NCBI RefSeq assembly: GCF_013752535.1
Contig: NZ_CP058348.1
Coordinates: 3,038,001-3,102,000, forward strand
Origin: Bdellovibrio sp. KM01
GTDB lineage: Bacteria > Bdellovibrionota > Bdellovibrionia > Bdellovibrionales > Bdellovibrionaceae
Direction of reading: 5' to 3'
Length of the DNA: 64,000 nt
Shown: piece after piece, positions 1 through 64,000 of the stretch
How positions within the stretch are numbered: position 1 is the stretch's first letter
Layout of the letters: the number at the start of each line of letters is the position of its first letter
Translations under genes and position numbers: made by a program
Notes under the pieces: model-generated
Told to the model about the DNA's origin: nothing
Databases searched by the model: none
What the model saw: only the letters and a program-made list of their open reading frames with translations

Positions 1-979
1 CAAACACTACTGAAATCAACAAAAGTGCGAGTATCACAAACGCCAAGGAGCCGGAGGCAGTCAAAGTGCTTGAAATGACTTTCGCAGTTACATCCGGCTC
101 ATAAATAGCAGAAACAAGTATATATCCGTCAGTTTCCTCAGACTTCCTATAATTCCAGCTTTCTAAGTTTAATTCCGAAATATTGTTGTTCTGAAGCCAG
201 CCCAAATAAATCTCGCTATTCAATTCCTTATCATCTCTCTTTGAAATCATCCGAATGGCACCATCTTCATTTTTATACAAAACAAAAAAGCCTTTTTGCA
301 AAATTTGTGAGTGCTCCACAAAGTCGACAGTAGCAACCAACGACTTCAAAATGTAACCCGAATACCAGGCTCCAATAACCTCTTTATCCTGTGAAAAAAT
401 AGGCTTATAACCAGTAAAATAGGGCTTGTTGAGAATTTGACTCTGCCCAAAGTACGACTGACCTTTAATCAATGCACTGTAAGCTGGCCCTTGGATAGAA
501 AGCTTAGTGCCCACGGCCCGACTGCCGTCCTCCTGAACTACGTTAGTAGAAATTCTAATAAAGTCAGCCCCTCTCCTGACAAAGATGGTCGCGGTACTAC
601 CAAATTCCTCTTTGACCTTGTCTGTCGCCACAAAGTTCTTACTAAGCTCATTCCCGTTGACCTCAAGACTAGGTACTTTCTCACCGTTGATGATTTCAAT
701 ATTTTTTACCGTATTGATACTGATGGGACCTTTGGATACAACAAGTGTTTGCAGCCGCTCAAGAGCTCCCTGCACGACCGCTGCATAGACTGGGGCAGAG
801 TCGCGCATTTGTGCCAGTTGACCCCGAACACCCTTTGAGATGAGCTCACGCTGATAACCGAGCTCTGCGCGAACAGATCTATTTATAGAGAAGCCCGTGT
901 ATGCAAGTGACATAAGCACAATGACCAGCATCACCAAAGAACCCAGCAATATTTTTTTATTTAAAGACCAATTTTTCAC
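1..979 (-). CDS. Methyl-accepting chemotaxis-type receptor, N-terminal part (truncated by window edge)
   Basis: The frame is open from a GTG at 979 to the window edge, giving 326 visible codons; the rest lies outside. GGAGAG sits seven bases before the GTG. A transmembrane helix covers about residues 10-30. A periplasmic region of roughly 265 residues follows, with the look of a Cache_3-Cache_2 sensor domain (GYKPIFSQDKEVIGAWYSGY is typical). A second transmembrane helix starts near residue 305. In chemoreceptors of this build a HAMP and signalling domain follow, but they cannot be seen here, so a sensor kinase or cyclase is possible. It lies 45 bp downstream of another chemoreceptor gene on the same strand and is probably co-transcribed with it. 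Confidence 0.75.
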   Translation of the reverse strand, partial: MKNWSLNKKILLGSLVMLVIVLMSLAYTGFSINRSVRAELGYQRELISKGVRGQLAQMRDSAPVYAAVVQGALERLQTLVVSKGPISINTVKNIEIINGEKVPSLEVNGNELSKNFVATDKVKEEFGSTATIFVRRGADFIRISTNVVQEDGSRAVGTKLSIQGPAYSALIKGQSYFGQSQILNKPYFTGYKPIFSQDKEVIGAWYSGYILKSLVATVDFVEHSQILQKGFFVLYKNEDGAIRMISKRDDKELNSEIYLGWLQNNNISELNLESWNYRKSEETDGYILVSAIYEPDVTAKVISSTLTASGSLAFVILALLLISVVF

Positions 980-1024
980 GTTTTTCTCTCCAGAAAATTT
1001 GCCTTTCAAGCAACTGATTTGCAA

Positions 1025-2515
1025 TTAGGCGCCTCGAAGAATTAAAGATTTTGGATTGGACTGCCTTTTTGGCGAATTGCCAGCCACGACTCTATTTAGG
1101 ACCAACACATTTCCCATCAAAGATTCTGATTGCGACGAAAGTTGATTAGCTGAAGCCGCAGCCTCTTCCGACGCTGCAACATTTTGTTGAGTAATTTGAT
1201 CTAATTGATTCATCGCCTTACCAATTTGTGCGATGCCATTGGCCTGCTCCTCACTGGCTGTAGCAATCTCAACATTGATATCCGCGACTTTTTTTACGGC
1301 ACTTACGATTTCAGCCAAGACCTCGCCACCTTGGTTGGCCTGCTTGCTTCCAATCTCTATCTTTTGCACGCTATCATCAATTAAAGACGCGATATTTTTT
1401 GCCGACTCTGCACTTCGATGTGCCAAGTTGCGCACAGCTTCTGCAACAACTGCAAATCCTTTTCCTTGTTCGCCAGCACGAGCAGCTTCGACCGCGGCAT
1501 TCAGGGCCAAAAGATTCGTTTGAAATGCAATGTCATCAATGACAGAAGTGATTTCCGCGATCTTTTTAGAATCAGATGAGATGCTCTGGATAGATTGAAT
1601 TAAAGTTAGAATTTCTTTTTCGCCCTTAATCGCAGTCTCTCTAGTTGAAGAAGCCAAAGAAGCTGCTTGCTTCGCATTGTCAGTATTCACGCGAACCATA
1701 GCCGTCAACTGCTCCATTGTAGCGACTGTCTCTTCAAGAGACGAAGTCTGCAGCAAAGCGGACTGAGATAGAGACTGGGATGATTGAGCAATCTGCTCTG
1801 CGACGTCTGTCACGTGATTTGTGCCATCCGCGAGATCTGAAGAAACCGCGGCGATAGATTTTGATAGATAAAATGCAAAAAGAGTACTGGTGGTAAGTCC
1901 CGCCAATACTCCAATAGCTATAATAACTACCATCGCCACATCAGTGCGCCCTGTGGTAGCTTGTGCCTCTTTAACATACTGAAGGCCACTGCTTCTTTGA
2001 AACGCCACCAAGTTAGTCATTGCTTCATCGTAGACTTTCGCCAACTCGGGGCAGTCATGAAGAAAGATCTGAACCATTTTAGAATGATCGTCGGGCGAAC
2101 CTGAACGATAATATTGAATAGCTTTTCTTCCGAGAGATTTGAAAGACCCCCATGCGGCATCGACCTTCTCGTAAAGTTGCTTTTCACCGGGTTTGAAATT
2201 TCCGTTGAGGTACTCTTGCTTATGCTTTTCGTAATCGGCAATATTTATCTCGACGTCCTTAATGAATTCATCAGCTTGCTCTTTGCTTAATCCCGATAAC
2301 CCGAGACTGCGCAAATTGATTCGGACACCTCGAAAATTCAAGTACATCTGATCTGCTGATTCGATATTTGGAAGGACACCATCTGTAACTTTCTCATAGC
2401 TATTGGCGACCTCCTTCATTCCATAAAATGTAAAACCACCAACGACGACTGGAATAACAGACATAAACGCGCCCAGAAACAAAAGTCTTGCTTTTAAACT
2501 AAAATTTGATTCCAT
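1025..2515 (-). CDS. Methyl-accepting chemotaxis protein with 4-helix-bundle sensor
   Basis: This 496-residue inner-membrane chemoreceptor passes ligand binding to CheA/CheW. Transmembrane helices are at about 11-33 and 193-216, flanking a helical periplasmic domain of the 4HB_MCP type. The cytoplasmic coiled coil contains the highly conserved hairpin tip ([20 protein letters not shown] and [19 protein letters not shown]), which identifies the MCP signalling domain. The HAMP region between the second helix and the coiled coil is short or degenerate. No C-terminal CheR-binding pentapeptide is present. AAGGAG lies about seven bases before the ATG. The downstream receptor gene begins 45 bp further on. 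The ligand cannot be deduced. Confidence 0.93.
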
Positions 2516-2565
2516 TGAACGCTCCTTAAAGAGTAGAAATTCGTAACTTAATTAAGATTTTACAT

Positions 2566-3489
2566 TTAGGTTTTAAACTGTTGTATCAGCAGGTCCATCT
2601 GAGAAACCGCCGAATGAAGACTTCCATCTACAAAGAAAATATTTTTTGAATGAGGAAGTTCCTGTGATCTCAATTGCGCAAGACACGGCCCCCCCACTGC
2701 AACGGCCTTGATCTTTTCAAGATCAGTCCAATTTTTTTGAATATTCGTAGAATCAATAGCGGATAAACAGACAATATCTGGTTCAATGTTGACATAAGCA
2801 TGAAGCAAATCTTCTATAGGCAAATTCACGCCAAGATAGTAGACACTCCATCCCTTCAACATCAGATAGGCAGCAAGAACAATCAAACCTCCCTCATGCA
2901 ACTCTCCAGATGGTGTTGCCAACAAAACTTTTGGTTGCCCTGTACCACTTCGGTTAGTTTTAAAGTAGTTCAGCAGACGAGTCCTAAGAAAATTCCAACT
3001 AAAATGCTCCTGAGCAATATTGATCCGCGAATTTTCCCAATCATCACCGACTTGCATAAGAAGTTTTGGGTAAACCATTTCCAGCAAGTCTGTCTCACTC
3101 AGGCGCATACCAAGACGAGAGAGCTGTTGTTCTGCAAAATCCATATCGTATCTATAAAGAGCCTTTAAAACTTGAGCCAGTCCCTCATTCAAAGTTTCCA
3201 ACAAAACAGAAGATGTGGGAAATGATGCTGGCTCTGAGTTGCCACGAACTGTTGCTATGCCATTGAGAACTTGTTCAATGGCATCCACTATTTTAATTCC
3301 ATTTTTATAGAGGCTCGCCACTTCACGTATTCTTTTTACCTCACCAACATCATAAAGCCGATGCCCCCCCTGAGAACGTTGAGGTCTGGGAAAGCCATAA
3401 CGTCTTTCCCAATTGCGAAGAGTCGCCTGAGAAAGCCCCGTGAGTTGATTGACTTGATCGATATCTAAAAGCGCATCGGGAGTTACCAT
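2566..3489 (-). CDS. CarH/LitR-type MerR regulator with cobalamin-binding (photoreceptor) domain
   Basis: This 307-residue regulator has three parts: a MerR winged-helix DNA-binding domain at about 8-75 (WERRYGFPRPQRSQGGHRLY), a four-helix B12-binding cap at about 95-177, and a Rossmann-type B12 domain at about 186-300. The cap has W151, then nine residues, then E161-H162; this W-x9-EH motif marks light-sensing CarH proteins, where the His caps cobalt after photolysis. The lower-ligand motif ExHxxG is present as E196-H198-G201. Family knowledge: CarH binds adenosylcobalamin, represses as a tetramer in the dark and is released by light. The longest frame starts at a GTG at 3498, but AAGG then touches the codon; the ATG at 3489 has AAGG eight bases upstream. 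It follows the 4.4-5.1 kb operon with a 125 bp gap that may hold its own promoter. Confidence 0.88.
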   Translation of the reverse strand: MVTPDALLDIDQVNQLTGLSQATLRNWERRYGFPRPQRSQGGHRLYDVGEVKRIREVASLYKNGIKIVDAIEQVLNGIATVRGNSEPASFPTSSVLLETLNEGLAQVLKALYRYDMDFAEQQLSRLGMRLSETDLLEMVYPKLLMQVGDDWENSRINIAQEHFSWNFLRTRLLNYFKTNRSGTGQPKVLLATPSGELHEGGLIVLAAYLMLKGWSVYYLGVNLPIEDLLHAYVNIEPDIVCLSAIDSTNIQKNWTDLEKIKAVAVGGPCLAQLRSQELPHSKNIFFVDGSLHSAVSQMDLLIQQFKT

Positions 3490-3614
3490 ACTAATCACCT
3501 TATCGGATGGTTTGATTAACTCATGATACCTTTGACGATTTTTTTTTTAATCAAACATTGTGATTATTAGTCGTTTCTAGATGAACTAGTATCAAAACTA
3601 GACGAAAGGCCGAC
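3490..3614 (-). promoter_or_regulatory. Upstream region of the carH-like gene with inverted repeats
   Basis: This AT-rich gap contains a 9 bp inverted repeat (TTTGATTAA at 3511-3519, TTAATCAAA at 3547-3555), an imperfect palindrome at 3509-3530 with GGT..ACC ends, and three CTAG sites at 3577, 3586 and 3598. ATGAAC at 3581-3586 equals the inner half-site of the perfect palindrome at 5151-5178. It also holds a ten-base T run. No promoter with standard 17 bp spacing is clear; TTGATA and TAATAA on the minus strand are 20 bp apart, which is in the long range that MerR proteins tolerate. Autoregulation is an inference. Confidence 0.45.
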
Positions 3615-4385
3615 TCACATTTTATCTGGTTTTAGAAAGGCCTCAAAATCACGAATCATTTTTGCCGCTTGCGCGCCATCAAAGAAGCGGTGATCGAAGG
3701 TAACTCCAAGGTGCATAATTTCCCGAATTTCGATTTTATCTTTCACCACGATGGGTTCTTTGCAGACTTGTCCGATTGAAATCAACAGACCTGCCCGAGT
3801 CAAAGGAACCAAAGGAACTAAAGCTTTCTTAATTCCCAAAGAACCCACATTAGTTACGATCACTGAACCAAAAGGATCTTTCGGCAACCGAGCAAAAGAT
3901 AAATCCAAATTAAGGTCATGAACTAAAAAGCCGAAGACACGCAAAAAGCTTTTCGTGAAAAAATGAGGCAACTTATGAATCAGTCTTAACGCAAAACCCA
4001 AATGAGGATCTTCTCTGCGACGAATTTGCCCAGCATTCTTCGATAATTGTTCTTCGATCTCGGTTACACTCATCCGATCAACATCCCGAAGAGTCGCGAA
4101 AGAAAGATCGTGTCTTCCTTCCTCAGGAATATTCACCATAACAGAAATATTTATGCTCTTGCGATGATATAACCTTCCGAATCGCATCACAAAATTAAGT
4201 TCTTTGTGGTTTTTCATAACCTCACTCAAACCCTTAATCACCAATGAGGTGGGAGAGGATAAGAGTTTGAGATGCGTGACATCTACCTCCAGAAATCCAT
4301 ACACAGAGGGATCTCCGCCACCTCCCCAAAGAGAAAGTGCTACTTTCCTGAAAATCGAGATGTCGTTGACCTTAATAAATTTCAC
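3615..4385 (-). CDS. Stand-alone E2-like (2-oxoacid dehydrogenase / CAT-fold) acyltransferase
   Basis: The product is 256 residues and resembles only the catalytic domain of 2-oxoacid dehydrogenase E2 subunits or chloramphenicol acetyltransferase. The C-terminal HxxxDG active-site motif is present (H232, D236, G237 in DHRFFDG), and a DPFGSVIVTNVGSLG segment matches the E2 core. There is no lipoyl domain, no E1/E3-binding domain and no E1 or E3 gene nearby, so it is unlikely to be part of a classical complex. The acyl donor and acceptor are unknown. TTG at 4388 starts the longest frame, but GGAGG is better spaced for the GTG at 4385. It follows the DUF2805 gene by 14 bp. A paralogue lies at 53299-54189; both share FRK.A...W...GDP.VYG near the N-terminus. 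Confidence 0.8.
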   Translation of the reverse strand: MKFIKVNDISIFRKVALSLWGGGGDPSVYGFLEVDVTHLKLLSSPTSLVIKGLSEVMKNHKELNFVMRFGRLYHRKSINISVMVNIPEEGRHDLSFATLRDVDRMSVTEIEEQLSKNAGQIRRREDPHLGFALRLIHKLPHFFTKSFLRVFGFLVHDLNLDLSFARLPKDPFGSVIVTNVGSLGIKKALVPLVPLTRAGLLISIGQVCKEPIVVKDKIEIREIMHLGVTFDHRFFDGAQAAKMIRDFEAFLKPDKM

Positions 4386-4399
4386 CAAGACCTCCCCGT

Positions 4400-4705
4400 T
4401 TACTTCCAGCCCTTGGTGACTCCATCAATGGATTGTCGTGAACACTTAAAACGAGTAACTTTGAAGCCTCTTGTTTTTTCGTTCTTAAGATGTCCCTGTT
4501 GATATACTCTTCGTCGCCAACGATTAAAAACATCTTTCGCCAAGGCTGACCTCATGAATTGAACAAATTCATTTGGAGAAAGACCGAACTGAGCTTCAAT
4601 CACATCAAAAGTTGTTCGATCTTCCCAACCCATTCTTACAAGTCTGGAGCGATCGTCTTCAGAGAAACCAGAAAATTTTTCTTTGAGTGCTTTTGATATT
4701 CCCAT
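4400..4705 (-). CDS. DUF2805 / TIGR03643-type small protein
   Basis: This 101-residue basic protein matches what I remember of the DUF2805 (TIGR03643) family. The conserved core is at about 28-75, with DRTTFDVIEAQFGLSPNEF followed by an Arg/Trp-rich FNRWRRRVYQQGHLK. The helical first half looks like a small helix-turn-helix and the family function is unknown. As I recall, relatives often lie beside photolyase/cryptochrome genes, which would fit the CarH-like regulator here, but I cannot check this. It is the middle gene of a three-gene run, 11 bp after the DCC gene and 14 bp before the acyltransferase gene. Confidence 0.8.
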   Translation of the reverse strand: MGISKALKEKFSGFSEDDRSRLVRMGWEDRTTFDVIEAQFGLSPNEFVQFMRSALAKDVFNRWRRRVYQQGHLKNEKTRGFKVTRFKCSRQSIDGVTKGWK

Positions 4706-4716
4706 ATCTCAAGCCT

Positions 4717-5139
4717 TTATCTTTTTTGATCAAACTGCACTTCACAGTAAGGACTGTCGGAACATTCTTTACGTGGAAGCAAAGGACGAACTTTTGCAAA
4801 CAAGAAATACCCCGCCTCTAGGGTCTTTTTGACGGGTCCAAAGGAAGCTAAAGGAACAATTTTTTTCAAAATATTTAACTGAGACCAAATCATTATAAAT
4901 GCGTCAACGCCGATATGGATCTGCCCGTTGGTATCTCTAACATGAAGACTTTGGTGGATCTTATGGGGATCTAAGCCTTCCGCCGTGGCATCAAATCCTG
5001 GGGAGGTGATGTCGACAAACGAGATATTGCTAGCCCCGTCCATCTTTTTATAGTGCTCAATTTCCCGTGAACACAATTGACAGAGACCATCGTAATAGAC
5101 CGTGATTCCAGAATGAGACATATCTTTTGTCTTTTGCAT
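4717..5139 (-). CDS. DCC-family thiol-disulfide oxidoreductase-like protein (DUF393)
   Basis: This 140-residue cytoplasmic protein carries the defining DxxCxxC motif at the N-terminus: D17-G-L-C20-Q-L-C23 in VYYDGLCQLC. The later KIVPLASFGPVKKTLEAGYF segment also fits the family. DCC proteins have a thioredoxin-like fold and are assumed to do thiol-disulfide chemistry, but substrates are unknown. GGGAG six bases before the ATG supports this start. It is the first gene of the minus-strand operon and its promoter overlaps the palindrome at 5151-5178. Confidence 0.85.
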   Translation of the reverse strand: MQKTKDMSHSGITVYYDGLCQLCSREIEHYKKMDGASNISFVDITSPGFDATAEGLDPHKIHQSLHVRDTNGQIHIGVDAFIMIWSQLNILKKIVPLASFGPVKKTLEAGYFLFAKVRPLLPRKECSDSPYCEVQFDQKR

Positions 5140-5150
5140 CTTGATCTCCC

Positions 5151-5178
5151 ATTTGGTTCATAGTAGTATGAACCAAAT
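5151..5178. promoter_or_regulatory. Perfect 28-bp palindromic operator over a sigma-70-type promoter
   Basis: Arms ATTTGGTTCATA (5151-5162) and TATGAACCAAAT (5167-5178) are exact reverse complements around a GTAG centre. On the minus strand a strong promoter can be read: TTGACA at 5188-5183, 17 bp spacer, TACTAT at 5165-5160. The right arm fills most of the spacer and the -10 lies across the centre, so a bound dimer or tetramer would block polymerase. It is 12 bp from the DCC gene start and 43 bp from the divergent kinase gene. The CarH-like protein is the obvious candidate binder; this is an inference. Confidence 0.8.
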
Positions 5179-5221
5179 TGAATGTCAATGCTTACTAGCC
5201 TCAACCTGACGGGAGCTTACA

Positions 5222-6517
5222 ATGGGATCCATCTTTAGCAGCCGTATTAAACGGACGCTTGAGCTTACCAAAATGGCAACGAAGATTGGCTTTAAAGAAC
5301 TCACGTCAGGTGACATTCAATCCAGAATAGAACAGGCCAAGATTCTTACCGAAAGCCTTGGGAATCTACGTGGAGCCGCGATGAAGGCGGGGCAGCTTTT
5401 AAGCCTCGACCTTGATGACTATTTTCCACCGGAAGCGATCCAAATTCTGTCGCAACTGCAACATCAAGTGTGGGAAAGCCCCGAACTCGACTTAGCGCAA
5501 ACACTCAAAGCAGAACTCACAGAAGCGCAACTTTTGGAGCTGCGTGAAATTCAGTACAAACCCTTTGCAGCAGCCAGCATGGGGCAGGTTTATAAAGCGA
5601 AAGTTGCAAACAATCCGATCGTTATCAAAGCTCAATATCCTTATTTAGAACAATCCATCGAAAACGACATCAGAACTTTAAAAAAAATAATTTCTGCTCT
5701 TTGCTTAATGACAGGCAGAAATATGAATCTCGATTATTTGTTTGCTGAAATCGAAGAGGTGCTGCTTCAAGAAGTAAACTACCTCAATGAAGCCCGAGCA
5801 CTTGCCAATTTCAATAAACTCTTCGCATCTCATGATTGGAAGTACGCCGAAGTAAATGCCCCGACACCACTGACTCATCTCAGTACTAAAAAAATTCTAT
5901 GTCTTAGTTACGAGTCAGGCCTCACGCTAAAAGAATGGATTGATACGGCTCCCCCCAAGGAAAAACGTGAGCTTATCGCCAAATCGATGCTCGAACTTTA
6001 TATCATGGAATTCTTTGTATGGGGTTTTGTGCAAACCGATCCTAATCCAGGAAACTTTCTAATCCGCGAAAATCCAAAACTTGAAATTGTTGCACTGGAT
6101 TTCGGAGCCTCTAAGGAATATCCACCTGAATTTAGAAAAAGCTATATTGAACTTCTGAAGTCGATTCAAAATTCGTCGGCAGAGACGATCGTTCAAAAGG
6201 CCATTGATTTTGAATTATTGGATCCTCGAGAAACACAAGATGCAAAACTTGTGTTTGTTGAACTGATGAAGCTTGGCATGAGTCCCTTTTTTCACAACCA
6301 AAAAGGTGGCAAATTTAGTTTTAAAGATGATGACTTCTTAAAAAACAACTCTCGGCTTTCGCGACAACTGATGCAAAGTCTCAAATTTTCCCCACCTCCT
6401 CATAAATTAATATTCTTGCACAGAAAGCTAGGGGGAATATTTGCTGCTTTAAGAAAGCTCGAAGTCGAGCTGGATCTGCATGAATACTGGGAACAAATCA
6501 TAATGAGGCGCGTATGA
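5222..6517 (+). CDS. ABC1/UbiB (AarF/COQ8)-family atypical kinase/ATPase
   Basis: This 431-residue protein has the marks of the UbiB/COQ8 family: the KxGQ motif (K55-A-G-Q58), an Ala-rich nucleotide loop in place of a glycine loop (AAASMGQVYKA, 116-126), the ATP-binding lysine in VIK (K136), a QTDPNPGNF catalytic loop (D273, N278) and the metal-binding DFG (D293). COQ8 proteins are ATPases that help lipid or quinone metabolism. No membrane helix is evident in this copy. GGGAG lies shortly before the ATG. It is transcribed divergently from the DCC/DUF2805/acyltransferase operon across the palindrome, which suggests shared control. No ubiquinone genes are near, so a role in another isoprenoid or lipid pathway is possible. 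Confidence 0.85.
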   Translation: MGSIFSSRIKRTLELTKMATKIGFKELTSGDIQSRIEQAKILTESLGNLRGAAMKAGQLLSLDLDDYFPPEAIQILSQLQHQVWESPELDLAQTLKAELTEAQLLELREIQYKPFAAASMGQVYKAKVANNPIVIKAQYPYLEQSIENDIRTLKKIISALCLMTGRNMNLDYLFAEIEEVLLQEVNYLNEARALANFNKLFASHDWKYAEVNAPTPLTHLSTKKILCLSYESGLTLKEWIDTAPPKEKRELIAKSMLELYIMEFFVWGFVQTDPNPGNFLIRENPKLEIVALDFGASKEYPPEFRKSYIELLKSIQNSSAETIVQKAIDFELLDPRETQDAKLVFVELMKLGMSPFFHNQKGGKFSFKDDDFLKNNSRLSRQLMQSLKFSPPPHKLIFLHRKLGGIFAALRKLEVELDLHEYWEQIIMRRV

Positions 6518-6673
6518 ATGTCATTTTATGGTGGCACCTTGATGACTGATCGAGTTCGATATAGACTACCATTTGGGTATTTTGGTTGGTTGATCGCTAA
6601 CTACTTTGTTAAAAAAGAAATTACGCAGATTTTCGAATACCGCCGGGAATACGTCTCTAAGTTTAATGTTTGA
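6518..6673 (+). pseudogene. C-terminal remnant of an SRPBCC ligand-binding protein
   Basis: A 51-codon frame begins one base after the kinase stop codon. Its product (GGTLMTDRVRYRLPFG, then ITQIFEYRREYVSKF) matches the last third of SRPBCC 'ligand-binding' proteins of about 150 residues as I remember them. An in-frame TGA directly precedes the first ATG and no N-terminal part exists upstream, where the intact kinase gene ends. The simplest reading is a deletion that removed the first two thirds. It could still be translated by coupling to the kinase stop, but a functional fold is unlikely. Confidence 0.65.
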
Positions 6674-6718
6674 AAATAGCTTCTAAAAAGTTTTTTCTCA
6701 AAAACTGAAAGGTGTTAG

Positions 6719-7765
6719 ATGAAAGTATCATCGGTCATTTTTTCGAGTGTTTTGATTTTTTGTTTTAATGCAAAGGCAAGCTCATCTTCCACCGACAAGG
6801 AACTATCGAAAACTGCAAAAGCCCTTTTTGGCATCATTCCTGCCAAAAAAGCAGCACCAGATAAGATTTCGGGCGAGCAAATTGAGCTCGGCAGAAAAAT
6901 CTTTTTTGACTATCGCCTGTCTAAAGATGGCAGCACGTCTTGTGTGCGCTGTCACCAGCCGCAGTACTACAGCACAGACCGACTTGCTCAATCTGCCGGC
7001 TTTAATAACAACAAAGGAGCACGCAACGCTCAGTCTATATTAAATCTCAAGTATCAGGAAATTGTTCATTGGCGCAATGATCGCACGAGCATAGAAGATC
7101 AAGCTTTGCGTTCTTTCACCACTCCCTTGAGCTTCGGCAATTCCTCTACCGCTGAGGCTTTAAAAAGATTTGAACTGGCTGGCTACTTACCTCTTTTTAA
7201 AAAAGCGTTTCCTAATTCAGAAAATCCCCTGACCCTCGAAAATGCAGCTGTGGCGCTAGGAAGTTATCAAAGGTCACTGACCACAAGAGCCCCCTTTGAT
7301 CAATTTTTGGAAGGCGATATTAAGGCCATCTCGACACAAGCTCGAAAAGGTTTGAAAGAATTTATCACTGTGGGTTGCGCCTCTTGCCACAATGGCACAG
7401 CTGTTGGAGGCCGAAGTATGCAAAAGTTTGGTGTTTACCAAGACTATTGGAACCTCACCAAGTCTAAGGATCCCGACAAGGGACGCCAAGATGTGAGCAA
7501 GAAAGATGAAGATCTTTATGTTTTCAAAGTACCTTCGCTTCGCAATATCACTGAATCAGCGCCCTACTTCCACGATGCTTCTGCAAAAGACCTAGAGACC
7601 GCGATTCGCTGGATGGGAAAGTTGCAACTGAACAAAGATCTTACTGATGATCAGGTAAGCTCGATAAAAGCATTCTTGGAAAGTCTTAAGGGAGAACTTC
7701 CAAAAAACTTCCGCGAAGCTCCGACTTTGTCTTCAGAGCCCCATGCGGGACAGGAGGTCCCCTAG
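6719..7765 (+). CDS. Periplasmic di-haem cytochrome c peroxidase family protein
   Basis: The 348-residue product has a signal peptide (about 1-20) and two CxxCH haem c sites: C75-V-R-C78-H79 and C220-A-S-C223-H224. This layout and length are those of bacterial di-haem peroxidases (CcpA/MauG group), which reduce hydrogen peroxide with electrons from small cytochromes, or act as quinone or cofactor oxidases in MauG-like members. AAAGG is seven bases before the ATG. It follows the SRPBCC remnant by 45 bp on the same strand, so it could be read through from the light-cluster arm. Peroxide detoxification in the periplasm is the likely role. Confidence 0.9.
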   Translation: MKVSSVIFSSVLIFCFNAKASSSSTDKELSKTAKALFGIIPAKKAAPDKISGEQIELGRKIFFDYRLSKDGSTSCVRCHQPQYYSTDRLAQSAGFNNNKGARNAQSILNLKYQEIVHWRNDRTSIEDQALRSFTTPLSFGNSSTAEALKRFELAGYLPLFKKAFPNSENPLTLENAAVALGSYQRSLTTRAPFDQFLEGDIKAISTQARKGLKEFITVGCASCHNGTAVGGRSMQKFGVYQDYWNLTKSKDPDKGRQDVSKKDEDLYVFKVPSLRNITESAPYFHDASAKDLETAIRWMGKLQLNKDLTDDQVSSIKAFLESLKGELPKNFREAPTLSSEPHAGQEVP

Positions 7766-7774
7766 AGGGAGAAC

Positions 7775-8557
7775 TTAATTAAAAAGCGGGAGACCAACGG
7801 ATTTGATCCATTGCAGATTTTCTTCGGTGATGGGAACAAAGTAGGTTGCTCCCACTCCGCAAACGAAGCCTGAAATTGAATTTTCGACCCCGATGAATTT
7901 TAAAATACCATCTTCATCGCGCATATAAGCACTGCCGCCGGAATCACCGTGACAAGCGCCCGGCCCGCGATTTTTGAACTCGCCCACTTCCATTCCGTTG
8001 TAAGGATTGAAACCTCGCATCGGCAAAGAGAAGAATGACTTGGTTCCTTTGGGTCCATTGTTTTCAATCATGCCATAGCCGACGTGAATTAGATCTCGAC
8101 CAATCATGGATGATTTCACCACGGCTAAAGGTGCGGGAGTGATTTGAAACTTTTGAAGATCCACGTCTTCGTTTAACACCAGCATCACAATGTCACTGTA
8201 TATAGAATCACTGGGCGGATAGAAAATGGCAGATGCCACGCGGAACTGAGCTTTTAGGAATGGGATCTCTGAAGTTGCGGGAGAATCTCCCACATAAATC
8301 CAGGTTTTATAAATAAACTGCTCAGGCGCAATATTGAAACCTTTAGCACCTAAAGAGATACAGTGCGCAGCCGTTATCACCACACGCGGACCAATCAATG
8401 TTCCACTGCAATAACTTTTAGAAACGGAATCGCTGTCCTGCGCCTTGTATGCCAAAGCAACCGTTTGACGATAAGAACCGTCATTAATCACTGTGCCACC
8501 GATAATGGCCAAAGCCATCGCGGGAATTTGAAATATAAGCACCAATAAAAGCTTCAT
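7775..8557 (-). CDS. Secreted chymotrypsin-fold (S1) serine protease, apparently without propeptide
   Basis: The 260-residue product has the S1 catalytic triad: H65 in TAAHC, D122 in YSDIVML and S206 in GDSGG. The signal peptide ends ALA at residues 15-17 and the next residues are IIGG, the sequence that forms the activated N-terminus in S1 proteases. Signal peptidase cleavage would thus release an already active enzyme. The position equivalent to chymotrypsin residue 189 is Gly200, so trypsin-like Lys/Arg specificity is not predicted. Cysteines C50/C66 and C202/C233 could form disulfides. It converges with the peroxidase gene. A role in prey or matrix protein digestion is plausible but inferred. 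Confidence 0.92.
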   Translation of the reverse strand: MKLLLVLIFQIPAMALAIIGGTVINDGSYRQTVALAYKAQDSDSVSKSYCSGTLIGPRVVITAAHCISLGAKGFNIAPEQFIYKTWIYVGDSPATSEIPFLKAQFRVASAIFYPPSDSIYSDIVMLVLNEDVDLQKFQITPAPLAVVKSSMIGRDLIHVGYGMIENNGPKGTKSFFSLPMRGFNPYNGMEVGEFKNRGPGACHGDSGGSAYMRDEDGILKFIGVENSISGFVCGVGATYFVPITEENLQWIKSVGLPLFN

Positions 8558-8737
8558 GCAGTTCTTCTAGCAGCAGACGATTCCAGATACAAAGAAGAAC
8601 AGACAGGACAGCAGAACTTTCAATTCGGCAAGGCTACGGAAACCCCGACCACGAACCTCCTGAAATCCCCCAACAAACGTCCCAAAGTCCAGTTCCCGAA
8701 CGTTTAGTAGTCCTCAAAAAATGACGAAAAGACTGCT

Positions 8738-10087
8738 ATGCAGATCCTTATTGTAGATGACGAAGTTCATCTTCGAAATTCATTAGCGGCGGTCCTTTCA
8801 GGGACTTATCAGGTGCAAACTTGCGAAAGCGGTACTGCAGCGTTGGAGCTATTGAAGAAAAGCAGTTTTGATCTGGTCATCACCGACCATCAAATGCCCG
8901 GTATGACCGGACTTGAATTCATCAAAAAAGGCAAAGATGTTTCCCCCGAAACTTCGTTCATGATGATGACGGCTTTCGGTGATGTGAACCAAGCGGTGCA
9001 AGCTATTCAATTGGGTGCCGAAGACTATTTCCTAAAACCCATTGAGATCCCTGAGTTTGAACATCGTGTGCAACGTGTTTTAGATATGCGCAAATGGCGC
9101 GCGCGTTTATCCGTTGAAAAAGACAATCAGAAAAATCACACGCGTCTTTTGGGAAATTCCCAAAGCGTGCACAATGCGAAAGCCTTCATTGATAAGGTTG
9201 CTGATGCTCCAGCTCCAGTGCTGTTGTTAGGACCAAGTGGTACGGGTAAGGAAGTGATGGCGAAATCCATTCACGAATTGAGTTCGCGTGCAGATATGCC
9301 ATTTGTGGGTATCAACTGTGCAAGCTTAAATGAAAACCTGATCGAATCAGAACTCTTTGGTCATGAAAAGGGAGCCTTCACGGGCGCCGTTTCGTCAAAA
9401 TCTGGGAAATTCGAATTAGCCCGTGGTGGTACTTTGTTCTTAGACGAAATTGGCGAGTTGCCTTTGTCATTGCAGGCAAAACTGTTACGTGTGCTTCAGG
9501 AAAAAGAGTTCACCCGCCTGGGTGGTGTGAAGACTATTAAATCTGAAGTTCGCGTGATCGCCGCTACTCACCGTGATTTAAAAGCGATGACTCACGATGG
9601 TCGCTTCCGCGAAGATTTGTTTTTCCGTTTGAATGTTTTGAATTTTAATCTGTCGACATTGGCAGAGCGCAAAGAAGATCTTCCAGAGATGATTGAGTTC
9701 TTCTGGCAAAAGGCCCGCATGAACTCGAATTCGAAGGCTCAGCTGCCTGACGATTTAGTGGCCGTTCTTTGTGCTTATTCATTCCCGGGGAACATCCGTG
9801 AACTGCAAAACATCCTGGAGCGCCTGGCAGTCCTTGGACCTCGTCAAGGATTCGTACCCACCTCTTTGTTGCCGCCAGAAATTTCCGGCTCCATGCCAGC
9901 TAACGTGATTACTTTACCCGCTGTTACTGACGACTCTCGTGGTCTTGATGAAAGCTTGGAACATTTGGAAAGAAAGCTTATCGAAAACGCGATGGCGAAG
10001 GCCCATGGCAATCAAACTCAAGCAGCCGCGATTTTGAAAATCTCCCGCGGTACTCTGCAATACAAGCTTAAAAAATTTGCGGCTTAA
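8738..10087 (+). CDS. NtrC-family sigma-54-dependent response regulator (intact)
   Basis: This 449-residue protein has a receiver domain (about 1-115, phospho-acceptor D50, K100), a complete AAA+ domain and a Fis-type helix-turn-helix at the C-terminus ([20 protein letters not shown]). The Walker A GPSGTGKE (165-172), GAFTGA loop for sigma-54 contact (212-217) and Walker B ([12 protein letters not shown]) are all intact. It should therefore activate sigma-54 promoters after phosphorylation. Its stop codon is 3 bp from the convergent outer-membrane protein gene. The histidine kinase at 11.1-12.8 kb is the nearest candidate partner. Target promoters were not recognised in the window. Confidence 0.95.
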
Positions 10088-10090
10088 GAC

Positions 10091-11098
10091 TTACCATTCG
10101 TAAATGGCCATCAGAGTGTTCACATCATTCGGAATCGAGTCAGCGGCTCTGGGGCCCGTTTGAATTGTGAAACCAAATTGAATACCTTTGAAAACTAACG
10201 GAATCGTATGCACAAAGAATATGGGTTCGGCTGCATGCATGGTCTGAGGATCTGGGCTCCCCATGACTCCCTCTTTCCAGGTGATGTATTGATATCCCAC
10301 ACCTGCCTCGAACCATACGGGTGATTTAGCCGCATTTGATTTTCTGAAAAATTGATAGCCCAGTCGTACTTGCAAAATGTAGCCGTTGTCGGGGACATAG
10401 AATCCACTCTTTGGCCAAGGCAGGGCGACTCGGCCTCCGATTAAGAAATGATTTTTGAAAATGCGATCATAGAAAAATCCTGTTCCCACCCCGAGCCCAA
10501 TGGCCGAAATCGGTGAACCCGAAAAATCAAAACCGAACCTTTGCAATCCTTGAGAAGGAATATCGTAGCTAACCTCCGCCAGATAGACCCGCTCCACTTT
10601 ACTTAAGGGATCGATCACCGTCAGGGCGTGGTCATCAGAAAACCAGGGGCTTTTCTCGTCGCTGACAGTGGAGATTACCCGATCCTTGCCGTCTGCGTCG
10701 ATAACTTCGTCATCCACTTTTAATATAGCTTGTTCTGGAAAGACCGTGGCGGTGAATTTATTGTCTTTGCTTTTCAGTTTCTTTAACGACGGCAAATTCA
10801 TTTCGATCAGGATTTTTTTCTGTGAACTTCTAATTTCCAAGTGGTCTTCGGTGGTTTTATAAAAAATTGAAAGATGTGCATCGCGCTTTTCAGAAATCAC
10901 TTCCTGGCCATTGATGTAAATCAAAATGTCTTCTTGATCGGAAGTCAGAACCTTTTGGCCGTTTACTGCCAATGTCAGAGGCTTCAAGGTTCCAGAAATC
11001 AAAACAGGACCTGGATAAAGGTTTTTAACCCCTGCCCAAGCTTGCGTCGCAATGACCGTCGCAAAAATAGCACTAAGCCAGTGGCAAACGAATTTCAA
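10091..11098 (-). CDS. Predicted outer-membrane beta-barrel protein of unknown function
   Basis: The frame can be extended to 11239, but that part lies over the 3' end of the kinase gene. The best start is the TTG at 11098: GGAGAGG lies nine bases before it and a clean signal peptide follows (FATVIATQAWA). This gives 335 residues overlapping the kinase gene by 26 bp. About 180 residues of beta-rich globular sequence with INGQEV-type repeats precede a C-terminal half rich in alternating aromatic strands that ends in Trp, as outer-membrane barrels do. No family was recognised. Position directly after the kinase and FecR-like genes suggests that it senses or responds to envelope state. Confidence 0.7.
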   Translation of the reverse strand: MKFVCHWLSAIFATVIATQAWAGVKNLYPGPVLISGTLKPLTLAVNGQKVLTSDQEDILIYINGQEVISEKRDAHLSIFYKTTEDHLEIRSSQKKILIEMNLPSLKKLKSKDNKFTATVFPEQAILKVDDEVIDADGKDRVISTVSDEKSPWFSDDHALTVIDPLSKVERVYLAEVSYDIPSQGLQRFGFDFSGSPISAIGLGVGTGFFYDRIFKNHFLIGGRVALPWPKSGFYVPDNGYILQVRLGYQFFRKSNAAKSPVWFEAGVGYQYITWKEGVMGSPDPQTMHAAEPIFFVHTIPLVFKGIQFGFTIQTGPRAADSIPNDVNTLMAIYEW

Positions 11099-12797
11099 AT
11101 TCCGCACCCTCTCCGAGATTCGAATTAACAGAAATCTGTCCGTGGTGTTGTTGAATAATACCGTGAACCATTGAAAGGCCCAAGCCCGTGCCTTTGCCCG
11201 TCGCTTTGGTTGAAAAGAAGGGCTCGAATATTTTCCCAAGGTTTTCTGGTGAAATTCCAGGGCCGGTGTCAGCGACTTTTATCACCAACTCGCTGCCCTC
11301 TTGTGTAAGACTGACTGTGATATTTTTTCTATCAGCAGGTTGCTCTTCCATAGCTTGGGAGGCATTCATGACCAAATTACTCATGACCTGACGGATCTGA
11401 TCGGCATCCACCGCAGCATTGATTGTACTTTGCGCATCATAGTTACGATGCAGCTTCACACCTGCAGTTTCCAGTTGGGGAGAAAGCAACGCCAAAGTAT
11501 TTTCCGTCAAAGCGATTACATTTTGAGAAGTTAAAGTCGGAGCCTTTTGACGAGCAAAAGTCAAAAGCTCTGTCACGATGCGATTCGCGCGCAAAGTTTC
11601 TTCGACAATATACTTTGCAAACTGACCAGGAGAGTTCGGGTTTTCCTTTTCCACACCAAGTTTTCTCTCGATCAATTGGGCGTATGTTAAAATTGAAGTT
11701 AAAGGATTTTTGATTTCATGGGCGACACCGGCACTGAATTGACCGAGGGATGCAAGCTTCTCAGAGCGTAGCAGATTGTTATGGGCTTTTCTGAGGTCCT
11801 CTTCACGAACTTTCAGTTCTTTACCCATTTTTCTAAAAGCTTTTCCCAGTTGGCCCACTTCGTCCCGTGAACGATAGCTAAATTGCACATCCCAATTACC
11901 CCCAGAAATAAGCGACGTCGCCTTGGTCAGAGCCTCCAGGGAACGAGTTAAACGCAACGAAAACAGCAAAGCCAAAACTCCCACCACAATCAAAATCCCC
12001 ACCACAAATGGCAAAGAGTTTCGGGTGATTTGCGAAGCCAGATGGGCTGATTCTGCATCTGGCACAGCAACCATAACACCCACTTGGTTAAGTCCTTCCA
12101 AAGGGCTCATTGCGACCAGTACGCGGGGGCCTTGTTGCAAACTTAGAATTTGCGCCCAGACCTGTTGATTTCTGTGCGTCGTAAAAAATTCCGCGGCAAA
12201 AGATTTAATGGCTGAATCTGCCCAAACCGGAGTTTCCTTGTTTTCGACTAAAACTTCTCCGTCACTGTTCATCAAAGATGCATTCAAGGCGCTCGCCAGA
12301 TTGAACCCCGAAAGCAAACTGCCATTAGCAAAGGTTGCCGCATAAATATGATCGTCAATTTGACTAACGAACAGGAAGGACTTGTCGGAAGGTGTTTTGA
12401 AAAGGGATTTTTGCTTTACCTTAAATACTTCGACGTCTTTTTCGATCCAACTTACGTCATCGGTTTTACTTGCGCGGCCCGCACTTAATAGCAAGGAACC
12501 TCTCAGATCATAGATGCGGATTTGTTCAAGTCCTTGTATTTGATCCAAACGCTCCGTAATAGCGCGGTCACCACGAGGAAGAAGGTCATTTAAATGCTCA
12601 AACTCTTTGCGGTAGTTTTGTAAAATCTGACTTAAAAGCTTTGCCGCATGAGCGGAAGCAACGGAGTTTACGTCCGTGATATAGTTTCTTTTATCTTCCA
12701 GGAAATTCATGGTCGTAAAAAAGACTGTTCCCGCCACTGAAAGCAAAACCGCAAAAAGAACCAAAGCGATAATTTTACTACGTAGATGAAGCAACAT
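11073..12797 (-). CDS. Membrane sensor histidine kinase (HAMP-HisKA-HATPase)
   Basis: Reading from the ATG at 12797 gives 574 residues. Its A overlaps the TAA stop of the FecR-like gene (TAATG), which implies translational coupling; a longer frame from 12824 lacks a ribosome site. A transmembrane helix (about 9-30), a periplasmic sensor of about 220 residues, and a second helix (about 262-282) precede HAMP. The dimerisation helix holds the phosphorylated His at H360 in [15 protein letters not shown]. The ATPase domain has its N and G boxes ([24 protein letters not shown]). The short HisKA/HATPase build without PAS is of the type that partners NtrC regulators. Two such regulators flank this operon. 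Confidence 0.93.
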
Positions 12798-13936
12798 TAT
12801 CTTGCTGTCCTTGTTAGCATCCATTTTTGGAAAATGGATTTTCCATTTGGAGTTGTCATCTGAACGATGAAGAAGTTAAAGCCTATTGATAGAGGAACTT
12901 CACAAGTAAATCGCAAGTCTTCACCCACAGGGCATGTGTGACCATTAAAAATCACTGTCGATCCCGCCGGACTGACTGTACCCGTTAATTTCACGATCTC
13001 ATCCGTCACGCGGGATTTATTTGCAGGAGATTCGATATTAAGCGCTGGCTCACCTTCAGCCACCGGTGTCGGTGTGGGAGTAACGGTTGCTGCCACTGTC
13101 GGAGCTGGAGTCGGAGTTTCTTTTGCAATTGGTGCGATTGATGGCGAAGGAGTTGCTTTAATAGCTTCTTTGATGACCTTCACTGTTTCCAGCCAGTCTG
13201 TTGACTCTGCCTTATAGCCAAAATCATCAGATGCTGTTTGCTTGATTGGAATAGAAACATTTTTATTGGCTTGCAGTTCCACGGCGCGCGCGGCGACGGG
13301 GGTTTTACTGTCATGGCCTTTATCAGCTTGGGCCACCAAGATCTCCCCAGTACCGGATTTCAACTCCACGTCCAAAGACTTCTTCTCTTGAATTTGAATT
13401 TTGACTTTTGCTTTTTGTGTCTTCTTGGCCGCACGAACTTTAATCAAAGCCGACGACGTCAAAATCCACATTTCTCCGGAAGTTTCACCTTCGACTTTAC
13501 CCGCACGCATGACGGCACGGTCTATGCTGGGACTGTCTTGAGATGCTTCATCGATGATCAGATAAGTATTTTCTTTCATTGCCACTTCACTGCCCGACAC
13601 GTAACGAATCAAGGCCTGAGAATCACCCAAGGTGTGAACTGCGTCCTGGCGATAAAACGGCAATTCCTTTTGAATGTCATTCCAACCGAGCTCTTGAGCA
13701 CGGCGATAGCTGACCTGATTTTTGTAGGTCACAAGATTGGCCAAAGCTGGCAGAGGTTCTGGTGTGACAGATGCCGTTGCACTGGGAGTTGCTGAGGACA
13801 AAGGAATCGCGGCTGTCATAGGAGCGACGTCGGCAGTTGTTGGGGATTTCTTTTCACAAGAGGATAAAAAGCTGGCTAAAAAAATGGCCGAAAAAATCTC
13901 CAGACCTACAAAGAGGAAGGAAACGAGTTTGCGCAT
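12797..13936 (-). CDS. FecR-domain-like lipoprotein with Pro/Thr-rich linker
   Basis: The 379-residue product has a lipoprotein signal (LSSC, acylated C27). A FecR-like beta domain (about 90-215, with SGSEVAMKENTYLIIDEA and LKSGTGEILVAQ) resembles those seen in anti-sigma and surface-sensing proteins. A long Pro/Thr/Ala linker (about 265-305, TPTPAPTVAATVTPTPTPV) leads to a small Ig-like domain (about 305-379) with two cysteines. The linker suggests that it spans the periplasm or reaches through peptidoglycan. It is the first gene of a three-gene operon, coupled by TAATG to the kinase, and probably supplies the sensory input. No sigma factor is adjacent. Confidence 0.8.
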   Translation of the reverse strand: MRKLVSFLFVGLEIFSAIFLASFLSSCEKKSPTTADVAPMTAAIPLSSATPSATASVTPEPLPALANLVTYKNQVSYRRAQELGWNDIQKELPFYRQDAVHTLGDSQALIRYVSGSEVAMKENTYLIIDEASQDSPSIDRAVMRAGKVEGETSGEMWILTSSALIKVRAAKKTQKAKVKIQIQEKKSLDVELKSGTGEILVAQADKGHDSKTPVAARAVELQANKNVSIPIKQTASDDFGYKAESTDWLETVKVIKEAIKATPSPSIAPIAKETPTPAPTVAATVTPTPTPVAEGEPALNIESPANKSRVTDEIVKLTGTVSPAGSTVIFNGHTCPVGEDLRFTCEVPLSIGFNFFIVQMTTPNGKSIFQKWMLTRTAR

Positions 13937-13979
13937 AAATTATGTACTCCGATGTTTTTCATTATGCTAGATTTTAACA

Positions 13980-15212
13980 ATGAGCACAATCTCCGGAAAT
14001 GTAACAGGCGAAAGTCGAGAGTTGATTTTGATCGTGGATGATGAACTTCGCATCCGCGACAGTTTAAGTTTGGCGCTACATAGTTTTGGTTACAGGACTA
14101 TTGTGGCTTCGAATGTTGCACAAGCCATCGACGCTGTTCGCAGATCCAATGTCGATTTAATTCTGACGGATCTAAATATGCCTGGCGATACCGGTCTTGA
14201 TCTTCTTCATCAGGTAAAAAAAGAAGATCCTACTGTTTCGGTGGTGATGATGACCGCCTTTGGTAGTATTGAAACGGCAGTAAGTGCCATGAAAGAAGGT
14301 GCCGAAGATTACCTGTTGAAACCAGTTGAATTAGGCACCCTGGAAATCCTGGTTAATAAGATTTTAGAAAAGCGTCACCTGCGCAAAGAAAACCAAAGAC
14401 TGTCTGCCGAAAACCGAGCTTTAAAAGAAAACCTCGACGTTCGCTATCATTTAGCGAGTATGTTGGGTACAAGTCCTCAGGTTCAGGAACTACAAAAAAG
14501 TATTAAACTTTATTTAAAAGTTCGCACTCCGGTTCTCATATTAGGTGAACCGGGAAGCCAATTAAGTGAGATTGCTCAGATTCTCCATTATAACAGTCCA
14601 TGGAGTTCGAACAGTTTAATCCAATTCAATTGCTCGATGGTTCCCGGTGAGTTTCATGAGCCGCAACTTTTTGGCATTGAAGAACGGGTCCAAGATGGTG
14701 TACGCCTTCGCGGGGCACCCGGCCTGGTCGAGAAAGCTCATTTCGGAAGCATGATTTTATCGGATATCGATCATATCGAAAAACGTTGCCAGGGAATGCT
14801 CTCCCGTGTTTTCAATCAAAAAAAAACCCAACGCTCCGGCGGCACTCATTTTTACGAAGCTGACGTGCGTATCATTGGTACGGCTCACGAAAAAGAAATC
14901 GAGATGCGCGTTCGTAAGAATAAATTCCGCTGGGATCTGTGGGAGTTTATGAGTGACAACGTGATTGTCGTTCCTCCCCTACGCACTCGCAAAGAAGACT
15001 TGCCGATCCTGGTGCTGGCGGAAGCCAAACGCCTGGGTCATTTCTATGGCAAGCAAATACAAAGTGTTCATCCACAAGTGATTGAAGAGCTTTCCAAACG
15101 ATCCTTTCCAGGGAATTATCGTGAGCTTGAGGCTTTGATTGAGACTGCTGTTTTAAGCAGCCAACAATCGGTTCTTGCATGGAGTGATTTTAAATCCGTT
15201 ACCGAAAACTAA
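13980..15212 (+). CDS. Degenerate NtrC-like response regulator (dead AAA+, no DNA-binding domain)
   Basis: The 410-residue product begins with a normal receiver (D64, T92, K114). The following AAA+ region is recognisable (EPQLFGIEE, RRSFPGNYRELEALIE-type end) but its working parts are lost. Walker A is replaced by LGEPGSQLSE (189-197) without the lysine. The GAFTGA loop is absent, and Walker B reads GSMILSDIDHIE instead of GGTLFLDE. There is no C-terminal Fis helix-turn-helix; it ends SDFKSVTEN. It therefore cannot activate sigma-54 as a classical enhancer-binding protein. The frame is intact, which suggests retained use as a phosphate sink, anti-activator or hetero-oligomer partner. It is divergent from the FecR-kinase operon with only 43 bp between. 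Confidence 0.88.
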   Translation: MSTISGNVTGESRELILIVDDELRIRDSLSLALHSFGYRTIVASNVAQAIDAVRRSNVDLILTDLNMPGDTGLDLLHQVKKEDPTVSVVMMTAFGSIETAVSAMKEGAEDYLLKPVELGTLEILVNKILEKRHLRKENQRLSAENRALKENLDVRYHLASMLGTSPQVQELQKSIKLYLKVRTPVLILGEPGSQLSEIAQILHYNSPWSSNSLIQFNCSMVPGEFHEPQLFGIEERVQDGVRLRGAPGLVEKAHFGSMILSDIDHIEKRCQGMLSRVFNQKKTQRSGGTHFYEADVRIIGTAHEKEIEMRVRKNKFRWDLWEFMSDNVIVVPPLRTRKEDLPILVLAEAKRLGHFYGKQIQSVHPQVIEELSKRSFPGNYRELEALIETAVLSSQQSVLAWSDFKSVTEN

Positions 15213-15243
15213 AAGAGGGAGTCTTCTGACTCCCTCTTTTTCT
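15212..15243. terminator. Bidirectional intrinsic terminator
   Basis: A perfect 12 bp stem (AAAGAGGGAGTC / GACTCCCTCTTT) with a TTCT loop starts at the stop codon of the degenerate regulator and is followed by T residues. A-rich sequence on the other side lets it serve the convergent gene at 15254 as well. Confidence 0.9.
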
Positions 15244-15253
15244 CTCCTGCTTA

Positions 15254-16270
15254 TTAGAAAGTAGGAGTGTCTGTAATTTCTGCCATCGGCCAAGGGCTTC
15301 CTGCAGCCACGAAGGATACTGGAGCATCATTCGCAGAGTATGGAGTAATACCGTTGAAGTTATCGATCGCATCGTTTTGACAAACAGCTCCCGACACATC
15401 TTCCGTACCATCAGCGTACAGACACATTGGATCTTGTGTCGGCACAACGGTACTGTTATTCGCTCCTTGCACACCTTGCAGATAGACGTTACCTGTGATC
15501 GAGTTCGCATGAAGGATCGCTGCGTACCCTGTCGTGCGGGAATTTGGTCCCAAGGAACAGATCGAGTCACCAATCGCATTCGCGTCACACACATTCTTAC
15601 CAGAGATCGCAATCTTCATCTGACCAGTTAGTGGCGAGTACACAGAATCCACTTGAATACCTGAATCAACATTCGAGTTTTCAATGTGCGTGTCATACAT
15701 CGTCGAGCGTAGATGATAGAATACTCCCGTACCATCCCATTCGATTTTTGAGTGACCCACCGTCGAGCAACCACTACAAGAGATCACAGTCAGGTTCGCT
15801 TTACCAGCTGTACCAAGTACAGGCGTATAGTGACCAAGCAAAAATCTCTCGAAACCATTACCCGTATTCGACCACACGATAATGTCATAACTGAAGGCAT
15901 TCACTGAACCGAACAAAGTAGAATCGCCCTGATGAGTACTGTTTCGGATCAAAATCTTCAATTCCTGACAATCCTGAGCGGCTTGAAAACAACCTGCCAT
16001 TGGTGACGCTTCCGTCAGGAAGATATGATGCTCACCTGGGCCTGTGATTTTCAAGGCATTGAAGACCGACAAAAATTTCTCAACGATCATCACTGCACCC
16101 GGATCCGGCTGCCCTTGCGGGTTCAAGCTCGAATAGTCACGGTCAAACTTTGCCAATACTGCGCGAACCACGCCGCGATAGTTTTCTACGGACGGAGCTG
16201 CTGAGTAAGCGGCGTTACTAATTACTGATGCGATACCAAGAACTGCTAGTTTTTTAATTAAGTCTTTCAT
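15254..16270 (-). CDS. Secreted protein of unknown function
   Basis: The 338-residue product has a signal peptide (about 1-23, ending NAAYSA). The mature part is rich in Asn, Ser, Thr and Gly. It has several cysteine pairs (GCFQAAQDC, SCSGC, NVCDANAIGDSIC, MCLYADGTEDVSGAVC) that could form disulfides outside the cytoplasm. I recognise no family. Repeating short beta-strand-like segments in the middle would fit an elongated beta fold but this is weak. It starts 2 bp after the stop of a small lipoprotein gene, so the two are made together. Confidence 0.75.
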   Translation of the reverse strand: MKDLIKKLAVLGIASVISNAAYSAAPSVENYRGVVRAVLAKFDRDYSSLNPQGQPDPGAVMIVEKFLSVFNALKITGPGEHHIFLTEASPMAGCFQAAQDCQELKILIRNSTHQGDSTLFGSVNAFSYDIIVWSNTGNGFERFLLGHYTPVLGTAGKANLTVISCSGCSTVGHSKIEWDGTGVFYHLRSTMYDTHIENSNVDSGIQVDSVYSPLTGQMKIAISGKNVCDANAIGDSICSLGPNSRTTGYAAILHANSITGNVYLQGVQGANNSTVVPTQDPMCLYADGTEDVSGAVCQNDAIDNFNGITPYSANDAPVSFVAAGSPWPMAEITDTPTF

Positions 16271-16272
16271 GA

Positions 16273-16419
16273 CTATTGTACTCCTGCTGGTGTTACAAAT
16301 TTAAGGCTGTTCGGAAACACTTGATCTGTTGTTGTGCTTCCATCATCTTCTGCTACCGGTGCGCATGCTGCGCAGGCCATGGCAATCGTGATTGCCAATA
16401 TGCTAAGTACCTTCTTCAT
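16273..16419 (-). CDS. Small lipoprotein (48 residues)
   Basis: The start is the ATG at 16419, with a near-perfect AAGGAGG six bases upstream; the longer frame to 16503 has no such site. The product is a hydrophobic signal peptide with AMAC and CAAC (acylation at C16 or C19) followed by about 30 polar residues. No family is recognisable. It is the first gene of a two-gene operon with the secreted protein that starts 2 bp downstream. It may be a membrane anchor or escort for that protein. The 295 bp upstream of it (16420-16714) hold no other gene that I can support, only promoter space for both directions. Confidence 0.7.
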   Translation of the reverse strand: MKKVLSILAITIAMACAACAPVAEDDGSTTTDQVFPNSLKFVTPAGVQ

Positions 16420-16714
16420 AAATCCTCCTTGGATAATTGATGAGCGATTCAAACTCGCTTCATGCTTAAGGAGTATTGCGAACAGAAGGCCAAGATTTTT
16501 CATTCGTAAGTATGCGATGGGAGGTAAAGAATGCGCTGAATTTCCAGCAACTGCTGAATTCTAAGCGGTTGAAAACTTAGCACCGTCTCAAGTTGATACG
16601 ACATTTGTGGAGTCCAGGCTGTTGGGATACAAGCGGCCGCGTTTCACTTTGTTAGCAACGGTGTCGACCTAAAAAAGACTTCTAAATGTCATGTGCCTCA
16701 AGTAGAACTGAATC

Positions 16715-18382
16715 GTGGCATTTGAAAAACAGGTCAATCCATTCGGGAAGCTCGCTTCGACCAGTCAAATGGTTCAGGCCACTTTGAATTTCAATTGGTC
16801 ACAAACTGAATTAGGCCCCATCGAAAACTGGGATTTCGGTTTAATCAACTCTTTAAGAATCGTTTTTAATTGTCCCGTTGGCATGTATTGCACCTGGGGC
16901 CCCGAACGCCGCGTATTTTACAACGATGCTTACACTCCCATTTTAAAACATCGTCATCCCTGGGCCCTGGGCTCACCTCTCCGTAGCGTATGGCCTGAAG
17001 TTTGGGATCAAGTTGATGCCATCGCCAGCAAAGTTGAAGCTGGCGGAGTTGTCCTCGAATCCGATGTCCAGTTCGACATCGTGGTCGATGGTCGCCCCCA
17101 AGAGAACTATTATACCTATGGAAATTCTCCGCTGTTTAATGCCGATGGGAAAATTTCGGGCATGTTATGCACAATTCTGGATACCACAACTTCGGTATTA
17201 AGAACTCACGCCGCTCTTCGTTCGGCGAAAGAGGCCGCCGAGCATGCCAGCCGTGCAAAGTCAGCATTCTTGGCAAACATGTCCCATGAAATTCGCACTC
17301 CCCTGGGCGTGATTCTTGGTTTTTCAGAAATTCTGGGAAGTCAGGATGATATGGAACCAGCAGAACGAGAAAAGTACCTGGATGTCATTCTTCGTAATGG
17401 TTCAACACTCACCCGTATTATCGATGACATCCTGGATCTTTCAAAAATCGAGGCTGGTAAATTCGCGACTGAAATGTCGTCGGTGAATTTGAAAAATCTG
17501 GCCCAAGAAGTTCGAGCCATGTTTACTGATCAAGCCTCGTCAAAAAGTATCGATTTGAATTTTGATTTAGCTGGGATCGACGATTTGATCGTATTGACCG
17601 ACGCCATTCGTGTTCGTCAGGTTCTGGTCAACCTTATCGGAAACGCAGTTAAATTTACGACAGAGGGATTTGTCAAAGTTTCTGCTCGGGCCGAGCAAGA
17701 AAACGGAACAGAGCAAAAAATCACATTCACTATAGAAGACACTGGCATCGGCATGACTCCGGAGCAGGCCGAGCGTTTGTTTCAACCTTTCACACAGGCG
17801 GATGTCACTTCGACCCGTCGCTTCGGTGGAACAGGACTGGGTTTAGCTCTTTCCAAAAATCTTGCCTCCGCCTTAGGAGGCGATGTCAGAATTGCAAACT
17901 GCGAAGAGAATAAAGGCAGCACCTTTGAATTTACATTCCGGGCCGATATTGCGAGTCAAACTTCTCAAGTAGCTACAGCAGAAACAGACTGTTTAAATGT
18001 TCCCGTCGATCTAAAAGGTTTCCGGGTACTCGCAGTCGATGATTCTCCTGACAATCGCGAACTTATCAGCACTGTTTTACATGGAGCCAATCTTGAAGTG
18101 AACGTGGTTCCAAGTGGCGAGGAAGCTCTAAATGAGACCGCAAACCATCATTACGATCTGATCTTGATGGACATTCAAATGCCAGGACTTGATGGCTTCA
18201 GCACACTGACAGAACTCCGCAAACATGGCTTCCAAGGTCCCGTGGTGGCACTCACTGCGCATGCAATGAAAGAAGACCGTGATCGCACACTGGCTGCGGG
18301 GTTTGCGGAGCATCTGACAAAACCAATTAATTCAAAAATGCTTCTGAAGACTCTGCAGTCGTTTCTAAATCACGGTCGTTAA
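16715..18382 (+). CDS. Hybrid sensor histidine kinase (PAS-HisKA-HATPase-REC)
   Basis: This 555-residue soluble kinase starts at GTG 16715, with only a weak ribosome site. A PAS-like input domain covers about 20-160 (WGPERRVFYNDAYTPILKHRHP). A HisKA helix follows with H191 in NMSHEIRTPLGVILGFSE, then HATPase boxes (NLIGNAVKFT, DTGIGMT, GGTGLGLA) and a C-terminal receiver with D486 in LILMDIQMPG. No membrane helix is present, so the signal is cytoplasmic, for instance redox state or a small ligand. The final receiver implies a phosphorelay through a separate HPt protein; none is adjacent. It stands alone between unrelated genes. Confidence 0.93.
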   Translation: MAFEKQVNPFGKLASTSQMVQATLNFNWSQTELGPIENWDFGLINSLRIVFNCPVGMYCTWGPERRVFYNDAYTPILKHRHPWALGSPLRSVWPEVWDQVDAIASKVEAGGVVLESDVQFDIVVDGRPQENYYTYGNSPLFNADGKISGMLCTILDTTTSVLRTHAALRSAKEAAEHASRAKSAFLANMSHEIRTPLGVILGFSEILGSQDDMEPAEREKYLDVILRNGSTLTRIIDDILDLSKIEAGKFATEMSSVNLKNLAQEVRAMFTDQASSKSIDLNFDLAGIDDLIVLTDAIRVRQVLVNLIGNAVKFTTEGFVKVSARAEQENGTEQKITFTIEDTGIGMTPEQAERLFQPFTQADVTSTRRFGGTGLGLALSKNLASALGGDVRIANCEENKGSTFEFTFRADIASQTSQVATAETDCLNVPVDLKGFRVLAVDDSPDNRELISTVLHGANLEVNVVPSGEEALNETANHHYDLILMDIQMPGLDGFSTLTELRKHGFQGPVVALTAHAMKEDRDRTLAAGFAEHLTKPINSKMLLKTLQSFLNHGR

Positions 18383-18451
18383 ATGTGCGATCCGATGACT
18401 AGTGAACAAGTTTAAGTCCACTACTGCTGCCTGTTTTGCAACAACACGACT

Positions 18452-18476
18452 GGCACAGACCTTCGTGCCTATTTTT
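18452..18476 (+). terminator. Possible terminator of the hybrid kinase gene
   Basis: A 5 bp stem GGCAC/GTGCC with an eight-base loop is followed by TATTTTT. The stem is short, so this is tentative. The rest of 18383-18626 holds no supported gene and must contain the promoter of the exchanger operon. Confidence 0.4.
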
Positions 18477-18626
18477 GATTAAGAATAAAACTAAGTACAT
18501 CTCAGGCAAATCAACTGCTAACCAGCAACCTGTTTGTTTGCAATCACTACGCCCGACAATAACCAGCCGAAAAATTCTGCATTAACCTTACATTCATTCA
18601 AGACATTACTAAATACTGGGGGCCTC

Positions 18627-20324
18627 ATGAATTGGTTATTCACTCAGCTCAAAGTGCATCCTGAGTTGGCATTCTTCCTAACATTAGGTTTGGGTTATCT
18701 CTTTGGGAAACTTAAAATTGGATATTTTCAATTGGGTTCAGTTACCGGGACTTTGATTGCGGGTGTGATCATTGGTCAATTGGGAATTCAAATCGGGCCA
18801 GATACCAAAGCGATCTTTTTCATGTTGTTCCTTTTCGCTGTGGGATACAAAGTCGGCCCTCAATTTGTACAAGGCCTTAAAACGGATGGACTGCCCCAGG
18901 CCATCTTTGCATCTATTGTTTGCGTGGGCGGTTTATTGATTGCCTTCGGTGTGGCAAAATTTATGGGCTTCGATCTGGGATATTCAGCCGGGCTTCTGGC
19001 CGGAGCTTTAACCCAGTCAGCTGTCATCGGTGTCGCTCAAGACACCATCAATGGTCTCCCCAATCTTGCCGCCGAGGCGAAAGCTCAATACAACAACTCG
19101 ATTCCTATTGCGTACGCAGTCAGCTATATCTTCGGTACCATCGGTTTTGCGTGGGTTTATTCAAGTCTTGGTCCGAAACTGTTGAAAGTGGACTTAGTAA
19201 AAGTATGCAAAGACTATGAACAAAAGATGGGGCAGAAAGTCGACGAGCCCGGTGTTTTGTCAGCGCGCCTTAACAATGTCGTGCGCACTTATAAAGTTAC
19301 TGGAAAGGCCTTCGCAAACAAAAAGGTCTCCGAACTCGAAGCATCATTCGGAGGTCAGAAAACTCCGGTCTTTGTCACGCGCATTCGTCATGAAGGAACC
19401 ATCCTGGATCCCAACGGCAATGTCATTATCGTTCCTGGAGACGTCGTCGCCGTTTCGGGAAATCGCAAACATCTGGTTGAGCATGAGAATGAAATCGGTG
19501 AAGAAATCGATGACCAGGAACTTTTGGATTTCAAACTTGAGATGCTGGATGTCGTTATAACGAACAAGGCCTATTTTGGTAAAACCGCGGCCGACATCAT
19601 TCGCGATAAAGGCCAAGACTTTAGAAAGAATGTTTTCGTCAGAAAAATTACTCGTATCGAGCACGAATTACCTCTGCACGAGAGTCTGGCGCTGAATGCC
19701 GGTGACGTCGTGACTTTGGTTGGAAAACTGGAAGATGTCGAAAGGGTCGCAAAAGAAATCGGCACTCCACAGCGCCCAACAGTGATGTCAGATATGGTTT
19801 TCATCGGGTTGGGTGTTTTGCTTGGGGGATTGATCGGTCTGCTTTCCTTTAACGTAGGAAAAATTCCTATCAGCCTTAGCACCAGTGGAGGTGCTTTGAT
19901 TGCTGGTCTTTTGATGTCATACTGGCGCGCCACTCGCCCTACCTTTGGACAAATTCCTGCGGCGGGGCTTTGGGTTTTTGACTCTGTTGGTTTGGGAGCA
20001 TTCGTGGCGATCGTAGGATTGGTCTCTGGACCAGGCTTCATCGCAGGTATCAAAGCCGTGGGTATTAGTCTGTTCCTTGCTGGTATCGCCGTCACAATAC
20101 TTACCGCCCTATTCTCAGTTTACGTCGGTAAATATATTTTCAAATTCGATCCAGCGATTCTTTTTGGTGCCTGCGCTGGAAGTATGACAACCACTGCCGC
20201 GATTGGTGCAATTCAAGAAGCCGGAAAAAGCAAAGTTCCAATTCTTGGTTACACGGTCACATATGCCGTCGCGAACACTCTGAAAACCATCTGGGGTGCA
20301 GTCATTGTTTTCATGTTGCTTTAA
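18627..20324 (+). CDS. aspT: Aspartate:alanine exchanger family membrane protein
   Basis: The ATG at 18627 is preferred because GGGGG lies just before it and the first helix follows at once; the 31 extra residues of the longer frame are polar. The 565-residue protein has five to six N-terminal helices, a central cytoplasmic part with two RCK_C-like (TrkA-C) domains (about residues 200-375), and a second set of helices. This is the build of the AspT/YidE/YbjL transporters. Both halves carry Gly-rich segments (GLLAGALTQSAVIGVA and GACAGSMTTTAAIGAI) that look like the duplicated substrate motifs. AspT swaps external aspartate for internal alanine, an electrogenic step. The aspartate decarboxylase gene 25 bp downstream strongly supports this substrate. 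Confidence 0.9.
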   Translation: MNWLFTQLKVHPELAFFLTLGLGYLFGKLKIGYFQLGSVTGTLIAGVIIGQLGIQIGPDTKAIFFMLFLFAVGYKVGPQFVQGLKTDGLPQAIFASIVCVGGLLIAFGVAKFMGFDLGYSAGLLAGALTQSAVIGVAQDTINGLPNLAAEAKAQYNNSIPIAYAVSYIFGTIGFAWVYSSLGPKLLKVDLVKVCKDYEQKMGQKVDEPGVLSARLNNVVRTYKVTGKAFANKKVSELEASFGGQKTPVFVTRIRHEGTILDPNGNVIIVPGDVVAVSGNRKHLVEHENEIGEEIDDQELLDFKLEMLDVVITNKAYFGKTAADIIRDKGQDFRKNVFVRKITRIEHELPLHESLALNAGDVVTLVGKLEDVERVAKEIGTPQRPTVMSDMVFIGLGVLLGGLIGLLSFNVGKIPISLSTSGGALIAGLLMSYWRATRPTFGQIPAAGLWVFDSVGLGAFVAIVGLVSGPGFIAGIKAVGISLFLAGIAVTILTALFSVYVGKYIFKFDPAILFGACAGSMTTTAAIGAIQEAGKSKVPILGYTVTYAVANTLKTIWGAVIVFMLL

Positions 20325-20349
20325 TTAAATTAACTGAAGGAGAGTCCAC

Positions 20350-22023
20350 ATGTCCGTAAAGTCCGTTAAAATGAAGGTATCTAGAGCAATGCAAAAAAAG
20401 CTACAACAACTCAGTCCCTTTGAGTTGAAAGATGCTTTGATCGAACTTGCATCAGAAAATTCAAAAACCAGCACGATGGCGATGCTAAACGCAGGTCGTG
20501 GTAATCCAAATTGGATTGCGACCGATCCCCGCGAGGCCTTTTTCTTGTTAGGTCAATTTGCTTTAACTGAAAGCAAACGTGTCTGGAATGAACAAGGCTT
20601 GGGTGGTATGCCCCACAAAGTTGGAATCGCAAAACGACTGGAAACGTTTCTCGCTCGCAACAACAAAGCGTTGGGAGCGGATTTTCTAAGTAAAGCCGTC
20701 GACTTTGTCGTCGACAATTACAAATTCAATGCTGATGCCTTTGTGCACGAACTTGTCGATGGCATCATTGGAGACAACTATCCGGTTCCTGACCGTATTC
20801 TTAAGCACAATGAAAGAATCGTTCAAGCCTATTTAGACCAGGAAATGTGTGGCAATCATCCTCCCCGGGGAAGCTTTGACATCTTCGCCGTCGAGGGTGG
20901 TACTGCGGCGATGTGCTATATCTTTGATTCACTGGTCACCAACGGGCTCTTAAAAAAAGGTGATCATATTGCCTTGGGCACCCCAACCTTCACTCCCTAT
21001 ATCGAAATGCCGACTTTGGATCGATATAAATTTAAAGTCACGCGTATCGAGGCCGATGAAATGGATAAGGTATCGGGATTGCATACATGGCAGTACAGCG
21101 AAAATCAGATTAAAAAATTATTAGATCCCAAAATCAAAGCGTTTTTTTTAGTGAATCCAAGCAATCCTCCCTCCACCGCGGTTTCATCTAAAATCATGAA
21201 GATGATCGTCAAGATCGTTAAAACCAAACGACCTGATCTCATCATCATCACTGATGACGTTTACGGAACCTTCGTTCCTGGATTCCGCTCTATCATGGCA
21301 GATCTTCCACAGAACACGATCGGGGTATATTCCTATTCGAAATACTTTGGTTGCACGGGATGGCGTCTGGGCGTGATTGCGATTCATGAAAACAATATTT
21401 TCGACACGATGATCGGTAAACTGCCAGCCACACAAAGAAAAAACCTGAACCATCGCTATGGTACGATCACGTTGAAACCTGATAATTTGAAATTCATTGA
21501 CCGTATGGTGGCAGACAGCAGACAGGTGGCTTTAAATCATACCGCCGGTTTGTCATTACCCCAGCAAATCCAAATGACGTTATTTTCACTATCCTCTCTG
21601 ATGGATACGGAAAATAAATATAAGACTCTGACCCAAGACATTGTCCAACGCCGCATCCATTCGCTGTTTGAAGGTTTGGGAATTCCACTTCCAGAAAATC
21701 CAATGCGCTCTGGATATTACTGTGAATTGGATCTGATGGTCTGGGCCGATCTGAAATATGGAAAAGAATTTACCAAGTTCTTGGTCGAAAACTATGAACC
21801 CGTGGATATTCTATTCAGATTGGCACAACAGACTTCCATTGTTCTTATGCCTGGTGGCGGATTCGGGGGCCCCGAGTGGTCGTTGCGTGTGTCACTTGCG
21901 AATCTGGATGATTCTGCTTACGGCCGTATCGGCAAACAACTTGCCGAAGTGGCAGAGGCTTACGTGGACGAATGGCAACATACGAAACACCTTCGTCCCA
22001 CGAGAAAAAAGAAAAGTACTTAG
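20350..22023 (+). CDS. aspD: Aspartate 4-decarboxylase (bifunctional aspartate aminotransferase)
   Basis: The 557-residue product is a fold-type I PLP enzyme with the length and features of aspartate beta-decarboxylase (EC 4.1.1.12), which makes alanine and CO2 from aspartate. The N-terminal NAGRGNPNW motif, a long insertion typical of this enzyme, and the PLP lysine K331 in YSYSKYFGCTGWRLG are visible. GGAGAG precedes the ATG. Decarboxylation consumes a cytoplasmic proton. Coupled to aspartate/alanine exchange by the upstream gene it would generate proton-motive force, as established for the asd-aspT operon of Tetragenococcus. A periplasmic-adaptor gene follows after only 21 bp. Confidence 0.93.
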   Translation: MSVKSVKMKVSRAMQKKLQQLSPFELKDALIELASENSKTSTMAMLNAGRGNPNWIATDPREAFFLLGQFALTESKRVWNEQGLGGMPHKVGIAKRLETFLARNNKALGADFLSKAVDFVVDNYKFNADAFVHELVDGIIGDNYPVPDRILKHNERIVQAYLDQEMCGNHPPRGSFDIFAVEGGTAAMCYIFDSLVTNGLLKKGDHIALGTPTFTPYIEMPTLDRYKFKVTRIEADEMDKVSGLHTWQYSENQIKKLLDPKIKAFFLVNPSNPPSTAVSSKIMKMIVKIVKTKRPDLIIITDDVYGTFVPGFRSIMADLPQNTIGVYSYSKYFGCTGWRLGVIAIHENNIFDTMIGKLPATQRKNLNHRYGTITLKPDNLKFIDRMVADSRQVALNHTAGLSLPQQIQMTLFSLSSLMDTENKYKTLTQDIVQRRIHSLFEGLGIPLPENPMRSGYYCELDLMVWADLKYGKEFTKFLVENYEPVDILFRLAQQTSIVLMPGGGFGGPEWSLRVSLANLDDSAYGRIGKQLAEVAEAYVDEWQHTKHLRPTRKKKST

Positions 22024-22044
22024 AAATGTTATAAAGGGGTAGTT

Positions 22045-23181
22045 ATGCGCTTAAAAGTAATGACAGGATGTTTATTGCTTTCAATAGCAGCGTGTTCCAA
22101 AAAAGAGACACCAAAAGCTCAGCAGCTGGTGCCTGAAGTAACGGCTGTTAAAACCTCAGTAAGAGATATTCCTATTACCAAAGAGTTCGTAGGACAGATT
22201 TCTGGTATCAGAGACATTCAAGTGCGAGCCCGAGTGGGTGGAATTTTGCTGAAACGATATTATACAGAGGGTGATAAAGTAAAAGCCGGGAGCCTGCTCT
22301 TTAAGATAGATCCTGCCCCCTACACGGCGGCACTGAATCAGGCCAAGGGTGAAGTTGCCATTCAAAAGGCCCGCTTGACCAATGCCCGTCAAAGCATGAA
22401 TCGAATTATTCCTTTGTATAAAGAAAATGCCGTCAGTCAAAAAGATCGTGATGACGCCGTCGCAGTTTACAATGCCGCGAAATCCGCCTTGGATGCTGCC
22501 ACAGCCAACATGGAACAAGCCCAGATCAATCTGGGCTATACCACCGTCACGGCACCCATCGACGGATACACCAGTAAAGAAACCGTGGCCGAGGGAAGTC
22601 TGATCGTCGCCAACTCTGAAAACTCCTTGCTAACGACTATTTCCCAAACCGATCCAGCTTATGTGAATTTCAGTTACACTGATAACGAGCTTTTGGAACT
22701 GCGCCGACTTGCGGCTAAAGGCAAACTTATCAGACCGGACAGTCTGGATAAAATCGAAGTCCAAGTGCGCATGGGCGACGGGGAACTTTATCCCCAAATT
22801 GGCTTTATGAATTTCAACGATCAAATCGTGGACACCTCAACCGGCACCGTTAAAGCCCGCGCCAGCATAGCCAACAAAGACGCCGTTCTTCGGCCCGGAC
22901 AATTTGTCAGCGTTTACGTCAAAGGCTTTATGCTTCGTAAGGTGATCACCGTTCCCTTGAAATCAATAGTCCAAACTCAAAATGGGCCGATCATTTTTTC
23001 CATCACAGAAAACAGTGTGGCACGCCAAATTTCCGTGGAACTTGGCGAAGAAATCATCAATGACGTGGTCGTGAACCGGGGACTGCGCGGTGGCGAACTG
23101 ATTGTTGTCGAGGGCGCATCCAAAATTCGCAACGGTCAAACTGTAAAGGTCGTCAGCGGCACTTCTATCGCCAAAAAATAA
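22045..23181 (+). CDS. RND efflux periplasmic adaptor lipoprotein (AcrA/MexA family)
   Basis: This 378-residue membrane-fusion protein starts with a lipoprotein signal (SIAAC, C17). It has the barrel-sandwich/lipoyl halves (GQISGIRDIQVRARVGG and TTVTAPIDGYTSKETVAEGS) around an alpha-helical hairpin (about 100-155), then beta-barrel and membrane-proximal domains. It links the inner-membrane pump and the outer-membrane channel encoded next. The gene begins 21 bp after the aspartate decarboxylase gene, so all five genes from 18627 to 27782 may share a transcript. Confidence 0.95.
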   Translation: MRLKVMTGCLLLSIAACSKKETPKAQQLVPEVTAVKTSVRDIPITKEFVGQISGIRDIQVRARVGGILLKRYYTEGDKVKAGSLLFKIDPAPYTAALNQAKGEVAIQKARLTNARQSMNRIIPLYKENAVSQKDRDDAVAVYNAAKSALDAATANMEQAQINLGYTTVTAPIDGYTSKETVAEGSLIVANSENSLLTTISQTDPAYVNFSYTDNELLELRRLAAKGKLIRPDSLDKIEVQVRMGDGELYPQIGFMNFNDQIVDTSTGTVKARASIANKDAVLRPGQFVSVYVKGFMLRKVITVPLKSIVQTQNGPIIFSITENSVARQISVELGEEIINDVVVNRGLRGGELIVVEGASKIRNGQTVKVVSGTSIAKK

Positions 23182-23193
23182 AAGGATGAAATC

Positions 23194-26100
23194 ATGTTTT
23201 CGAAGTTTTTCATCAATAGACCCGTTTTCTCCTGTGTTATTTCTTTGATCATTATGATTGCGGGGTATGCGTCTATTAAGGCGCTCCCCATCTCGCAGTA
23301 TCCAGATATAGTTCCACCACAAGTATCAGTGACGACCAAATATCCAGGCGCCTCTGCCGAAACAATTTCCTCGACAGTCGCGGCTCCCATTGAACAACAA
23401 GTCAATGGGGTCGAAAACATGCTTTACATGCAGTCAACAAACTCATCGAACGGCGACATGATTTTGACCGTAACTTTTGCGATTGGAACAGATCCCGATC
23501 AAAATACCATCAATGTTAACAACAAGGTACAAACTGCACTACCGACCCTGCCCGAAGAAGTTCGTCGTCAAGGTGTCACAGTTAAAAAGAAATCTTCGGC
23601 AATTTTACAGATGATTGGTCTACGCGCGCCCGATCAACGCTATGATTCCGTTTATATCAGCAACTATGCACTGATCAATGTTCTGGACGAAATCAAACGT
23701 ATCCCTGGCGTGGGAGATGCCAGTATTTTCGGTGCCCAAGATTATTCTATACGCCTCTGGCTACAACCCGATCGCATGGCGCAAATGAAAGTCACTGCTA
23801 CCGACGTGATCAATGCGGTAAAAGAACAGAATGCACAGTTCGCTGCTGGTAAAGTCGGAGCTGAGCCTTTAAATAATCAAGTGGACTTCACTTTTACCGT
23901 CACTACTCAAGGGCGTATGGAAAATCCCAAACAATTTGAGGACATTATTGTTCGCTCCAACCCCGACGGTTCCAAACTTCGCGTCCGCGACATTGCCCGG
24001 GTGGAATTAGGCGCGCTTAGTTATGACGTACAAACAAAGTGGAATGGCAAAACCGCCATTGGTATCGGCGTTTATCTGGCACCAGGCGCTAATCAGGTGC
24101 AAACCGCTGACATGGTTAAAGAGACCATGCACAATCTGTCGCAAAAGTTTCCTCCGGGTCTGGCGTACGACATCCCCTTCGACACGACAAAATTTATCGA
24201 AGTTTCCATCGAAGAAGTTATTCACACCTTGATGGAAGCGATGATCCTGGTTTTCATCGTGGTTTATTTATTCTTACAAAGCTGGCGCGCAACTCTTATT
24301 CCCTGCCTGGCAGTTCCAGTTTCCATCATTGGTACCTTTGCCGGAATGTATGCCCTGGGATTTTCGATTAATACGTTAACACTTTTTGGTCTGGTGTTGG
24401 CAATCGGTCTGGTTGTCGACGATGCGATCGTCGTTCTGGAAAACGTCGAAAGGATTATGCGAACCGAAAAACTCCCCGTAAAAGAAGCAACCATCAAAGC
24501 AATGGAAGAAGTTACCAGTCCCGTTATTGCCATCGTTCTGGTTCTGTCAGCAGTATTTATCCCAGTTGCCTTTGTCGGCGGTCTTGCCGGTCAAATGTAT
24601 AAACAGTTCGCCATCACAATCGCCGTTTCAGTCGCCATATCGGGTTTAGTCGCGCTAACCCTGACACCGGCTCTTTGTGCGATGCTTTTAAAGGAAGAAC
24701 ATCACGAACCGAATCGTTTCTTCCGCGGTTTTAACAATATTTTTGACAAACTTACGAATGGCTACGTCGCTGGCGTAAAGTTTTTCAATAAGCGCCTCTT
24801 CATCAGTGCCGCCTTGTTTCTTATGTGTGGCGCCGGCATCATTGGCATGTTTAAACTGGTACCCGGAGGCCTCGTGCCTGATGAAGACCAAGGCTATGTT
24901 TTTGGTATTCCAAATCTCCAAGACGGTGCTTCACTTTCCCGAACCGTCGCAGTATCCGATCAAATGGACAACTACATCACCAATAATCCCAATGTAAAAG
25001 ACGTGGTTTCACTGTCGGGATTTGATTTGATTTCAGGTTCAAATCGAACCAACACGGGCACCAGCTTTATCACTCTTAAAGACTGGAAAGAGCGTAAAAA
25101 AGAGGATCAATCTGCCACGGCGGTTGTCAGAAATATTATAGGACTAAATCAAGTCATCCGCGACGGCGCCATAATGGCTTTAAGCCCACCCGCTATCGTA
25201 GGTATGAGTACCACTGGTGGTCTTGAATTCTATCTTCAGAATCGAGGCGGCTCCGATAGCAAAACTCTGGCGACAAAGACCAAGCAGTTTATGGATTCAC
25301 TACGAAACAATCCTGCCATCGGAAGCATTGGTTCCAATTTCAGCGCGAACATTCCGCAGATTTATCTGAATCTGGATCGTGAAAAAGCCAAAGCCTATCA
25401 GGTCCCAATCAATACCGTCTTTGATGCTATGTCGGCTACTTTCGGCAGTTATTATATCAATGACTTCAACAAGTTTGGACGTACGTTTAAGGTGCAGCTG
25501 CAGTCAGAGGGTGATTATCGCGCTCGGCCCGACGATATCCGTAACATCTATGTTCGATCTGATAATGGCAGCATGATTCCCATCACTGCTTTGGTAAATG
25601 TTAAAAAGGTGACCGGGCCAGAAATGGTGGAGCGCCTGAATATCTTTCCTGCAGCTCGTATCCTCGCCAACCCAGCTCCGGGATACAGCTCAGGTCAGGT
25701 TATCAAAGTGGTTGAAGATACACTTGCGACCTCAAGTCTGGCTGGCGATTACAGTATTGCGTGGACGGGGACAGCCTATCAGGAAAAGCTTACGGGCGGT
25801 GCTTCCGCCCAGGTATTTATCTATGCTTTAATCTTCGTGTTTTTAATCTTGGCAGCTCAGTACGAAAAGTGGGGGTTGCCATTTTCGGTTTTGTTATCAG
25901 TACCCTATTCGATCCTGGGCGCCTTAGCGGCCAATTACCTGCGTGGTCTGGCAAACGACGTCTACTTCCAGATCGCCCTGGTAACTTTGATTGGCCTCTC
26001 GGCAAAGAATGCCATTTTGATTGTCGAGTTTGCCGTCGAGAAAATGCACGAAGGACTTAGCATCGCTGATGCCGCCTATGAAGCTGCAAAACTGCGTTTC

Positions 26101-26358
26101 CGTCCTATCGTGATGACGTCCCTTGCCTTTATCTTGGGTGCGGTGCCTTTGGCAATTTCCAGCGGTGCGGGCTCTGCCAGTCGTCACTCGATAGGTACAG
26201 GCATCATCGGGGGAATGCTCGTGAGTACTTTCGTGGCGACATTCTTTATCCCGATGTTCTTTGTCGTGATCACTGGAATAAAAATGAAGAAATCCGCTAA
26301 GAAAGAAAAACCAACTCCGCAAACTCCACCACCAATGCCAGCAGGAGAACCTTTATGA
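23194..26358 (+). CDS. RND multidrug efflux pump, HAE1/AcrB type
   Basis: The 1054-residue inner-membrane transporter has the AcrB layout of 12 helices and two large periplasmic loops. Proton-relay residues are present: D409-D410 in GLVVDDAIVVLENV and K938 in GLSAKNAILIVEFA. The N-terminus FINRPVFSCVISLIIMIAG is typical of the HAE1 group, which exports hydrophobic and amphiphilic drugs, bile salts or solvents by proton antiport. It starts 12 bp after the adaptor gene and overlaps the outer-membrane gene by 4 bp (ATGA). Substrates cannot be predicted. No TetR-type repressor gene, common beside such pumps, is adjacent. Confidence 0.97.
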   Translation: MFSKFFINRPVFSCVISLIIMIAGYASIKALPISQYPDIVPPQVSVTTKYPGASAETISSTVAAPIEQQVNGVENMLYMQSTNSSNGDMILTVTFAIGTDPDQNTINVNNKVQTALPTLPEEVRRQGVTVKKKSSAILQMIGLRAPDQRYDSVYISNYALINVLDEIKRIPGVGDASIFGAQDYSIRLWLQPDRMAQMKVTATDVINAVKEQNAQFAAGKVGAEPLNNQVDFTFTVTTQGRMENPKQFEDIIVRSNPDGSKLRVRDIARVELGALSYDVQTKWNGKTAIGIGVYLAPGANQVQTADMVKETMHNLSQKFPPGLAYDIPFDTTKFIEVSIEEVIHTLMEAMILVFIVVYLFLQSWRATLIPCLAVPVSIIGTFAGMYALGFSINTLTLFGLVLAIGLVVDDAIVVLENVERIMRTEKLPVKEATIKAMEEVTSPVIAIVLVLSAVFIPVAFVGGLAGQMYKQFAITIAVSVAISGLVALTLTPALCAMLLKEEHHEPNRFFRGFNNIFDKLTNGYVAGVKFFNKRLFISAALFLMCGAGIIGMFKLVPGGLVPDEDQGYVFGIPNLQDGASLSRTVAVSDQMDNYITNNPNVKDVVSLSGFDLISGSNRTNTGTSFITLKDWKERKKEDQSATAVVRNIIGLNQVIRDGAIMALSPPAIVGMSTTGGLEFYLQNRGGSDSKTLATKTKQFMDSLRNNPAIGSIGSNFSANIPQIYLNLDREKAKAYQVPINTVFDAMSATFGSYYINDFNKFGRTFKVQLQSEGDYRARPDDIRNIYVRSDNGSMIPITALVNVKKVTGPEMVERLNIFPAARILANPAPGYSSGQVIKVVEDTLATSSLAGDYSIAWTGTAYQEKLTGGASAQVFIYALIFVFLILAAQYEKWGLPFSVLLSVPYSILGALAANYLRGLANDVYFQIALVTLIGLSAKNAILIVEFAVEKMHEGLSIADAAYEAAKLRFRPIVMTSLAFILGAVPLAISSGAGSASRHSIGTGIIGGMLVSTFVATFFIPMFFVVITGIKMKKSAKKEKPTPQTPPPMPAGEPL

Positions 26359-27782
26359 AGAAACGATGGCTCATTGCAGGTCTGAGCACTTACGGCTTTT
26401 TATGCGCTTGCGCGGTGGGACCGGACTACAAGCGACCGACATCAAATCTGCCGTCGGCTCTGTTCGCAAACTCCAATGAACAAAATCTTGAACTGGGTTG
26501 GTGGAAACAGTTTGGCGACGGAACTTTAGACAAGCTGATTCAATTGGCTTTTGAACACAATCTGGATCTGGAATTAGCGTTGGCCAGAGTCGATGAAGCC
26601 CGCGCTCGATTGGGAATTTCAAAATCCCAATACTTTCCCAGTTTGGATTTAAGTGGCTCTGCTATCAGGGAAAAAGTGACTGAAACAGGTATGACGCCGA
26701 TTCCGCAGGGAACCGACAGCGTAGGCAACAGCTTCTTGTTGGGATTAAGTCTAAGTTATGAAATTGATTTGTGGGGTAAAATCCGTCGTAGCAACGAATC
26801 CGCCAAGGCTCAGTTGCTGAGCGCAGACTACAACCGCGCCAATGTGCAGTTGACGCTTCTTAGCCAAGTGGTCAGCGGATACTTTGCTTTACGCTCTCTA
26901 GATCTGCAGCACGCGATTGCCCAGGATACTTTAAAGTCGCGGATTTCGTCTTATGAGCTGATGTTTAGACGTTTCAAGGGCGGTATCGGATCAGAACTCG
27001 ATGCCCGTCAATCCGAATCGGAAATGCGTGCTGCCGAAGCGACAGTTTCAAAACTTGACGATCAAATTTCCCGAGCAGAAAGTTTCTTGTCAGTCCTGAT
27101 CGGAAAAAGTCCCAAGGAGATTATCGAAACTCCCTTGGTCCGAGGTCGTAAGCTTGACGAGATCATAATGCCTCCCCAACTGCCATCATCCCTTCCATCA
27201 TCGCTTCTGGAACGACGACCTGACATTCTAGCCGCTGAACAAAATTTGGTCTCTTCAAATGCTTTAATTGGGGTCGCCAAAGCTTACTATTTTCCCAGTA
27301 TTTCATTGGGTGGAATCTTCGGTTACGAAAGTTCCGATTTAAAAAACCTTTTTAATAATGGATCACAAAATTGGGGCTACGGAGCAAGCATCTCGATGCC
27401 AATCTTCAATGGGGGAAGAACCGGCTACTTGGTTGAAGCCGCTACGGCTCAACAAAAAGCTGCTGAAATCCAATATCGCCAAGCTATTCAAAATGCCTTT
27501 GTCGAAGTCAGAAATGCTTTGAAAACCTATCAGTCCTATGGGGATGTGGTTGAGGCACAGCGAAAACAGGTGGTCGCTATCGAACGAAATCTTTATCTGG
27601 CACAACTACGCTATAAGAATGGCCAGTCACCGTATTTGGAAGTGCTTGATGCCGAAAGGCAATTGTTCTCTGTGCAATTGGATTTGGTAAAATCTCAACA
27701 ATCTCGCCTGGTGTCCGTCGTAGATTTGTACAAATCTTTAGGTGGAGGCTGGAAAGCTGATATGAAGACGTCCTCTCAATAA
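26355..27782 (+). CDS. Outer-membrane efflux lipoprotein (OprM/NodT family)
   Basis: The 475-residue product has a lipoprotein signal (CAC, probable C19) and the family start CAVGPDYKRP. Two repeats of the TolC-like outer-membrane efflux domain follow (about 65-260 and 275-460), including RRPDILAAEQNL. It forms the trimeric exit duct for the RND pump encoded just before it, overlapping by ATGA. The stop codon lies within the terminator hairpin, which marks the end of the operon. Confidence 0.95.
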   Translation: MKKRWLIAGLSTYGFLCACAVGPDYKRPTSNLPSALFANSNEQNLELGWWKQFGDGTLDKLIQLAFEHNLDLELALARVDEARARLGISKSQYFPSLDLSGSAIREKVTETGMTPIPQGTDSVGNSFLLGLSLSYEIDLWGKIRRSNESAKAQLLSADYNRANVQLTLLSQVVSGYFALRSLDLQHAIAQDTLKSRISSYELMFRRFKGGIGSELDARQSESEMRAAEATVSKLDDQISRAESFLSVLIGKSPKEIIETPLVRGRKLDEIIMPPQLPSSLPSSLLERRPDILAAEQNLVSSNALIGVAKAYYFPSISLGGIFGYESSDLKNLFNNGSQNWGYGASISMPIFNGGRTGYLVEAATAQQKAAEIQYRQAIQNAFVEVRNALKTYQSYGDVVEAQRKQVVAIERNLYLAQLRYKNGQSPYLEVLDAERQLFSVQLDLVKSQQSRLVSVVDLYKSLGGGWKADMKTSSQ

Positions 27783-27795
27783 GGACGTCTCTTTT
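27766..27795 (+). terminator. Intrinsic terminator of the aspT-RND operon
   Basis: A 9 bp perfect stem (AGACGTCCT / AGGACGTCT) with a seven-base loop contains the stop codon of the outer-membrane channel gene and is followed by CTTTT. The convergent asparaginase gene ends at 27807. Confidence 0.8.
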
Positions 27796-27806
27796 AAATT
27801 TCTCTC

Positions 27807-28865
27807 TCAATACTTCTCGAACATTTCTTGGACTTTCTTAGGATCGCTTGTTTTCGTCAGAGCCAACTGAGCTAATACACGAGACTTAGCTGGATTGAAC
27901 TCTCCTGAAGCCACAAAACCTGCTTTGTCATCGTCGACTTCATTGTTGCGAAGAACTAAGCCTGTCGGCAATCGAGTGCTTCGAACAACCAGCAAACCAT
28001 TTTTCTTTTGCAGTCTTTCCAAAATCGTCAATGATGCTTGATTCATGTTGCCATCACCTACGCCGGCAATCACGATACCTTTTGCACCTGATTTCACTGC
28101 AGATTCAATCAGGTCCGGCGACATATTAGAATGAGCATAGATAATATCCACTCTTGGCAGACTCTTAGGTGAAACACCTGCGAATTCAGAGCCCGCTGTA
28201 TGCTTTTTGTTGGAGGATTCAAACCAGGCAATTTTACCGGTGTTAATGTAGCCCTCTGGCCCACGCTCAGGGCTGTGGAATGTTTCCACATTCGTCGTAT
28301 TCATTTTTTCCACGGCACGTGCTTGATGAATTTCATCATTCATCACAACCAGAACACCACGTTTTTTAGCTCCAGGGCTTGCCGCCACGGCGACCGCATT
28401 ATACAGATTGCCGGGGCCGTCTGCGCTGATCGCTGTTGCGGGTCTCATAGAACCAACCAGCACCACGGGTTTATCGCTTTTAACCACAAGATTTAGAAAG
28501 AAAGCGGTTTCTTCCATCGTGTCTGTCCCGTGAGTAATGACCACACCGTCAGCATCGGATTTCAATACTTCATTCACACGTTTCGCAAGCTTTAGCCAAA
28601 CTTCGTCACTCATGTCCTGGCTTCCGATATTAGCCACTTGCTCTCCCGTTAGAGTCGCAAGATCGCCCATATTCGGAACCGCTGCGATAAGGTCTTCGAC
28701 CTTAAAAGTTCCCGACTTATACCCGTACTCGCCGGCTTTCATTTGCGCCCCAGCAATTGTACCGCCCGTCGCCAGAATGTGGACCTTCATTTTCTTATCA
28801 GCAGCAAAACTGCTGCTGGTGAAAATAACGATCGACATAAAAACATATCCTATCGTTTGTTTCAT
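27807..28865 (-). CDS. ansB: Periplasmic type II L-asparaginase
   Basis: The 352-residue product has a signal peptide (about 1-21). The two active-site threonine motifs are present: LATGGTIAG with T36, and VVITHGTDTMEET with T114-D115. The catalytic lysine region EKMNTTNVETF also matches. It hydrolyses asparagine (possibly glutamine) to aspartate and ammonia. A periplasmic enzyme would deliver aspartate to the AspT-type exchanger encoded convergently. AAGGAGAG precedes the ATG. It lies 25 bp after a porin gene on the same strand, so porin and enzyme form an uptake/degradation pair. Confidence 0.95.
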   Translation of the reverse strand: MKQTIGYVFMSIVIFTSSSFAADKKMKVHILATGGTIAGAQMKAGEYGYKSGTFKVEDLIAAVPNMGDLATLTGEQVANIGSQDMSDEVWLKLAKRVNEVLKSDADGVVITHGTDTMEETAFFLNLVVKSDKPVVLVGSMRPATAISADGPGNLYNAVAVAASPGAKKRGVLVVMNDEIHQARAVEKMNTTNVETFHSPERGPEGYINTGKIAWFESSNKKHTAGSEFAGVSPKSLPRVDIIYAHSNMSPDLIESAVKSGAKGIVIAGVGDGNMNQASLTILERLQKKNGLLVVRSTRLPTGLVLRNNEVDDDKAGFVASGEFNPAKSRVLAQLALTKTSDPKKVQEMFEKY

Positions 28866-28890
28866 ATCCTCTCCTTGGATTTATCATTTC

Positions 28891-30069
28891 CTATTTAAAA
28901 TCTAAGCTGGAAAAGCTGTATTTCATGGTAATTTGAATACGCTGATCATGTGTTGTCGTATCATCTTTGCTCATGCGACTGCCCCACAAGAATTCCCCAC
29001 CGTACATGAAGTTTTTAACGGGTGTTGAAACCAGATTGATGGAAGCGTATTGCCCACGTTTGAAAGCATCGTCATTTTGCAAATCTGTGTTCTTTACTTC
29101 ACTTTGCGCAAATCCGATCGTCGACATCAACTTTTCATTCCAATTGTGATCGTAGTAAAGAAGGAAAGCTGTCAATGGAACGACCTTTACGGAAAGATTC
29201 CCCAACGATCCTTCAGGTCCCATATCCGTACCACCGTCATTCATATAACTTGCGATACCTTCACCCGTAACAACTCCGGCCATAATTTTTCCAGAACCGG
29301 TCTTAACACTTCCGGTAACATCCACGCCCCAACCTGTTTTACTGTCACTTGGTTCGTGATTACCAGTTTTAGTCTCAAAACCAACTTGTCTGACGATACC
29401 GGCAATTTGAAAATGTCCCCAATCACCCGCAGACTTCCACTGCGCAGTGAGGTCTGGATACTTCTCATCTTTTTGAGCGTTGGTGACAACATCCGGGTCA
29501 ATAGTTCTAACTTGTCCTGGATCAATATCATCGCCGGGTCTTTCAATCGCGATCGCCAATGATTGATTGCCACGCATCGGTGTCCAACGAATTTGTGGGT
29601 TACGATAAAAGGCCATACCGATCGGCCCCCAGTAATCGAGCATGTTTGGAAAGATGTCTCCGTCCATGAACAGCGAGTTCGTTTGACCGGCAAGCCAACT
29701 ACCCCATTGACCATAGGCATGACGCAAACGAGGTGTCGTCTGACCTTCATCAGATCCCACTCCGAAAAAATCGAATTCTAATTTCGTGAAAAGATCCTCG
29801 CCGCTTAATGGAAGCCAGGTCTGAATACCCAAGCGGCTTTGTTTGGCACTGAGCGAAGCTTGTCCGTCACTTCCGTAGGCACCATCCGTCGAAGCGATTT
29901 TGGAAGGGCGTAAAGTGTCCTGCCAATTTGGATCAACGCGGTTGAAATCTTGAATATAATCAAGCTGCGTAAAACCATAGATTTCAAGTTTCGCCTCGGC
30001 CTGCGCATAGGACGCAAATCCCATCGCAATCAGACCTATTCCTAATGCCCTTCTCTTGAACGCATTCAT
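28891..30069 (-). CDS. Outer-membrane porin, DcaP-like
   Basis: The 392-residue product has a signal peptide ending ASYAQA. The mature start LEIYGFTQLDYIQDF and the following SAKQSRLGIQTWLP and TKLEFDFFG segments match the DcaP-like porins, trimeric channels that pass small acidic solutes such as dicarboxylates. Alternating beta strands run to the C-terminal aromatic residue in SFSSLDFK, though the last residue is Lys instead of Phe. AGGAG precedes the ATG. Co-transcription with periplasmic asparaginase suggests a role in taking in asparagine, aspartate or peptides. Specificity is inferred from context. Confidence 0.82.
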   Translation of the reverse strand: MNAFKRRALGIGLIAMGFASYAQAEAKLEIYGFTQLDYIQDFNRVDPNWQDTLRPSKIASTDGAYGSDGQASLSAKQSRLGIQTWLPLSGEDLFTKLEFDFFGVGSDEGQTTPRLRHAYGQWGSWLAGQTNSLFMDGDIFPNMLDYWGPIGMAFYRNPQIRWTPMRGNQSLAIAIERPGDDIDPGQVRTIDPDVVTNAQKDEKYPDLTAQWKSAGDWGHFQIAGIVRQVGFETKTGNHEPSDSKTGWGVDVTGSVKTGSGKIMAGVVTGEGIASYMNDGGTDMGPEGSLGNLSVKVVPLTAFLLYYDHNWNEKLMSTIGFAQSEVKNTDLQNDDAFKRGQYASINLVSTPVKNFMYGGEFLWGSRMSKDDTTTHDQRIQITMKYSFSSLDFK

Positions 30070-30180
30070 GCTCAGCTCCTAAAAGGTGAGGTTGTTATAA
30101 TTCTGAATTTTGCCGTAAAATATTTTTAGCACTTAAACTTTCCACCAGCATGGCAATCCGTCGTACCTGTATAAAAACAT

Positions 30181-32355
30181 CTAGAACTGTTTGCCCAACA
30201 TGAAATAACAACTCCACGTTTTATTATCCCCATAGGCTGCCGCCAGATACATCGGCCCCAGAATACTGTCGTACGCTAGGTATCCCGTTCCCGACATATG
30301 CCACTCATCCGCAATTTTTTTGTCAAAGTAGTTAAAGACACGCCCGGTTTCCAGCGCCGCCCCCCAATAACTTCCCGACAAAAAAGGCATGCGCCGATAG
30401 TACTGAACGGATCCATAGGCAAATTGATCCCCTATCAACTCTTGATAACGATAACTGGAAAGATTCAAAAAACCTCCCAGCCAACTGACATCTGCGAGCA
30501 CACCATTATCGCCAGTGGAAGTTTGTCCTTTCAGTGTGAATTGAAAAACCCCTTTGCCCGCGGTCATAGCGCCGCGGAAGTTCAAGCCATACAATCCATA
30601 ATTGTCGATGTCCTCAGAGGCGCCGATTGAATAGTATCCATAAAGATCCAAATAAGCCCCGGTTGAAGGAAAGAAATAATTATCAAGCTGATCATAAAAA
30701 AAGTTGAAGCGAAGGCCATAGTCATTGGTACGTGAATTGGGAAGAATAGACGAACCAATATTTCTTGAAGCACTGTACTCATTGAAAGCTGGACCAAATC
30801 GGAACTCTCCAATTTCAGATCCGACACCCACGTCAGCCCCGAATGAGATTTTAGAATACTTGTACTTTGCAACTTCGTCGCCTTCTTGCCACAAAGCCAA
30901 AGGAATTCGGTAATATCGGAAATAGGGAGCGACAAAGCCATTCCCACCCGCCGTTGTGGGTTGATAGAACTCGGTATAGAACATCGAGGAATTACCCATT
31001 TGCAGAATGCTCTTCCATTCGGCTCCTAGGCTATTCACCCACGTTCTGCGGTACATAGCTGATAAATTCCATGGATAAGAACTTTCGAAATCAGTTCCCA
31101 GACTTAAACCGAAGTTCAAATAATTAGGTCCCCAGTTTTTTTGCACCGGTAAAACCAACAAATCCTGGCCCGCGCCGCTGTCAAACAGTTCGTAATCAAG
31201 CTGACTGAAATCCCCGGTCGCATAAAGCTGAGTCAACTGATCATGAAATTTGTCAATGTTGAGATTTACACCCGTGGGAACTTTAAGCTCGTCCTTCAGA
31301 GTAGCAGCATTGACCCAACCACTGTCGGCAACAGTGACTTTTTGAATAGGCTTGGGTTTTAACTTTTTGCTGATGCGATTTGTGGCCCAAGCAGAGTATT
31401 CTTTCTCTGATACCGAGTATCGACGCAAAGAGGGCAACGCTTTCATTGCAGCCACTCTTCCAACTTCGATTAATTTATCACTGTGTTCAAAGTCCATGGA
31501 ACCCAAGGAGTCGAACTGAGGAGCGATAAAAACATCTTTGTCTTTTAATCCCGCCACCTGAGGTCGCACATTTTGAATCATCATCAAACGCGTGTATTGA
31601 TCCATCACCGAGAAAATTCCCGTGATTTCCCCTTGCGATAAGGGGGCAGCCCCAACATCAATTGCGATGACAACATCGGCGCACATGTTCCTTACGACAT
31701 CCACAGGAAGATTTCGAACCAGTCCCCCATCGGCCAAAATATGTCCTTTAGAAGGCACAGACGGAAATATTCCTGGTACGGCCATACTGGCGCGAAGGGC
31801 GGTGACCAAATCTCCATCCTTCATGATCACCATTTCCCCTGTCGCCAGATCCGTTGCGATGGCGCGATAGGGAATGGGTAGACTATCAAAGTTCGCGACA
31901 GTTCCACCGTAAGTAAGATTGCGAAGGAAGTATTCGATCTCTTGTGTACTGATGGCCGCAAGAGGAAGTTTTAATTGGCCACCATCAGCAAGTCCGACTT
32001 CAACACCCAACATTGAAAGTTTATCGTCTTGTTTACGACGGAATGGATAGGCCTGCCTTGGTGCTTTTGCCAAAAACATATTTCCCCAATTGGCTTCGCT
32101 GATTTGTTTGCGCATTTCCTCGGGAGTTGCGCCCACAGCATAGGAAGCACCAACAAGGGAACCAATGCTGGTCCCTGCGATGCAATCTACAGGAATTCTG
32201 TTTTCCTCCAGAACTTTGATGATACCGACGTGTGCAATACCACGAGCCCCGCCACCACCAAGAACCAAGCCAATCTTAGGTCTTCGACTTTCGGCAGACC
32301 ATGAGTTAACGGCAAAGATCAAAGTCATCAGGCCTAGCACATAGAATTTTCTCAT
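30181..32355 (-). CDS. Patatin-like phospholipase with POTRA and beta-barrel (type Vd autotransporter-like)
   Basis: The 724-residue product has a signal peptide (about 1-20), then a patatin domain (25-320). The oxyanion loop GGGGARG (33-39), nucleophile S63 in GTSIG and partner D209 in DGG are all present, a Ser-Asp dyad for lipid acyl hydrolysis. A POTRA-like domain (about 335-405) is followed by a C-terminal Omp85-type 16-strand-like barrel that ends in Phe. This is the architecture of PlpD of Pseudomonas, a type Vd protein whose phospholipase crosses the outer membrane. In a predator it could attack prey membranes, but that is inference. The gene stands alone. Confidence 0.93.
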   Translation of the reverse strand: MRKFYVLGLMTLIFAVNSWSAESRRPKIGLVLGGGGARGIAHVGIIKVLEENRIPVDCIAGTSIGSLVGASYAVGATPEEMRKQISEANWGNMFLAKAPRQAYPFRRKQDDKLSMLGVEVGLADGGQLKLPLAAISTQEIEYFLRNLTYGGTVANFDSLPIPYRAIATDLATGEMVIMKDGDLVTALRASMAVPGIFPSVPSKGHILADGGLVRNLPVDVVRNMCADVVIAIDVGAAPLSQGEITGIFSVMDQYTRLMMIQNVRPQVAGLKDKDVFIAPQFDSLGSMDFEHSDKLIEVGRVAAMKALPSLRRYSVSEKEYSAWATNRISKKLKPKPIQKVTVADSGWVNAATLKDELKVPTGVNLNIDKFHDQLTQLYATGDFSQLDYELFDSGAGQDLLVLPVQKNWGPNYLNFGLSLGTDFESSYPWNLSAMYRRTWVNSLGAEWKSILQMGNSSMFYTEFYQPTTAGGNGFVAPYFRYYRIPLALWQEGDEVAKYKYSKISFGADVGVGSEIGEFRFGPAFNEYSASRNIGSSILPNSRTNDYGLRFNFFYDQLDNYFFPSTGAYLDLYGYYSIGASEDIDNYGLYGLNFRGAMTAGKGVFQFTLKGQTSTGDNGVLADVSWLGGFLNLSSYRYQELIGDQFAYGSVQYYRRMPFLSGSYWGAALETGRVFNYFDKKIADEWHMSGTGYLAYDSILGPMYLAAAYGDNKTWSCYFMLGKQF

Positions 32356-32444
32356 GTTACAAAGGTTGACACCAGAAAACGGTTTTCTCTGCAGAATTCT
32401 AATTCGTCTGCGAACATACAGACGCCATTGAATTGAGAGGTCTC

Positions 32445-33911
32445 ATGTTTCTTCGTCTTAAATTTTGCCTCGGCGTGCTCTTAATTTTTATTCTTTCACA
32501 AAAAGTTTTCGCAGCTCCCTCTACTGACAAAGCCAATGAGAAAACAACCTTTTCAATGGTGATATCCGGCATAGACCAGGTGCTGCAAGATTTGGGTAAC
32601 GACAAAGTCTTTAATCCACAAACTTGTCCCACGTATATTAACAAAATAACGGACTGGCTTTTCTATCTTCCCGCAGATCAGCTTGTACCCCACAATCCAC
32701 AAGAAATTGCATTTTTGAAAACTAACGGCGACTCCGTCATCCGAAAGATATTTCTTTTGCGTCTGAAGTTGCATGAACGACTTAAAGATTTTGACAAAGC
32801 TAACAACCTTACCGAAGCATGCGTATTAAAAATTCGCGAGGGTCTGCAATACGCCCGCTTCACCAATGAATACATTACCGAGTGGATTGTGCATAACAAG
32901 GTCGTTGCCTTTGAAGAAGCCCCGATCCTTGCTGGATCATTTCCTTTTGTTCTGAAAGATCCCTCGCTGGACAAAATCAATCTGATACCCGGAGATGTGC
33001 TTTTAATTCGCGGCAAAAGTTTTGTTTCTGCGATGATCGCACGAATCGGCGACGAAGAAGGTAATTTCTCTCATCTGGCAATTGTCGGTCAGGATGATAA
33101 GGGCGGGCTTCAAGTCGTCGAATCCCTGATTCAAGAGGGCGTTGTTGTAACACCCCTAGAAAAATGGCGAAACGCGCAGGATGCCCGCGTGGCCCTTTTC
33201 AGATTGCCGGATCAGAATCTGGCCGAAAAAGCGGCCCGTCTGGTTTATGAATGGGGTCTAACTCATGCTGAATATGATTTCGCAATGGATGACAGCCGCT
33301 ATGATCGAGCCTTTTGCTCGGAAGTTGTTCGCTATGCTTTTGACAAAGCTTCGGATGGAAAACTGATCGTTCCCAAATATCGCAGCCATGTCAGCAAATT
33401 CAAAGACGGACCTTATCCAAAATCCCTGGGAGTCACTCAAGCAACGTTGTTTGCACCCTATGACATCGAAGTCGATCCTCGCTTTCAGTATTTGGCTGAG
33501 GGAACTTTTTACCCGCTGCTGCGACAAGTACGAATTCAAGATTCAATTTTGCAAAGCATCTATGAATGGATGATCAAAAAGGACTACACGTTCTATGAGC
33601 CGTGGTGGCTAGGTACGGAAGCGACTTTAGGAAAAGGGCTTCGCTTCCTGGGTTTTATGAAAGACCAGATGCCAACCTATATGCCTAAGGATACCATAAA
33701 AACAATTCTCCTCTTTGAAGGCGTTTCTGATTCTTTGGAAAAAAATCTTTTTGATAAAGAGAAGGCGTTTTACGAAAAACGAGGCTACCCGCCGTCCTTT
33801 CAAGACATGATGCTCGCGAATGAACAAAAAAGAAAAGAGGACTGCGCCCTTTATGAAAAGGGCAAAAAGTCGGAATTTCATTCTTTTTTTAGAGGCAAGG
33901 GCTGCAATTAA
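32445..33911 (+). CDS. Secreted YiiX-like permuted papain-fold hydrolase
   Basis: The longest frame begins with TTG at 32433, but its first codons contain the GAGAGG ribosome site of the ATG at 32445, which starts a clear signal peptide (FILSQKVFA). The 488-residue protein has a C-terminal YiiX/NlpC-P60-type domain from about residue 180, with GDVLLIRGKSFVS, H210 in FSHLAIV and nucleophile C291 in RAFCSEVVRYAF. The permuted order (His before Cys) is that of the YiiX family, amidases or lipases of lipid or peptide substrates. The N-terminal 170 residues are helical and unrecognised. It is divergent from the patatin gene, so both could share a control region. Confidence 0.85.
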   Translation: MFLRLKFCLGVLLIFILSQKVFAAPSTDKANEKTTFSMVISGIDQVLQDLGNDKVFNPQTCPTYINKITDWLFYLPADQLVPHNPQEIAFLKTNGDSVIRKIFLLRLKLHERLKDFDKANNLTEACVLKIREGLQYARFTNEYITEWIVHNKVVAFEEAPILAGSFPFVLKDPSLDKINLIPGDVLLIRGKSFVSAMIARIGDEEGNFSHLAIVGQDDKGGLQVVESLIQEGVVVTPLEKWRNAQDARVALFRLPDQNLAEKAARLVYEWGLTHAEYDFAMDDSRYDRAFCSEVVRYAFDKASDGKLIVPKYRSHVSKFKDGPYPKSLGVTQATLFAPYDIEVDPRFQYLAEGTFYPLLRQVRIQDSILQSIYEWMIKKDYTFYEPWWLGTEATLGKGLRFLGFMKDQMPTYMPKDTIKTILLFEGVSDSLEKNLFDKEKAFYEKRGYPPSFQDMMLANEQKRKEDCALYEKGKKSEFHSFFRGKGCN

Positions 33912-34014
33912 TGCCAGCAGAGTTTACGCCCCATGCTAAATGGATTCATTTTAATCCAAGACCATTTGACCCTAGGCCCCCTATTTGAAAGAACTCTGCC
34001 TACAAGGAGCACCC

Positions 34015-34440
34015 ATGAAATTCATCGCTTTTCTAACTGCATTCTTTTCTTTAATGACAGTATCCCACGCCGCAATCGTAACTATTGAAGGTTTCAGAAA
34101 TACTAAAGGCTTTGCCGCTGTCAGCGTTTTTCACGAAAGGGAACAACGTGCATTCCCTGGTGATGCCGAAAAAGCAATCAAAACACTTTATGTTCCTGTT
34201 CCGAAAAATTCAAAATTGGAATTCACTCTGGACAACATGCCCGCTGGAAAGTACGCCGTGGCAATTCTTCATGACGAAGATGGCAATAAGAAATTGAACA
34301 CCGTTTTGGGTTACCCACGCGAAGGTTTTGGATTCTCTAACAACCCAACAATCTTGGTCGGTGCACCGGCATTTTCAAAATGTGCGGTCGAGCTTACTGA
34401 AGATGCCGCTATTAAAATCAAAATGAAGTATTTCTACTAA
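34015..34440 (+). CDS. DUF2141 secreted protein
   Basis: The ATG at 34015 has AAGGAG upstream and opens a signal peptide (about 1-19), giving 141 residues. The family signature is the segment DEDGNKKLNTVLGYPREGFG followed by FSNNP, near residues 85-110. DUF2141 proteins are small exported beta-sandwich proteins of unknown role. The gene is single, between a YiiX-like gene and an alpha/beta hydrolase gene. A hairpin follows at 34456. Confidence 0.88.
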   Translation: MKFIAFLTAFFSLMTVSHAAIVTIEGFRNTKGFAAVSVFHEREQRAFPGDAEKAIKTLYVPVPKNSKLEFTLDNMPAGKYAVAILHDEDGNKKLNTVLGYPREGFGFSNNPTILVGAPAFSKCAVELTEDAAIKIKMKYFY

Positions 34441-34455
34441 TTCTTATTGCGTTCT

Positions 34456-34486
34456 CTGGGGATCAAATTTGCCATGCGATCCCCAG
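34456..34486 (+). terminator. Hairpin after the DUF2141 gene
   Basis: A 9 bp perfect stem CTGGGGATC / GATCCCCAG with a 13-base loop starts 15 bp after the stop codon. No T run follows, so it may be an mRNA 3'-end stabiliser instead of an intrinsic terminator. Confidence 0.5.
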
Positions 34487-34550
34487 CGACTTAGTCCTGC
34501 ACACGTAAATTTCCATTGTCCAATCTCAAGAATAAAGTTTCAATCTACGG

Positions 34551-35348
34551 ATGTCGTATGAAACTAAGATCATCAAATTAAAAGGCCAGCGCACACTTCT
34601 GGCCTGCTATTCCCTTGCTTCCCGCACCTCCCATAAATGGGTGGTATTTTTACCAGAGTCGGGATCTGAATTTCGTCACGGCGATCGTCAAGAGCTTGTC
34701 AGTCTTATTGGCGCTCACATGTCCAAAAAGTATAATTTCTTGGTGATCAACAAACCCGGTGTTGAAGCTGATCATGTCGATAAGAAAGTTTTTGAAAAAT
34801 CCTTTCGTCAGGAAAAACGCATTCAAGACGCTCTTCAAACCCTCAGGGAAGTTATTCCACCTAAAGATAAGATTCATTTAATTGGATACTCCGAAGGGGC
34901 CTACAACACTCCCGTCGTTGCCAGTAAAGACAAACGAATCGTTTCCATCGCAATGATCGGTGGAGGCACCCGAGGCTGGCTTAAGGAGGAACTTAGCAAT
35001 GCGAGTCCTAAAGAAAAACCTGCCTATGAGCGCGCCATTAAAACAATCTATAAAAAACCAAAATCCAAAAACAAATGGAATGGATTTTCTTATGCCACTT
35101 GGTATTCATATCGGAGTGACAACACCTTAAGAGCACTTAAAGGTTTAAGTATTCCCGCCGTCGCCATTCTGGGAGCCCGTGATAAAGTCATCGATTTAAA
35201 ATCTGCCATCGTGGACCTGGTTTTGGTCAGTGAGCGAAAACCTATTCAGGTGCATATCTTTGGAGATTGCGGACATCACTTCACCAAACATTGGAAACCT
35301 GTGAGTCGCGTCCTGAGTCGATTCCTGTCTGAAATAGAGAAAAAATAA
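34551..35348 (+). CDS. Alpha/beta hydrolase (serine nucleophile), cytoplasmic
   Basis: The 265-residue product has no signal peptide. The nucleophile elbow GYSEG places the serine at S114. ILGARDKVID supplies a likely acidic residue and FGDCGHHFTKHW the catalytic histidine. N-terminal KWVVFLPESGSEFRHGDR holds the oxyanion region. The fold resembles dienelactone-hydrolase or esterase-like enzymes, but no specific family was recognised. The ribosome site is weak. It ends at a terminator shared with the convergent lipoprotein gene. Confidence 0.78.
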   Translation: MSYETKIIKLKGQRTLLACYSLASRTSHKWVVFLPESGSEFRHGDRQELVSLIGAHMSKKYNFLVINKPGVEADHVDKKVFEKSFRQEKRIQDALQTLREVIPPKDKIHLIGYSEGAYNTPVVASKDKRIVSIAMIGGGTRGWLKEELSNASPKEKPAYERAIKTIYKKPKSKNKWNGFSYATWYSYRSDNTLRALKGLSIPAVAILGARDKVIDLKSAIVDLVLVSERKPIQVHIFGDCGHHFTKHWKPVSRVLSRFLSEIEKK

Positions 35349-35350
35349 AA

Positions 35351-35382
35351 AAACCCACAATCTTTCGGATCGTGGGTTTCCA
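35351..35382. terminator. Bidirectional terminator between convergent genes
   Basis: A 12 bp stem with one mismatch (AAACCCACAATC / GATCGTGGGTTT) and a TTTCG loop lies just after the alpha/beta hydrolase stop, flanked by an A run on one side and T residues on the other. Confidence 0.8.
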
Positions 35383-35404
35383 ACTTATCTTCTATCGAAA
35401 CCGA

Positions 35405-36478
35405 TTATTTTTTCGGTTCAACACCGACATTTCTAAGATGTTGAGGATGTTCGTAATACATCATGAAATCTTCCGCATCACGTGGAGCTGTGAATGCAAG
35501 CTCCGTCACCAGATGGCTTCCCGCCTCTGGAGCCGAACCATCAAATACATCCAGGAACAAACCAATACGGTTCGTCATCTCTGCATCACTCGCCGTTGGA
35601 GCTCTTCCATTTGCGGGAACCAAGATGTAAATTTTCGGAACAGGTTCAACGACAACGTAATCGCCTTCGATGTTTCCAGATTTAGGATTAGTAAAGTATT
35701 TGGCTTTCGTCGTATTCGTCTTAATGAACTTAGCTTTCTTTTGACCTTTTTGAGTCGAAAGCTCCAGCACGCCATCTTTAAAGCGGCCGTACTCTGATAA
35801 ATAGGAACCTTCAAGATCATTCCAGTTTCCGCGCCAGCTGGAAGCCAAGTGCCCTTTTTTATAAACCAACGTTGCGAGTTCCAACTGACTGAAACTTAAA
35901 GCGTCGTTAATGCTTGAAAAAACGCCGCCTTTTCCGGTATCCACAACATCAGGAAATACGATTTGCCCATCAGGATCTCCAGCGATCGTGGCACCCGCCA
36001 AAGGATTGCTGATGCCATTTTTCAGATTTAGCATCAATGCCACTTTCGGATCAACCACCAGGTTTCCATCGCGCGCTTCCACGTTGTGCATTTCATAAGT
36101 TCCAGCGTTCACGCCAGGAACGAATTTATAGACAGAAATTCTGGTCGCGATCTTATCCAGATAACCCACCACTTTATTCAAGATCGGAGCTTTTTGGCTG
36201 GCCATATAAGGTAGGCCCATGTTCATCAACTGATCGTATTCCAAAAGAACGCCATAATAAGTGTCGCCTTCAGTCTGAGAGCGCTCCATATAAAGGCGCA
36301 TCGCCGGACGTCTGATTCCCGTCGTACGTTTGGAAAATAGTCCTTCACCAAGATAAGTTCCCGTCAGATCCGCAGCCGAAGGCGTACGGGCTGCCGTCAC
36401 TTCCGATTGAGGCTCCCGTGGCGTGCTTGCACACGACGCCATAACAACTGTCAAAGCGAGTAGTAAAATCCTTTTCAA
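35405..36478 (-). CDS. Lipoprotein of unknown function
   Basis: The true start is probably the TTG at 36478: GGAGAGGAG lies six bases upstream, and in the longer frame from 36502 this ribosome site would be translated. The 357-residue product has a lipoprotein signal (VMASC, C16). The mature part is beta-rich, with a GTYLGEGLFSKRTTG start and repeated short strands, reminiscent of lipocalin-like or jelly-roll folds but not assigned. The gene follows the catalase-like gene by 46 bp, so it may serve the same pathway. Localisation to the outer membrane is likely since Ala follows the acylated Cys. Confidence 0.75.
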   Translation of the reverse strand: MKRILLLALTVVMASCASTPREPQSEVTAARTPSAADLTGTYLGEGLFSKRTTGIRRPAMRLYMERSQTEGDTYYGVLLEYDQLMNMGLPYMASQKAPILNKVVGYLDKIATRISVYKFVPGVNAGTYEMHNVEARDGNLVVDPKVALMLNLKNGISNPLAGATIAGDPDGQIVFPDVVDTGKGGVFSSINDALSFSQLELATLVYKKGHLASSWRGNWNDLEGSYLSEYGRFKDGVLELSTQKGQKKAKFIKTNTTKAKYFTNPKSGNIEGDYVVVEPVPKIYILVPANGRAPTASDAEMTNRIGLFLDVFDGSAPEAGSHLVTELAFTAPRDAEDFMMYYEHPQHLRNVGVEPKK

Positions 36479-36524
36479 TCGAAACTCCTCTCCGTAGAGC
36501 AAAATATATAAACGTTTTAAAATC

Positions 36525-37517
36525 TTATCTATGTTTCAGCTGATGTCTGAAAAAGATCCCCTCATCCCCGAAAGATGAAGAGATAAACTCAGAAGTAGTC
36601 ACGATATCCGCGACCAATTCAGAATCCTGCAGCAGGACTTTCACATTTTCGGCCGAATAGTCTGCATACTTAAAGTCTTTATACTTTTCCGACACCGCAC
36701 GAATCTGATAGATCACCGTGTTCACCGGGATCGTTACAAAATCTTTTCTGACGTCATGAGGGTCAGAAGAAAACGCTAATTTTTCTGAAGGAACAAAGAA
36801 AACCTGGCGAGGCGAAGTCGCTACAGCAACACTACGCCCCTTCTGGTCCAGTTCAGCGAATTCACGGATCGCCAACTCCTCTGGATAAGGAGAGGCATCA
36901 AGAAAGATTTTATGAACCAGTTTTTGGCCAATGGAAGTTCCGATAGGTACAATATTGGACATCGAATACTTAAAGAAGTTAAAGTCCTGGCCCTGGCCAT
37001 CTAAAGAAACCAATGCTGATACATTTGTACTGAAAGTTCCATCACGTAATAGCTTAAGAGCCAGCCCCGGAGCCACCGGTCTTCCCGATTTCACCGCCGA
37101 AGTGAGCGAAAGTCTCAGCAGACCACAATCCGCTCCTTGAAAAAGTCCTGAATACTTATTTTGATGAGGAACGATCTTAACTTTTGTGATGCTCGCGCGG
37201 GCATGAAGAAATTTTGTCCAGCCTTTTGGAGCAAAATCATCAAAGCGCGATCCCTTAATTGTAACTTCCTGTCGTCCCATTCCTATAATTTGAGTCAGCC
37301 CGAGAGCTTTATATTCCGGAAGTTGCTTATAAGCGCTCTCCTGAATCAATTTCCACAAAACGTCCTGCTTTTCACAGGCACTGAGAGCTTTGTAGTTCGC
37401 TGGCGTCGAGGCTGGGAATCGCGGAGACGATTTAGAATCTGAATCGTAGATGAAGTAGGCGAATGAAGCGACAACCGCAAGCGCACAGACCGCTCCATAA
37501 ATAACTTTTTTCTTCAT
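36525..37517 (-). CDS. Catalase-superfamily / allene-oxide-synthase-like protein, membrane-anchored
   Basis: The ATG at 37517 has GGAGG upstream and gives 330 residues; the longer frame adds 11 residues without a site. A hydrophobic N-terminal segment (about 5-23) is a signal anchor. The rest resembles the catalase fold as found in cAOS-like proteins: FLHARASITKVKIVP with H105 as candidate distal histidine, YSGLFQGADCGLLRLSLTSA, and PGLALKLLRDGTFSTNVSA then FNFFKY. I see no clear proximal RxxxY haem-ligand motif, so haem binding is uncertain. Relatives act on fatty-acid hydroperoxides. It is divergent from an animal-type haem peroxidase gene, which suggests that the two work on lipid peroxides. 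Confidence 0.6.
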   Translation of the reverse strand: MKKKVIYGAVCALAVVASFAYFIYDSDSKSSPRFPASTPANYKALSACEKQDVLWKLIQESAYKQLPEYKALGLTQIIGMGRQEVTIKGSRFDDFAPKGWTKFLHARASITKVKIVPHQNKYSGLFQGADCGLLRLSLTSAVKSGRPVAPGLALKLLRDGTFSTNVSALVSLDGQGQDFNFFKYSMSNIVPIGTSIGQKLVHKIFLDASPYPEELAIREFAELDQKGRSVAVATSPRQVFFVPSEKLAFSSDPHDVRKDFVTIPVNTVIYQIRAVSEKYKDFKYADYSAENVKVLLQDSELVADIVTTSEFISSSFGDEGIFFRHQLKHR

Positions 37518-37719
37518 CACGCCTCCAGCTGATACTGTAGCAGACATCAATTTCTGTTTGCACAGACTATCTGAAAATCACGGACCCTTTTTTTGAGCAC
37601 TAATAGTAACCGCTGATCCTATGTCTGGACCTCGCAGAATCTTGTGCAGCACTAATATTTTCGCTTATCCTTAAACGGTCTGCGTTTTAAACAAGTTAAA
37701 AGTTAATGAAGGAGTTTGC

Positions 37720-39792
37720 GTGAATCAAAAAGGTATTCTGTCCGTTCTGATAAGTTCAAGTATGGTTTTATCGTCTTGCACCCACGGTCCCGTTAATCCC
37801 GGTGCAAAATATATTCACGACACTTCTGTTCCCGCAATGACCGATGAAGAACGTCGCGCACCAAGCTCATCTCTCGCCGACACTCCTTGGACAACGTGGT
37901 CCGAGAAAAATGAAATCTCTGGCTTGCTGGTTCTAAAGAAAGTCCGTGACAGCCTCTTGGCTGGCAATCTTCATGACCCGCATGTAGGTTACTTTGGTTA
38001 CGCTCCAATAGATTGTTCTAAAACGAACACGAACTTCAGATCTGCTGATGGCTCATGTACGGATCTTAAAGACGGTCACATTGGTGCCGCAGGTGTCGCC
38101 TTCGGTCGCAACGTTTCTCCAGACTTTATCGACAAAGATGCTCCCAATAAAATCATGGTTCCAAATCCGGCCTTGGTTTCTAAGGAGTTCTTCACACGTG
38201 ACGAATTCAAACCCGTTCCTTTCTTGAATATGATCGCTGGTGTTTGGATCCAGTTCATGAATCACGACTGGCTGACACATGGTCCGAACAAGGTAGAAAA
38301 TCCATATCGCGTGAAAGGTCCAGATGGCGTTGAGCACATTGTCGACAGAACGAAAGACAATTCAAGCACTCACGCTCAATACAAAGATGGCTTTGATAAA
38401 GTTTCCGCGAATGACGTCTCTCACTGGTGGGATGCCTCTCAAATTTACGGCAGCAACAAAGAAGATCAACTTAAACTGCGCACAGGTTATTTCGGTAAAA
38501 TGAAAACAGAAACGGTTAACGGCCGCGAACTTTTGCCAAGAGATAACTCTTTGAATCCTGCAAACAATCGCCAGAACAATGGTTACGAAGCGACAGGGTT
38601 CCGTGACAACTGGTGGGTGGGTTTGAGCATGCTCCACACTCTTTTCGTCAAAGAGCACAATGCTATCGCCAACAGATTGATGGCCAAACATGTGACTTAC
38701 GATGCAAAAACAAAAATGTACACTTGGAAAAACGGTTCAGATGTTCGCCAAATGAATCAACAGCAAATGGACGAGCAGGTTTTCCAAACGGCACGTTTGA
38801 TCAACTCCGCAGTTCTTGCAAAAATTCATACAGTAGAGTGGACTCCAGCTATCCTGCCAAATCCGGTTTTGCGCAGAGCTATGTATTCGAATTGGTACGG
38901 CCTTGCAAATCCGGAAACTTGGTCACGCGTTGTTAAACTTATTCCGGGTATGAATAAAGCAGACATCTTTAAAGGTGTTAAAGAAAGCTATGTTGTTGGC
39001 GGCATCGTTGGTGGTAAAGCGAATAACTACGGCGTTCCATTCAGCATCACGGAAGAGTTCACTTCAGTTTATCGTCTGCACTCTTTGTTGCCAGAAAACT
39101 TGGAATTCAGAACTTTAGCGCAACCTAAAAAAGTTGAAGCTGTGCCATTCCCAAATACTCGTAACCATAACAGCTATGGCATCATGGCTTCCCATGACTT
39201 GAAAGATTTGTATTACTCATTCGGCGTACAGCACCCAGGTCAATTGGTTCTAAACAACTTCCCGAAATTCATGCAAGAACTGGAAATTCCAGGCCACCAA
39301 AAAATGGACTTGGCTCTTGTCGATGTGATGCGTGACCGCGAGCGTGGCGTTCCACGTTACAACCAGTTCCGAAGAGGCATTGGTTTGAAACCAATCAAAA
39401 AGTACACAGACTTCTTCCCTGCTGGCAAACCATTGGATGCAAGACAACTGGCGATTCGCGACAAGTTCTATAGCGTCTACGGTCGCGATGCGAATGGTAA
39501 CGACAACGTTGAGTTGATTGACCTTCTTGTCGGAACTTGCGCTGAGGAAGTTCGTCCAGCCCAATTTGGCTTCGGTGAGACGATGTTCCAAATCTTTATC
39601 TTGATGGCTTCACGTCGTTTGATGGCCGATAGATTCTTTACGGATGATTACAATGCTGCTCACTATACGACGACTGGTATGGAATGGATTGATGACGAAG
39701 GCACGCTTGCAAAAGTCATTGGTCGCCACATGCCAGAGCTAAAAGGTAAAATGAAAGGTTTGACATCAGCTTTCGAACCTTGGCACAACTAA
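37720..39792 (+). CDS. Animal-type haem peroxidase (PGHS/dioxygenase-like) lipoprotein
   Basis: This 690-residue protein starts at GTG 37720 with AAGGAG five to six bases upstream. A lipoprotein signal (VLSSC, C20) is followed by the animal haem peroxidase fold. The distal His-Asp pair is in IQFMNHDWLTHG (H182, D183), the conserved helix in GLSMLHTLFVKEHNAIANRL, and the proximal region in TSVYRLHSLLPENLEFR. Family members include myeloperoxidase, prostaglandin synthase and fatty-acid dioxygenases. The conserved helix reads more like the dioxygenase branch, but the tyrosine that would distinguish this was not mapped. Divergent with a catalase-like gene about 200 bp away. Confidence 0.9.
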   Translation: MNQKGILSVLISSSMVLSSCTHGPVNPGAKYIHDTSVPAMTDEERRAPSSSLADTPWTTWSEKNEISGLLVLKKVRDSLLAGNLHDPHVGYFGYAPIDCSKTNTNFRSADGSCTDLKDGHIGAAGVAFGRNVSPDFIDKDAPNKIMVPNPALVSKEFFTRDEFKPVPFLNMIAGVWIQFMNHDWLTHGPNKVENPYRVKGPDGVEHIVDRTKDNSSTHAQYKDGFDKVSANDVSHWWDASQIYGSNKEDQLKLRTGYFGKMKTETVNGRELLPRDNSLNPANNRQNNGYEATGFRDNWWVGLSMLHTLFVKEHNAIANRLMAKHVTYDAKTKMYTWKNGSDVRQMNQQQMDEQVFQTARLINSAVLAKIHTVEWTPAILPNPVLRRAMYSNWYGLANPETWSRVVKLIPGMNKADIFKGVKESYVVGGIVGGKANNYGVPFSITEEFTSVYRLHSLLPENLEFRTLAQPKKVEAVPFPNTRNHNSYGIMASHDLKDLYYSFGVQHPGQLVLNNFPKFMQELEIPGHQKMDLALVDVMRDRERGVPRYNQFRRGIGLKPIKKYTDFFPAGKPLDARQLAIRDKFYSVYGRDANGNDNVELIDLLVGTCAEEVRPAQFGFGETMFQIFILMASRRLMADRFFTDDYNAAHYTTTGMEWIDDEGTLAKVIGRHMPELKGKMKGLTSAFEPWHN

Positions 39793-39816
39793 AAACCTGA
39801 CGCCTTAAAAACCAAA

Positions 39817-39847
39817 AAGGAGAAGATGAAAGTCTTCTCCTTTTTTT
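39817..39847 (+). terminator. Intrinsic terminator of the haem peroxidase gene
   Basis: A perfect 10 bp stem AAGGAGAAGA / TCTTCTCCTT with a six-base loop is followed by a run of T. Confidence 0.9.
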
Positions 39848-39867
39848 ATGCTCATTTGAATCCAATG

Positions 39868-40638
39868 TTAGAGCTGAGCGCTGCTAAATAGAGGCATTTC
39901 CAGAACTTCGCCTTTAAATTCAACATGCTTCAATTTATCGCGGAAAATTTCCACCGATACATTCTGAGTCAACGGCGGATAAAAATCATCCCAGTGATGA
40001 GGAATGACGACCTTCGGGCGAATAATTGACGTCTGCTTGGCAGCGATTTCCTGAATGCGGCTGTGGCCTTGCAATGGCGCCAGCAAGTAATCAATTTCCA
40101 ATCCCCGGTACATTTCCAGCTCACGCTTATCCGCACCCGCAGAGCTCATGAACAAGAACTTCTTGCCACCACTTTCAAAATAATAGGTCTGTACCAAACC
40201 TTTAGGATACCCTAAGCCCAGACCACAAATATGCATGCAATCTTTTACACTGCACTGTTTGATGGTCGATAACACCAGCGGAATATCAAATTTCACATGC
40301 GCACTTTTAAAAGCTCTCATGTTGAAGGATTTAAATAGTGTTTCTTTGTTGTCAGCACTGGTCAGACGGCCACTTGGAACTCCACGCATTTTCAAAATCT
40401 GCCCTGTCAATCCCGGTGCATAAACTTGGGCGTCAGAGTTCTTAACTATTTCAGGAATATCAAAAGTGTGATCAAAGTGACCGTGACCCACAAAAATAGC
40501 CTGCGTATTGGCAAAGGACTTAGCTGCCGTGAAGGGAGCAGGCTCTCCTTTTCCACGGGAAAGGAAGGGATCGAAAGCAATTTCACCCTGTTTGTCTTTC
40601 ACAATAAAACCTGCCGTACCCAGCCAAGTAAATTCCAT
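39868..40638 (-). CDS. Metallo-beta-lactamase-fold hydrolase
   Basis: The 256-residue cytoplasmic protein has the metal site HxHxDH at H52-G-H54-F-D56-H57 (VGHGHFDHTFDI). A further His comes in VVIPHHWDDFYPP. The start MEFTWLGTAGFIVKD resembles the UlaG/YtnP-like group of MBL hydrolases, which includes lactonases and phosphodiesterases. The substrate is unknown. No operon partner: the haem peroxidase gene converges and the next gene has its own terminator. The ribosome site before the ATG is weak. Confidence 0.88.
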   Translation of the reverse strand: MEFTWLGTAGFIVKDKQGEIAFDPFLSRGKGEPAPFTAAKSFANTQAIFVGHGHFDHTFDIPEIVKNSDAQVYAPGLTGQILKMRGVPSGRLTSADNKETLFKSFNMRAFKSAHVKFDIPLVLSTIKQCSVKDCMHICGLGLGYPKGLVQTYYFESGGKKFLFMSSAGADKRELEMYRGLEIDYLLAPLQGHSRIQEIAAKQTSIIRPKVVIPHHWDDFYPPLTQNVSVEIFRDKLKHVEFKGEVLEMPLFSSAQL

Positions 40639-40705
40639 AAAGCGACCTTAACAAACTAACCCTCGAAGCACAAGAACGACCGAGTTCGAGGCGCAACGTA
40701 AACAA

Positions 40706-40733
40706 AAAGATCCCCGCTTGTGGCAGGGATCTT
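40706..40733 (-). terminator. Terminator of the alpha/beta hydrolase gene at 40758
   Basis: On the minus strand an 8 bp stem AAGATCCC / GGGATCTT with an 11-base loop is followed by T residues, 24 bp after the hydrolase stop codon. Confidence 0.8.
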
Positions 40734-40757
40734 CTTAAGAGTAAAAGCTCAATCAAT

Positions 40758-41678
40758 TTAGTTCGCAGTTACGCGATTTGGTTCTTTAAGGAAATTATCC
40801 AAAGCTTCGATCGTGGCTTTGGGACTTTCTTCCATCAACCAGTGACCCACATTTTTCAAAGTCACGCCTTGGGCATGAGGAGCAACGATTTTCATTGTTG
40901 CAGCCAGTGGCATTCCCATTGCTTTTTCACCACCGATCGAAAGAACTGGCATAGTCAGTTGAGTTTTAGAAAGTTCTTTATTGTCTTTCGCATCTTGCGG
41001 AAACGCTTTAAACCACTCCATCGCTGCTCTCATGTGACCTGGAGCTGCATATTGTTTTGCGAAATAGTTCTTTTTAGCATCCGGGAAAGTTTTAGGGTCT
41101 GCAGAGAACGTTGTCCAAAGATGATCCAGGTATGCTTTCTCACGTCCTTTGACCAAGGCTTCAGCATCTTTACCATAAAAACGGAAGTGCCAGATGTCGG
41201 GACTGTTATAAATGTCGTCGCCGGGTCCCACACCGGGCAAGAACGCATCCATCACCACCAATTTAGTCGTCATTTGCGGGTACTTTGCAGCGAAGGCATA
41301 AGCCACCATCAATCCAATATCATGACCTACGATATCTGCCTTCGCGATACCATAGTGATCCAATAGAACCTTCACATCATCCGCCATCGCGGCTTTGGTG
41401 TAGCCAGATTCTGGTGCTTCACTTAAACCGCCCCCGCGCAGATCCGGAACAATGAAAGTGTATTTCGAAGAAAGAGATTTCATCACCGGCTCCCACATCA
41501 ATGCGGACTCACCCATACCGTGGAGCAAAACCACTGGAGAACCTGCCCCGCCTTTATAAACATTCATTTTAAAACCGTTGATTTCAATTTTCTCCTGTTT
41601 GAATCCTTTCGGGATATCGATTGCATGGGCTGCCAAACCGGAAAGAAGAAGAGCTGTGATCAATAATAACTTTTTCAT
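40758..41678 (-). CDS. Exported alpha/beta hydrolase with Asp nucleophile (epoxide hydrolase/dehalogenase-like)
   Basis: The 306-residue product has a signal peptide (LLLSGLAAHA, about 1-19). HGMGESALMW forms the oxyanion loop. The nucleophile elbow reads GHDIG with D120 in place of Ser, the mark of epoxide hydrolases and haloalkane or fluoroacetate dehalogenases. The catalytic His lies in NVGHWLMEESP near the C-terminus. An exported member of this group may process epoxides outside the cytoplasm. AGGAA lies before the ATG. It is divergent from a LysR regulator gene, which probably controls it. Confidence 0.88.
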   Translation of the reverse strand: MKKLLLITALLLSGLAAHAIDIPKGFKQEKIEINGFKMNVYKGGAGSPVVLLHGMGESALMWEPVMKSLSSKYTFIVPDLRGGGLSEAPESGYTKAAMADDVKVLLDHYGIAKADIVGHDIGLMVAYAFAAKYPQMTTKLVVMDAFLPGVGPGDDIYNSPDIWHFRFYGKDAEALVKGREKAYLDHLWTTFSADPKTFPDAKKNYFAKQYAAPGHMRAAMEWFKAFPQDAKDNKELSKTQLTMPVLSIGGEKAMGMPLAATMKIVAPHAQGVTLKNVGHWLMEESPKATIEALDNFLKEPNRVTAN

Positions 41679-41794
41679 TCGAGATTCCTTTTTTGTATCT
41701 GAAACCGTTTGTACGCTTCAGAAGTTAATTGCTTCGTTGAATATCAATCTACCAACTATTTTCCATTTGAGTATCCCACAAGATTGGTACAGAC

Positions 41795-41812
41795 TGTCCG
41801 CTATGACGGACA
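41795..41812. promoter_or_regulatory. Inverted repeat over the LysR gene start
   Basis: TGTCCG (41795-41800) and CGGACA (41807-41812) are exact reverse complements around the ATG of the LysR gene. A bound protein could block translation or transcription start, consistent with autoregulation. The repeat is short and could be chance. Confidence 0.45.
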
Positions 41813-42705
41813 ATAAGGATATCATTGACCTGACAAATGAAGGGCTTGTTTTTTATCACGTAGCCCTCCTACATGGCTTCCGAGCAGCAGCAACACACCT
41901 GGGGCTTTCCAAATCGGTGGTCAGCAGTAAGGTGTCTTCGTTGGAAAAGCGCGTGGGGCGTAAACTTCTGTTCCGCTCCACCCGTGACGTCAGCCTGACT
42001 CCCGAGGGAGAAGTCTATTTTGAATCCTGCCAGGCTCTTTTTGCGGCTTCACAAAAGCTTCAGCTTAAAGAGACCTCCCTTAAAGACGCCTTGACCGGAT
42101 CCTTTACTATTTCTGCGCCGTCGGATTTTATGCAAATCTGTCTGATTCCCGCACTTCAACGCCTGCAAGCATTGCATCCCAAACTGCGTTTAAACCTGAT
42201 TTCTTCTGATCAATTGATGAACCTGGAAAAAGAACGCATCAATCTGGCAATCCGCGTGGGCGCAGACGGTGCCGGCCATTTATATCGCAGTCCCTTTTTC
42301 AATGCGGAATTCGGTTTCTACTGCAAAAGCAGCTTAGCTCCCCCCAAAAAATCCGAAAAAGAAATTATAGAGTGGCTTCAACAAGAGGGTGTCTTTGTCT
42401 TCAGACCTTCCCGGGAAAAATCGTTTCAGCTGAACAAGCAAAGCTTCGAAGTCCGCGTTCAAAACAAATTCCAGGTTCACGACGTGCTCTCCCTGAAAAG
42501 CCTGGTTGCATCCGGCGTGGGAGTGGGAATCCTTCCCCATTTTGCCGTCAAAGCCGAACTCGCCACTGGCGAATTGGCGCAACTACTGCCTGCGGCACAA
42601 TTTAAGGCGGTCAGTTTTACATTTCTATCCGGAGCCAAACGACAGGAAGACAATCGCCTCAACACGATTATTGAATTCCTCCAACAGGAAGCACGTCAGT
42701 TTTAA
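41803..42705 (+). CDS. LysR-family transcriptional regulator
   Basis: The frame opens at 41578 but the first 75 codons overlap the divergent hydrolase gene; the ATG at 41803 starts the regulator, giving 300 residues. An N-terminal winged helix-turn-helix (about 15-75: FRAAATHLGLSKSVVSSKVSSLEKRVG) is followed by a LysR substrate-binding domain (about 95-295) with the usual SGVGVGILPHFAV. Divergent placement relative to the Asp-nucleophile hydrolase suggests that it controls that gene. The ribosome site is poor, which fits an overlapping operator. It ends 2 bp from the convergent YkgJ-type gene. Confidence 0.93.
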   Translation: MTDNKDIIDLTNEGLVFYHVALLHGFRAAATHLGLSKSVVSSKVSSLEKRVGRKLLFRSTRDVSLTPEGEVYFESCQALFAASQKLQLKETSLKDALTGSFTISAPSDFMQICLIPALQRLQALHPKLRLNLISSDQLMNLEKERINLAIRVGADGAGHLYRSPFFNAEFGFYCKSSLAPPKKSEKEIIEWLQQEGVFVFRPSREKSFQLNKQSFEVRVQNKFQVHDVLSLKSLVASGVGVGILPHFAVKAELATGELAQLLPAAQFKAVSFTFLSGAKRQEDNRLNTIIEFLQQEARQF

Positions 42706-42707
42706 AA

Positions 42708-43385
42708 TTATAGAATTTCTTGTGGAAGGCGCGTCGGCAGTGGCAACGCGGGTTCCTCAATTTGGCGGCAATCCAGCTCACGTTGAAGCATTTTAGGCAG
42801 TGAAGCAAAGTCATTGTCCGTCTGGTTCGCTGCTGCACTCATAATAATTTCCGCCATGGGCATTACTTTCGGAACAGGCTTCCCACCCCATTTTTGACAT
42901 TCAATGACCGGCGACACGACAGAATGTTTGCGACAGACCGAAGGACGATTTTCATAATTTCGACAGGCATTATCGGGCCCCAAGAAAACACAGCGATTGC
43001 TTACGACCCATCCCTGCGCCCAAGCGGAATCCAAACGTTCGCGCAAAGAAAGTTCACGTAGGCGAGCGACATCCAGCTCCAATCCATCCTTTAAAGAATT
43101 CGCCAAAATAATAGCGTCATCACGAGTGATCTCCACTTCCAGATGGCAGCAAGCTCCGCAACCTTTTTGGCACGTCGTTTTGATATGCGAACTTTGCTGT
43201 TCTTGTTCATTAATCAGAGCATGCACTTTGCGACCGCGCTCTTCACCCGGGGCAAGATCCGACAGCATCTCCCCATAATGCACCAGCAGACGCTCCACTT
43301 CCTCTTCGAAACTGGCGAATTCATCGGCAGCCAAAAGGTCTTTATAATTGGAAAGGAGCGAGCGGAGTTGGGCCGTTTTGATCAT
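42708..43385 (-). CDS. YkgJ-family cysteine-cluster protein
   Basis: The 225-residue product contains the YkgJ/UPF0153 pattern of metal-binding cysteines: CQKGCGACCHLE (near residues 94-105), then CVFLGPDNACRNYENRPSVC and RKHSVVSPVIEC. These proteins probably bind zinc or an iron-sulfur cluster; the function is unknown. A helical N-terminal part of about 85 residues precedes the cluster. The start ATG is followed by IKTAQLRSLL. No operon partner is present. Confidence 0.88.
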   Translation of the reverse strand: MIKTAQLRSLLSNYKDLLAADEFASFEEEVERLLVHYGEMLSDLAPGEERGRKVHALINEQEQQSSHIKTTCQKGCGACCHLEVEITRDDAIILANSLKDGLELDVARLRELSLRERLDSAWAQGWVVSNRCVFLGPDNACRNYENRPSVCRKHSVVSPVIECQKWGGKPVPKVMPMAEIIMSAAANQTDNDFASLPKMLQRELDCRQIEEPALPLPTRLPQEIL

Positions 43386-43588
43386 GATCTAAGGGTATCA
43401 CGCCCCCTCAGAAGCGAAATTCACATTTGGTAATTAGGACTAAAGTGAGGATACCTGCACTCAACTGGGCAAAACGCACCGCGGCATTCCGATGAATTCC
43501 AACTGAAGACTCATAAATTTCGGTCCCATTCGCATACCGTTAAGTAATTACGCGGCTGACGATCTTGCTTACAGATTGTCAGCTTATC

Positions 43589-43705
43589 TGTTATACCTGG
43601 ACGGCGGCGCCGGGGACCTCCCCGCACCGAAGGACAGCGAGTCGTTGACTCGCCCCGATATTGTTTTACCAGATAACGTATTGATGTACCCGGGAAGAAA
43701 GAAAA
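43589..43705 (+). promoter_or_regulatory. Promoter and structured leader of the oligopeptide ABC ATPase gene
   Basis: An extended -10 (TG-T-TATACC, 43589-43597) would start a leader of about 100 nt. It is much more GC-rich than its surroundings and holds two compact hairpins: CGGGG-ACCT-CCCCG (43611-43624) and GCGAGTC-GTT-GACTCGC (43637-43653). A GGGAAGAAAG ribosome site precedes the ATG. The rest of the gap, 43386-43588, shows nothing I can name. An attenuator or RNA switch is possible but unproven. Confidence 0.45.
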
Positions 43706-45421
43706 ATGAACAATAACAATGTCATTGAAGTTAAAAACCTTGCTGTCGAATTCAAAACTGACGACGGTATCGTTCAAGCTGTAAAAACCATCTCCTTCAA
43801 TATTCCAAAAGGCAAAACTGTGGGCCTGGTTGGGGAATCTGGTTCTGGTAAAAGTATCACGTCTTTGGCGATCATGCGTTTGATCGGCCACCCTGGTAAA
43901 GTCACTAACGGCGAAATTTTCTATAACGGCGAAGACCTTCTGAAGCTTTCTGAAGAAAAAATGCGCGAGATCCGTGGCGCAAAAATCTCCATGATTTTCC
44001 AAGAACCGATGACTTCTTTGAATCCGGTTCTAACAGTTGCAGACCAAATCACTGAAACTTTGATGCTTCACCAAGGATTGACGAAAGAACAAGCTTTGGT
44101 ACGTGGTTTGGAATTGTTGAAACTTGTGGGTATCCCTTCTCCTGAAGAGCGCCTGCACTTCTACCCTCACAAATTCTCTGGCGGTCAACGTCAACGTATC
44201 ATGATCGCAATGGCGATCGCTTGTAACCCAGATGTTTTGATCTGTGACGAGCCAACAACGGCTTTGGACGTAACTATTCAAAAACAAATCTTGGATCTAT
44301 TGGCAGACATCCAACAACGCACTCACATGAGCATGCTTTTCATTACGCATGACTTGGGCGTGGTAGCTGATATCGCTGACGAAGTGATCGTTATGAACAA
44401 GGGTGAAGTTGTTGAAACTAACAACTCTAAAAAAATCTTCACGCACCCTCAGCATCCTTACACGAAAGGTTTGCTGGCTTGCCGCCCTTCTTTGTCCAGT
44501 CACTTGGCGCGTTTGCCAGTTCTGAGCGATTTCATGGGACCAAACGGCGAAGAGCTTCCAGGACCAAATCTTGAAACTTTGCCTCAAGTGAAAGAAACTC
44601 TGGCTGACACAAACTCCCCGATCATCCTGCAAGTAAACGACTTGCAAACGCACTTTGCACACACGGGTGGCCTCTTGGGTCGCGTGCAAGGTTATACAAA
44701 AGCGGTTGATGGTGTGAGCTTTGCCGTTAAAAAAGGTCGCACACTGGGCCTTGTGGGTGAATCAGGGTGCGGTAAAACAACTTTGGGTCGTACGTTGATG
44801 CGTCTGGTGGATTCCACTGCAGGACAAATCTTGTTCGAAGGACAAGACATCACGAAATTGACTGCAAGACAGATGCTTCCGATTCGCAAAAGAATGCAGA
44901 TCGTATTCCAAGATCCGTTTGCCTCCTTGAATCCTCGTATGACGATTGGCGCGATCTTGATGGAACCAATGCAAATCCATCAGTTGGGTGATAACGACAA
45001 CCAACGCAAAGAGATGGCTGCTGTCATGATGAAAAAAGTAGGCTTGACCCCAGGAGTGATGAACCGCTACCCGCATGAGTTCTCTGGCGGTCAAAGACAA
45101 CGTATCAGCATCGCCCGTGCGTTGATGGTTAAACCTGAATTCATCGTATGCGACGAATCCGTTTCTGCTTTGGACGTATCTATTCAAGCTCAAATCTTGA
45201 ACTTGCTATTGGATCTTCAAGACGAAATGAATTTAACGTACATCTTTATCTCCCATGACCTGTCAGTTGTGAAATTCATCTCTGACGACGTGGCAGTAAT
45301 GTACGGTGGTAAGATCGTGGAGATGAACACGGCTGAAAACATCTACTCGAATCCACAACACGCCTACACTCAAAAACTTTTGAGTGCGATTCCCAAAGGC
45401 GTTCCTAAAGAGCTTATGTAA
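43706..45421 (+). CDS. Fused double ATPase of an oligopeptide/dipeptide ABC importer
   Basis: The 571-residue protein is a tandem of two DppD/DppF-type nucleotide-binding domains. The first has Walker A GLVGESGSGKS (40-50), Q-loop FQEPMTSLNPVL and signature FSGGQRQRI. The second, from about residue 310, has GLVGESGCGKTT and a matching QDPFASLNPR and FSGGQRQRISIARAL. Each ends with the oligopeptide-type C-terminal extension (HPQHPYTKGLLACRPS, NPQHAYTQKLLSAIP). Such YejF/GsiA-like fusions drive peptide or glutathione uptake. No permease or binding-protein gene is adjacent, so partners are elsewhere. Confidence 0.95.
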   Translation: MNNNNVIEVKNLAVEFKTDDGIVQAVKTISFNIPKGKTVGLVGESGSGKSITSLAIMRLIGHPGKVTNGEIFYNGEDLLKLSEEKMREIRGAKISMIFQEPMTSLNPVLTVADQITETLMLHQGLTKEQALVRGLELLKLVGIPSPEERLHFYPHKFSGGQRQRIMIAMAIACNPDVLICDEPTTALDVTIQKQILDLLADIQQRTHMSMLFITHDLGVVADIADEVIVMNKGEVVETNNSKKIFTHPQHPYTKGLLACRPSLSSHLARLPVLSDFMGPNGEELPGPNLETLPQVKETLADTNSPIILQVNDLQTHFAHTGGLLGRVQGYTKAVDGVSFAVKKGRTLGLVGESGCGKTTLGRTLMRLVDSTAGQILFEGQDITKLTARQMLPIRKRMQIVFQDPFASLNPRMTIGAILMEPMQIHQLGDNDNQRKEMAAVMMKKVGLTPGVMNRYPHEFSGGQRQRISIARALMVKPEFIVCDESVSALDVSIQAQILNLLLDLQDEMNLTYIFISHDLSVVKFISDDVAVMYGGKIVEMNTAENIYSNPQHAYTQKLLSAIPKGVPKELM

Positions 45422-45428
45422 TCAAATA

Positions 45429-45460
45429 AAAAAAGGGGACCTCAAGTCCCCTTTTTTATG
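45429..45460. terminator. Bidirectional intrinsic terminator
   Basis: A 12 bp perfect stem AAAAAAGGGGAC / GTCCCCTTTTTT with a CTCAA loop lies between the ABC ATPase gene and the convergent Ntn hydrolase gene and has A and T tracts suited to both directions. Confidence 0.92.
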
Positions 45461-45465
45461 CCTTT

Positions 45466-46533
45466 TTATCTCTGACTCACGGGCTTATCCGGCGTCATCT
45501 TCTGAAATTCAAATGCCTTCATCGGCTTAAAATATCCCGAGATATCTCCTACTAAATCATAGTTCTTAACCAGTGTGATTTTTTGTACCGGCGAATTTTT
45601 TTTAAACTCCAGGCGATCCATTTGAACCCAAACCAGGTTCGGACTTAGTGTGTTTTCGTAAAAATAAACTCCTCGGGTCATATCTGCGACCGTTCTCCAC
45701 CGAGTTGTCGAAATATACGGGCGGGCCGGATCTGGCGTTCCAAAGGGCTGCGAGACGTTTCTTAAGACGCTGAGTACTCCCGCCACGGATTCACGGTATT
45801 CAGTGGGCTGAGGCAGCTGTTGAGCGTAATAGGCAGCCCTGACAAAGCGATCCGCAGCGGCTGTAGTTCCCGGCAGGTCCTGGCGGCCACCGAAACCTTT
45901 ATACTGCTTCAGCGCCGTTAGTTGCTCCTCATAAGGTGGAGAATTGGTCATGACCTTAAAATTTTTGTCGTGATAAATTTTAGGCTTCCCATTGATGTAT
46001 TCAATAATCGCAGAATCCCCGGTTTTGTCAGAGATCGCGAGATGCACGGATCCTGATTTTTCCCCGGACGATGTCTTTATTGAAAAGGACTGCACTTGAT
46101 AGGGATCCGTCTTGAACGCGGCCATAGCGTCCGCAACCGTTTCGAAATTATCCAGATAATACTGCGCCCACAAAGTGACTGACAGACCCGGAAGCTTTTC
46201 ATCACGCTCACCAAAATCACTTTCAGTTAAATACAATAGATTTGCGGTCAGACCTTTTTCATTTAAACCATCGGCCGTCCCGATATCATAGGCAGTCACA
46301 ATGACGCTGCCGTATTTGGATGTCCACCTTAGCGAATTTTCGTCAATGCCGCCGTCACGGACGATACCACGAGGTAAAAGCCACATATTGGAGCCAATAT
46401 CCTCGAACCAATCCATGTTTCTACCTACAATGACATCTTGCTTTTTAGTGTCCCACAGAAAGCGCGTGCAGGGATAAGCTGTTTGCCAAAACATAAGGCA
46501 ACTTAACAAGCACAGCATTGAACGCCTATTCAT
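45466..46533 (-). CDS. Exported choloylglycine hydrolase / penicillin V acylase family Ntn hydrolase
   Basis: The ATG at 46533 has GGGGG six bases upstream and gives 355 residues. A signal peptide ends at TAYP and the next residue is Cys22 (CTRFLWDTKKQDVIVGRNMDW), the N-terminal nucleophile of this family, so export also unmasks the active site. The RNMDW motif and later NSPPYEEQL are typical. Members cleave bile-salt amides or penicillin V. Gram-negative periplasmic members cleave N-acyl homoserine lactones, which makes quorum-signal or acyl-amide hydrolysis the likely role here. The exact substrate is not predictable. Confidence 0.9.
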   Translation of the reverse strand: MNRRSMLCLLSCLMFWQTAYPCTRFLWDTKKQDVIVGRNMDWFEDIGSNMWLLPRGIVRDGGIDENSLRWTSKYGSVIVTAYDIGTADGLNEKGLTANLLYLTESDFGERDEKLPGLSVTLWAQYYLDNFETVADAMAAFKTDPYQVQSFSIKTSSGEKSGSVHLAISDKTGDSAIIEYINGKPKIYHDKNFKVMTNSPPYEEQLTALKQYKGFGGRQDLPGTTAAADRFVRAAYYAQQLPQPTEYRESVAGVLSVLRNVSQPFGTPDPARPYISTTRWRTVADMTRGVYFYENTLSPNLVWVQMDRLEFKKNSPVQKITLVKNYDLVGDISGYFKPMKAFEFQKMTPDKPVSQR

Positions 46534-46667
46534 CAATCACCCCCATTTTTCTTTCCTGATCAGTTTAAAAAGCCGAACTCCCAGATGCAACACGACCCGG
46601 TGAATTCACATAGGTCTTTCCCAAAACATGGCGCTTTAGATAAATTTGGACTAGATTATGGGTACAG

Positions 46668-47414
46668 ATGAAACACGTTTTTCCTTTATTCTTTTTGATC
46701 TTTGCCAGTGTTGCAGTCAAGGCGGCATCCACTGACAAGAATGAAATTCGCACTGCGATTCCTGCGGGCCTGGCGCCGCCACTTTTAATCGAGAAAAAGG
46801 GGAAAATTGAAGGCCTGGTCGTGGACTACGTCAGGGCCTTGGCTGAGGTGATGAAACGAAGAACCACCTTCAGCGTGGTTACACGATATCGTCTGGATAG
46901 CTACCTTTTAAAAGGCCAAACAGATGTCCTTTGCTATACCAGCACTCTGTGGGCCAGCAATCAGTCAAACCTCGACTTTTCAAAAACTCTTTTCTTAAAA
47001 CGTGAAATCGTGGTTGGGCCCAGCCCCATGCCTAAAACGGTTGAGGGACTGAAGGGAAAAACCATCGGCACTATGCTTCAGTACGTCTACCCGCGATTGG
47101 ACCCATATTTCGCTTCCAAGAAAATCATCAGGGATGACAATACCAGCGAAGAAGCCAATTTAAAAAAACTGCTGCATAATCGTATCAGCTATGTCGTGAC
47201 TGATCAGCTGTTTTTAGACTATTTTCGAATGGAAAATCCTGACATCGTTAAAAACCGTCAGGCGATGTTTTTAAAAGACTATCCCATCTCCTGCTCAATC
47301 AGTCGCCAGGGCAAGGTCAGTAAAAAAGATCTGGATCATGCAATCGACGAAGTAAAACGGTCCGGAAAAATGGAGCAGTTGTTTGAGAAATACGGCAGTA
47401 CGTATTTTGACTAA
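46668..47414 (+). CDS. Periplasmic solute-binding protein, family 3 (amino-acid-like)
   Basis: The 248-residue product has a signal peptide (about 1-19, ASVAVKA) and the two-lobed SBP_bac_3 fold: GKIEGLVVDYVRALAEVM, then a lobe beginning VEGLKGKTIGTMLQYVYP, and a C-terminal helix KRSGKMEQLFEKYG. Family members bind polar amino acids for ABC import or act as sensor domains. No transporter genes are adjacent, so it is an orphan. The ribosome site is weak. It is divergent from the Ntn hydrolase gene. Confidence 0.85.
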   Translation: MKHVFPLFFLIFASVAVKAASTDKNEIRTAIPAGLAPPLLIEKKGKIEGLVVDYVRALAEVMKRRTTFSVVTRYRLDSYLLKGQTDVLCYTSTLWASNQSNLDFSKTLFLKREIVVGPSPMPKTVEGLKGKTIGTMLQYVYPRLDPYFASKKIIRDDNTSEEANLKKLLHNRISYVVTDQLFLDYFRMENPDIVKNRQAMFLKDYPISCSISRQGKVSKKDLDHAIDEVKRSGKMEQLFEKYGSTYFD

Positions 47415-47424
47415 GCTGAAATAA

Positions 47425-47452
47425 AAAAAGGACTCGTTCTGAGTCCTTTTTA
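47425..47452. terminator. Bidirectional intrinsic terminator
   Basis: An 11 bp perfect stem AAAAAGGACTC / GAGTCCTTTTT with a GTTCT loop lies between the solute-binding gene and the convergent small secreted protein gene. Confidence 0.9.
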
Positions 47453-47472
47453 AGTTCTGGATATTATCTGAA

Positions 47473-47949
47473 CTACTGAACGTTCACGTTGTCACAGTCA
47501 GGAACTGTATAAGACTTTGTGAAAAGGTGAGTCTCGCGACCCTTGTTCAATTTGCGACCCACTTTGATTTCCACAGTCATTGGGTATGTTCCTGTGTATT
47601 CAACAGGGTAGCAAAGAGTTCTGGATTCAGTACTATCGCAGAAATCTTCTTTTTGAACAAAGTTGATCGGTGTGGAAAGAACTTCTGAACGAACAGTTTC
47701 AAAAGTTGCTTTGCGGTTACCATCCATATGAGTAACTACGATATCAACGGGTGCTTTAGTGCGCAGAGTATCACCGTCGCGGCATACGAAGGTATAAGCA
47801 ATAGCACGGCCCATATAAACTGCTGGTGCGTGAACTACGTAGGGTGCTTTCGCAGCCAGGATCTCTTCCCAAGAAGAGTTTTGAGTGATGGCTGCTGAAG
47901 CTGTTTGGCCTACCAAAAGGGCCACGATAGACAATACGATTTTTTTCAT
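47473..47949 (-). CDS. Small secreted protein of unknown function
   Basis: The ATG at 47949 has GGAG six bases before it and gives 158 residues; a longer frame adds four. A signal peptide (VGQTASA) is followed by a beta-rich mature domain with four cysteines (FVCRDGD, EDFCDSTESRTLCYP, VPDCDN) that can form two disulfides. No family was recognised. It is a single-gene unit with a terminator on the 3' side. Confidence 0.78.
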   Translation of the reverse strand: MKKIVLSIVALLVGQTASAAITQNSSWEEILAAKAPYVVHAPAVYMGRAIAYTFVCRDGDTLRTKAPVDIVVTHMDGNRKATFETVRSEVLSTPINFVQKEDFCDSTESRTLCYPVEYTGTYPMTVEIKVGRKLNKGRETHLFTKSYTVPDCDNVNVQ

Positions 47950-48094
47950 TAGAATCTCCATTTGATTGATCTGAATGCGGGCAAAATGCCCAACTTCAGG
48001 GAAATTCTCAATGCAATGTTTTATAAATCAGATTTGTAATATTCCGATTGAAAAAGATACCGAAGGGGGCTGAATTTTCGACAGCACAAAAGTT

Positions 48095-48124
48095 AAAAAA
48101 GCCTGATTCACATCAGGCTTTTTT
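48095..48124. terminator. Intrinsic terminator of the lipoprotein gene at 48142
   Basis: A 12 bp perfect stem AAAAAAGCCTGA / TCAGGCTTTTTT with a six-base loop lies 18 bp after the stop of the minus-strand lipoprotein gene. Confidence 0.9.
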
Positions 48125-48141
48125 ATGATTCTATTTGTAAA

Positions 48142-49296
48142 CTACCACAGGATTGGATTCGCGGCGGCTCCGATAAAGACCAGTCCGGTCGCCTTCACCA
48201 GGGTGGTTTTTCCTGTATTTACATCCACTCGGACCAGATTCCCCTGCTCACTGAATCCATACAGAGCCTTTGAGGCAAAGCCCAAGCCAAAGATGTTTTT
48301 CTTGTCCATACAAGCTACTTCTTTAGTCGCTTTGGAAACCGGGTCAATTCTTAGAATACCTTGGTTGCCACCCGCTCCTGCATTCTTACACAACGTGGAT
48401 GTGGCATTTGTGATTGTCCAATACAAGTATCCGTCTGGAAGGAGTTTTACGTCACCACCATACATTGTATAACCGGCGCTCGCTGGAATCACCGTCGTCT
48501 TAACACCATCAGCGGCAATAGCGATCAGACTGTTGGTTTGCGACGACGTACCTGGATTGTGCTCTTCCGATGTAATTAGTTTTCCATCAGCTAAAAGAGT
48601 CAAACCTACCGCGCGATCGCCACGGGTCACCAGGTTTCGTTGATACAATGTCGCGACACCAGTCGTAGCATCTACTTTATAAGCATTGCTACCCACAGAT
48701 TCCTCATTGTCTTTGGCATACAACTCACCCGAGCTGCTGATAACCATGTCGGTACACTCAAGCTTAGCTCCGTTGTAAGTCATCTTAACTGTTTTTAAAA
48801 CAGTGCCGGTTTGTGGATCTAAACTATATAGATTTCCATCCGTGTTACAGCCATAGAAAGGAGCGGTCGCAATGGAGCTATCAACAACCTTGATAGTGAT
48901 CTTAGCGCTGGCCACATTATTCTGACCGTCGACAATCGTATAAGACATGGTTGCCGTGCCCGTCACACTTGAAACGTAGTCATAGCTGGTCGCTTTCGCT
49001 GTCAACGTACCTAGGCTTGGTGTGCCCACACTTTGTACTTTTAAAGAGCTGCCTGAATTGGCCGCCAGAATGCTCGCTGTGGAAATATTCAGTGTCACCC
49101 CCACATTGGTTGCTAATGTGATGTCGTTGGCCTTTAAGCCATCGTACGTCGCACTGTCAGGGGTATTTGAACCGTCAGAGGTCGATGAAGCCGCATTCAC
49201 AGGAGCCTGAGAGAAGTTTGCCTGTGAACAGTTCTGAAATGAGACAACTGAAACCGCAGATACAATGATGATTCCGAATAATTGATATTTAGGCAT
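48142..49296 (-). CDS. Lipoprotein with Ig-like and beta-propeller-like domains
   Basis: The ATG at 49296 has GGGG five bases upstream and begins a lipoprotein signal reading SFQNC (C23); 384 residues result. After a Ser/Asn-rich linker, an Ig/cadherin-like domain (about 55-140: LKANDITLATNVGVTLNIS ... SYTIVDGQNNVASAKITIKV) leads to a C-terminal domain of repeated blades such as NLYSLDPQTGTVLKTV, AYKVDATTGVATL and LVRVDVNTGKTTLV. This resembles an NHL/YncE-type propeller. It is likely a surface or periplasmic binding protein; the ligand is unknown. Confidence 0.82.
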   Translation of the reverse strand: MPKYQLFGIIIVSAVSVVSFQNCSQANFSQAPVNAASSTSDGSNTPDSATYDGLKANDITLATNVGVTLNISTASILAANSGSSLKVQSVGTPSLGTLTAKATSYDYVSSVTGTATMSYTIVDGQNNVASAKITIKVVDSSIATAPFYGCNTDGNLYSLDPQTGTVLKTVKMTYNGAKLECTDMVISSSGELYAKDNEESVGSNAYKVDATTGVATLYQRNLVTRGDRAVGLTLLADGKLITSEEHNPGTSSQTNSLIAIAADGVKTTVIPASAGYTMYGGDVKLLPDGYLYWTITNATSTLCKNAGAGGNQGILRIDPVSKATKEVACMDKKNIFGLGFASKALYGFSEQGNLVRVDVNTGKTTLVKATGLVFIGAAANPILW

Positions 49297-49650
49297 TTTC
49301 ACCCCATCCCCCTTACTTAACAGCAACACATGGGCCAACTACTCCTCGGTTTATTTTGAAGTCACCGTAGAGAAAACTGACTCTGTACAAAAGTTATTTG
49401 ACGTTTCCCATTCCAGAAAGTTCCCTAAGCAACTCGACTTTCCAAGTATGAGACGTAACCTCTATGTGCTCCCACACAGTGGTCTGCATCTGCATCTATG
49501 GAACAATTCTCCCCACTCGCGAGGCAATACTCCACGGTAGTATTTCGAATGAGGTTTTATCTTTAAAATAACCGCTACTCGTTCTTGGATTCAAATTTGC
49601 TCTACCTAAAAGTCTGAGTATTTCTGGAATTTCAACAAAGGAGCCACGAC
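49297..49650. other. Intergenic region between divergent envelope-protein genes
   Basis: No gene is supported in these 354 bp. The only structure seen is an inverted repeat AATACT (49526-49531) / AGTATT (49539-49544) with a seven-base spacer, about 107 bp before the barrel gene. It must hold the promoters for both neighbours. Confidence 0.5.
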
Positions 49651-50172
49651 ATGAAAACACTCATCGCAATTCTTGCTACTCTGACTTTCTGCACACTGGC
49701 AAATGCTCAAAGCAAACAAGATCTGAAAGAAGGATCCAATACTATCCGCCTTCTGGGAGGATCTGCACAAGCAGCTGCTTCATTTGGTTTAGACTATGAA
49801 CGTCGCACCGGCACATTCGGCCTCGGCGCCAAAATCTTGCACTCTACAAAAAATGAAGATGCCGGCAAATCCGAAAGCACAACTTTCGATATCCATGCGG
49901 TATCGCATCTTTTTGATCACAACGACATGGATATCTACGTTGCAGGTGGTATTGGTGTGTCGAATATGGATGATGTTGCCAACCCTGCAGATCCCACAGC
50001 TAATACCAGTGATGAAACTCTGATTGGTCCGACCCTTGGAATCGGTTTGGCTTACACTTTGAGCCCACAATGGTCCGTAGGTTTTGAATACTATACGTTG
50101 TACAACTGGTCCAGTGATAAAGTTGCAGATAACTACAACTACGCGAACGTAGCGGTCGGCTTTAACTTTTAA
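49651..50172 (+). CDS. Small outer-membrane beta-barrel protein
   Basis: The 173-residue product has a signal peptide (TFCTLANA) and alternating hydrophobic/polar strands (FGLDYERRTGTFGLGAKI, FDIHAVSHLF, DIYVAGGIGVS, LGIGLAYTL, WSVGFEYYTL) ending AVGFNF with a terminal Phe. This is the pattern of eight-strand barrels like OmpA/OmpX. AAGGAG lies before the ATG. The function is not known; such proteins stabilise the outer membrane or mediate adhesion. Confidence 0.85.
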   Translation: MKTLIAILATLTFCTLANAQSKQDLKEGSNTIRLLGGSAQAAASFGLDYERRTGTFGLGAKILHSTKNEDAGKSESTTFDIHAVSHLFDHNDMDIYVAGGIGVSNMDDVANPADPTANTSDETLIGPTLGIGLAYTLSPQWSVGFEYYTLYNWSSDKVADNYNYANVAVGFNF

Positions 50173-50186
50173 TTGAAAATCGAGTA

Positions 50187-50228
50187 CGGCAGGAAAAGGA
50201 TGAAATGGATTTTACCTTTCTCCTGCCG
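50187..50228. terminator. Hairpin between convergent genes
   Basis: A stem of 13-14 bp with a one-base bulge (CGGCAGGAAAAGG / CCTTTCTCCTGCCG) and a 15-base loop separates the barrel gene from the OmpR-type regulator gene. T runs are absent, so termination strength is unclear. Confidence 0.55.
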
Positions 50229-50245
50229 ACAACTTCTCCCCCGCC

Positions 50246-50977
50246 TTAGGGAGCCGCTTCGTGAGGCCGTTCGCGATTTTCTTCCGGCGCCGTGAAGGTG
50301 TACCCTTGTTTAAATATCGATCTTAAATTCGCGCCTGGCGGCCCCAACTTTTTACGCAAAGAAGAGATATGGGTATCCACCGTATGCCTTGAAACATAAA
50401 GGCTATCACTCCAAAACAAATCCAAAAGCTTTTGCCGAGAAAAAATTTTTCCTTCATTCTTCATGAAATGACTCAATAATTTAAATTCAATGGGTGTTAA
50501 AGACAGTGGTGTTTCCGTGCCATCGGGATTCATCACAAAGATTTTTTGCAAAGACAAATCCACTCTGAATCCTGCCATGACAAAAGATGCTCCCGAACTT
50601 TTGTTACGGCGAAGTTTGCCACTCACCCGAGCCTTGAGTTCTTCTGGCTCAAAGGGTTTTGTGACATAGTCGTCGCCCCCCACCTCGAAGCCTTGAACTT
50701 TACTGGTTAGCTCAGTCTTACCCGTTAGGAAAATCACCGGCAAGTCAGCGAATCTTCGTTCCGCTCGCAAGTTCTTGCAGAATTCAAAACCATCCTCATC
50801 AGGCAAATGCACATCCAAAAGCAAAAGAGAGTAAATTCCTTTCTCAAGCTCGCGACGGCCGTCCTCTGCTGATGCTACACTCTGCAGATTGCAAATATCC
50901 GCGACAGCATGACGAACGATCGCTTGCATTTCACGAGAGTCTTCTATCAATAAAACGCGTTTTTTTTGTGTTTCCAT
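50246..50977 (-). CDS. OmpR/PhoB-family response regulator
   Basis: The start at 50977 gives 243 residues and keeps the gene clear of the divergent kinase; the longer frame to 51007 would overlap the kinase frame. A receiver domain with phospho-acceptor Asp in LLLLDVHLPDEDG (residue 51), conserved T/K positions (FLTGKTE, YVTKPFEPEEL) is followed by a winged-helix Trans_reg_C domain (about 130-232, EFKLLSHFMKNEGKIFSRQKLL then SRHTVDTHISSLRKKLG). It probably receives phosphate from the hybrid kinase encoded divergently. Confidence 0.93.
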   Translation of the reverse strand: METQKKRVLLIEDSREMQAIVRHAVADICNLQSVASAEDGRRELEKGIYSLLLLDVHLPDEDGFEFCKNLRAERRFADLPVIFLTGKTELTSKVQGFEVGGDDYVTKPFEPEELKARVSGKLRRNKSSGASFVMAGFRVDLSLQKIFVMNPDGTETPLSLTPIEFKLLSHFMKNEGKIFSRQKLLDLFWSDSLYVSRHTVDTHISSLRKKLGPPGANLRSIFKQGYTFTAPEENRERPHEAAP

Positions 50978-51089
50978 ACAATGATTTTCCAAAGCGATCA
51001 GCTTCATGGCCAGAAAAATTAGTGTGTATTTTGTTTATTCGTGGGTACACGGACTTGGATACAGTCACTATTTACAGTTTAATCTTATT

Positions 51090-53288
51090 ATGAATACGAC
51101 ATCCATGCGAAATCATCATATTAAACTTCCCAAGATTCTCGCTTTCAGCGGGCTTATTACTTTAGCCGCATTGGCTCTGATTATATTCTATAGCACGCAA
51201 AATCTTTTGGACTCCTCAGCGTGGCGTCGACACACATACGTAGTAATATCTGAGATTCGTGGATTGAAAACTGCGATGGAGGAAGCGAAAGTCTCATTGA
51301 CGTCTGTCTATATAAATCCCTACATGTCATTTGATGCGTTTACGAAGGCCGAACAAAATCTGCAAAGAAATCTTGTTACTGTGTCAGAACTCGTTGCGGA
51401 TAATAAGTATCAAAGCCGACGTATTCAAAAAATCACGACTCTATTAAATGCCAAATTGGCAACCTGGAAGAATTTCGCAACAAATCTGCACAACCACAGT
51501 AAGACTATATCTACAGAAGAGTTCCGCTCAATGTTAGCTTCAACAAATACAGATGAGGTCAATCGTACTTTCGCGGAAATGGAATCCGAAGAACAAAATC
51601 TCCTGATCCGTAGAGACGCACGCTTTGAGAAGGACTTTCAAAAAACTTCTGCCGTCGTCGTCTTTGGAGTCGCACTGGCATTTCTATTATTCTTTTTTTC
51701 GACCAGCCTTTTACAACGGCAGATTGTTCTTCGCAAAAAAATAGAACTGGCACTTGAAGAAGCTCGCACCAAAGCACAGGAAGCTTCAACACTGAAAACC
51801 AGCTTCCTGGCGAACATGAGCCACGAAATTCGCACTCCTTTAAACGGTATTATTGGCATGACCAAATTACTGGAGCAAACGCCAATGAATGCCCGACAAA
51901 TTGATTATCTGGACACGATTAAAATATCCTCTACCTCTCTTCTGGCACTAATTAATGACATTCTGGACCTCTCCAAAATTGAATCTGGCAAATTTCAACT
52001 GGAAGAAACTAACTTTGAACTTTCATCTTTGATTAAAAGCGCTGTTTCCATCGTCAATTACTCGGCCAAACTAAAGAATTTAGAAATTAAGACGGAAATC
52101 GATTCCACCGTGCCCGAATTCCTGACGGGAGATCCACTGCGCTTGCGCCAGGTACTTTTAAATCTGATTAACAACGCGATCAAATTCTCCGAACACGGAC
52201 TAATAAAGGTGCGCGTAACTCACAAGGGTCCCGATATCCACGGCTCCCCTCATCTACTTTTCGAGATTATCGATCAAGGCGTGGGCTTTGACACCGAGAC
52301 CCGCTCAAAATTATTCCAGAACTTTTCCCAAGGTGATAGTTCCATGACACGCAAATATGGTGGGACGGGACTGGGGTTAGCTATTTCCAAGCAAATTGTA
52401 GAGATGATGAAGGGATCGATAGACGTTGATAGCGTTAAAGGCATTGGATCACGTTTTTATTTCGACGTGAATTTGGGACTTCCTCAAACGGATGCAGCCA
52501 TTCAGAAGATTTCAAATTTGAAACCGGTCGCTCCCCTTCAAGGGCATATTCTGATTGCTGAAGATAACTTGGTAAACCAAAAAGTCGTCTCTGAAATGCT
52601 TTCAACCATGGGCTGCACCAGTCGGGTGGTGGAAAATGGAAATGCAGCGATCGCAGCGTTACTCAGCGAAAAATTCGATATGGTTTTGATGGACGCGCAA
52701 ATGCCGATCATGGATGGGTACGAAGCCACTCGTCAGATCCGCAAGGGGCAAGCTGGTGAAGATAACAAAAATATTCCCATTCTCGCGACAACGGCCAATG
52801 CTATTAAAGGCGACATAGAACTTTGCCTGGAAGCTGGCATGAACGATTATATCAGCAAGCCCATCTCCTATAACGACCTGGCGTTCAAGATCAGCAAATG
52901 GATAGGACGGGGGTTCAACGTCATTGATCCCGCCAGCATGGATTCACTAAGACAAGACGAAACTAAAAATGGACATTCTTTGCTGAAAGAAGTTGTCGAC
53001 ATTTTTAACGAGGACAGTCCAACATTGGTGGCAAAAATGCGCGAAGCTATTCGCGATAAACACTATGAAAAAGCACCCGCCCTTGCCCACAATCTGAAAT
53101 CCTCAGCGGCGGTACTCGGGGCCATACGATTAAAAGACTTGGCTGAAAGAATAGAGACTCTGGATTTAAAATCCACCAACGAACAACAACTCACGCTGTT
53201 GGTGGACTCTTTAGAAAAGGAACTCCGACTGGTTCAGGAATATCTGGGCAAAAACATTCGCCACGAATATCCCCCACCACCTCTTTAG
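51090..53288 (+). CDS. Tripartite hybrid histidine kinase (CHASE3-like sensor, HK, REC, HPt)
   Basis: The frame opens at 51006; the ATG at 51090 is preferred since the earlier start would run into the divergent regulator, but no strong ribosome site marks either. From 51090 the protein has 732 residues. Two membrane helices (about 15-35 and 187-207) flank a helical periplasmic CHASE3-like domain. Then come HisKA with H245 in NMSHEIRTPLNGIIG, HATPase (NLINNAIKFS, GGTGLGLAISKQ), a receiver (VLMDAQMPIMDGYEA) and a C-terminal HPt domain (LAHNLKSSAAVLGA). This is a complete phosphorelay in one chain; the final His can feed the divergent OmpR-type regulator. Confidence 0.92.
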   Translation: MNTTSMRNHHIKLPKILAFSGLITLAALALIIFYSTQNLLDSSAWRRHTYVVISEIRGLKTAMEEAKVSLTSVYINPYMSFDAFTKAEQNLQRNLVTVSELVADNKYQSRRIQKITTLLNAKLATWKNFATNLHNHSKTISTEEFRSMLASTNTDEVNRTFAEMESEEQNLLIRRDARFEKDFQKTSAVVVFGVALAFLLFFFSTSLLQRQIVLRKKIELALEEARTKAQEASTLKTSFLANMSHEIRTPLNGIIGMTKLLEQTPMNARQIDYLDTIKISSTSLLALINDILDLSKIESGKFQLEETNFELSSLIKSAVSIVNYSAKLKNLEIKTEIDSTVPEFLTGDPLRLRQVLLNLINNAIKFSEHGLIKVRVTHKGPDIHGSPHLLFEIIDQGVGFDTETRSKLFQNFSQGDSSMTRKYGGTGLGLAISKQIVEMMKGSIDVDSVKGIGSRFYFDVNLGLPQTDAAIQKISNLKPVAPLQGHILIAEDNLVNQKVVSEMLSTMGCTSRVVENGNAAIAALLSEKFDMVLMDAQMPIMDGYEATRQIRKGQAGEDNKNIPILATTANAIKGDIELCLEAGMNDYISKPISYNDLAFKISKWIGRGFNVIDPASMDSLRQDETKNGHSLLKEVVDIFNEDSPTLVAKMREAIRDKHYEKAPALAHNLKSSAAVLGAIRLKDLAERIETLDLKSTNEQQLTLLVDSLEKELRLVQEYLGKNIRHEYPPPPL

Positions 53289-53298
53289 AGCAACGGCC

Positions 53299-54189
53299 CT
53301 ACGCCATTTTTAAGGCAAAAGACGAAAGCTTCGGATAAGACAAAGCAGAGACTTCACCAAAGTACTTTTCTGGTTCCGCAAAACACTTTTCAAATATCTT
53401 TTGCAAAGCCGCCGCATGCGTTCCATCCATAAAGCGATGATCAAAGGTTACACCGATACGAGCCACTGGACGGGCTTCTACCGATCCCGTTTCGGTAACC
53501 CAAGCACGTTGCTTGATTTGACCGACAGTCAAAAGAATTGGAACTTTGGAGTAAGAAACCAGTGGTGCCCACGCCGTGTCAGCGCCCATACCACCGATGT
53601 TTGTGATCATGATGGAACCAAATGCATCCCTTGGCATTCCTGCCCACGTCAGATTGATCCCCAAATCATAGTTCAAAAATGATGTCAGATTCAAAAGTGT
53701 GCGCATGAATCCCCACGGAACCCATTTCATAGCATCAAGTGATTTCGTCAACTCACTTTGCTCGCCACCTTTAATGGCTTTAGACTTAGCAGCAAGTTCC
53801 TGTGCGATCTGTGAAACAGAGAGCTTTTCTGCTTCTCGCACCACCACTCCTGTCAGAGTGGCTTTTCCCACTGGATCTTCAGGATTACCCGGAATATTCA
53901 CTTGATAAAAAATGTCGACGGTTTCGCGCAGATAGATGCGATTATTGCGAATCATCCCATTAATTTCAGGACGCTCTTTCATCGCCGTGGCTGCGGCTTT
54001 GCCTACCAAATGAGAAATGGAAAGTTTCAAACCAGTCGCCGCTTCCTGAGCTTTCATATACTCAAGAGCTTTGGTCATATCAATTTCCAACAGTCCGTAA
54101 ACTGTCGGGTCCCCAGCTTTATGCCAGGAGCCCATAGCGATTTTACGGAACGCGGATCCACCTTTAGAGAGTGTCATTTTTGTTTTCAT
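53299..54189 (-). CDS. Stand-alone E2-like acyltransferase (paralogue)
   Basis: The 296-residue product resembles the catalytic domain of 2-oxoacid dehydrogenase E2 proteins, with HxxxDG at H251-R-F-M-D255-G256 and DAFGSIMITNIGGMG in the core. It lacks lipoyl and subunit-binding domains. It is a paralogue of the 3615-4385 protein (shared FRK.A...W...GDPTVYG near the start) but about 40 residues longer, mainly at the C-terminus and in the middle. No E1 or E3 gene is nearby. It may acylate a small molecule or lipid. It ends 10 bp from the convergent kinase gene. Confidence 0.82.
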   Translation of the reverse strand: MKTKMTLSKGGSAFRKIAMGSWHKAGDPTVYGLLEIDMTKALEYMKAQEAATGLKLSISHLVGKAAATAMKERPEINGMIRNNRIYLRETVDIFYQVNIPGNPEDPVGKATLTGVVVREAEKLSVSQIAQELAAKSKAIKGGEQSELTKSLDAMKWVPWGFMRTLLNLTSFLNYDLGINLTWAGMPRDAFGSIMITNIGGMGADTAWAPLVSYSKVPILLTVGQIKQRAWVTETGSVEARPVARIGVTFDHRFMDGTHAAALQKIFEKCFAEPEKYFGEVSALSYPKLSSFALKMA

Positions 54190-54275
54190 ATCTTCATGCT
54201 ATGTTTGCGGGACAACACAAGTAAAATATGAAAGGGATTAGTAATTGCTAATTGCGACCATTGAACAGTCGAGGT

Positions 54276-54746
54276 CTAGCGTTTTCCCAGGTAGCAAGTC
54301 TCCTTAATCAAAGTATTGAATCCGAGATAGCCTTCTTCTTCGACTAAAAGTTGGACTGCCTTAAGCTGACCTTTCTCTCTATATAGTTTCAGCGTGGCCT
54401 TCTGATCCCTTTCCTCTTCGTTTACATGAGGATGAAGGCTCTGAAAGTTCAAGATGCCCGCTGACGTGCTTTCGCCAATAAAGTCATATCCATCGCCTAA
54501 TTGGAAACGAGCCGTGCGCATCGGATCAGGCTGTCCTATCCCATAGTAAACGGTCACAGCAGCACTAAAGCGTTTTTTGGCAGAGAAAACATCCAAGGAA
54601 CAATCCTTCCTGTCGAATGTCGTTCCACGGAAACTGACTTCATCTCGCCCGACTGGCAGCAGGTTTTTAAGGTTTACAGGAATCTCCGCCGCCACAGCTG
54701 CAGACGTTACACTGATCAAAGAAACTAATACGATCCAAGATTTCAT
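54276..54746 (-). CDS. Small secreted protein of unknown function
   Basis: The ATG at 54746 has GGAG six bases upstream and gives 156 residues with a signal peptide (VTSAAVA). The mature part is a mixed alpha/beta domain with two cysteines (DRKDCSLDVF and KETCYLGK) that may form one disulfide. No family recognised. Single-gene unit. The 266 bp upstream of it hold the hairpin at 54970 and no other gene I can support. Confidence 0.72.
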   Translation of the reverse strand: MKSWIVLVSLISVTSAAVAAEIPVNLKNLLPVGRDEVSFRGTTFDRKDCSLDVFSAKKRFSAAVTVYYGIGQPDPMRTARFQLGDGYDFIGESTSAGILNFQSLHPHVNEEERDQKATLKLYREKGQLKAVQLLVEEEGYLGFNTLIKETCYLGKR

Positions 54747-54969
54747 ACCGAACTCCAATTCGTCGGAGATAATACGCCTTTGCCAGATCGTTTTCCATGC
54801 ACAAATTAATCAGAGTAAAGACTCGGGATGCATTCCAATTAACCGCTACCAAATTTGTCACAGGTGCGTGAATTCTTCAGGGAGTATGGCCAAGATGACA
54901 AATAACAACTATGCCGCCCCTAACACTAGTGGAAATATAAAAGGGACACTCAGGAAAGCTAAAGCCTCA

Positions 54970-55000
54970 GCTCCCGAAAACCCATTGAATTTTCGGGAGC
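54970..55000 (-). terminator. Strong hairpin downstream of the small basic protein gene
   Basis: An 11 bp perfect stem GCTCCCGAAAA / TTTTCGGGAGC with a nine-base loop lies 14 bp after the stop of the minus-strand gene at 55014. The T residues are inside the stem, not after it. Confidence 0.65.
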
Positions 55001-55013
55001 CAAAATCTAAAAC

Positions 55014-55187
55014 TTAAACGCGGCGGTTGGAGCTTTTTTTGTCATTCAGGTGTTCGATTTTATCGCCCAGATCATGAATGGCTTTTCCAGTTTTTGGAGC
55101 TTTTTCAGAAACCTTTGCACCAACATCTTCGATTTTGTCTCCCATTTTGCGGGAGAAGCTTTCTTTAGAATTATTAACTGAAGCCAT
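55014..55187 (-). CDS. Small charged protein (57 residues)
   Basis: The ATG at 55187 has a near-perfect AAGGAGG six bases upstream; the longer frame to 55460 lies over the DUF72 gene and is rejected. The product is a Lys/Asp-rich amphipathic helix protein (KMGDKIEDVGAKVSEKAPKT, then HDLGDKIEHLNDKK) with two similar GDKIE repeats. It resembles stress-induced CsbD/YtxH-type small proteins only in composition. No function can be assigned. The strong ribosome site suggests high expression. Confidence 0.75.
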   Translation of the reverse strand: MASVNNSKESFSRKMGDKIEDVGAKVSEKAPKTGKAIHDLGDKIEHLNDKKSSNRRV

Positions 55188-55241
55188 AATTGCCTCCTTG
55201 TTGACGACAGTATAACGCGGGAAGGTGGCGACGGAGCATGT

Positions 55242-56134
55242 ATGAACACAAGAATTGGGATCTCGGGATGGGTTTATCCTCCATGGCGCGGCGTTTTTTA
55301 CCCCAAGGGCCTGCCGATTGAAAAAGAACTCGCTTATGCCAGTCGACAAGTTTCGACGATTGAAATCAATGGTTCCTTTTATGCCAATCAAAGGCCCGAG
55401 ACCTACCTTCGCTGGTATAAGGAAACTCCGCGAACTTTTGCTTTTCAGTGAAAGGTTCACGCTTCATCACGCACATACTGCGCTTAAAGAACTGCGAAAA
55501 GGCTTTGGTTAACTTCTTTGGCTCTGGGGTTCTTAATCTTGATGACAAACTCGGTGCGTTCCTGTGGCAGCTTCCACCCAATTTTGTATTTGATCCCGAG
55601 CGCCTCGAAGCCTTCTTTAAATTGCTTCCAAGTACTTTTGCGGAAGGAGCGGCCCTAGCCGATCTATCAGAAAGATTCCCTTCCCACTATTTAGACTCCG
55701 TTCGAAAAAGCAACCGCCGCCTGCAACACAGTTTGGAAGTTCGCCATCACAGTTTTGAAAATCCAGAATTCATCGAGCTGCTTCGGAAATACAAAATCGC
55801 CCTGGTCTTTGCCGACACGGCTGGAAAATGGCCTTACATGGAAGATGTGACTGCTGACTTCGTCTATGTGCGACTGCATGGTGACGAAGAATTCTATGTC
55901 AGTGGCTACTCACCAGGCGCCCTTCGGTGGTGGAGTGAACGAATCAAACGATGGCAAAGTGGCCGGGAACCCAAAGATGCTTTGACGATTACCGACGATC
56001 CCATGCCCGTGAAGGAGCGTGATGTTTACATCTATTTTGATAACGACTTAAAAGTAAAAGCACCCCACGATGCGCGAAGCCTTACTAAAATCCTTCAGCC
56101 CCGCAGCAATCGTTTATTGGATACAGAACTATGA
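55242..56134 (+). pseudogene. DUF72 protein gene interrupted by a single-base frameshift
   Basis: The frame from 55242 encodes the DUF72 N-terminus (RIGISGWVYPPWRGVFYPKG ... RPETYLRWYKETPRTFAF) and hits TGA at 55449. The family sequence goes on without loss in the -1 frame as SVKGSRFITHILRLKN to a full-length end at 56134 (about 297 residues in total). Adding one T to the TTTT run at 55442-55445 joins both parts exactly. DUF72 proteins are TIM-barrel proteins of unknown function. This may be a true mutation, a sequencing error, or -1 slippage on the T run; a small GTGAA/TTCAC hairpin follows at 55448-55460. The clean remainder argues for a recent event. Confidence 0.85.
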
Positions 56135-56138
56135 ATCA

Positions 56139-56492
56139 CTAGTGAGCGACCGGCGCATAATTGTGAGATGCCATTGCGTCAATCTTTGCGGCGCAAATGA
56201 AATCGTTTTCCGAAACACCGCCGACGGAATGGGTATTGAACATCACCACGCAGCGATTGAATGAGACCAAAAGATCTGGATGATGGTTCTCAGCATTCAC
56301 AACAAAAGCCAACGCATTCACAAACGCCAAAGTCTCGTGATAGTTTTTGAAAGAGTAGGCTTTTACAATGTGGTTGTCCTCATAGGACCACCCCTTCATC
56401 GCAGCCAAGTATTCATCGATCTCAGTTCCCGAAAGGCCTTTTTTTACGTTACGAGATTTCTTTTTTAGAAGCTCTGCTGAATCAATCATCAC
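56139..56492 (-). CDS. phhB: Pterin-4a-carbinolamine dehydratase
   Basis: The 117-residue product has the PCD active-site pattern ENHHPDLLVSFNRCVVMFNT with the paired histidines, followed by HSVGGVSENDFICAAKID. The enzyme dehydrates 4a-hydroxytetrahydropterin to recycle the cofactor of aromatic amino-acid hydroxylases, and some members act in pterin synthesis. GGGGG lies six bases before the ATG. The gene converges with the DUF72 gene and has no hydroxylase gene beside it, so its partner is elsewhere. Confidence 0.93.
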   Translation of the reverse strand: MMIDSAELLKKKSRNVKKGLSGTEIDEYLAAMKGWSYEDNHIVKAYSFKNYHETLAFVNALAFVVNAENHHPDLLVSFNRCVVMFNTHSVGGVSENDFICAAKIDAMASHNYAPVAH

Positions 56493-56558
56493 TACCCCCT
56501 ACAACTCATAATAGATTAAGAAAGAGTAATAAATAAAGAATTCCCTCAGCACTTTGTC

Positions 56559-56586
56559 TTGACACATACTTTTTGCGTACTAAATT
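56559..56586 (+). promoter_or_regulatory. Sigma-70-type promoter of the MAPEG gene
   Basis: TTGACA (56559-56564), a 16 bp spacer and TAAATT (56581-56586) lie 30 bp before the ATG of the MAPEG gene. Confidence 0.65.
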
Positions 56587-56616
56587 TTTAGATCTACATT
56601 TTTCGAGGAAGAAGCA

Positions 56617-57051
56617 ATGTCAACGAACGTACAAATTATCTTTCCAATGTGTGCCATGTTTTTATTGGTCTTGTTAGTTTTGGGAAAAATGTTTTTGGGA
56701 AGAGTGACGGCAGTTCGCTCTGGCTCAGTAAAACTAAGTTTTTACCGCACACTTCAGGGACAGGAACCAGAGCAATCTATTCAGGCCGTGCGCCATTTTG
56801 CGAATCTTTTCGAAGCCCCGGTGCTTTTCTATGTTGCTTGCATTCTCGGCTTAATTTTACCGGTGCAAAGTATCATCTTTGTGATTTTAGCGTGGCTGTA
56901 TGTCATGGCACGCGCGGTTCATGCATTTATTCACTTAGGAAAAAACGACGTTATCAAACGCATGCGTGCTTATGGCTTCGGATGGTTGGCTCTAATAGGG
57001 ATGTGGCTCATGATCACAGCAAAGGCGATCCATATTGCCACTTTGACTTAG
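56617..57051 (+). CDS. MAPEG-family integral membrane protein
   Basis: The 144-residue product has four predicted membrane helices (about 7-27, 65-83, 85-103, 120-140) and the MAPEG hallmark near the second helix, RHFANLFEAPVLFYVA. Eukaryotic members are glutathione transferases and eicosanoid enzymes; bacterial ones are mostly unassigned, some with glutathione transferase activity. GAGGAAG precedes the ATG and a good promoter lies 30 bp upstream. Its stop overlaps that of the convergent flagellin gene by 4 bp. Confidence 0.9.
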   Translation: MSTNVQIIFPMCAMFLLVLLVLGKMFLGRVTAVRSGSVKLSFYRTLQGQEPEQSIQAVRHFANLFEAPVLFYVACILGLILPVQSIIFVILAWLYVMARAVHAFIHLGKNDVIKRMRAYGFGWLALIGMWLMITAKAIHIATLT

Positions 57052-57881
57052 CCGATAAGTTTCAAGGCCAATTGAGATGACTGATTGGCCTGACTTAAAA
57101 CAGAAGTCCCCGCCTGAAGTAAAATACTATTTCGAGTCATTTCACTCGAAGCTGCAGCAATATCAGTATCACGGATACGACTGTTCGCCGCAGACAGATT
57201 CTCTTGCATCACGCCTAAGTTATCCGCAGCCGACGTCAGTCTATTTTGTAACGCACCCATATAGGCACGAGTTCCGTTCACCGCCAACTGAGCATCGTCC
57301 AGGCGGCTGAGCGCATTTTGTGCGCCCTCTTTGGTGTCATAGGAAAGGCCGTCTAATCCCAAGGCATCTAAAGTCGCAGCACCACGACCCGCTTCAAAAG
57401 TGATGCGATCGTTTTTAGGATCATTATTAATACCTACTTGAAAATCAAAGGCTGGCGCAGATCCATCTAAAAGTTTCGTCGTACCCCAATTCGTCGTTTT
57501 AGCAATACGCTGGATCTCATCTCGAAGCTGCACGACTTCCTTATTCAACATCCCGCGCTCCTTTTCACCAATGGTGTCGGAGCCAGCTTGGATACCAAGT
57601 TCACGCAAACGGATAATGATATTGCTAATTTCATTCAAACCACCTTCAGCGGTCTGAATCATGGATATACCATCATTCGCATTTCTTTGAGCCATCGCTG
57701 CGGAGCGAATTTGACCTTTCATCGTTTCGGAAATCGCCAAACCTGCGGCATCATCCGCGGCTTTGTTAATACGACTTCCCGAAGCAAGTTTTGCCATCGA
57801 ATCGTTCATGATTCTTTGTGAACCAACCAGATTCCGCTGTGCATTGATTGCTGCAATGTTTGTTTGAATTCTCATACCCAT
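57048..57881 (-). CDS. fliC: Flagellin
   Basis: The 277-residue product has the conserved terminal coiled coils of flagellin: MRIQTNIAAINAQRNL with KLASGSRINKAADDAAGLAI, and a C-terminus SRIRDTDIAAASSEMTRNSI then SVLSQANQSSQLALKLIG. The variable middle is short, so the filament has little surface domain. It is exported by the flagellar type III system and polymerised. GGAGA lies seven bases before the ATG and a sigma-28 promoter is upstream. No other flagellar gene is nearby, which fits organisms with several scattered flagellin genes. Confidence 0.96.
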   Translation of the reverse strand: MGMRIQTNIAAINAQRNLVGSQRIMNDSMAKLASGSRINKAADDAAGLAISETMKGQIRSAAMAQRNANDGISMIQTAEGGLNEISNIIIRLRELGIQAGSDTIGEKERGMLNKEVVQLRDEIQRIAKTTNWGTTKLLDGSAPAFDFQVGINNDPKNDRITFEAGRGAATLDALGLDGLSYDTKEGAQNALSRLDDAQLAVNGTRAYMGALQNRLTSAADNLGVMQENLSAANSRIRDTDIAAASSEMTRNSILLQAGTSVLSQANQSSQLALKLIG

Positions 57882-57902
57882 ATCATGTCTCCGCTGGCAA
57901 AT

Positions 57903-57929
57903 TTATCGGGAAACATTGATGAGACTTCA
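57903..57929 (-). promoter_or_regulatory. Sigma-28 (FliA) promoter of the flagellin gene
   Basis: On the minus strand TGAAGTCT, an 11 bp spacer and CCCGATAA match the flagellar consensus TAAAGTTT-N11-GCCGATAA at 13 of 16 positions, 22 bp before the flagellin ATG. Confidence 0.85.
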
Positions 57930-58002
57930 CGAGACCATCGTTATAGTTTTTTTGTTCTACGAAGTTCTAATCAGAAGGCCTGTAACAGCATGAAACGACC
58001 AC

Positions 58003-58731
58003 CTATCTTTCCTGTGTCACTCCGAGATAAGCGGCTTTAACCTGAGGATTTTTTAGTAATTCCTTCGCATTCCCTTCGACACGAACCACACCTTGTTCAA
58101 GAACGTACCCGCGATCCGCAACTTGCAACGCACGAAAAGCCAATTGCTCAACCAAAAGAATACTGGTTGTTCCTGTCGCTTTAATTTTGTTAATCACTGA
58201 AAACATTTCGTCGATGATTACCGGAGCAAGTCCCATAGAAGGCTCATCCAACATAAGGATTTTGGGTTTCAACATCAGCGCCCTGCCGATAGCAAGCATT
58301 TGCTGCTCTCCCCCCGAAAGTGTGCCCGCCAGCTGAGCATTGCGCTCTTTCAAACGGGGAAAAATACCATATACTTCATCAATGGTTTTCTCAATCTCCG
58401 CTTTCTTTTCATTCTTTGTTCTTAGAAACGCACCCAAAAGCAAATTATCATGGACACTTTGCTGCGCAAAAATGCGGCGTGCTTCAGGACAATGAGCCAG
58501 ACCAAAGGCGACACGCTTGTGAGCGGGAATTTTATTAGCGAGTTTACCGTCAATATAGACCTCCCCTGCAGCAGGTTGCACCAGTCCCGAGATGGTACGA
58601 AGCAAGGACGTTTTCCCCGCACCATTCGCTCCAATCATCGCAACCAGCTCTCCTTGTTGAACTTGGATACTGACGCCCTTCAAAGCTTGGATGCCTCCAT
58701 AGTGAACGGATAGATTCTTCACCTCAAGCAT
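58003..58731 (-). CDS. livF: Branched-chain amino-acid ABC transporter ATPase LivF
   Basis: The ATG at 58731 has GGAAGGGG upstream and overlaps the end of the LivMG gene by 8 bp; the longer frame is rejected. The 242-residue ATPase has Walker A GANGAGKTS (near residues 34-42), signature LSGGEQQM and Walker B ILMLDEPSMGLAP, the last typical of LivF. With the LivG domain of the upstream protein it powers import of Leu/Ile/Val or related amino acids. It is the last gene of the operon. Confidence 0.95.
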   Translation of the reverse strand: MLEVKNLSVHYGGIQALKGVSIQVQQGELVAMIGANGAGKTSLLRTISGLVQPAAGEVYIDGKLANKIPAHKRVAFGLAHCPEARRIFAQQSVHDNLLLGAFLRTKNEKKAEIEKTIDEVYGIFPRLKERNAQLAGTLSGGEQQMLAIGRALMLKPKILMLDEPSMGLAPVIIDEMFSVINKIKATGTTSILLVEQLAFRALQVADRGYVLEQGVVRVEGNAKELLKNPQVKAAYLGVTQER

Positions 58732-60556
58732 GCTGTGCCCCTTCCGCGCCCAAATAGGCTTCAATCACTTGAGGATTGCTTTGCACTTCTTTAGGAGAAC
58801 CCTCGGCAATTTTTTTACCGAAATCCAAAACAGTGATTTCATCTGATATCTGCATCATCATTTCCATATGATGTTCGATCAAAAGAATCGCAAGGCCCGC
58901 TTCTTTGACTTTACGAATGATTTTGTTGAATTCCTGAATCTCTCCGGAAGTCAGTCCAGCAGCTGGTTCATCCAGCAATAAAATCTTAGGCTGCAAAGCC
59001 AGAGCCCGTGCAATTTCCAATCGTCTTGCCTGTCCATAGGCTAAGTTCTTGGCTTTTTCCAATGCCAAATGTTCAAGTCCTACAAACTCCAACCACCTAT
59101 AAGCTTCCACCACAAACTTATCCTCTTCCCGTCTTACTTGGGGCATTCCCACCAGCACAGCGGGCAAAGACGAACGATAATGTTTGTGTAAACCCACCAA
59201 AACATTTTCCAGCACCGTAAGATCAGAAAAGAGCTGCAGATTCTGAAAAGTGCGTGCCACTCCCAGATACGCCCGACGATGCGGCTTTACACTGTTTGAA
59301 GGTTTATCAAAGATGTATACTTGCCCCGCAGTGGGCTGATAAAGCCCTGTGATCAAATTCACAGTTGTAGATTTTCCCGAACCGTTAGGGCCCATTAATC
59401 CGCGAATCGTGCCCGGTGCAATTTTCATTTCTAATCGATTTACCGCGATCAATCCGCCGAAGCGCATTTCCAATCCTTCAAGACGTAAAGGAATCGGACC
59501 GCCATCGGAAACTGTGTGAAACTGAAGATTTTGAGCAGCGGCCTTCTCTTTGATCTTGTCCAGATCATAATCGTTTCGCAAAGCCGGAAACCATTTTTCA
59601 AAGTACCCACGTATCCAACCCGCCAACCCATTTGGCAGATAAAATAAAGCCAGCAAAAGCAGAATACCAAACACCATCAATCGCCAGTCTTTGAACCACG
59701 TAAAGACGTCCGGCAGGATCACCACCAGTGCCATCCCGATAAAGTTTCCCAAAACAGATCGAACACCACCAAAGATCAAAGCCATCAGCGCCAGAATTGA
59801 AAAATCCAACGTAAAGGTATTCGGCGCCACGTAATTATCCAGATGAGTAAATAGAGCTCCCGCCAAGCCCGCAATAGCTGCGGACAAAACGAAAGCAGAA
59901 ATTTTAAAGCGCGAGCGAGAAATCCCACAACTTTCAGCGGCGATACTGGAATACTTAATCGCTTCAAAAGCCCGGCCCCAGAAGCTTTTCGCCAAATTTC
60001 TTTTCAGAAACATCACCAGAAGTAAACAGGGATAAATCAGATAAATAAAATTATTTCCAGCCAGTGAAAAGCCCGCAAGCTTTAACGGCACCATCTGAAT
60101 TCCTTTAGTACCGTTAGTAAGAGCTTCTTGTTCATTTATAATAGTATAGATGATACTTCCGTAGGCAATCGTGGTAACAGCCAAATAAGGACCCGATGCT
60201 TTTAAAGATGGAAAGCCTAAGGCAAACCCAAAGGCCGCCGTCACCACAATGGCTGTCACCAAGGACAACCAATAAGGCCATTCATAAAAAACCTGAATCG
60301 TACTTCCCTGATTTGCGGCGGCTGTAGAGTTCAGAATGGCCATGGTATAAGCACCCACAGCAAAAAGCCCCGCATGCCCAATTGAGATATCACCGATATA
60401 ACCTGTGACTAGATCCAAAGCGGCCACCAGAATAGTATAAACAATAATGCGTCCTAAAATTCCGTGAACGTAGTATTCGTTTTCCACTAACGAGGGTAAT
60501 AACAAGGGAAGCAAACACAAAATGTATGTGGCCCATTTCCACGATTGCTTCTTCAC
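58724..60556 (-). CDS. Fused LivM permease and LivG ATPase
   Basis: The 610-residue protein combines two usually separate subunits. Residues 1-325 form a LivM-type permease with about nine helices (GYIGDISIGHAGLFAVGAYT, GGVRSVLGNFIGMALV). After a linker, residues about 358-605 are a LivG-type ATPase with Walker A GPNGSGKST and Walker B ILLLDEPAAGL, and the LivG-typical VARTFQNLQLF. It starts with GTG after GGGGG, 9 bp after livH. The fusion fixes permease-to-ATPase stoichiometry. It transports branched-chain or similar amino acids. Confidence 0.95.
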   Translation of the reverse strand: MKKQSWKWATYILCLLPLLLPSLVENEYYVHGILGRIIVYTILVAALDLVTGYIGDISIGHAGLFAVGAYTMAILNSTAAANQGSTIQVFYEWPYWLSLVTAIVVTAAFGFALGFPSLKASGPYLAVTTIAYGSIIYTIINEQEALTNGTKGIQMVPLKLAGFSLAGNNFIYLIYPCLLLVMFLKRNLAKSFWGRAFEAIKYSSIAAESCGISRSRFKISAFVLSAAIAGLAGALFTHLDNYVAPNTFTLDFSILALMALIFGGVRSVLGNFIGMALVVILPDVFTWFKDWRLMVFGILLLLALFYLPNGLAGWIRGYFEKWFPALRNDYDLDKIKEKAAAQNLQFHTVSDGGPIPLRLEGLEMRFGGLIAVNRLEMKIAPGTIRGLMGPNGSGKSTTVNLITGLYQPTAGQVYIFDKPSNSVKPHRRAYLGVARTFQNLQLFSDLTVLENVLVGLHKHYRSSLPAVLVGMPQVRREEDKFVVEAYRWLEFVGLEHLALEKAKNLAYGQARRLEIARALALQPKILLLDEPAAGLTSGEIQEFNKIIRKVKEAGLAILLIEHHMEMMMQISDEITVLDFGKKIAEGSPKEVQSNPQVIEAYLGAEGAQHA

Positions 60557-60565
60557 CGCGCCCCC

Positions 60566-61462
60566 TTAAACCTTCTTGATCGATTTTTTCCCAAACAGAC
60601 CGCTGGGCTTTATCAGGATGACTAAAATCAAAATTATAAAACCAGGAAGTTCCTTATATCCCGAGGAAATATATCGAGCCGTGAAGAACTCTGAGATTCC
60701 TAAGATCAATCCTCCCCAGATTAAACCGAAACCTGATTCCAATCCTGCGATAATGGCCACGACATAGGCTTTTGTACCAAGCGATGATCCCATCGTGGCA
60801 GATACAAATGTCCAGGGTGCCACCATCAGGCCCCCGATCGTGGCGATACAAGCACTCATCATAAAGGAAACCTTCACGACTTGTTCTTGAGGAATCCCCA
60901 TCAGGCTGGCGGTATCTTTATCTTCACTGACAGCTTGAATGGCTTTTCCATAAATAGTTTTTCTGCGGAAAAGTTCGATAGAAAAAACAATCACAGTGGC
61001 AACAATAACTGCCATGATCTCCTGTGGGTAAACACCCGCTCCTAAAATACGGATGGGATCATCCCCCAAGGGAGAAGGAAAACGATAGTCGCCCGTGGAC
61101 CAGATTTGTTCGACTGCATTTTTAAAGATAATACCCATCGCCAATGTTGCCAGCACCCAGGTATATTCAGATTTCATTTTTAAGGCTGGCGCTACGGCAA
61201 AGCGATGCACCATCCACCCGGCAATAACGCCCGTGACTAAAACTCCGACGATGGGAAATAGATAGGGATAACCCAACAGTTGTCCTGTGGCTCTATCGAC
61301 ATAAAGGGAAAAACCCACCACTCCCCCGAGCATAATGACATTGCCAAGGGAGAAGTTGATGGTTTTCGAAGTTGAGAACGTCAGATTATAACCATAGGCA
61401 ATCAGCGCATAAATCACGCCCTGAATAATACCCGAAATCAGAATCTGCATGATCTCTGACAC
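60566..61462 (-). CDS. livH: Branched-chain amino-acid ABC permease LivH
   Basis: The 298-residue inner-membrane protein has about eight helices and the LivH pattern ISGIIQGVIYALIAYGYNLT near the N-terminus and KAIQAVSEDKDTASLMGI in the ATPase-contacting loop. GTG at 61462 gives the longest frame; an ATG at 61450 is an alternative. It begins 6 bp after the binding-protein gene and pairs with the LivM half of the next protein. Confidence 0.93.
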   Translation of the reverse strand: MSEIMQILISGIIQGVIYALIAYGYNLTFSTSKTINFSLGNVIMLGGVVGFSLYVDRATGQLLGYPYLFPIVGVLVTGVIAGWMVHRFAVAPALKMKSEYTWVLATLAMGIIFKNAVEQIWSTGDYRFPSPLGDDPIRILGAGVYPQEIMAVIVATVIVFSIELFRRKTIYGKAIQAVSEDKDTASLMGIPQEQVVKVSFMMSACIATIGGLMVAPWTFVSATMGSSLGTKAYVVAIIAGLESGFGLIWGGLILGISEFFTARYISSGYKELPGFIILILVILIKPSGLFGKKSIKKV

Positions 61463-61468
61463 TGGGAC

Positions 61469-62632
61469 CTACTTTTTCTGAGTTGTTGAATCCACCACGA
61501 TGCCGTCTTTTACCATGCCAAGCATAACATTCGCTTCTTTCACAGCTTCATGATCAGTGCTAGAAAAAGGCTTGGTATAAGATCCGGTAATTCCTTCATA
61601 AGGAACAGCCAGGTCTTCTAAAGCGGTGCGGATTTTTGATCCTTCAAGTGACTGTGCCTGTTCAATTGCAAGTTTCAGCAAGTACATAGAATCATACCCT
61701 TGCGCTGCAGATACAGCAGAGGCAATTGGAGACTCTTTGAATTTGATGTTGTAATCCGAGATAAATTTCTTTTGCTTGTCAGATTTTGCTGAAGCTTCGA
61801 TAAATGTTTGCGGCATCTTTGTGCCGTTTCCGTTTTTACCCGCGTTGGTAATGTAGTTCGACATTGAAAGGGTCCAACTGCCGATCATGTCCACTTTCCA
61901 TCCCAGACGAGCCATCGAATTTGAAACGGCAGCTAACTCCGGACCAATACCATAAACTAAAAGGACGTCGGCTTTCGCAGCCCGCGCCTCTTGCAGTTGC
62001 GCACTCATATCGCTGTCTTTAATTTTGAACTTCCCAATGTAAACTGGTTTCACGCCTTTCTCTTTTAGGACCGCTTCCATCTTTTCGCGACCATTCTGGC
62101 CATAGTTGGTATCATCACACAAAAGTGCCGGTTTTTTAAATCCAAGTTTCAAAGCCTCGTTCACGATGACCCGCGATTGGATGTCATCATTTGCGGCAAT
62201 TCTAAATACAAAATTTTCAGGATTGGCTTTAAAGAGCTCATTCACTTTTGCGCCGGCGCTAACATTAATAATCAACGGAACTTTCTTCGTATTTGCATAC
62301 TGTGTACTGGCATCAGCAACGCCAGTGTTAATGGGCCCCAATACCGCCACGACCTTTTCTTTGTCCAACAGTTCCAACATGATTTGTCCACCACGTTCAT
62401 TCTTGGCTTCGTCGTCACGATCCACCATTGATATCTTTTTGCCTAGAACGCCGCCAGCCGCATTGATTTCATCAATGGCCACCTGAACCCCGTTACGCAT
62501 GGAAACACCCATCGGAGCACTCCCACCAGTGAAAGGACCATAGACACCGACCTTGATTGTGTCCTCCGACTTTTTTGTACAGCTGGCTAATACAACTGCC
62601 AGAATCATCAACGCAAGCTTTGGAAATCTCAT
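61469..62632 (-). CDS. livK: Branched-chain amino-acid-binding lipoprotein (LivK-like)
   Basis: The ATG at 62632 has GGGAGGA seven bases upstream and opens a lipoprotein signal (VVLASC, C18); 387 residues. The type I periplasmic-binding fold (Peripla_BP_6) begins IKVGVYGPFTGGSAPMGVSM and continues with GVQVAIDEINAAGG and DDEAKNERGG. The usual ligands are Leu/Ile/Val, but related proteins bind amides, urea or aromatic acids. As a lipoprotein it stays at the membrane, unlike the soluble LivK of enteric bacteria. First gene of the four-gene transporter operon. Confidence 0.92.
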   Translation of the reverse strand: MRFPKLALMILAVVLASCTKKSEDTIKVGVYGPFTGGSAPMGVSMRNGVQVAIDEINAAGGVLGKKISMVDRDDEAKNERGGQIMLELLDKEKVVAVLGPINTGVADASTQYANTKKVPLIINVSAGAKVNELFKANPENFVFRIAANDDIQSRVIVNEALKLGFKKPALLCDDTNYGQNGREKMEAVLKEKGVKPVYIGKFKIKDSDMSAQLQEARAAKADVLLVYGIGPELAAVSNSMARLGWKVDMIGSWTLSMSNYITNAGKNGNGTKMPQTFIEASAKSDKQKKFISDYNIKFKESPIASAVSAAQGYDSMYLLKLAIEQAQSLEGSKIRTALEDLAVPYEGITGSYTKPFSSTDHEAVKEANVMLGMVKDGIVVDSTTQKK

Positions 62633-62657
62633 AAGTATCCTCCCACAATTACAAAAA

Positions 62658-62686
62658 ATTCTTTGATCACCATACTTTAAAGTCAA
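62658..62686 (-). promoter_or_regulatory. Promoter of the liv operon
   Basis: On the minus strand TTGACT (62686-62681), a 17 bp spacer and AAGAAT (62663-62658) precede the binding-protein start by 25 bp. Confidence 0.55.
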
Positions 62687-62877
62687 GACACCCTCGAATT
62701 TGCGAAAGATTGTTTGTGTCTTTACATCTCAATTCACAACTGTGATTCGGATACCGAGGAATCCCGGTGAAAGTCGAGTCCGTCGATGAAGGTATGATGC
62801 TCGGTAATATTCATTGCGATTCAACAAAGTTTAGACAAAAATTTGTAAGGTCTAAAAACACATTAAGGAGTTCAACA

Positions 62878-63510
62878 ATGATGAAGACATTTGTAACGGC
62901 AATGATTTTGGTTTTTGCGGTATCTGGCGCTCAAGCGAAATCTAAAGGTAAAGCAGCGAAGGCAGACGCAACTAAAACAGAAGCTTACAAAATCGATACT
63001 AAAGAGAGCACAGTTGCATGGAAAGGCACTAAAAAAGCTGGTTCTTCTCACAACGGTCATATCTCTGTAAAAGATGGTGAAGTTCAAGTTGATAGCAAAG
63101 GCCAAATCACAACTGGTCAAGTGAACATCGACATGACGACAATCACAAATGAAGATTTGAAAGATGCTGAATACAACAAGAAACTTGTTGGTCACTTGGC
63201 AAGCAACGACTTCTTTGACACAGCAAAATTCCCAGTAACGACATTCAAAGTTCTTAGCGTAACACCTGTCTCCAAAGACCAAGTGACTGTCAAAGGTGAA
63301 CTGACGATGATTGGTAAAACAAATCCGATCGAATTCCCCGCAAAAGTAACTGTTGATAAAGGTGTTGTAACTGGCGAAGCGACTGTAAAAGTTGACCGCA
63401 CTAAATGGGGTCTTAAATATGGCTCTGGCAACTTCTTCAAAGAGTTGACTGCAGACAAAATCATCAGTGACGAATTCGAAATGAATTTGAAACTTGTCGC
63501 TAAAAAATAG
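62878..63510 (+). CDS. YceI-family periplasmic lipid-binding protein
   Basis: The first ATG at 62878 has AAGGAG seven bases upstream and gives 210 residues; the frame open to 62767 lacks a site. A signal peptide (AVSGAQA) and a Lys/Ala-rich linker precede the YceI lipocalin-like domain (about 37-210): YKIDTKESTVAWKGTK, GQVNIDMTTITNEDL, LVGHLASNDFFDTAKFPVTTF and a C-terminal DEFEMNLKL. YceI proteins bind isoprenoid or fatty amide ligands in the periplasm. Codon use is very regular and the ribosome site is strong, which suggests high expression. Confidence 0.93.
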   Translation: MMKTFVTAMILVFAVSGAQAKSKGKAAKADATKTEAYKIDTKESTVAWKGTKKAGSSHNGHISVKDGEVQVDSKGQITTGQVNIDMTTITNEDLKDAEYNKKLVGHLASNDFFDTAKFPVTTFKVLSVTPVSKDQVTVKGELTMIGKTNPIEFPAKVTVDKGVVTGEATVKVDRTKWGLKYGSGNFFKELTADKIISDEFEMNLKLVAKK

Positions 63511-63534
63511 TTCAATTCTTACAAACTATAAATC

Positions 63535-63560
63535 AAAGGCTCGGGAAACCGGGCCTTTAT
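63535..63560 (+). terminator. Terminator of the YceI gene
   Basis: A 10 bp stem AAAGGCTCGG / CCGGGCCTTT (one T-G pair) with a GAAA tetraloop lies 24 bp after the stop codon. Confidence 0.75.
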
Positions 63561-63622
63561 TATATCCAACTCTTAATACTTCTAAGATCGCACTCTCCAA
63601 AATACTTTGCTAGGTTCGTGCG

Positions 63623-64000
63623 ATGAAAAAGATCAGTCTATTTACCCTTTTTGCCGTTGTTGCGATAAATCTACCCGCTTTTGCTAAAAAGACGGTATCA
63701 GACTCTTTGGTAAAGGATCTTTCTTGTAGCAAAATCACCGCGAATGAAATCTACCGTCGCATGTCTCAACAACAGTTCTCCAGCGAGTTCCACATACCAA
63801 TTACGAACTGGGGTGTCGAAGCACGCGGTGGACTTTATGAGTTAGGTGTTTGCTGGTCCTTGTCTCGAGCACAACGACTTTTCTTTTACCTCAATCGCTG
63901 GAACTCTCCATCCACTGTTCAAGGTCCTCAAACTCTTCAAGTTCTCAACATGCTTCGCGGCGATTCTATATATCCTATATTGCTAAACCAAGAATCTTAC
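63623..64000 (+). CDS. Secreted protein of unknown function (truncated by window edge)
   Basis: An ATG at 63623 opens a frame that runs without a stop to the window end (126 codons). The first 21 residues form a signal peptide (LFAVVAINLPAFA). The visible mature part (LSCSKITANEIYRRMSQQQF, then ITNWGVEARGGLYELGVCWS) is not recognised. A pair of cysteines may form a disulfide. The ribosome site is poor. It is downstream of the YceI gene but separated by a terminator. Confidence 0.7.
   Translation, partial: MKKISLFTLFAVVAINLPAFAKKTVSDSLVKDLSCSKITANEIYRRMSQQQFSSEFHIPITNWGVEARGGLYELGVCWSLSRAQRLFFYLNRWNSPSTVQGPQTLQVLNMLRGDSIYPILLNQESY

Follow-up and report, generated by a model that had tools for sequence, protein, structure and literature searches.

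A CarH-like MerR regulator inserted together with two chemoreceptor genes beside a stress block in Bdellovibrio sp. KM01

The conserved partners of a CarH-like MerR regulator in Bdellovibrio sp. KM01 are two chemoreceptors, and these three genes are a later insertion beside a stress block. The locus is best read as a place where two separately evolved modules meet: a cassette of MerR, MCP1 and MCP2 (module A) and a DCC/DUF2805/acyltransferase/ABC1 block (module B). We consider it probable that a B12 light sensor governs its own chemoreceptor operon and that the stress block is under a GbsR/MarR-like repressor. The features of the window, a stretch of 64,000 nucleotides (contig NZ_CP058348.1, positions 3,038,001 to 3,102,000), are listed in Table 1.

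Table 1. Features of modules A and B, by position in the window
Feature	Position	Strand	Basis or remark
Inserted segment, window part	1..3600		Genome 3037128-3041600, ~4.47 kb; blastn of flanks, junction sequences
Chemoreceptor MCP2, Cache_3-Cache_2 + MCPsignal, 617 aa	1..1024	(-)	Pfam; extends past the window edge, to genome 3037171
Chemoreceptor MCP1, 4HB/TarH sensor + MCPsignal	1025..2515	(-)	Pfam; directly 3' of MerR
CarH-like MerR regulator, 307 aa	2566..3489	(-)	Pfam, phmmer, signature, AF2/Foldseek
Inverted repeat TTGATTAA-N27-TTAATCAA	3512..3554		Candidate MerR operator, over the MerR promoter region
Lipoyl-less 2-oxoacid dehydrogenase E2-type acyltransferase	3615..4388	(-)	Pfam 2-oxoacid_dh 2.7e-22
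DUF2805/TIGR03643 protein	4400..4705	(-)	Pfam 1.3e-25; NCBIfam above cut-off
DCC1-like thiol-disulfide oxidoreductase (CxxC), heading the stress row	4717..5139	(-)	Pfam 2.9e-24
Palindrome GTTCATAGTAGTATGAAC	5156..5173		Candidate operator of GbsR/MarR-like regulator; motif given as GTTCATAcTAcTATGAAC
Sigma-70 type promoter TTGACA-N17-TACTAT of DCC row	5160..5188	(-)	Palindrome over -10
ABC1/UbiB-type atypical kinase, divergent from DCC	5222..6517	(+)	Pfam 5.9e-51
Relic of TIGR01777-like epimerase/SRPBCC gene	6514..6673	(+)	Intact in G016

The CarH-like Regulator

Three Pfam domains (MerR_1, B12-binding_2, and B12-binding) were found in the MerR regulator, for which an alternative GTG start at 3498 is possible. 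Both cobalamin motifs pointed out in a sequence-only reading of this DNA are present: W-x9-EH (residues 151-162) is intact and invariant in 5/5 orthologues, and ExHxxG occupies residues 196-201. An intact W-x9-EH tells CarH from CarA (PMC9304148), and the GxxW-EH-GxxH-GxxxP signature is a predictor of light-responsive B12 domains (PMC11796333); all four elements of the latter were identified. A MerR paralogue at 1.04 Mb of the same genome, with FAD oxidase and cyclopropane-synthase genes as neighbors, has no W-x9-EH. The best sequence match of the regulator (phmmer, 1.7e-31) was CarH, or class I LitR, of Thermus thermophilus (TtCarH; PDB 5c8d-5c8f and 3whp). TtCarH was also the top Foldseek match of the AF2 model (pLDDT 92; an earlier model from five sequences was weak, with pLDDT 67, and has been superseded), in which the CarH build of a MerR DNA-binding domain, a four-helix bundle, and a Rossmann B12 domain was recognized. 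The NCBIfam CarH equivalog was the best NCBIfam match by far, but at 149 bits its cut-off of 400 was missed, which reads as apparent divergence from the curated CarH set. The B12 motif, ExHxxG-x41-SAI-x20-GG, departs slightly from D/ExHx2G-x41-SxT/V-x22-27-GG. An adenosyltransferase of the PduO type is encoded in the genome, instead of the CobA type, which is absent. The CarH-like identity proposed earlier is therefore supported by domains, signature, and fold together with the PduO-type enzyme. AdoCbl binding and a response to light would be expected of such a protein.

A His after the Trp (His132 in TtCarH) serves as the light-state ligand and is common, not universal. Glu takes its place in all five orthologues, that of KM01 included, and the Arg176/Asp201 salt-bridge pair of the TtCarH dimer is replaced by Leu/Asn. 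Both losses would fit a protein that monitors B12 (AdoCbl) status and not light, with the chemoreceptors switched according to cofactor supply during prey entry or exit, as would the minimal light-induced change observed in crystals of H132A TtCarH (PMC10442372). However, the light signature of MerR is complete, and CtMerR of Chloracidobacterium thermophilum, which has Arg for His132, still goes from tetramer to monomer in light (PMC11796333); for this reason His132 was not taken as defining CarH. Moreover, AdoCbl is photolabile, so any B12 sensor with this architecture would presumably be light-sensitive anyway. We regard pure sensing of cofactor status as rather unlikely.

The MerR-Chemoreceptor Cassette

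The ~4.47-kb segment is missing at the matching site of sister species G016, whose block is near-identical, making this a clean presence/absence difference. Its operon-like cassette (genome ~3037171-3041554) was inserted between the gene for the GbsR/MarR-like regulator and that for the acyltransferase. An MCP1 orthologue, 71-77% identical, lies directly downstream of MerR in G003, G019, G020, and G025, and MCP2 is third in the row in G025 too. The MerR-MCP order is constant in these genomes and in KM01 (G000), while the outer neighbors vary. The MerR orthologues of four other Bdellovibrio genomes were found away from the block (~24 kb from it in G003), each immediately upstream of this chemoreceptor; the block, in turn, occurs without an adjacent MerR in G003, G006, G016, G017, and G024. 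A single CarH cluster was rejected on these comparative neighborhoods. The comparison across relatives that had been proposed for CarH homologues thus bore out a pairing of MerR with chemoreceptors, but none with the stress block. MCP1 and MCP2, which follow MerR directly, had been left out of the cluster as first drawn.

Chemoreceptor genes are numerous (26 per 3.96 Mb of genome) and the five MerR orthologues represent one lineage, so that MerR could be hitch-hiking beside an MCP with no regulatory meaning. This is improbable in our view: the MerR-MCP order survives relocation in four different contexts, and genes for CheA/CheW/CheBR adjoin other CarH-like lineages. Set against the size of the genome, moreover, 26 such genes are few, which favors a meaningful pairing. 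Phylum-wide, the CarH-like clade is separate from the LitR-like clade (support 100/99), with chemotaxis genes beside 8 of 12 CarH-like loci versus 0 of 34 LitR-like loci. No chemotaxis neighbors were found at the CarH-like loci of G028 and G038, save a distant CheX/response-regulator gene in G028. We tentatively suggest, at somewhat less than even chance, that CarH-type sensors of Bdellovibrionota have been rewired to chemotaxis, where they would control the expression of chemoreceptors or CheA clusters and light would set the chemical cues that guide a predatory swimmer.

KM01, G003, G019, and G020 each contain a single copy of the inverted repeat TTGATTAA-N27-TTAATCAA, located before MerR (control pattern, 0); it is missing before MerR of G025. 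Known CarH operators are tandem 11-bp TnnACA direct repeats; none were detected in the five MerR promoters, which, apart from that of G025, have a palindrome instead. CarH operators are known to vary (PMC9304148). A flagellar-sigma promoter at CCGATAAG, by the MerR start, was dropped as a candidate because it lacks a convincing -35 and partly resembles a ribosome-binding site.

The Stress Block and Its Operator

Module B is best explained as a membrane/redox stress block. The acyltransferase, DUF2805 protein, DCC protein, and ABC1 kinase that had been grouped around CarH were confirmed by Pfam; what did not hold is that they form one unit with MerR, the cassette being inserted. The acyltransferase retains a DHRFFDG motif, is the last gene in the DCC-DUF2805-acyltransferase row, and is 96% identical to its G016 orthologue. 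The SRPBCC remnant recognized earlier is a true relic: in G016, a ~94-96% identical sister, an intact gene of 450 aa occupies the site, whereas here the loss of ~1.2 kb has fused its start codon to the 3' end. As had been remarked, no photolyase or carotenoid genes adjoin MerR or the block; the two photolyase-family genes of the genome are at 1.72 and 3.64 Mb. The block may still be linked to light: its gene families (DUF2805, ABC1, TIGR01777) adjoin photolyases in relatives or at other places in the KM01 genome.

The block has its own GbsR/MarR-like regulator (genome 3036525-3037097), just outside the window. Exactly two sites of the GTTCATAcTAcTATGAAC palindrome were found in KM01, before DCC/ABC1 and before the GbsR-like gene (control, 0), and the same pair is present in G003, G006, and G016. 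Its position over the DCC -10 is kept in these three genomes and in G017 and G024. The putative operator is shared by the regulator and its presumed targets across species, as predicted of a regulon. The two palindromes are distinct, and both are rare genome-wide.

Direct control of this block (4400-6517) by the CarH-like protein, in a response to light based on lipid, quinone, or thiol chemistry, was suggested in the sequence-only reading. MerR and the block are adjacent in this one genome, and the link of the block families to photolyases elsewhere would agree with it. However, MerR and the block are apart in relatives, the MerR cassette is an insertion, the block carries the operator of another regulator, and no MerR-type repeat was found at its DCC/ABC1 or ABC1/MauG promoters. 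We consider such control very improbable. A further reading, also unlikely, involves read-through. The acyltransferase and MerR are on the same strand, and nothing resembling a terminator was found to separate them, so that in this genome transcription of module B could run on into module A; the inserted cassette would then be captured by the stress regulon from the DCC promoter, and the receptors would answer to the GbsR-like repressor. Against this, MerR retains its own conserved promoter region.

Proposed Regulation

In the preferred reading of the two modules, MerR, as a predicted AdoCbl-binding protein of the CarH family, most likely keeps its own operon repressed in darkness via TTGATTAA-N27-TTAATCAA. 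Light, or loss of AdoCbl, would release it, and MCP1 and MCP2 would be made; exposure would therefore alter what the swimming predator steers by. The GbsR/MarR-like protein would repress module B from GTTCATAcTAcTATGAAC over the -10. We infer both the effect on taxis and which protein binds which palindrome.

Characterized CarH proteins act on photoprotection targets, carotenoids above all; with a CarH branch devoted to chemoreceptors, a new kind of target would be added to these. If true, light would reach motility via transcription, not by a photoreceptor signaling directly to CheA, and predatory Bdellovibrio would gain a testable green-light response. In the literature searched, no reports of light sensing were found for predatory Bdellovibrio, and CarH and chemotaxis came together only in incidental mentions in one review. 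The corrected gene boundaries illustrate that a transposed cassette can mimic a regulated cluster, and a new candidate operator-regulator pair is named for the DUF2805/DCC/ABC1 stress block, which is poorly understood.

Comparison with Known Systems

The LitR regulon of Pseudomonas is a photolyase-associated stress island with PhrB, UfaM, and CryB (PMC9758184). Module B resembles such islands in that its families adjoin photolyases in other settings; unlike them, it includes no photolyase, and its regulator is GbsR/MarR-like. CarA/LitR-like proteins, such as Myxococcus CarA and the 1.04 Mb paralogue, share the fold and B12-binding region of the MerR regulator but lack the Trp and thus its W-x9-EH. 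CtMerR (PDB 8jbs/8jbt; PMC11796333) is likewise a MerR-B12 protein with the light signature and no His at 132, although identity in the fold match is 22%. TtCarH differs in His132, in the Arg176-Asp201 pair, and in its TnnACA direct-repeat operator, and here chemoreceptor genes lie downstream with no carotenoid or photolyase gene nearby; yet in its three-part architecture, W-x9-EH, and ExHxxG it is the best match in both sequence and fold.

Gene order around MerR

A sequence-only reading of this region had proposed one light- and B12-controlled cluster around a CarH-like regulator (MerR). Its gene identities for the neighbours of MerR (acyltransferase, DUF2805, DCC, ABC1 kinase and an SRPBCC remnant, here the stress block) were retained, but the single cluster was not, as block and MerR are separate in relatives. 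The MerR orthologue never adjoins the DUF2805 block in four other Bdellovibrio genomes: about 24 kb lie between them in G003, and DUF2805 and MerR are on separate contigs in G025. Blocks without an adjacent MerR were found in G003, G006, G016, G017, and G024. Alignment with the sister species' genome (G016) ends at genome position 3037127 and resumes at 3041601 (window 3601); the skipped 4.47 kb contain MCP2-MCP1-MerR, and G016 has about 21 bp there. The cassette therefore lies exactly between the GbsR/MarR-like gene and the acyltransferase. The MerR-block adjacency is an insertion particular to the KM01 lineage, which leaves the suggested light-controlled lipid, quinone, or thiol cluster unsupported. 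Two losses in KM01 are seen relative to G016: a small membrane-protein gene that lay between the acyltransferase and DUF2805 is gone, as is a stretch of about 1.2 kb from a TIGR01777-like epimerase/SRPBCC gene. The SRPBCC remnant recognized earlier is the tail of this epimerase/SRPBCC gene. A MauG-type di-haem peroxidase gene may belong to the block, since it is also present in the G003, G006, and G016 blocks.

Features of the MerR region and two light-related loci in Bdellovibrio sp. KM01 (genome G000, a single contig of 3.96 Mb; window, G000:C1:3038001-3102000)
Feature	Position	Strand	Remarks
MCP2 chemoreceptor	1-1024 and beyond window edge	-	Cache_3-Cache_2 sensor
MCP1 chemoreceptor	1025-2515	-	4HB/TarH sensor
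MerR regulator	2566-3489	-	MerR_1, B12-binding_2, B12-binding domains
MauG-type di-haem peroxidase	6719-7765		after ABC1 kinase
GbsR/MarR-like regulator	genome 3036525-3037097		just beyond window
LitR-like island	G000:C1 about 1038800-1046400 (L066:7798-15367)		Trp-less MerR paralogue
Photolyase gene and flanks	G000:C1 1719693-1723887 (L084:6694-10888)		ABC1 kinase and TIGR01777/SRPBCC paralogues

Both chemoreceptor genes, omitted from the proposed cluster, lie directly downstream of MerR on its strand, after a gap of only 50 bp. MerR orthologues in the four other Bdellovibrio genomes are 78% and about 62% identical; MCP1 (71-77% identical) directly follows MerR in all of them, MCP2 comes next in G025, and outer neighbours vary. 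This gives four different MerR-MCP contexts, because G019 and G020 have the same flanks.

Promoters and palindromes

The DCC promoter (TTGACA-N17-TACTAT) carries a palindrome, GTTCATAcTAcTATGAAC, over its -10, a layout kept in G003, G006, G016, G017, and G024. The palindrome is also found immediately 5' of the GbsR-like gene in G000, G003, G006, G016, and G017, and in relatives it additionally precedes SDR, DUF3833, and a photolyase-related DPRP gene. Genome-wide, G000, G003, G006, and G016 each have exactly two sites, both within the block (reversed pattern, 0 sites). The GbsR/MarR-like label comes from weak matches (HTH_11, 4e-6; MJ223 structure, 2e-5). A further GTTCATACTACCATGAAC site in G017 (L181:1501), between predicted membrane-protein and exported-protein genes, may extend the GbsR-like regulon there.

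The MerR promoter has TTGATTAA-N27-TTAATCAA, kept in G003, G019, and G020, with one site per genome in these and G000 (control pattern, zero); nothing like it was found at the block promoters. In the simplest interpretation, the GbsR-like protein regulates both its own gene and the block, probably through GTTCATAcTAcTATGAAC, and MerR controls its own operon only, probably through TTGATTAA-N27-TTAATCAA. As no terminator-like site was found between acyltransferase and MerR in G000, transcription from the stress promoter may also reach the chemoreceptor genes.

The ABC1 kinase and TIGR01777/SRPBCC families are linked to light damage, since paralogues flank a photolyase gene (L084). DUF2805 genes adjoin or lie near DPRP-type photolyase genes in L080:9088-11377 (G061), L070 (G025), and L082 (G056); family-wide the two co-occur, with DUF2805 in 7 of 10 DPRP genomes (Fisher p 0.004).

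CarH-type regulators and chemotaxis genes

It is noteworthy that CarH-type regulators are paired with chemotaxis genes. When 48 MerR-B12 proteins from the phylum were placed in a tree with CarH of Thermus thermophilus (TtCarH), a CarH-like clade stood apart from a LitR-like clade without Trp (support 100/99). Chemotaxis genes were nearby in 8/12 CarH-like loci, five of them MerR-MCP operons; divergent from the regulator are a CheA-Hpt, CheW, MCP, CheR-CheB cluster in G305 and CheA operons in G048 and G225. MCP, CheA, or CheW was found in 0/34 LitR-like loci. The difference (Fisher 1.9e-6 by locus; 3.3e-3 with lineages collapsed), for flanks of up to about 9 kb, some shorter, was evaluated post hoc, the pattern having been noticed first, with CheA and CheW models seeded from the very CarH-like loci tested. 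The motif-bearing CarH-like loci of G028 and G038 lack chemotaxis genes close by; W-x9-EH is retained in the proteins of G305 and G225, which miss one or two other light-signature parts.

Flagellar-sigma-like promoters (TTAAGTTT / TTAAGTAT, 11 bases, GCCGA; spotted by eye) precede CheA operons divergent from CarH-like genes at L057:9960-10010 and L110:9830-9870. The LitR-like island of KM01, with two lipocalin-like genes, an FAD amine oxidase, and two cyclopropane-synthase-type methyltransferases, is a light/photo-oxidative cluster of the classical type.

Comparison with known CarH proteins

The CarH-like protein is real: besides its domains, MerR has W-x9-EH (residues 151-162) and ExHxxG (196-201), and matches TtCarH in sequence (1.7e-31). 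In Foldseek searches with its structure model (pLDDT 92), every top match was TtCarH (B12 domain, 2.6-2.9 A). By sequence and modelled fold, MerR is a CarH. The light-response signature GxxW, EH, GxxH, GxxxP (PMC11796333) is complete and invariant across five orthologues, and a PduO-type adenosyltransferase is encoded in 6/6 genomes tested.

Our proposed mechanism joins observed gene order, cassette insertion, palindromes, and signature to the CarH model (PMC8156234, PMC9304148). By this analogy, MerR would bind AdoCbl and keep the MerR-MCP operon off in the dark; light would break the Co-C bond, MerR would release the operon, and MCP1 and MCP2 would rise, presumably changing taxis. MerR differs from TtCarH in having Glu for His132 and Leu/Asn for the dimer pair Arg176/Asp201. 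Light sensing by MerR is likely but not certain, because H132A blunts the light response of TtCarH (PMC10442372), yet tetrameric CtMerR, the MerR-B12 protein of Chloracidobacterium thermophilum with Arg at that position, still dissociates into monomers on illumination (PMC11796333).

Follow-up and report, generated by a model that had tools for sequence, protein, structure and literature searches.

A predicted exported fatty-acid alpha-dioxygenase and its candidate catalase-like and lipoprotein partners in Bdellovibrio

Introduction

Two divergent genes in a 64,000-nt stretch of the Bdellovibrio sp. KM01 genome (the window) raise the question of which reaction is carried out by an animal-type haem peroxidase encoded next to a membrane-anchored protein with a catalase-like look, and whether the two proteins act together. 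A sequence-only reading had proposed that the peroxidase is a dioxygenase producing fatty-acid hydroperoxides, which the catalase-like enzyme converts following the logic of coral oxylipin synthesis. Here we examine both proteins, their neighbors and their distribution across the phylum.

Results

The positions and divergent arrangement of the two genes were as that reading had them. The locus comprises the following features:

35349..35381, minus strand: terminator-like hairpin after LIP (terminator scan, weak)
35405..36478, minus strand: LIP, predicted lipoprotein (357 aa) from a family without a name (genome distribution; fusion to alpha-DOX in G027)
36525..37517, minus strand: CATL, 330-aa protein with a putative distant catalase-like core including H105, R135 and PGLALK (hhalign; 59 relatives; co-occurrence)
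37518..37719, no strand: 202-bp spacer separating the divergently transcribed CATL and alpha-DOX genes, with presumed divergent promoters (gene coordinates)
37720..39792, plus strand: alpha-DOX, 690-aa predicted lipoprotein (PF03098; plant alpha-DOX matches in PDB; residue conservation in relatives)
39814..39845, no strand: terminator-like hairpin flanked by A and T runs, between the stop codons of alpha-DOX and MBL (terminator scan, weak)
39868..40638, minus strand: MBL, 256-aa metallo-beta-lactamase-fold hydrolase (UPF0173/UlaG-like), convergent with alpha-DOX (PF12706/PF13483; PDB profile matches)

The 690-aa ORF starts with GTG and contains the H182-D183 pair. CATL begins with a hydrophobic stretch and carries H105 within the FLHARASI motif. 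The lipoprotein-like ORF lies on the same strand as CATL, 46 bp downstream, and its assignment to the same unit was supported by its distribution (see below). A scan of the genome contigs gave one locus. The promoter/terminator scan reported no promoter-like site in 37518-37719, and counts of both kinds of signal were close to chance; the terminator-like hairpins are weak evidence because six were found in the region against 5.4 expected from shuffles. An Rfam search over 30000-45000 yielded no match.

The 690-aa protein belongs to the animal haem peroxidase superfamily (PF03098, E = 4e-96 in the Pfam search), as the sequence-only reading, which named the distal H182-D183 pair, had proposed. 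Its best PDB matches were the alpha-dioxygenases (alpha-DOX) of rice (290 bits, E = 2e-85) and Arabidopsis (271 bits, E = 2e-79), whereas lactoperoxidase reached 51 bits and COX-1 at most 26 bits, and we rejected a COX-type enzyme on these scores. The distal H182, the catalytic Y451 and the proximal H454 are kept in 48/48 relatives; thus the catalytic Tyr of fatty-acid dioxygenases, which the same reading had suggested looking for, is present. H370, T375 and R633 match His311, Thr316 and Arg559 of rice alpha-DOX, of which we take Thr316 to be a carboxylate-site residue. These positions are conserved in 47, 46 and 47 of the 48 relatives, respectively. The sole relative devoid of the R633 equivalent is a truncated ORF. 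The N-terminal LSSC presumably represents a lipoprotein signal (lipobox motif). Since plant alpha-DOX is much closer and the carboxylate-site residues are retained, a myeloperoxidase-type enzyme was also rejected. Judged by its sequence, the protein is very probably a fatty-acid alpha-dioxygenase with all known catalytic residues. Alpha-DOX converts ordinary fatty acids into 2(R)-hydroperoxides and Cn-1 aldehydes by oxygenation at C2 of saturated and unsaturated acids. The roles of the distal His, the Tyr and the proximal His are described in the available parts of PMC8720084 and PMC9305512, and a reference title in the former names His311 and Arg559 (rice numbering) as carboxylate-binding. 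A relative in Calothrix (L035) carries Y358, H361 and H131, which the available part of PMC8720084 lists for CalDOX, an enzyme with biochemical proof of activity, and a CATL gene is located about 1.5 kb downstream on the same plasmid.

The catalase/cAOS resemblance of the 330-aa protein held only weakly, over its core. No usable match to CATL was obtained from Pfam, NCBIfam or PDB in single-sequence and profile searches, and PF00199 matched 0/44 CATL sequences; rows for cytochrome c (E = 0.35-1.5) were chance matches. The hhalign comparison of the CATL core with the catalase-family profile gave a modest E = 5e-5 (probability 67%). Profile comparison with true catalases showed no signal in the first alignments and E = 0.006 in a wider, more careful hhalign alignment. 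In the later CATL-catalase comparison the real pair scored 43.3, and none of 60 controls rose above 29.4; in the earlier, weaker one, 1 of 40 block shuffles was equally good, and reversed and unrelated profiles did not score as well. AlphaFold models of CATL, alone and with one relative, were unusable (pLDDT 34 and 31). No CATL relatives were found on viral contigs. These comparisons weakly suggest that CATL is distantly related to catalases.

Five residues, H105, R135, R257, D318 and H325, are strictly conserved among the 59 CATL relatives. By motif and a weak alignment, H105 and R135 (59/59 each) are the counterparts of cAOS H67 and R102, while the position of the haem-contacting Arg64 of cAOS is Lys in 58/59. 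The proximal-Tyr segment of the catalase-family type, which in cAOS contributes Y353 and R360 to haem binding according to the available part of PMC5617202, is absent in 59/59 relatives, whose C-termini lie 2-28 residues past H325. Because all 59 stop before the proximal-Tyr helix, CATL is not a cAOS-type haem enzyme, and the proximal Tyr that the sequence-only reading had wished to see located is not there by sequence.

We surveyed 368 genomes of the phylum. Close CATL, defined by E = 8e-63 or better, occurs at 38 places in 37 of the 64 CATL genomes; the remaining 27 genomes, whose matches were weaker, and weak additional copies did not enter the counts. Alpha-DOX was counted in 39 of 40 genomes, omitting the partial match in G273 (E = 4e-10) and the second fragments in G032 and G367. 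Both genes are present in 35 genomes, CATL only in 2, alpha-DOX only in 4 and neither in 327 (Fisher p = 5e-42, with genomes counted without correction for kinship). The two genes are linked in 29 of the 35 genomes (21 divergent, 7 tandem and 1 convergent) and unlinked in the other 6. In G111 and G115, CATL, LIP and MBL are present and no alpha-DOX was found, and none of the 27 genomes with more distant CATL relatives has alpha-DOX. LIP, which matched nothing in Pfam or PDB, is encoded in 39/368 genomes, 37 of them with strong matches once the marginal G227 and G272 are set aside. All but one of these 37 also have close CATL, and LIP is unlinked in 7 of the 36; in G027, LIP is fused to alpha-DOX. 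This genomic pattern indicates that CATL and LIP share the inheritance, losses and rearrangements of alpha-DOX. It is therefore quite likely, as far as genome comparison can tell, that both are functional partners of alpha-DOX.

The proposed pairing of a dioxygenase with a catalase-related partner, which agrees with these counts, has a parallel in fusion proteins elsewhere. In fusions from Rhizobium, Phyllobacterium and Nonomuraea a catalase-family domain precedes alpha-DOX, and in two other lineages it follows; besides the three named genera, fusions are recorded for G038 and G262. The fusions show two domain orders on three branches. The fused domain exceeds the PF00199 cut-off in L038, L039 and L041 and falls below it in L030 (17.3 bits). 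The family retains the cAOS-type Arg, Arg, Tyr and Arg in 33/33 members and the distal His in 31/33. We presume it to be the y4iL-like catalase family (cd08152), which is mentioned in a passage of PMC5103461. These fusions prove the link to alpha-DOX for the fused-type family, not for CATL. In G367 a catalase-family gene overlaps CATL by 4 bp; as this genome has both, CATL does not simply take the place of the catalase-family domain. In other bacterial contexts, alpha-DOX adjoins genes for benzoylformate decarboxylase, an FAD-linked oxidase and a P450 on a Streptomyces plasmid, and for TPP enzymes and patatin in Phyllobacterium, which is consistent with further processing of 2-oxygenated acids.

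Discussion

From sequence and genomic association, the module probably serves exported fatty-acid alpha-oxidation that yields 2-hydroperoxy acids, while CATL and LIP would deal with the substrate or the product. By analogy with the family, peroxide would oxidize the alpha-DOX haem to generate a Tyr451 radical, which would abstract the alpha-hydrogen from an unesterified fatty acid. Addition of O2 would give the 2(R)-hydroperoxy acid, from which decarboxylation would produce the Cn-1 aldehyde, or reduction the 2-hydroxy acid. The signals and the genomic association point to the envelope as the reaction site, where LIP may bind or deliver lipids. CATL, as a putative catalase-like barrel that lacks the customary proximal Tyr, may carry out the next step, handling the hydroperoxide or aldehyde, or sustain dioxygenase activity. 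That CATL works enzymatically on the alpha-DOX product is possible, albeit somewhat doubtful. A bolder version is improbable: CATL would be the first catalase-derived barrel minus the haem-ligand helix and a new kind of partner enzyme, with no haem or with unusual ligation, receiving the 2-hydroperoxy acid, and CATL, LIP and alpha-DOX would form an undescribed bacterial oxylipin pathway that predatory bacteria direct at prey lipids.

CATL might instead be a non-enzymatic periplasmic accessory, possibly a lipid-binding barrel, for haem insertion, folding or membrane docking of the exported alpha-DOX. The loss of the proximal-Tyr segment and the Lys at the Arg64 position would suit this role, as would divergent transcription and the strong one-to-one co-occurrence, but the five invariant residues resemble a catalytic or binding site, no signal peptide is evident in the Calothrix CATL, whose gene adjoins GMC oxidoreductase and patatin genes, and alpha-DOX is absent from the 27 genomes that carry more distant CATL. 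Taken together, we regard such an accessory as unlikely. The same lack of the catalase haem ligand tells against a peroxide/halide defence, in which a peroxidase and a catalase-like scavenger shield the predator from oxidative stress. Alpha-DOX and CATL do belong to or resemble haem-peroxidase families, and a PF00199 catalase, present in 22/59 genomes searched, is missing in G000 and G012; however, the dioxygenase is far closer to the plant enzymes than to myelo- or lactoperoxidase and the carboxylate-site residues are retained, which makes defence very unlikely. Least probable is the coral-type pathway, in which the dioxygenase would form PUFA hydroperoxides and CATL allene oxides. A catalase-related partner does adjoin a lipid dioxygenase, as in the coral fusions (PMC5617202, available part), and catalase/alpha-DOX fusions occur, but the enzyme is of the alpha-DOX type, oxygenating C2 irrespective of saturation, and CATL has Lys in place of R64 and nothing corresponding to Y353 and R360. 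The coral oxylipin chemistry was accordingly rejected, and probable alpha-oxidation in the envelope is retained as the preferred reading.

Bacteria thus appear to own a lipid-oxidation pathway that is familiar mainly from plants, in a version about which little is known, as the plant-type alpha-DOX travels in evolution with two uncharacterised partners, one of them distantly catalase-like. The four-gene unit, the repeated fusions and the near-perfect shared distribution provide concrete candidate partners for bacterial alpha-DOX and highlight two protein families without annotation, CATL and LIP. Fatty-acid alpha-oxidation would be placed in the envelope of Bdellovibrio-like bacteria, and the catalase/alpha-DOX fusions offer ready-made enzymes for biocatalysis.

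Comparison with known systems

Characterised bacterial alpha-DOXs are restricted to cyanobacteria in the available parts of PMC9305512 and PMC8720084, and Bdellovibrio belongs to a phylum outside the five bacterial phyla listed in that part of the latter. By title or abstract opening, no publication was found to deal with alpha-DOX/catalase fusions or with a Bdellovibrio alpha-DOX, which does not establish their absence from print. MBL resembles the UPF0173/UlaG-like hydrolases in its HxHxDH core and PDB profile matches (TM_1162, UlaG and, more weakly, NAPE-PLD), and its gene was found in only 20/38 close-CATL loci. In corals, a catalase-related AOS (or HPL) is fused to an 8R-lipoxygenase (PMC5617202, available part). 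The logic of a dioxygenase with a catalase-related partner is shared, whereas coral uses a lipoxygenase and a PUFA hydroperoxide and the module alpha-DOX and a predicted 2-hydroperoxide; CATL also differs from coral AOS in having no Y353/R360 counterparts. The fused, presumably y4iL-like family likewise ties a catalase-related domain to alpha-DOX, but its haem residues, including the proximal Tyr that CATL lacks, are preserved. The 690-aa protein is similar over its whole length to plant alpha-DOX (rice 4kvj/4kvk and Arabidopsis 4hhr) and cyanobacterial CalDOX, LepDOX and CsDOX, sharing the catalytic Tyr, the distal and proximal His and the carboxylate-site His, Thr and Arg. Unlike these enzymes, it is predicted to be exported as a lipoprotein, and its gene is linked to CATL, LIP and MBL.

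Organization of the locus and identity of the dioxygenase

The window (G000:C1:3038001-3102000) belongs to a single-contig genome of 3.96 Mb and carries the following ORFs:

35405-36478, - strand, LIP, a predicted lipoprotein of an unnamed family (357 aa)
36525-37517, - strand, CATL, the 330-aa partner protein
37720-39792, + strand, alpha-DOX, a haem peroxidase (690 aa)
39868-40638, - strand, MBL, a metallo-beta-lactamase-fold hydrolase (256 aa)

CATL and LIP, both on the - strand, are separated by 46 bp, which bears out the operon spacing proposed for the lipoprotein gene by the sequence-only reading. The CATL and alpha-DOX genes diverge from a 202 bp intergenic region, and a possible hairpin lies between the convergent alpha-DOX and MBL genes.

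The 690-aa protein, previously read as an animal-type haem peroxidase, matched PF03098 with an E-value of 4e-96. Its top matches among all PDB sequences were fatty-acid alpha-oxidase/alpha-dioxygenases from rice (E 2e-85) and Arabidopsis (2e-79), source organisms also named in PMC8720084 and PMC9305512; lactoperoxidase (6e-13) and then COX-1 (2e-5) matched more weakly. Y451 aligns with the catalytic Tyr of the rice enzyme, H454 with the proximal His and H182 with the distal His; H370, T375 and R633 align with the rice carboxylate-site residues. The catalytic Tyr expected of a fatty-acid dioxygenase is thus present, and Y451, H454 and H182 are kept in all 48 alpha-DOX homologues, as are H370 in 47, T375 in 46 and R633 in 47. 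The departures are instructive: both H370 and T375 have been lost from the G192 homologue, whose genome lacks CATL, Ser replaces Thr at the T375 position in the G366 protein, encoded 1.2 kb from a contig end, and the single homologue without R633 is a truncated ORF. Judged by these alignments, the peroxidase is an alpha-dioxygenase. The nearest tested bacterial relative on record is that of Calothrix sp. PCC 6303, which carries Y358, H361 and H131, the positions reported for CalDOX in the accessible portion of PMC8720084. The window's alpha-DOX belongs to a known family and comes from a phylum absent from the five listed in that portion.

Association of CATL, LIP and alpha-DOX

Among 59 relatives, close CATL (at least 51% identity) was found in seven genomes, the same seven that have close alpha-DOX (at least 61%), and the two genes are adjacent in all seven. 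They are present in only 3/24 genomes of the same genus, the window's own included, and were therefore gained or lost as a unit. Across 368 genomes of the phylum, 37 have close CATL, 39 alpha-DOX and 35 both; the genes are linked in 29 of these 35 (21 divergent, 7 tandem and 1 convergent) and unlinked in six, some of which have them on short draft contigs. Four genomes have alpha-DOX without CATL: two (G038 and G262) have a fused catalase-family domain, one lacks the carboxylate residues and one has the gene at a contig edge. No alpha-DOX was detected in the 27 of these 368 genomes having only distant CATL relatives. LIP occurs in 39/368 genomes, 37 of them with strong matches, of which 36 have close CATL and 34 alpha-DOX; because its profile derives from loci of the module, the seven genomes with unlinked LIP are independent and the linked rows are not. 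Of 38 CATL loci, 29 contain LIP and 20 MBL. The CATL/LIP/alpha-DOX unit is real. At G086:C5:164869-165724, in a genome without alpha-DOX, a LIP fragment adjoins a CATL copy interrupted by in-frame stops, apparently the remains of a decaying unit. A second MBL subfamily (~20-25% identical), several members of which have hydrophobic signal-like N-termini, replaces the window-type MBL at seven loci (L087, L090, L091, L092, L094, L096 and L103).

Alpha-DOX also occurs in fusions. G027 encodes a 929-aa LIP-alpha-DOX fusion that overlaps the start of CATL at its 3′ end, and alpha-DOX-catalase fusions occur in G038 (1146 aa) and G262 (982 aa, truncated where the contig ends). Catalase-alpha-DOX ORFs of about 940-1040 aa are found on plasmids of Rhizobium phaseoli, Rhizobium CB3171, NXC24, R. 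jaguaris and Phyllobacterium, and in a Nonomuraea record. In the alpha-DOX tree (FastTree, midpoint root), these N-terminal catalase fusions form one clade with support 1.0, and G038 and G262 are on two separate other branches, pointing to three fusion events with two domain orders. In G367:C31 (L104:5343-7699), CATL and a catalase-family gene on the same strand have a 4-bp overlap; thus the two can share one unit.

Neighbours in other bacteria

GMC oxidoreductase and patatin genes adjoin CATL in Calothrix, and patatin and TPP enzymes are encoded near the fused alpha-DOX of Phyllobacterium. On Streptomyces plasmid NZ_CP108251.1 (L036:1-7739), genes for benzoylformate decarboxylase, FAD-linked oxidase, P450 and alpha/beta hydrolase precede alpha-DOX in what looks like a complete alpha-oxidation operon. 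These neighbours would fit a route from fatty acid through 2-hydroperoxy, 2-hydroxy and 2-oxo acids to the Cn-1 aldehyde; its final steps were not seen in the window.

In G032:C58 (L027:4363-5661), CATL has close by it a gene for a cytochrome P450 (PF00067, E 5e-21), whose GGGD..HRCPGE stretch presumably resembles CYP152 fatty-acid peroxygenases. Pseudomonas veronii plasmids (L191:5923-6948 and L192), not among the matches of the alpha-DOX search, encode a protein related to CATL at 28% identity, with an NAD(P)/FAD-dependent oxidoreductase and an OprD porin encoded nearby.

Possible relation of CATL to catalases

Pfam, NCBIfam and PDB searches gave CATL no name. H105, G124, R135, K155, R257, D318 and H325 are invariant in a set of 59 CATL sequences. 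When the CATL profile was compared with one of 33 catalase-family proteins of the type fused to alpha-DOX, CATL 93-157 aligned with the catalase distal side, including the RFS and RG-A-K segments, at E 5e-5 and 67% probability; the score was 43.3, versus a maximum of 29.4 in 60 shuffled controls. With an earlier alignment the E-value was 5e-4, and 1/40 controls did equally well. This catalase family itself matches true catalases (E 2e-15). The haem residues of coral catalase-related allene oxide synthase (cAOS) are R64, H67, R102, N137, Y353 and R360 in the available part of PMC5617202; in the catalase family, R, R, Y and R are each kept in 33/33 and H in 31/33, and the Tyr-Arg spacing of 7 equals that of cAOS.

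On the distal side CATL keeps H and R, but the R64 position is Lys in 58/59 and the proximal Tyr helix is absent from 59/59, as the sequences end 2-28 residues past H325, where it would start. The proximal Tyr sought in the 330-aa protein is accordingly missing, and haem binding of the usual type is unlikely from the sequences. We regard the catalase link as a lead with moderate support from the profiles, and do not class CATL as a cAOS or catalase, since it fails the proximal-ligand test.

PF00199 catalase was not found in the window's genome or in G012, a module-bearing genome of the same genus; 22/59 searched genomes have one, including module-bearing G010 and G035.

Comparison with known systems

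Alpha-DOX chemistry, as described in the available part of PMC9305512, involves a Tyr radical, a 2(R)-hydroperoxide and its spontaneous conversion to a Cn-1 aldehyde, with peroxide as the initiator. The alpha-DOX residues, gene association and fusions are directly observed; the module proteins may be exported, LIP could handle lipid, CATL might handle the product or support the dioxygenase, and a role in predation or signalling is conceivable. The portion of the literature covered by our search contained no report of an alpha-DOX unit with CATL and LIP. The coral oxylipin logic first proposed survives in outline, as a dioxygenase is paired with a catalase-like partner; unlike coral cAOS, however, CATL lacks the proximal ligand, and the dioxygenase is an alpha-DOX.
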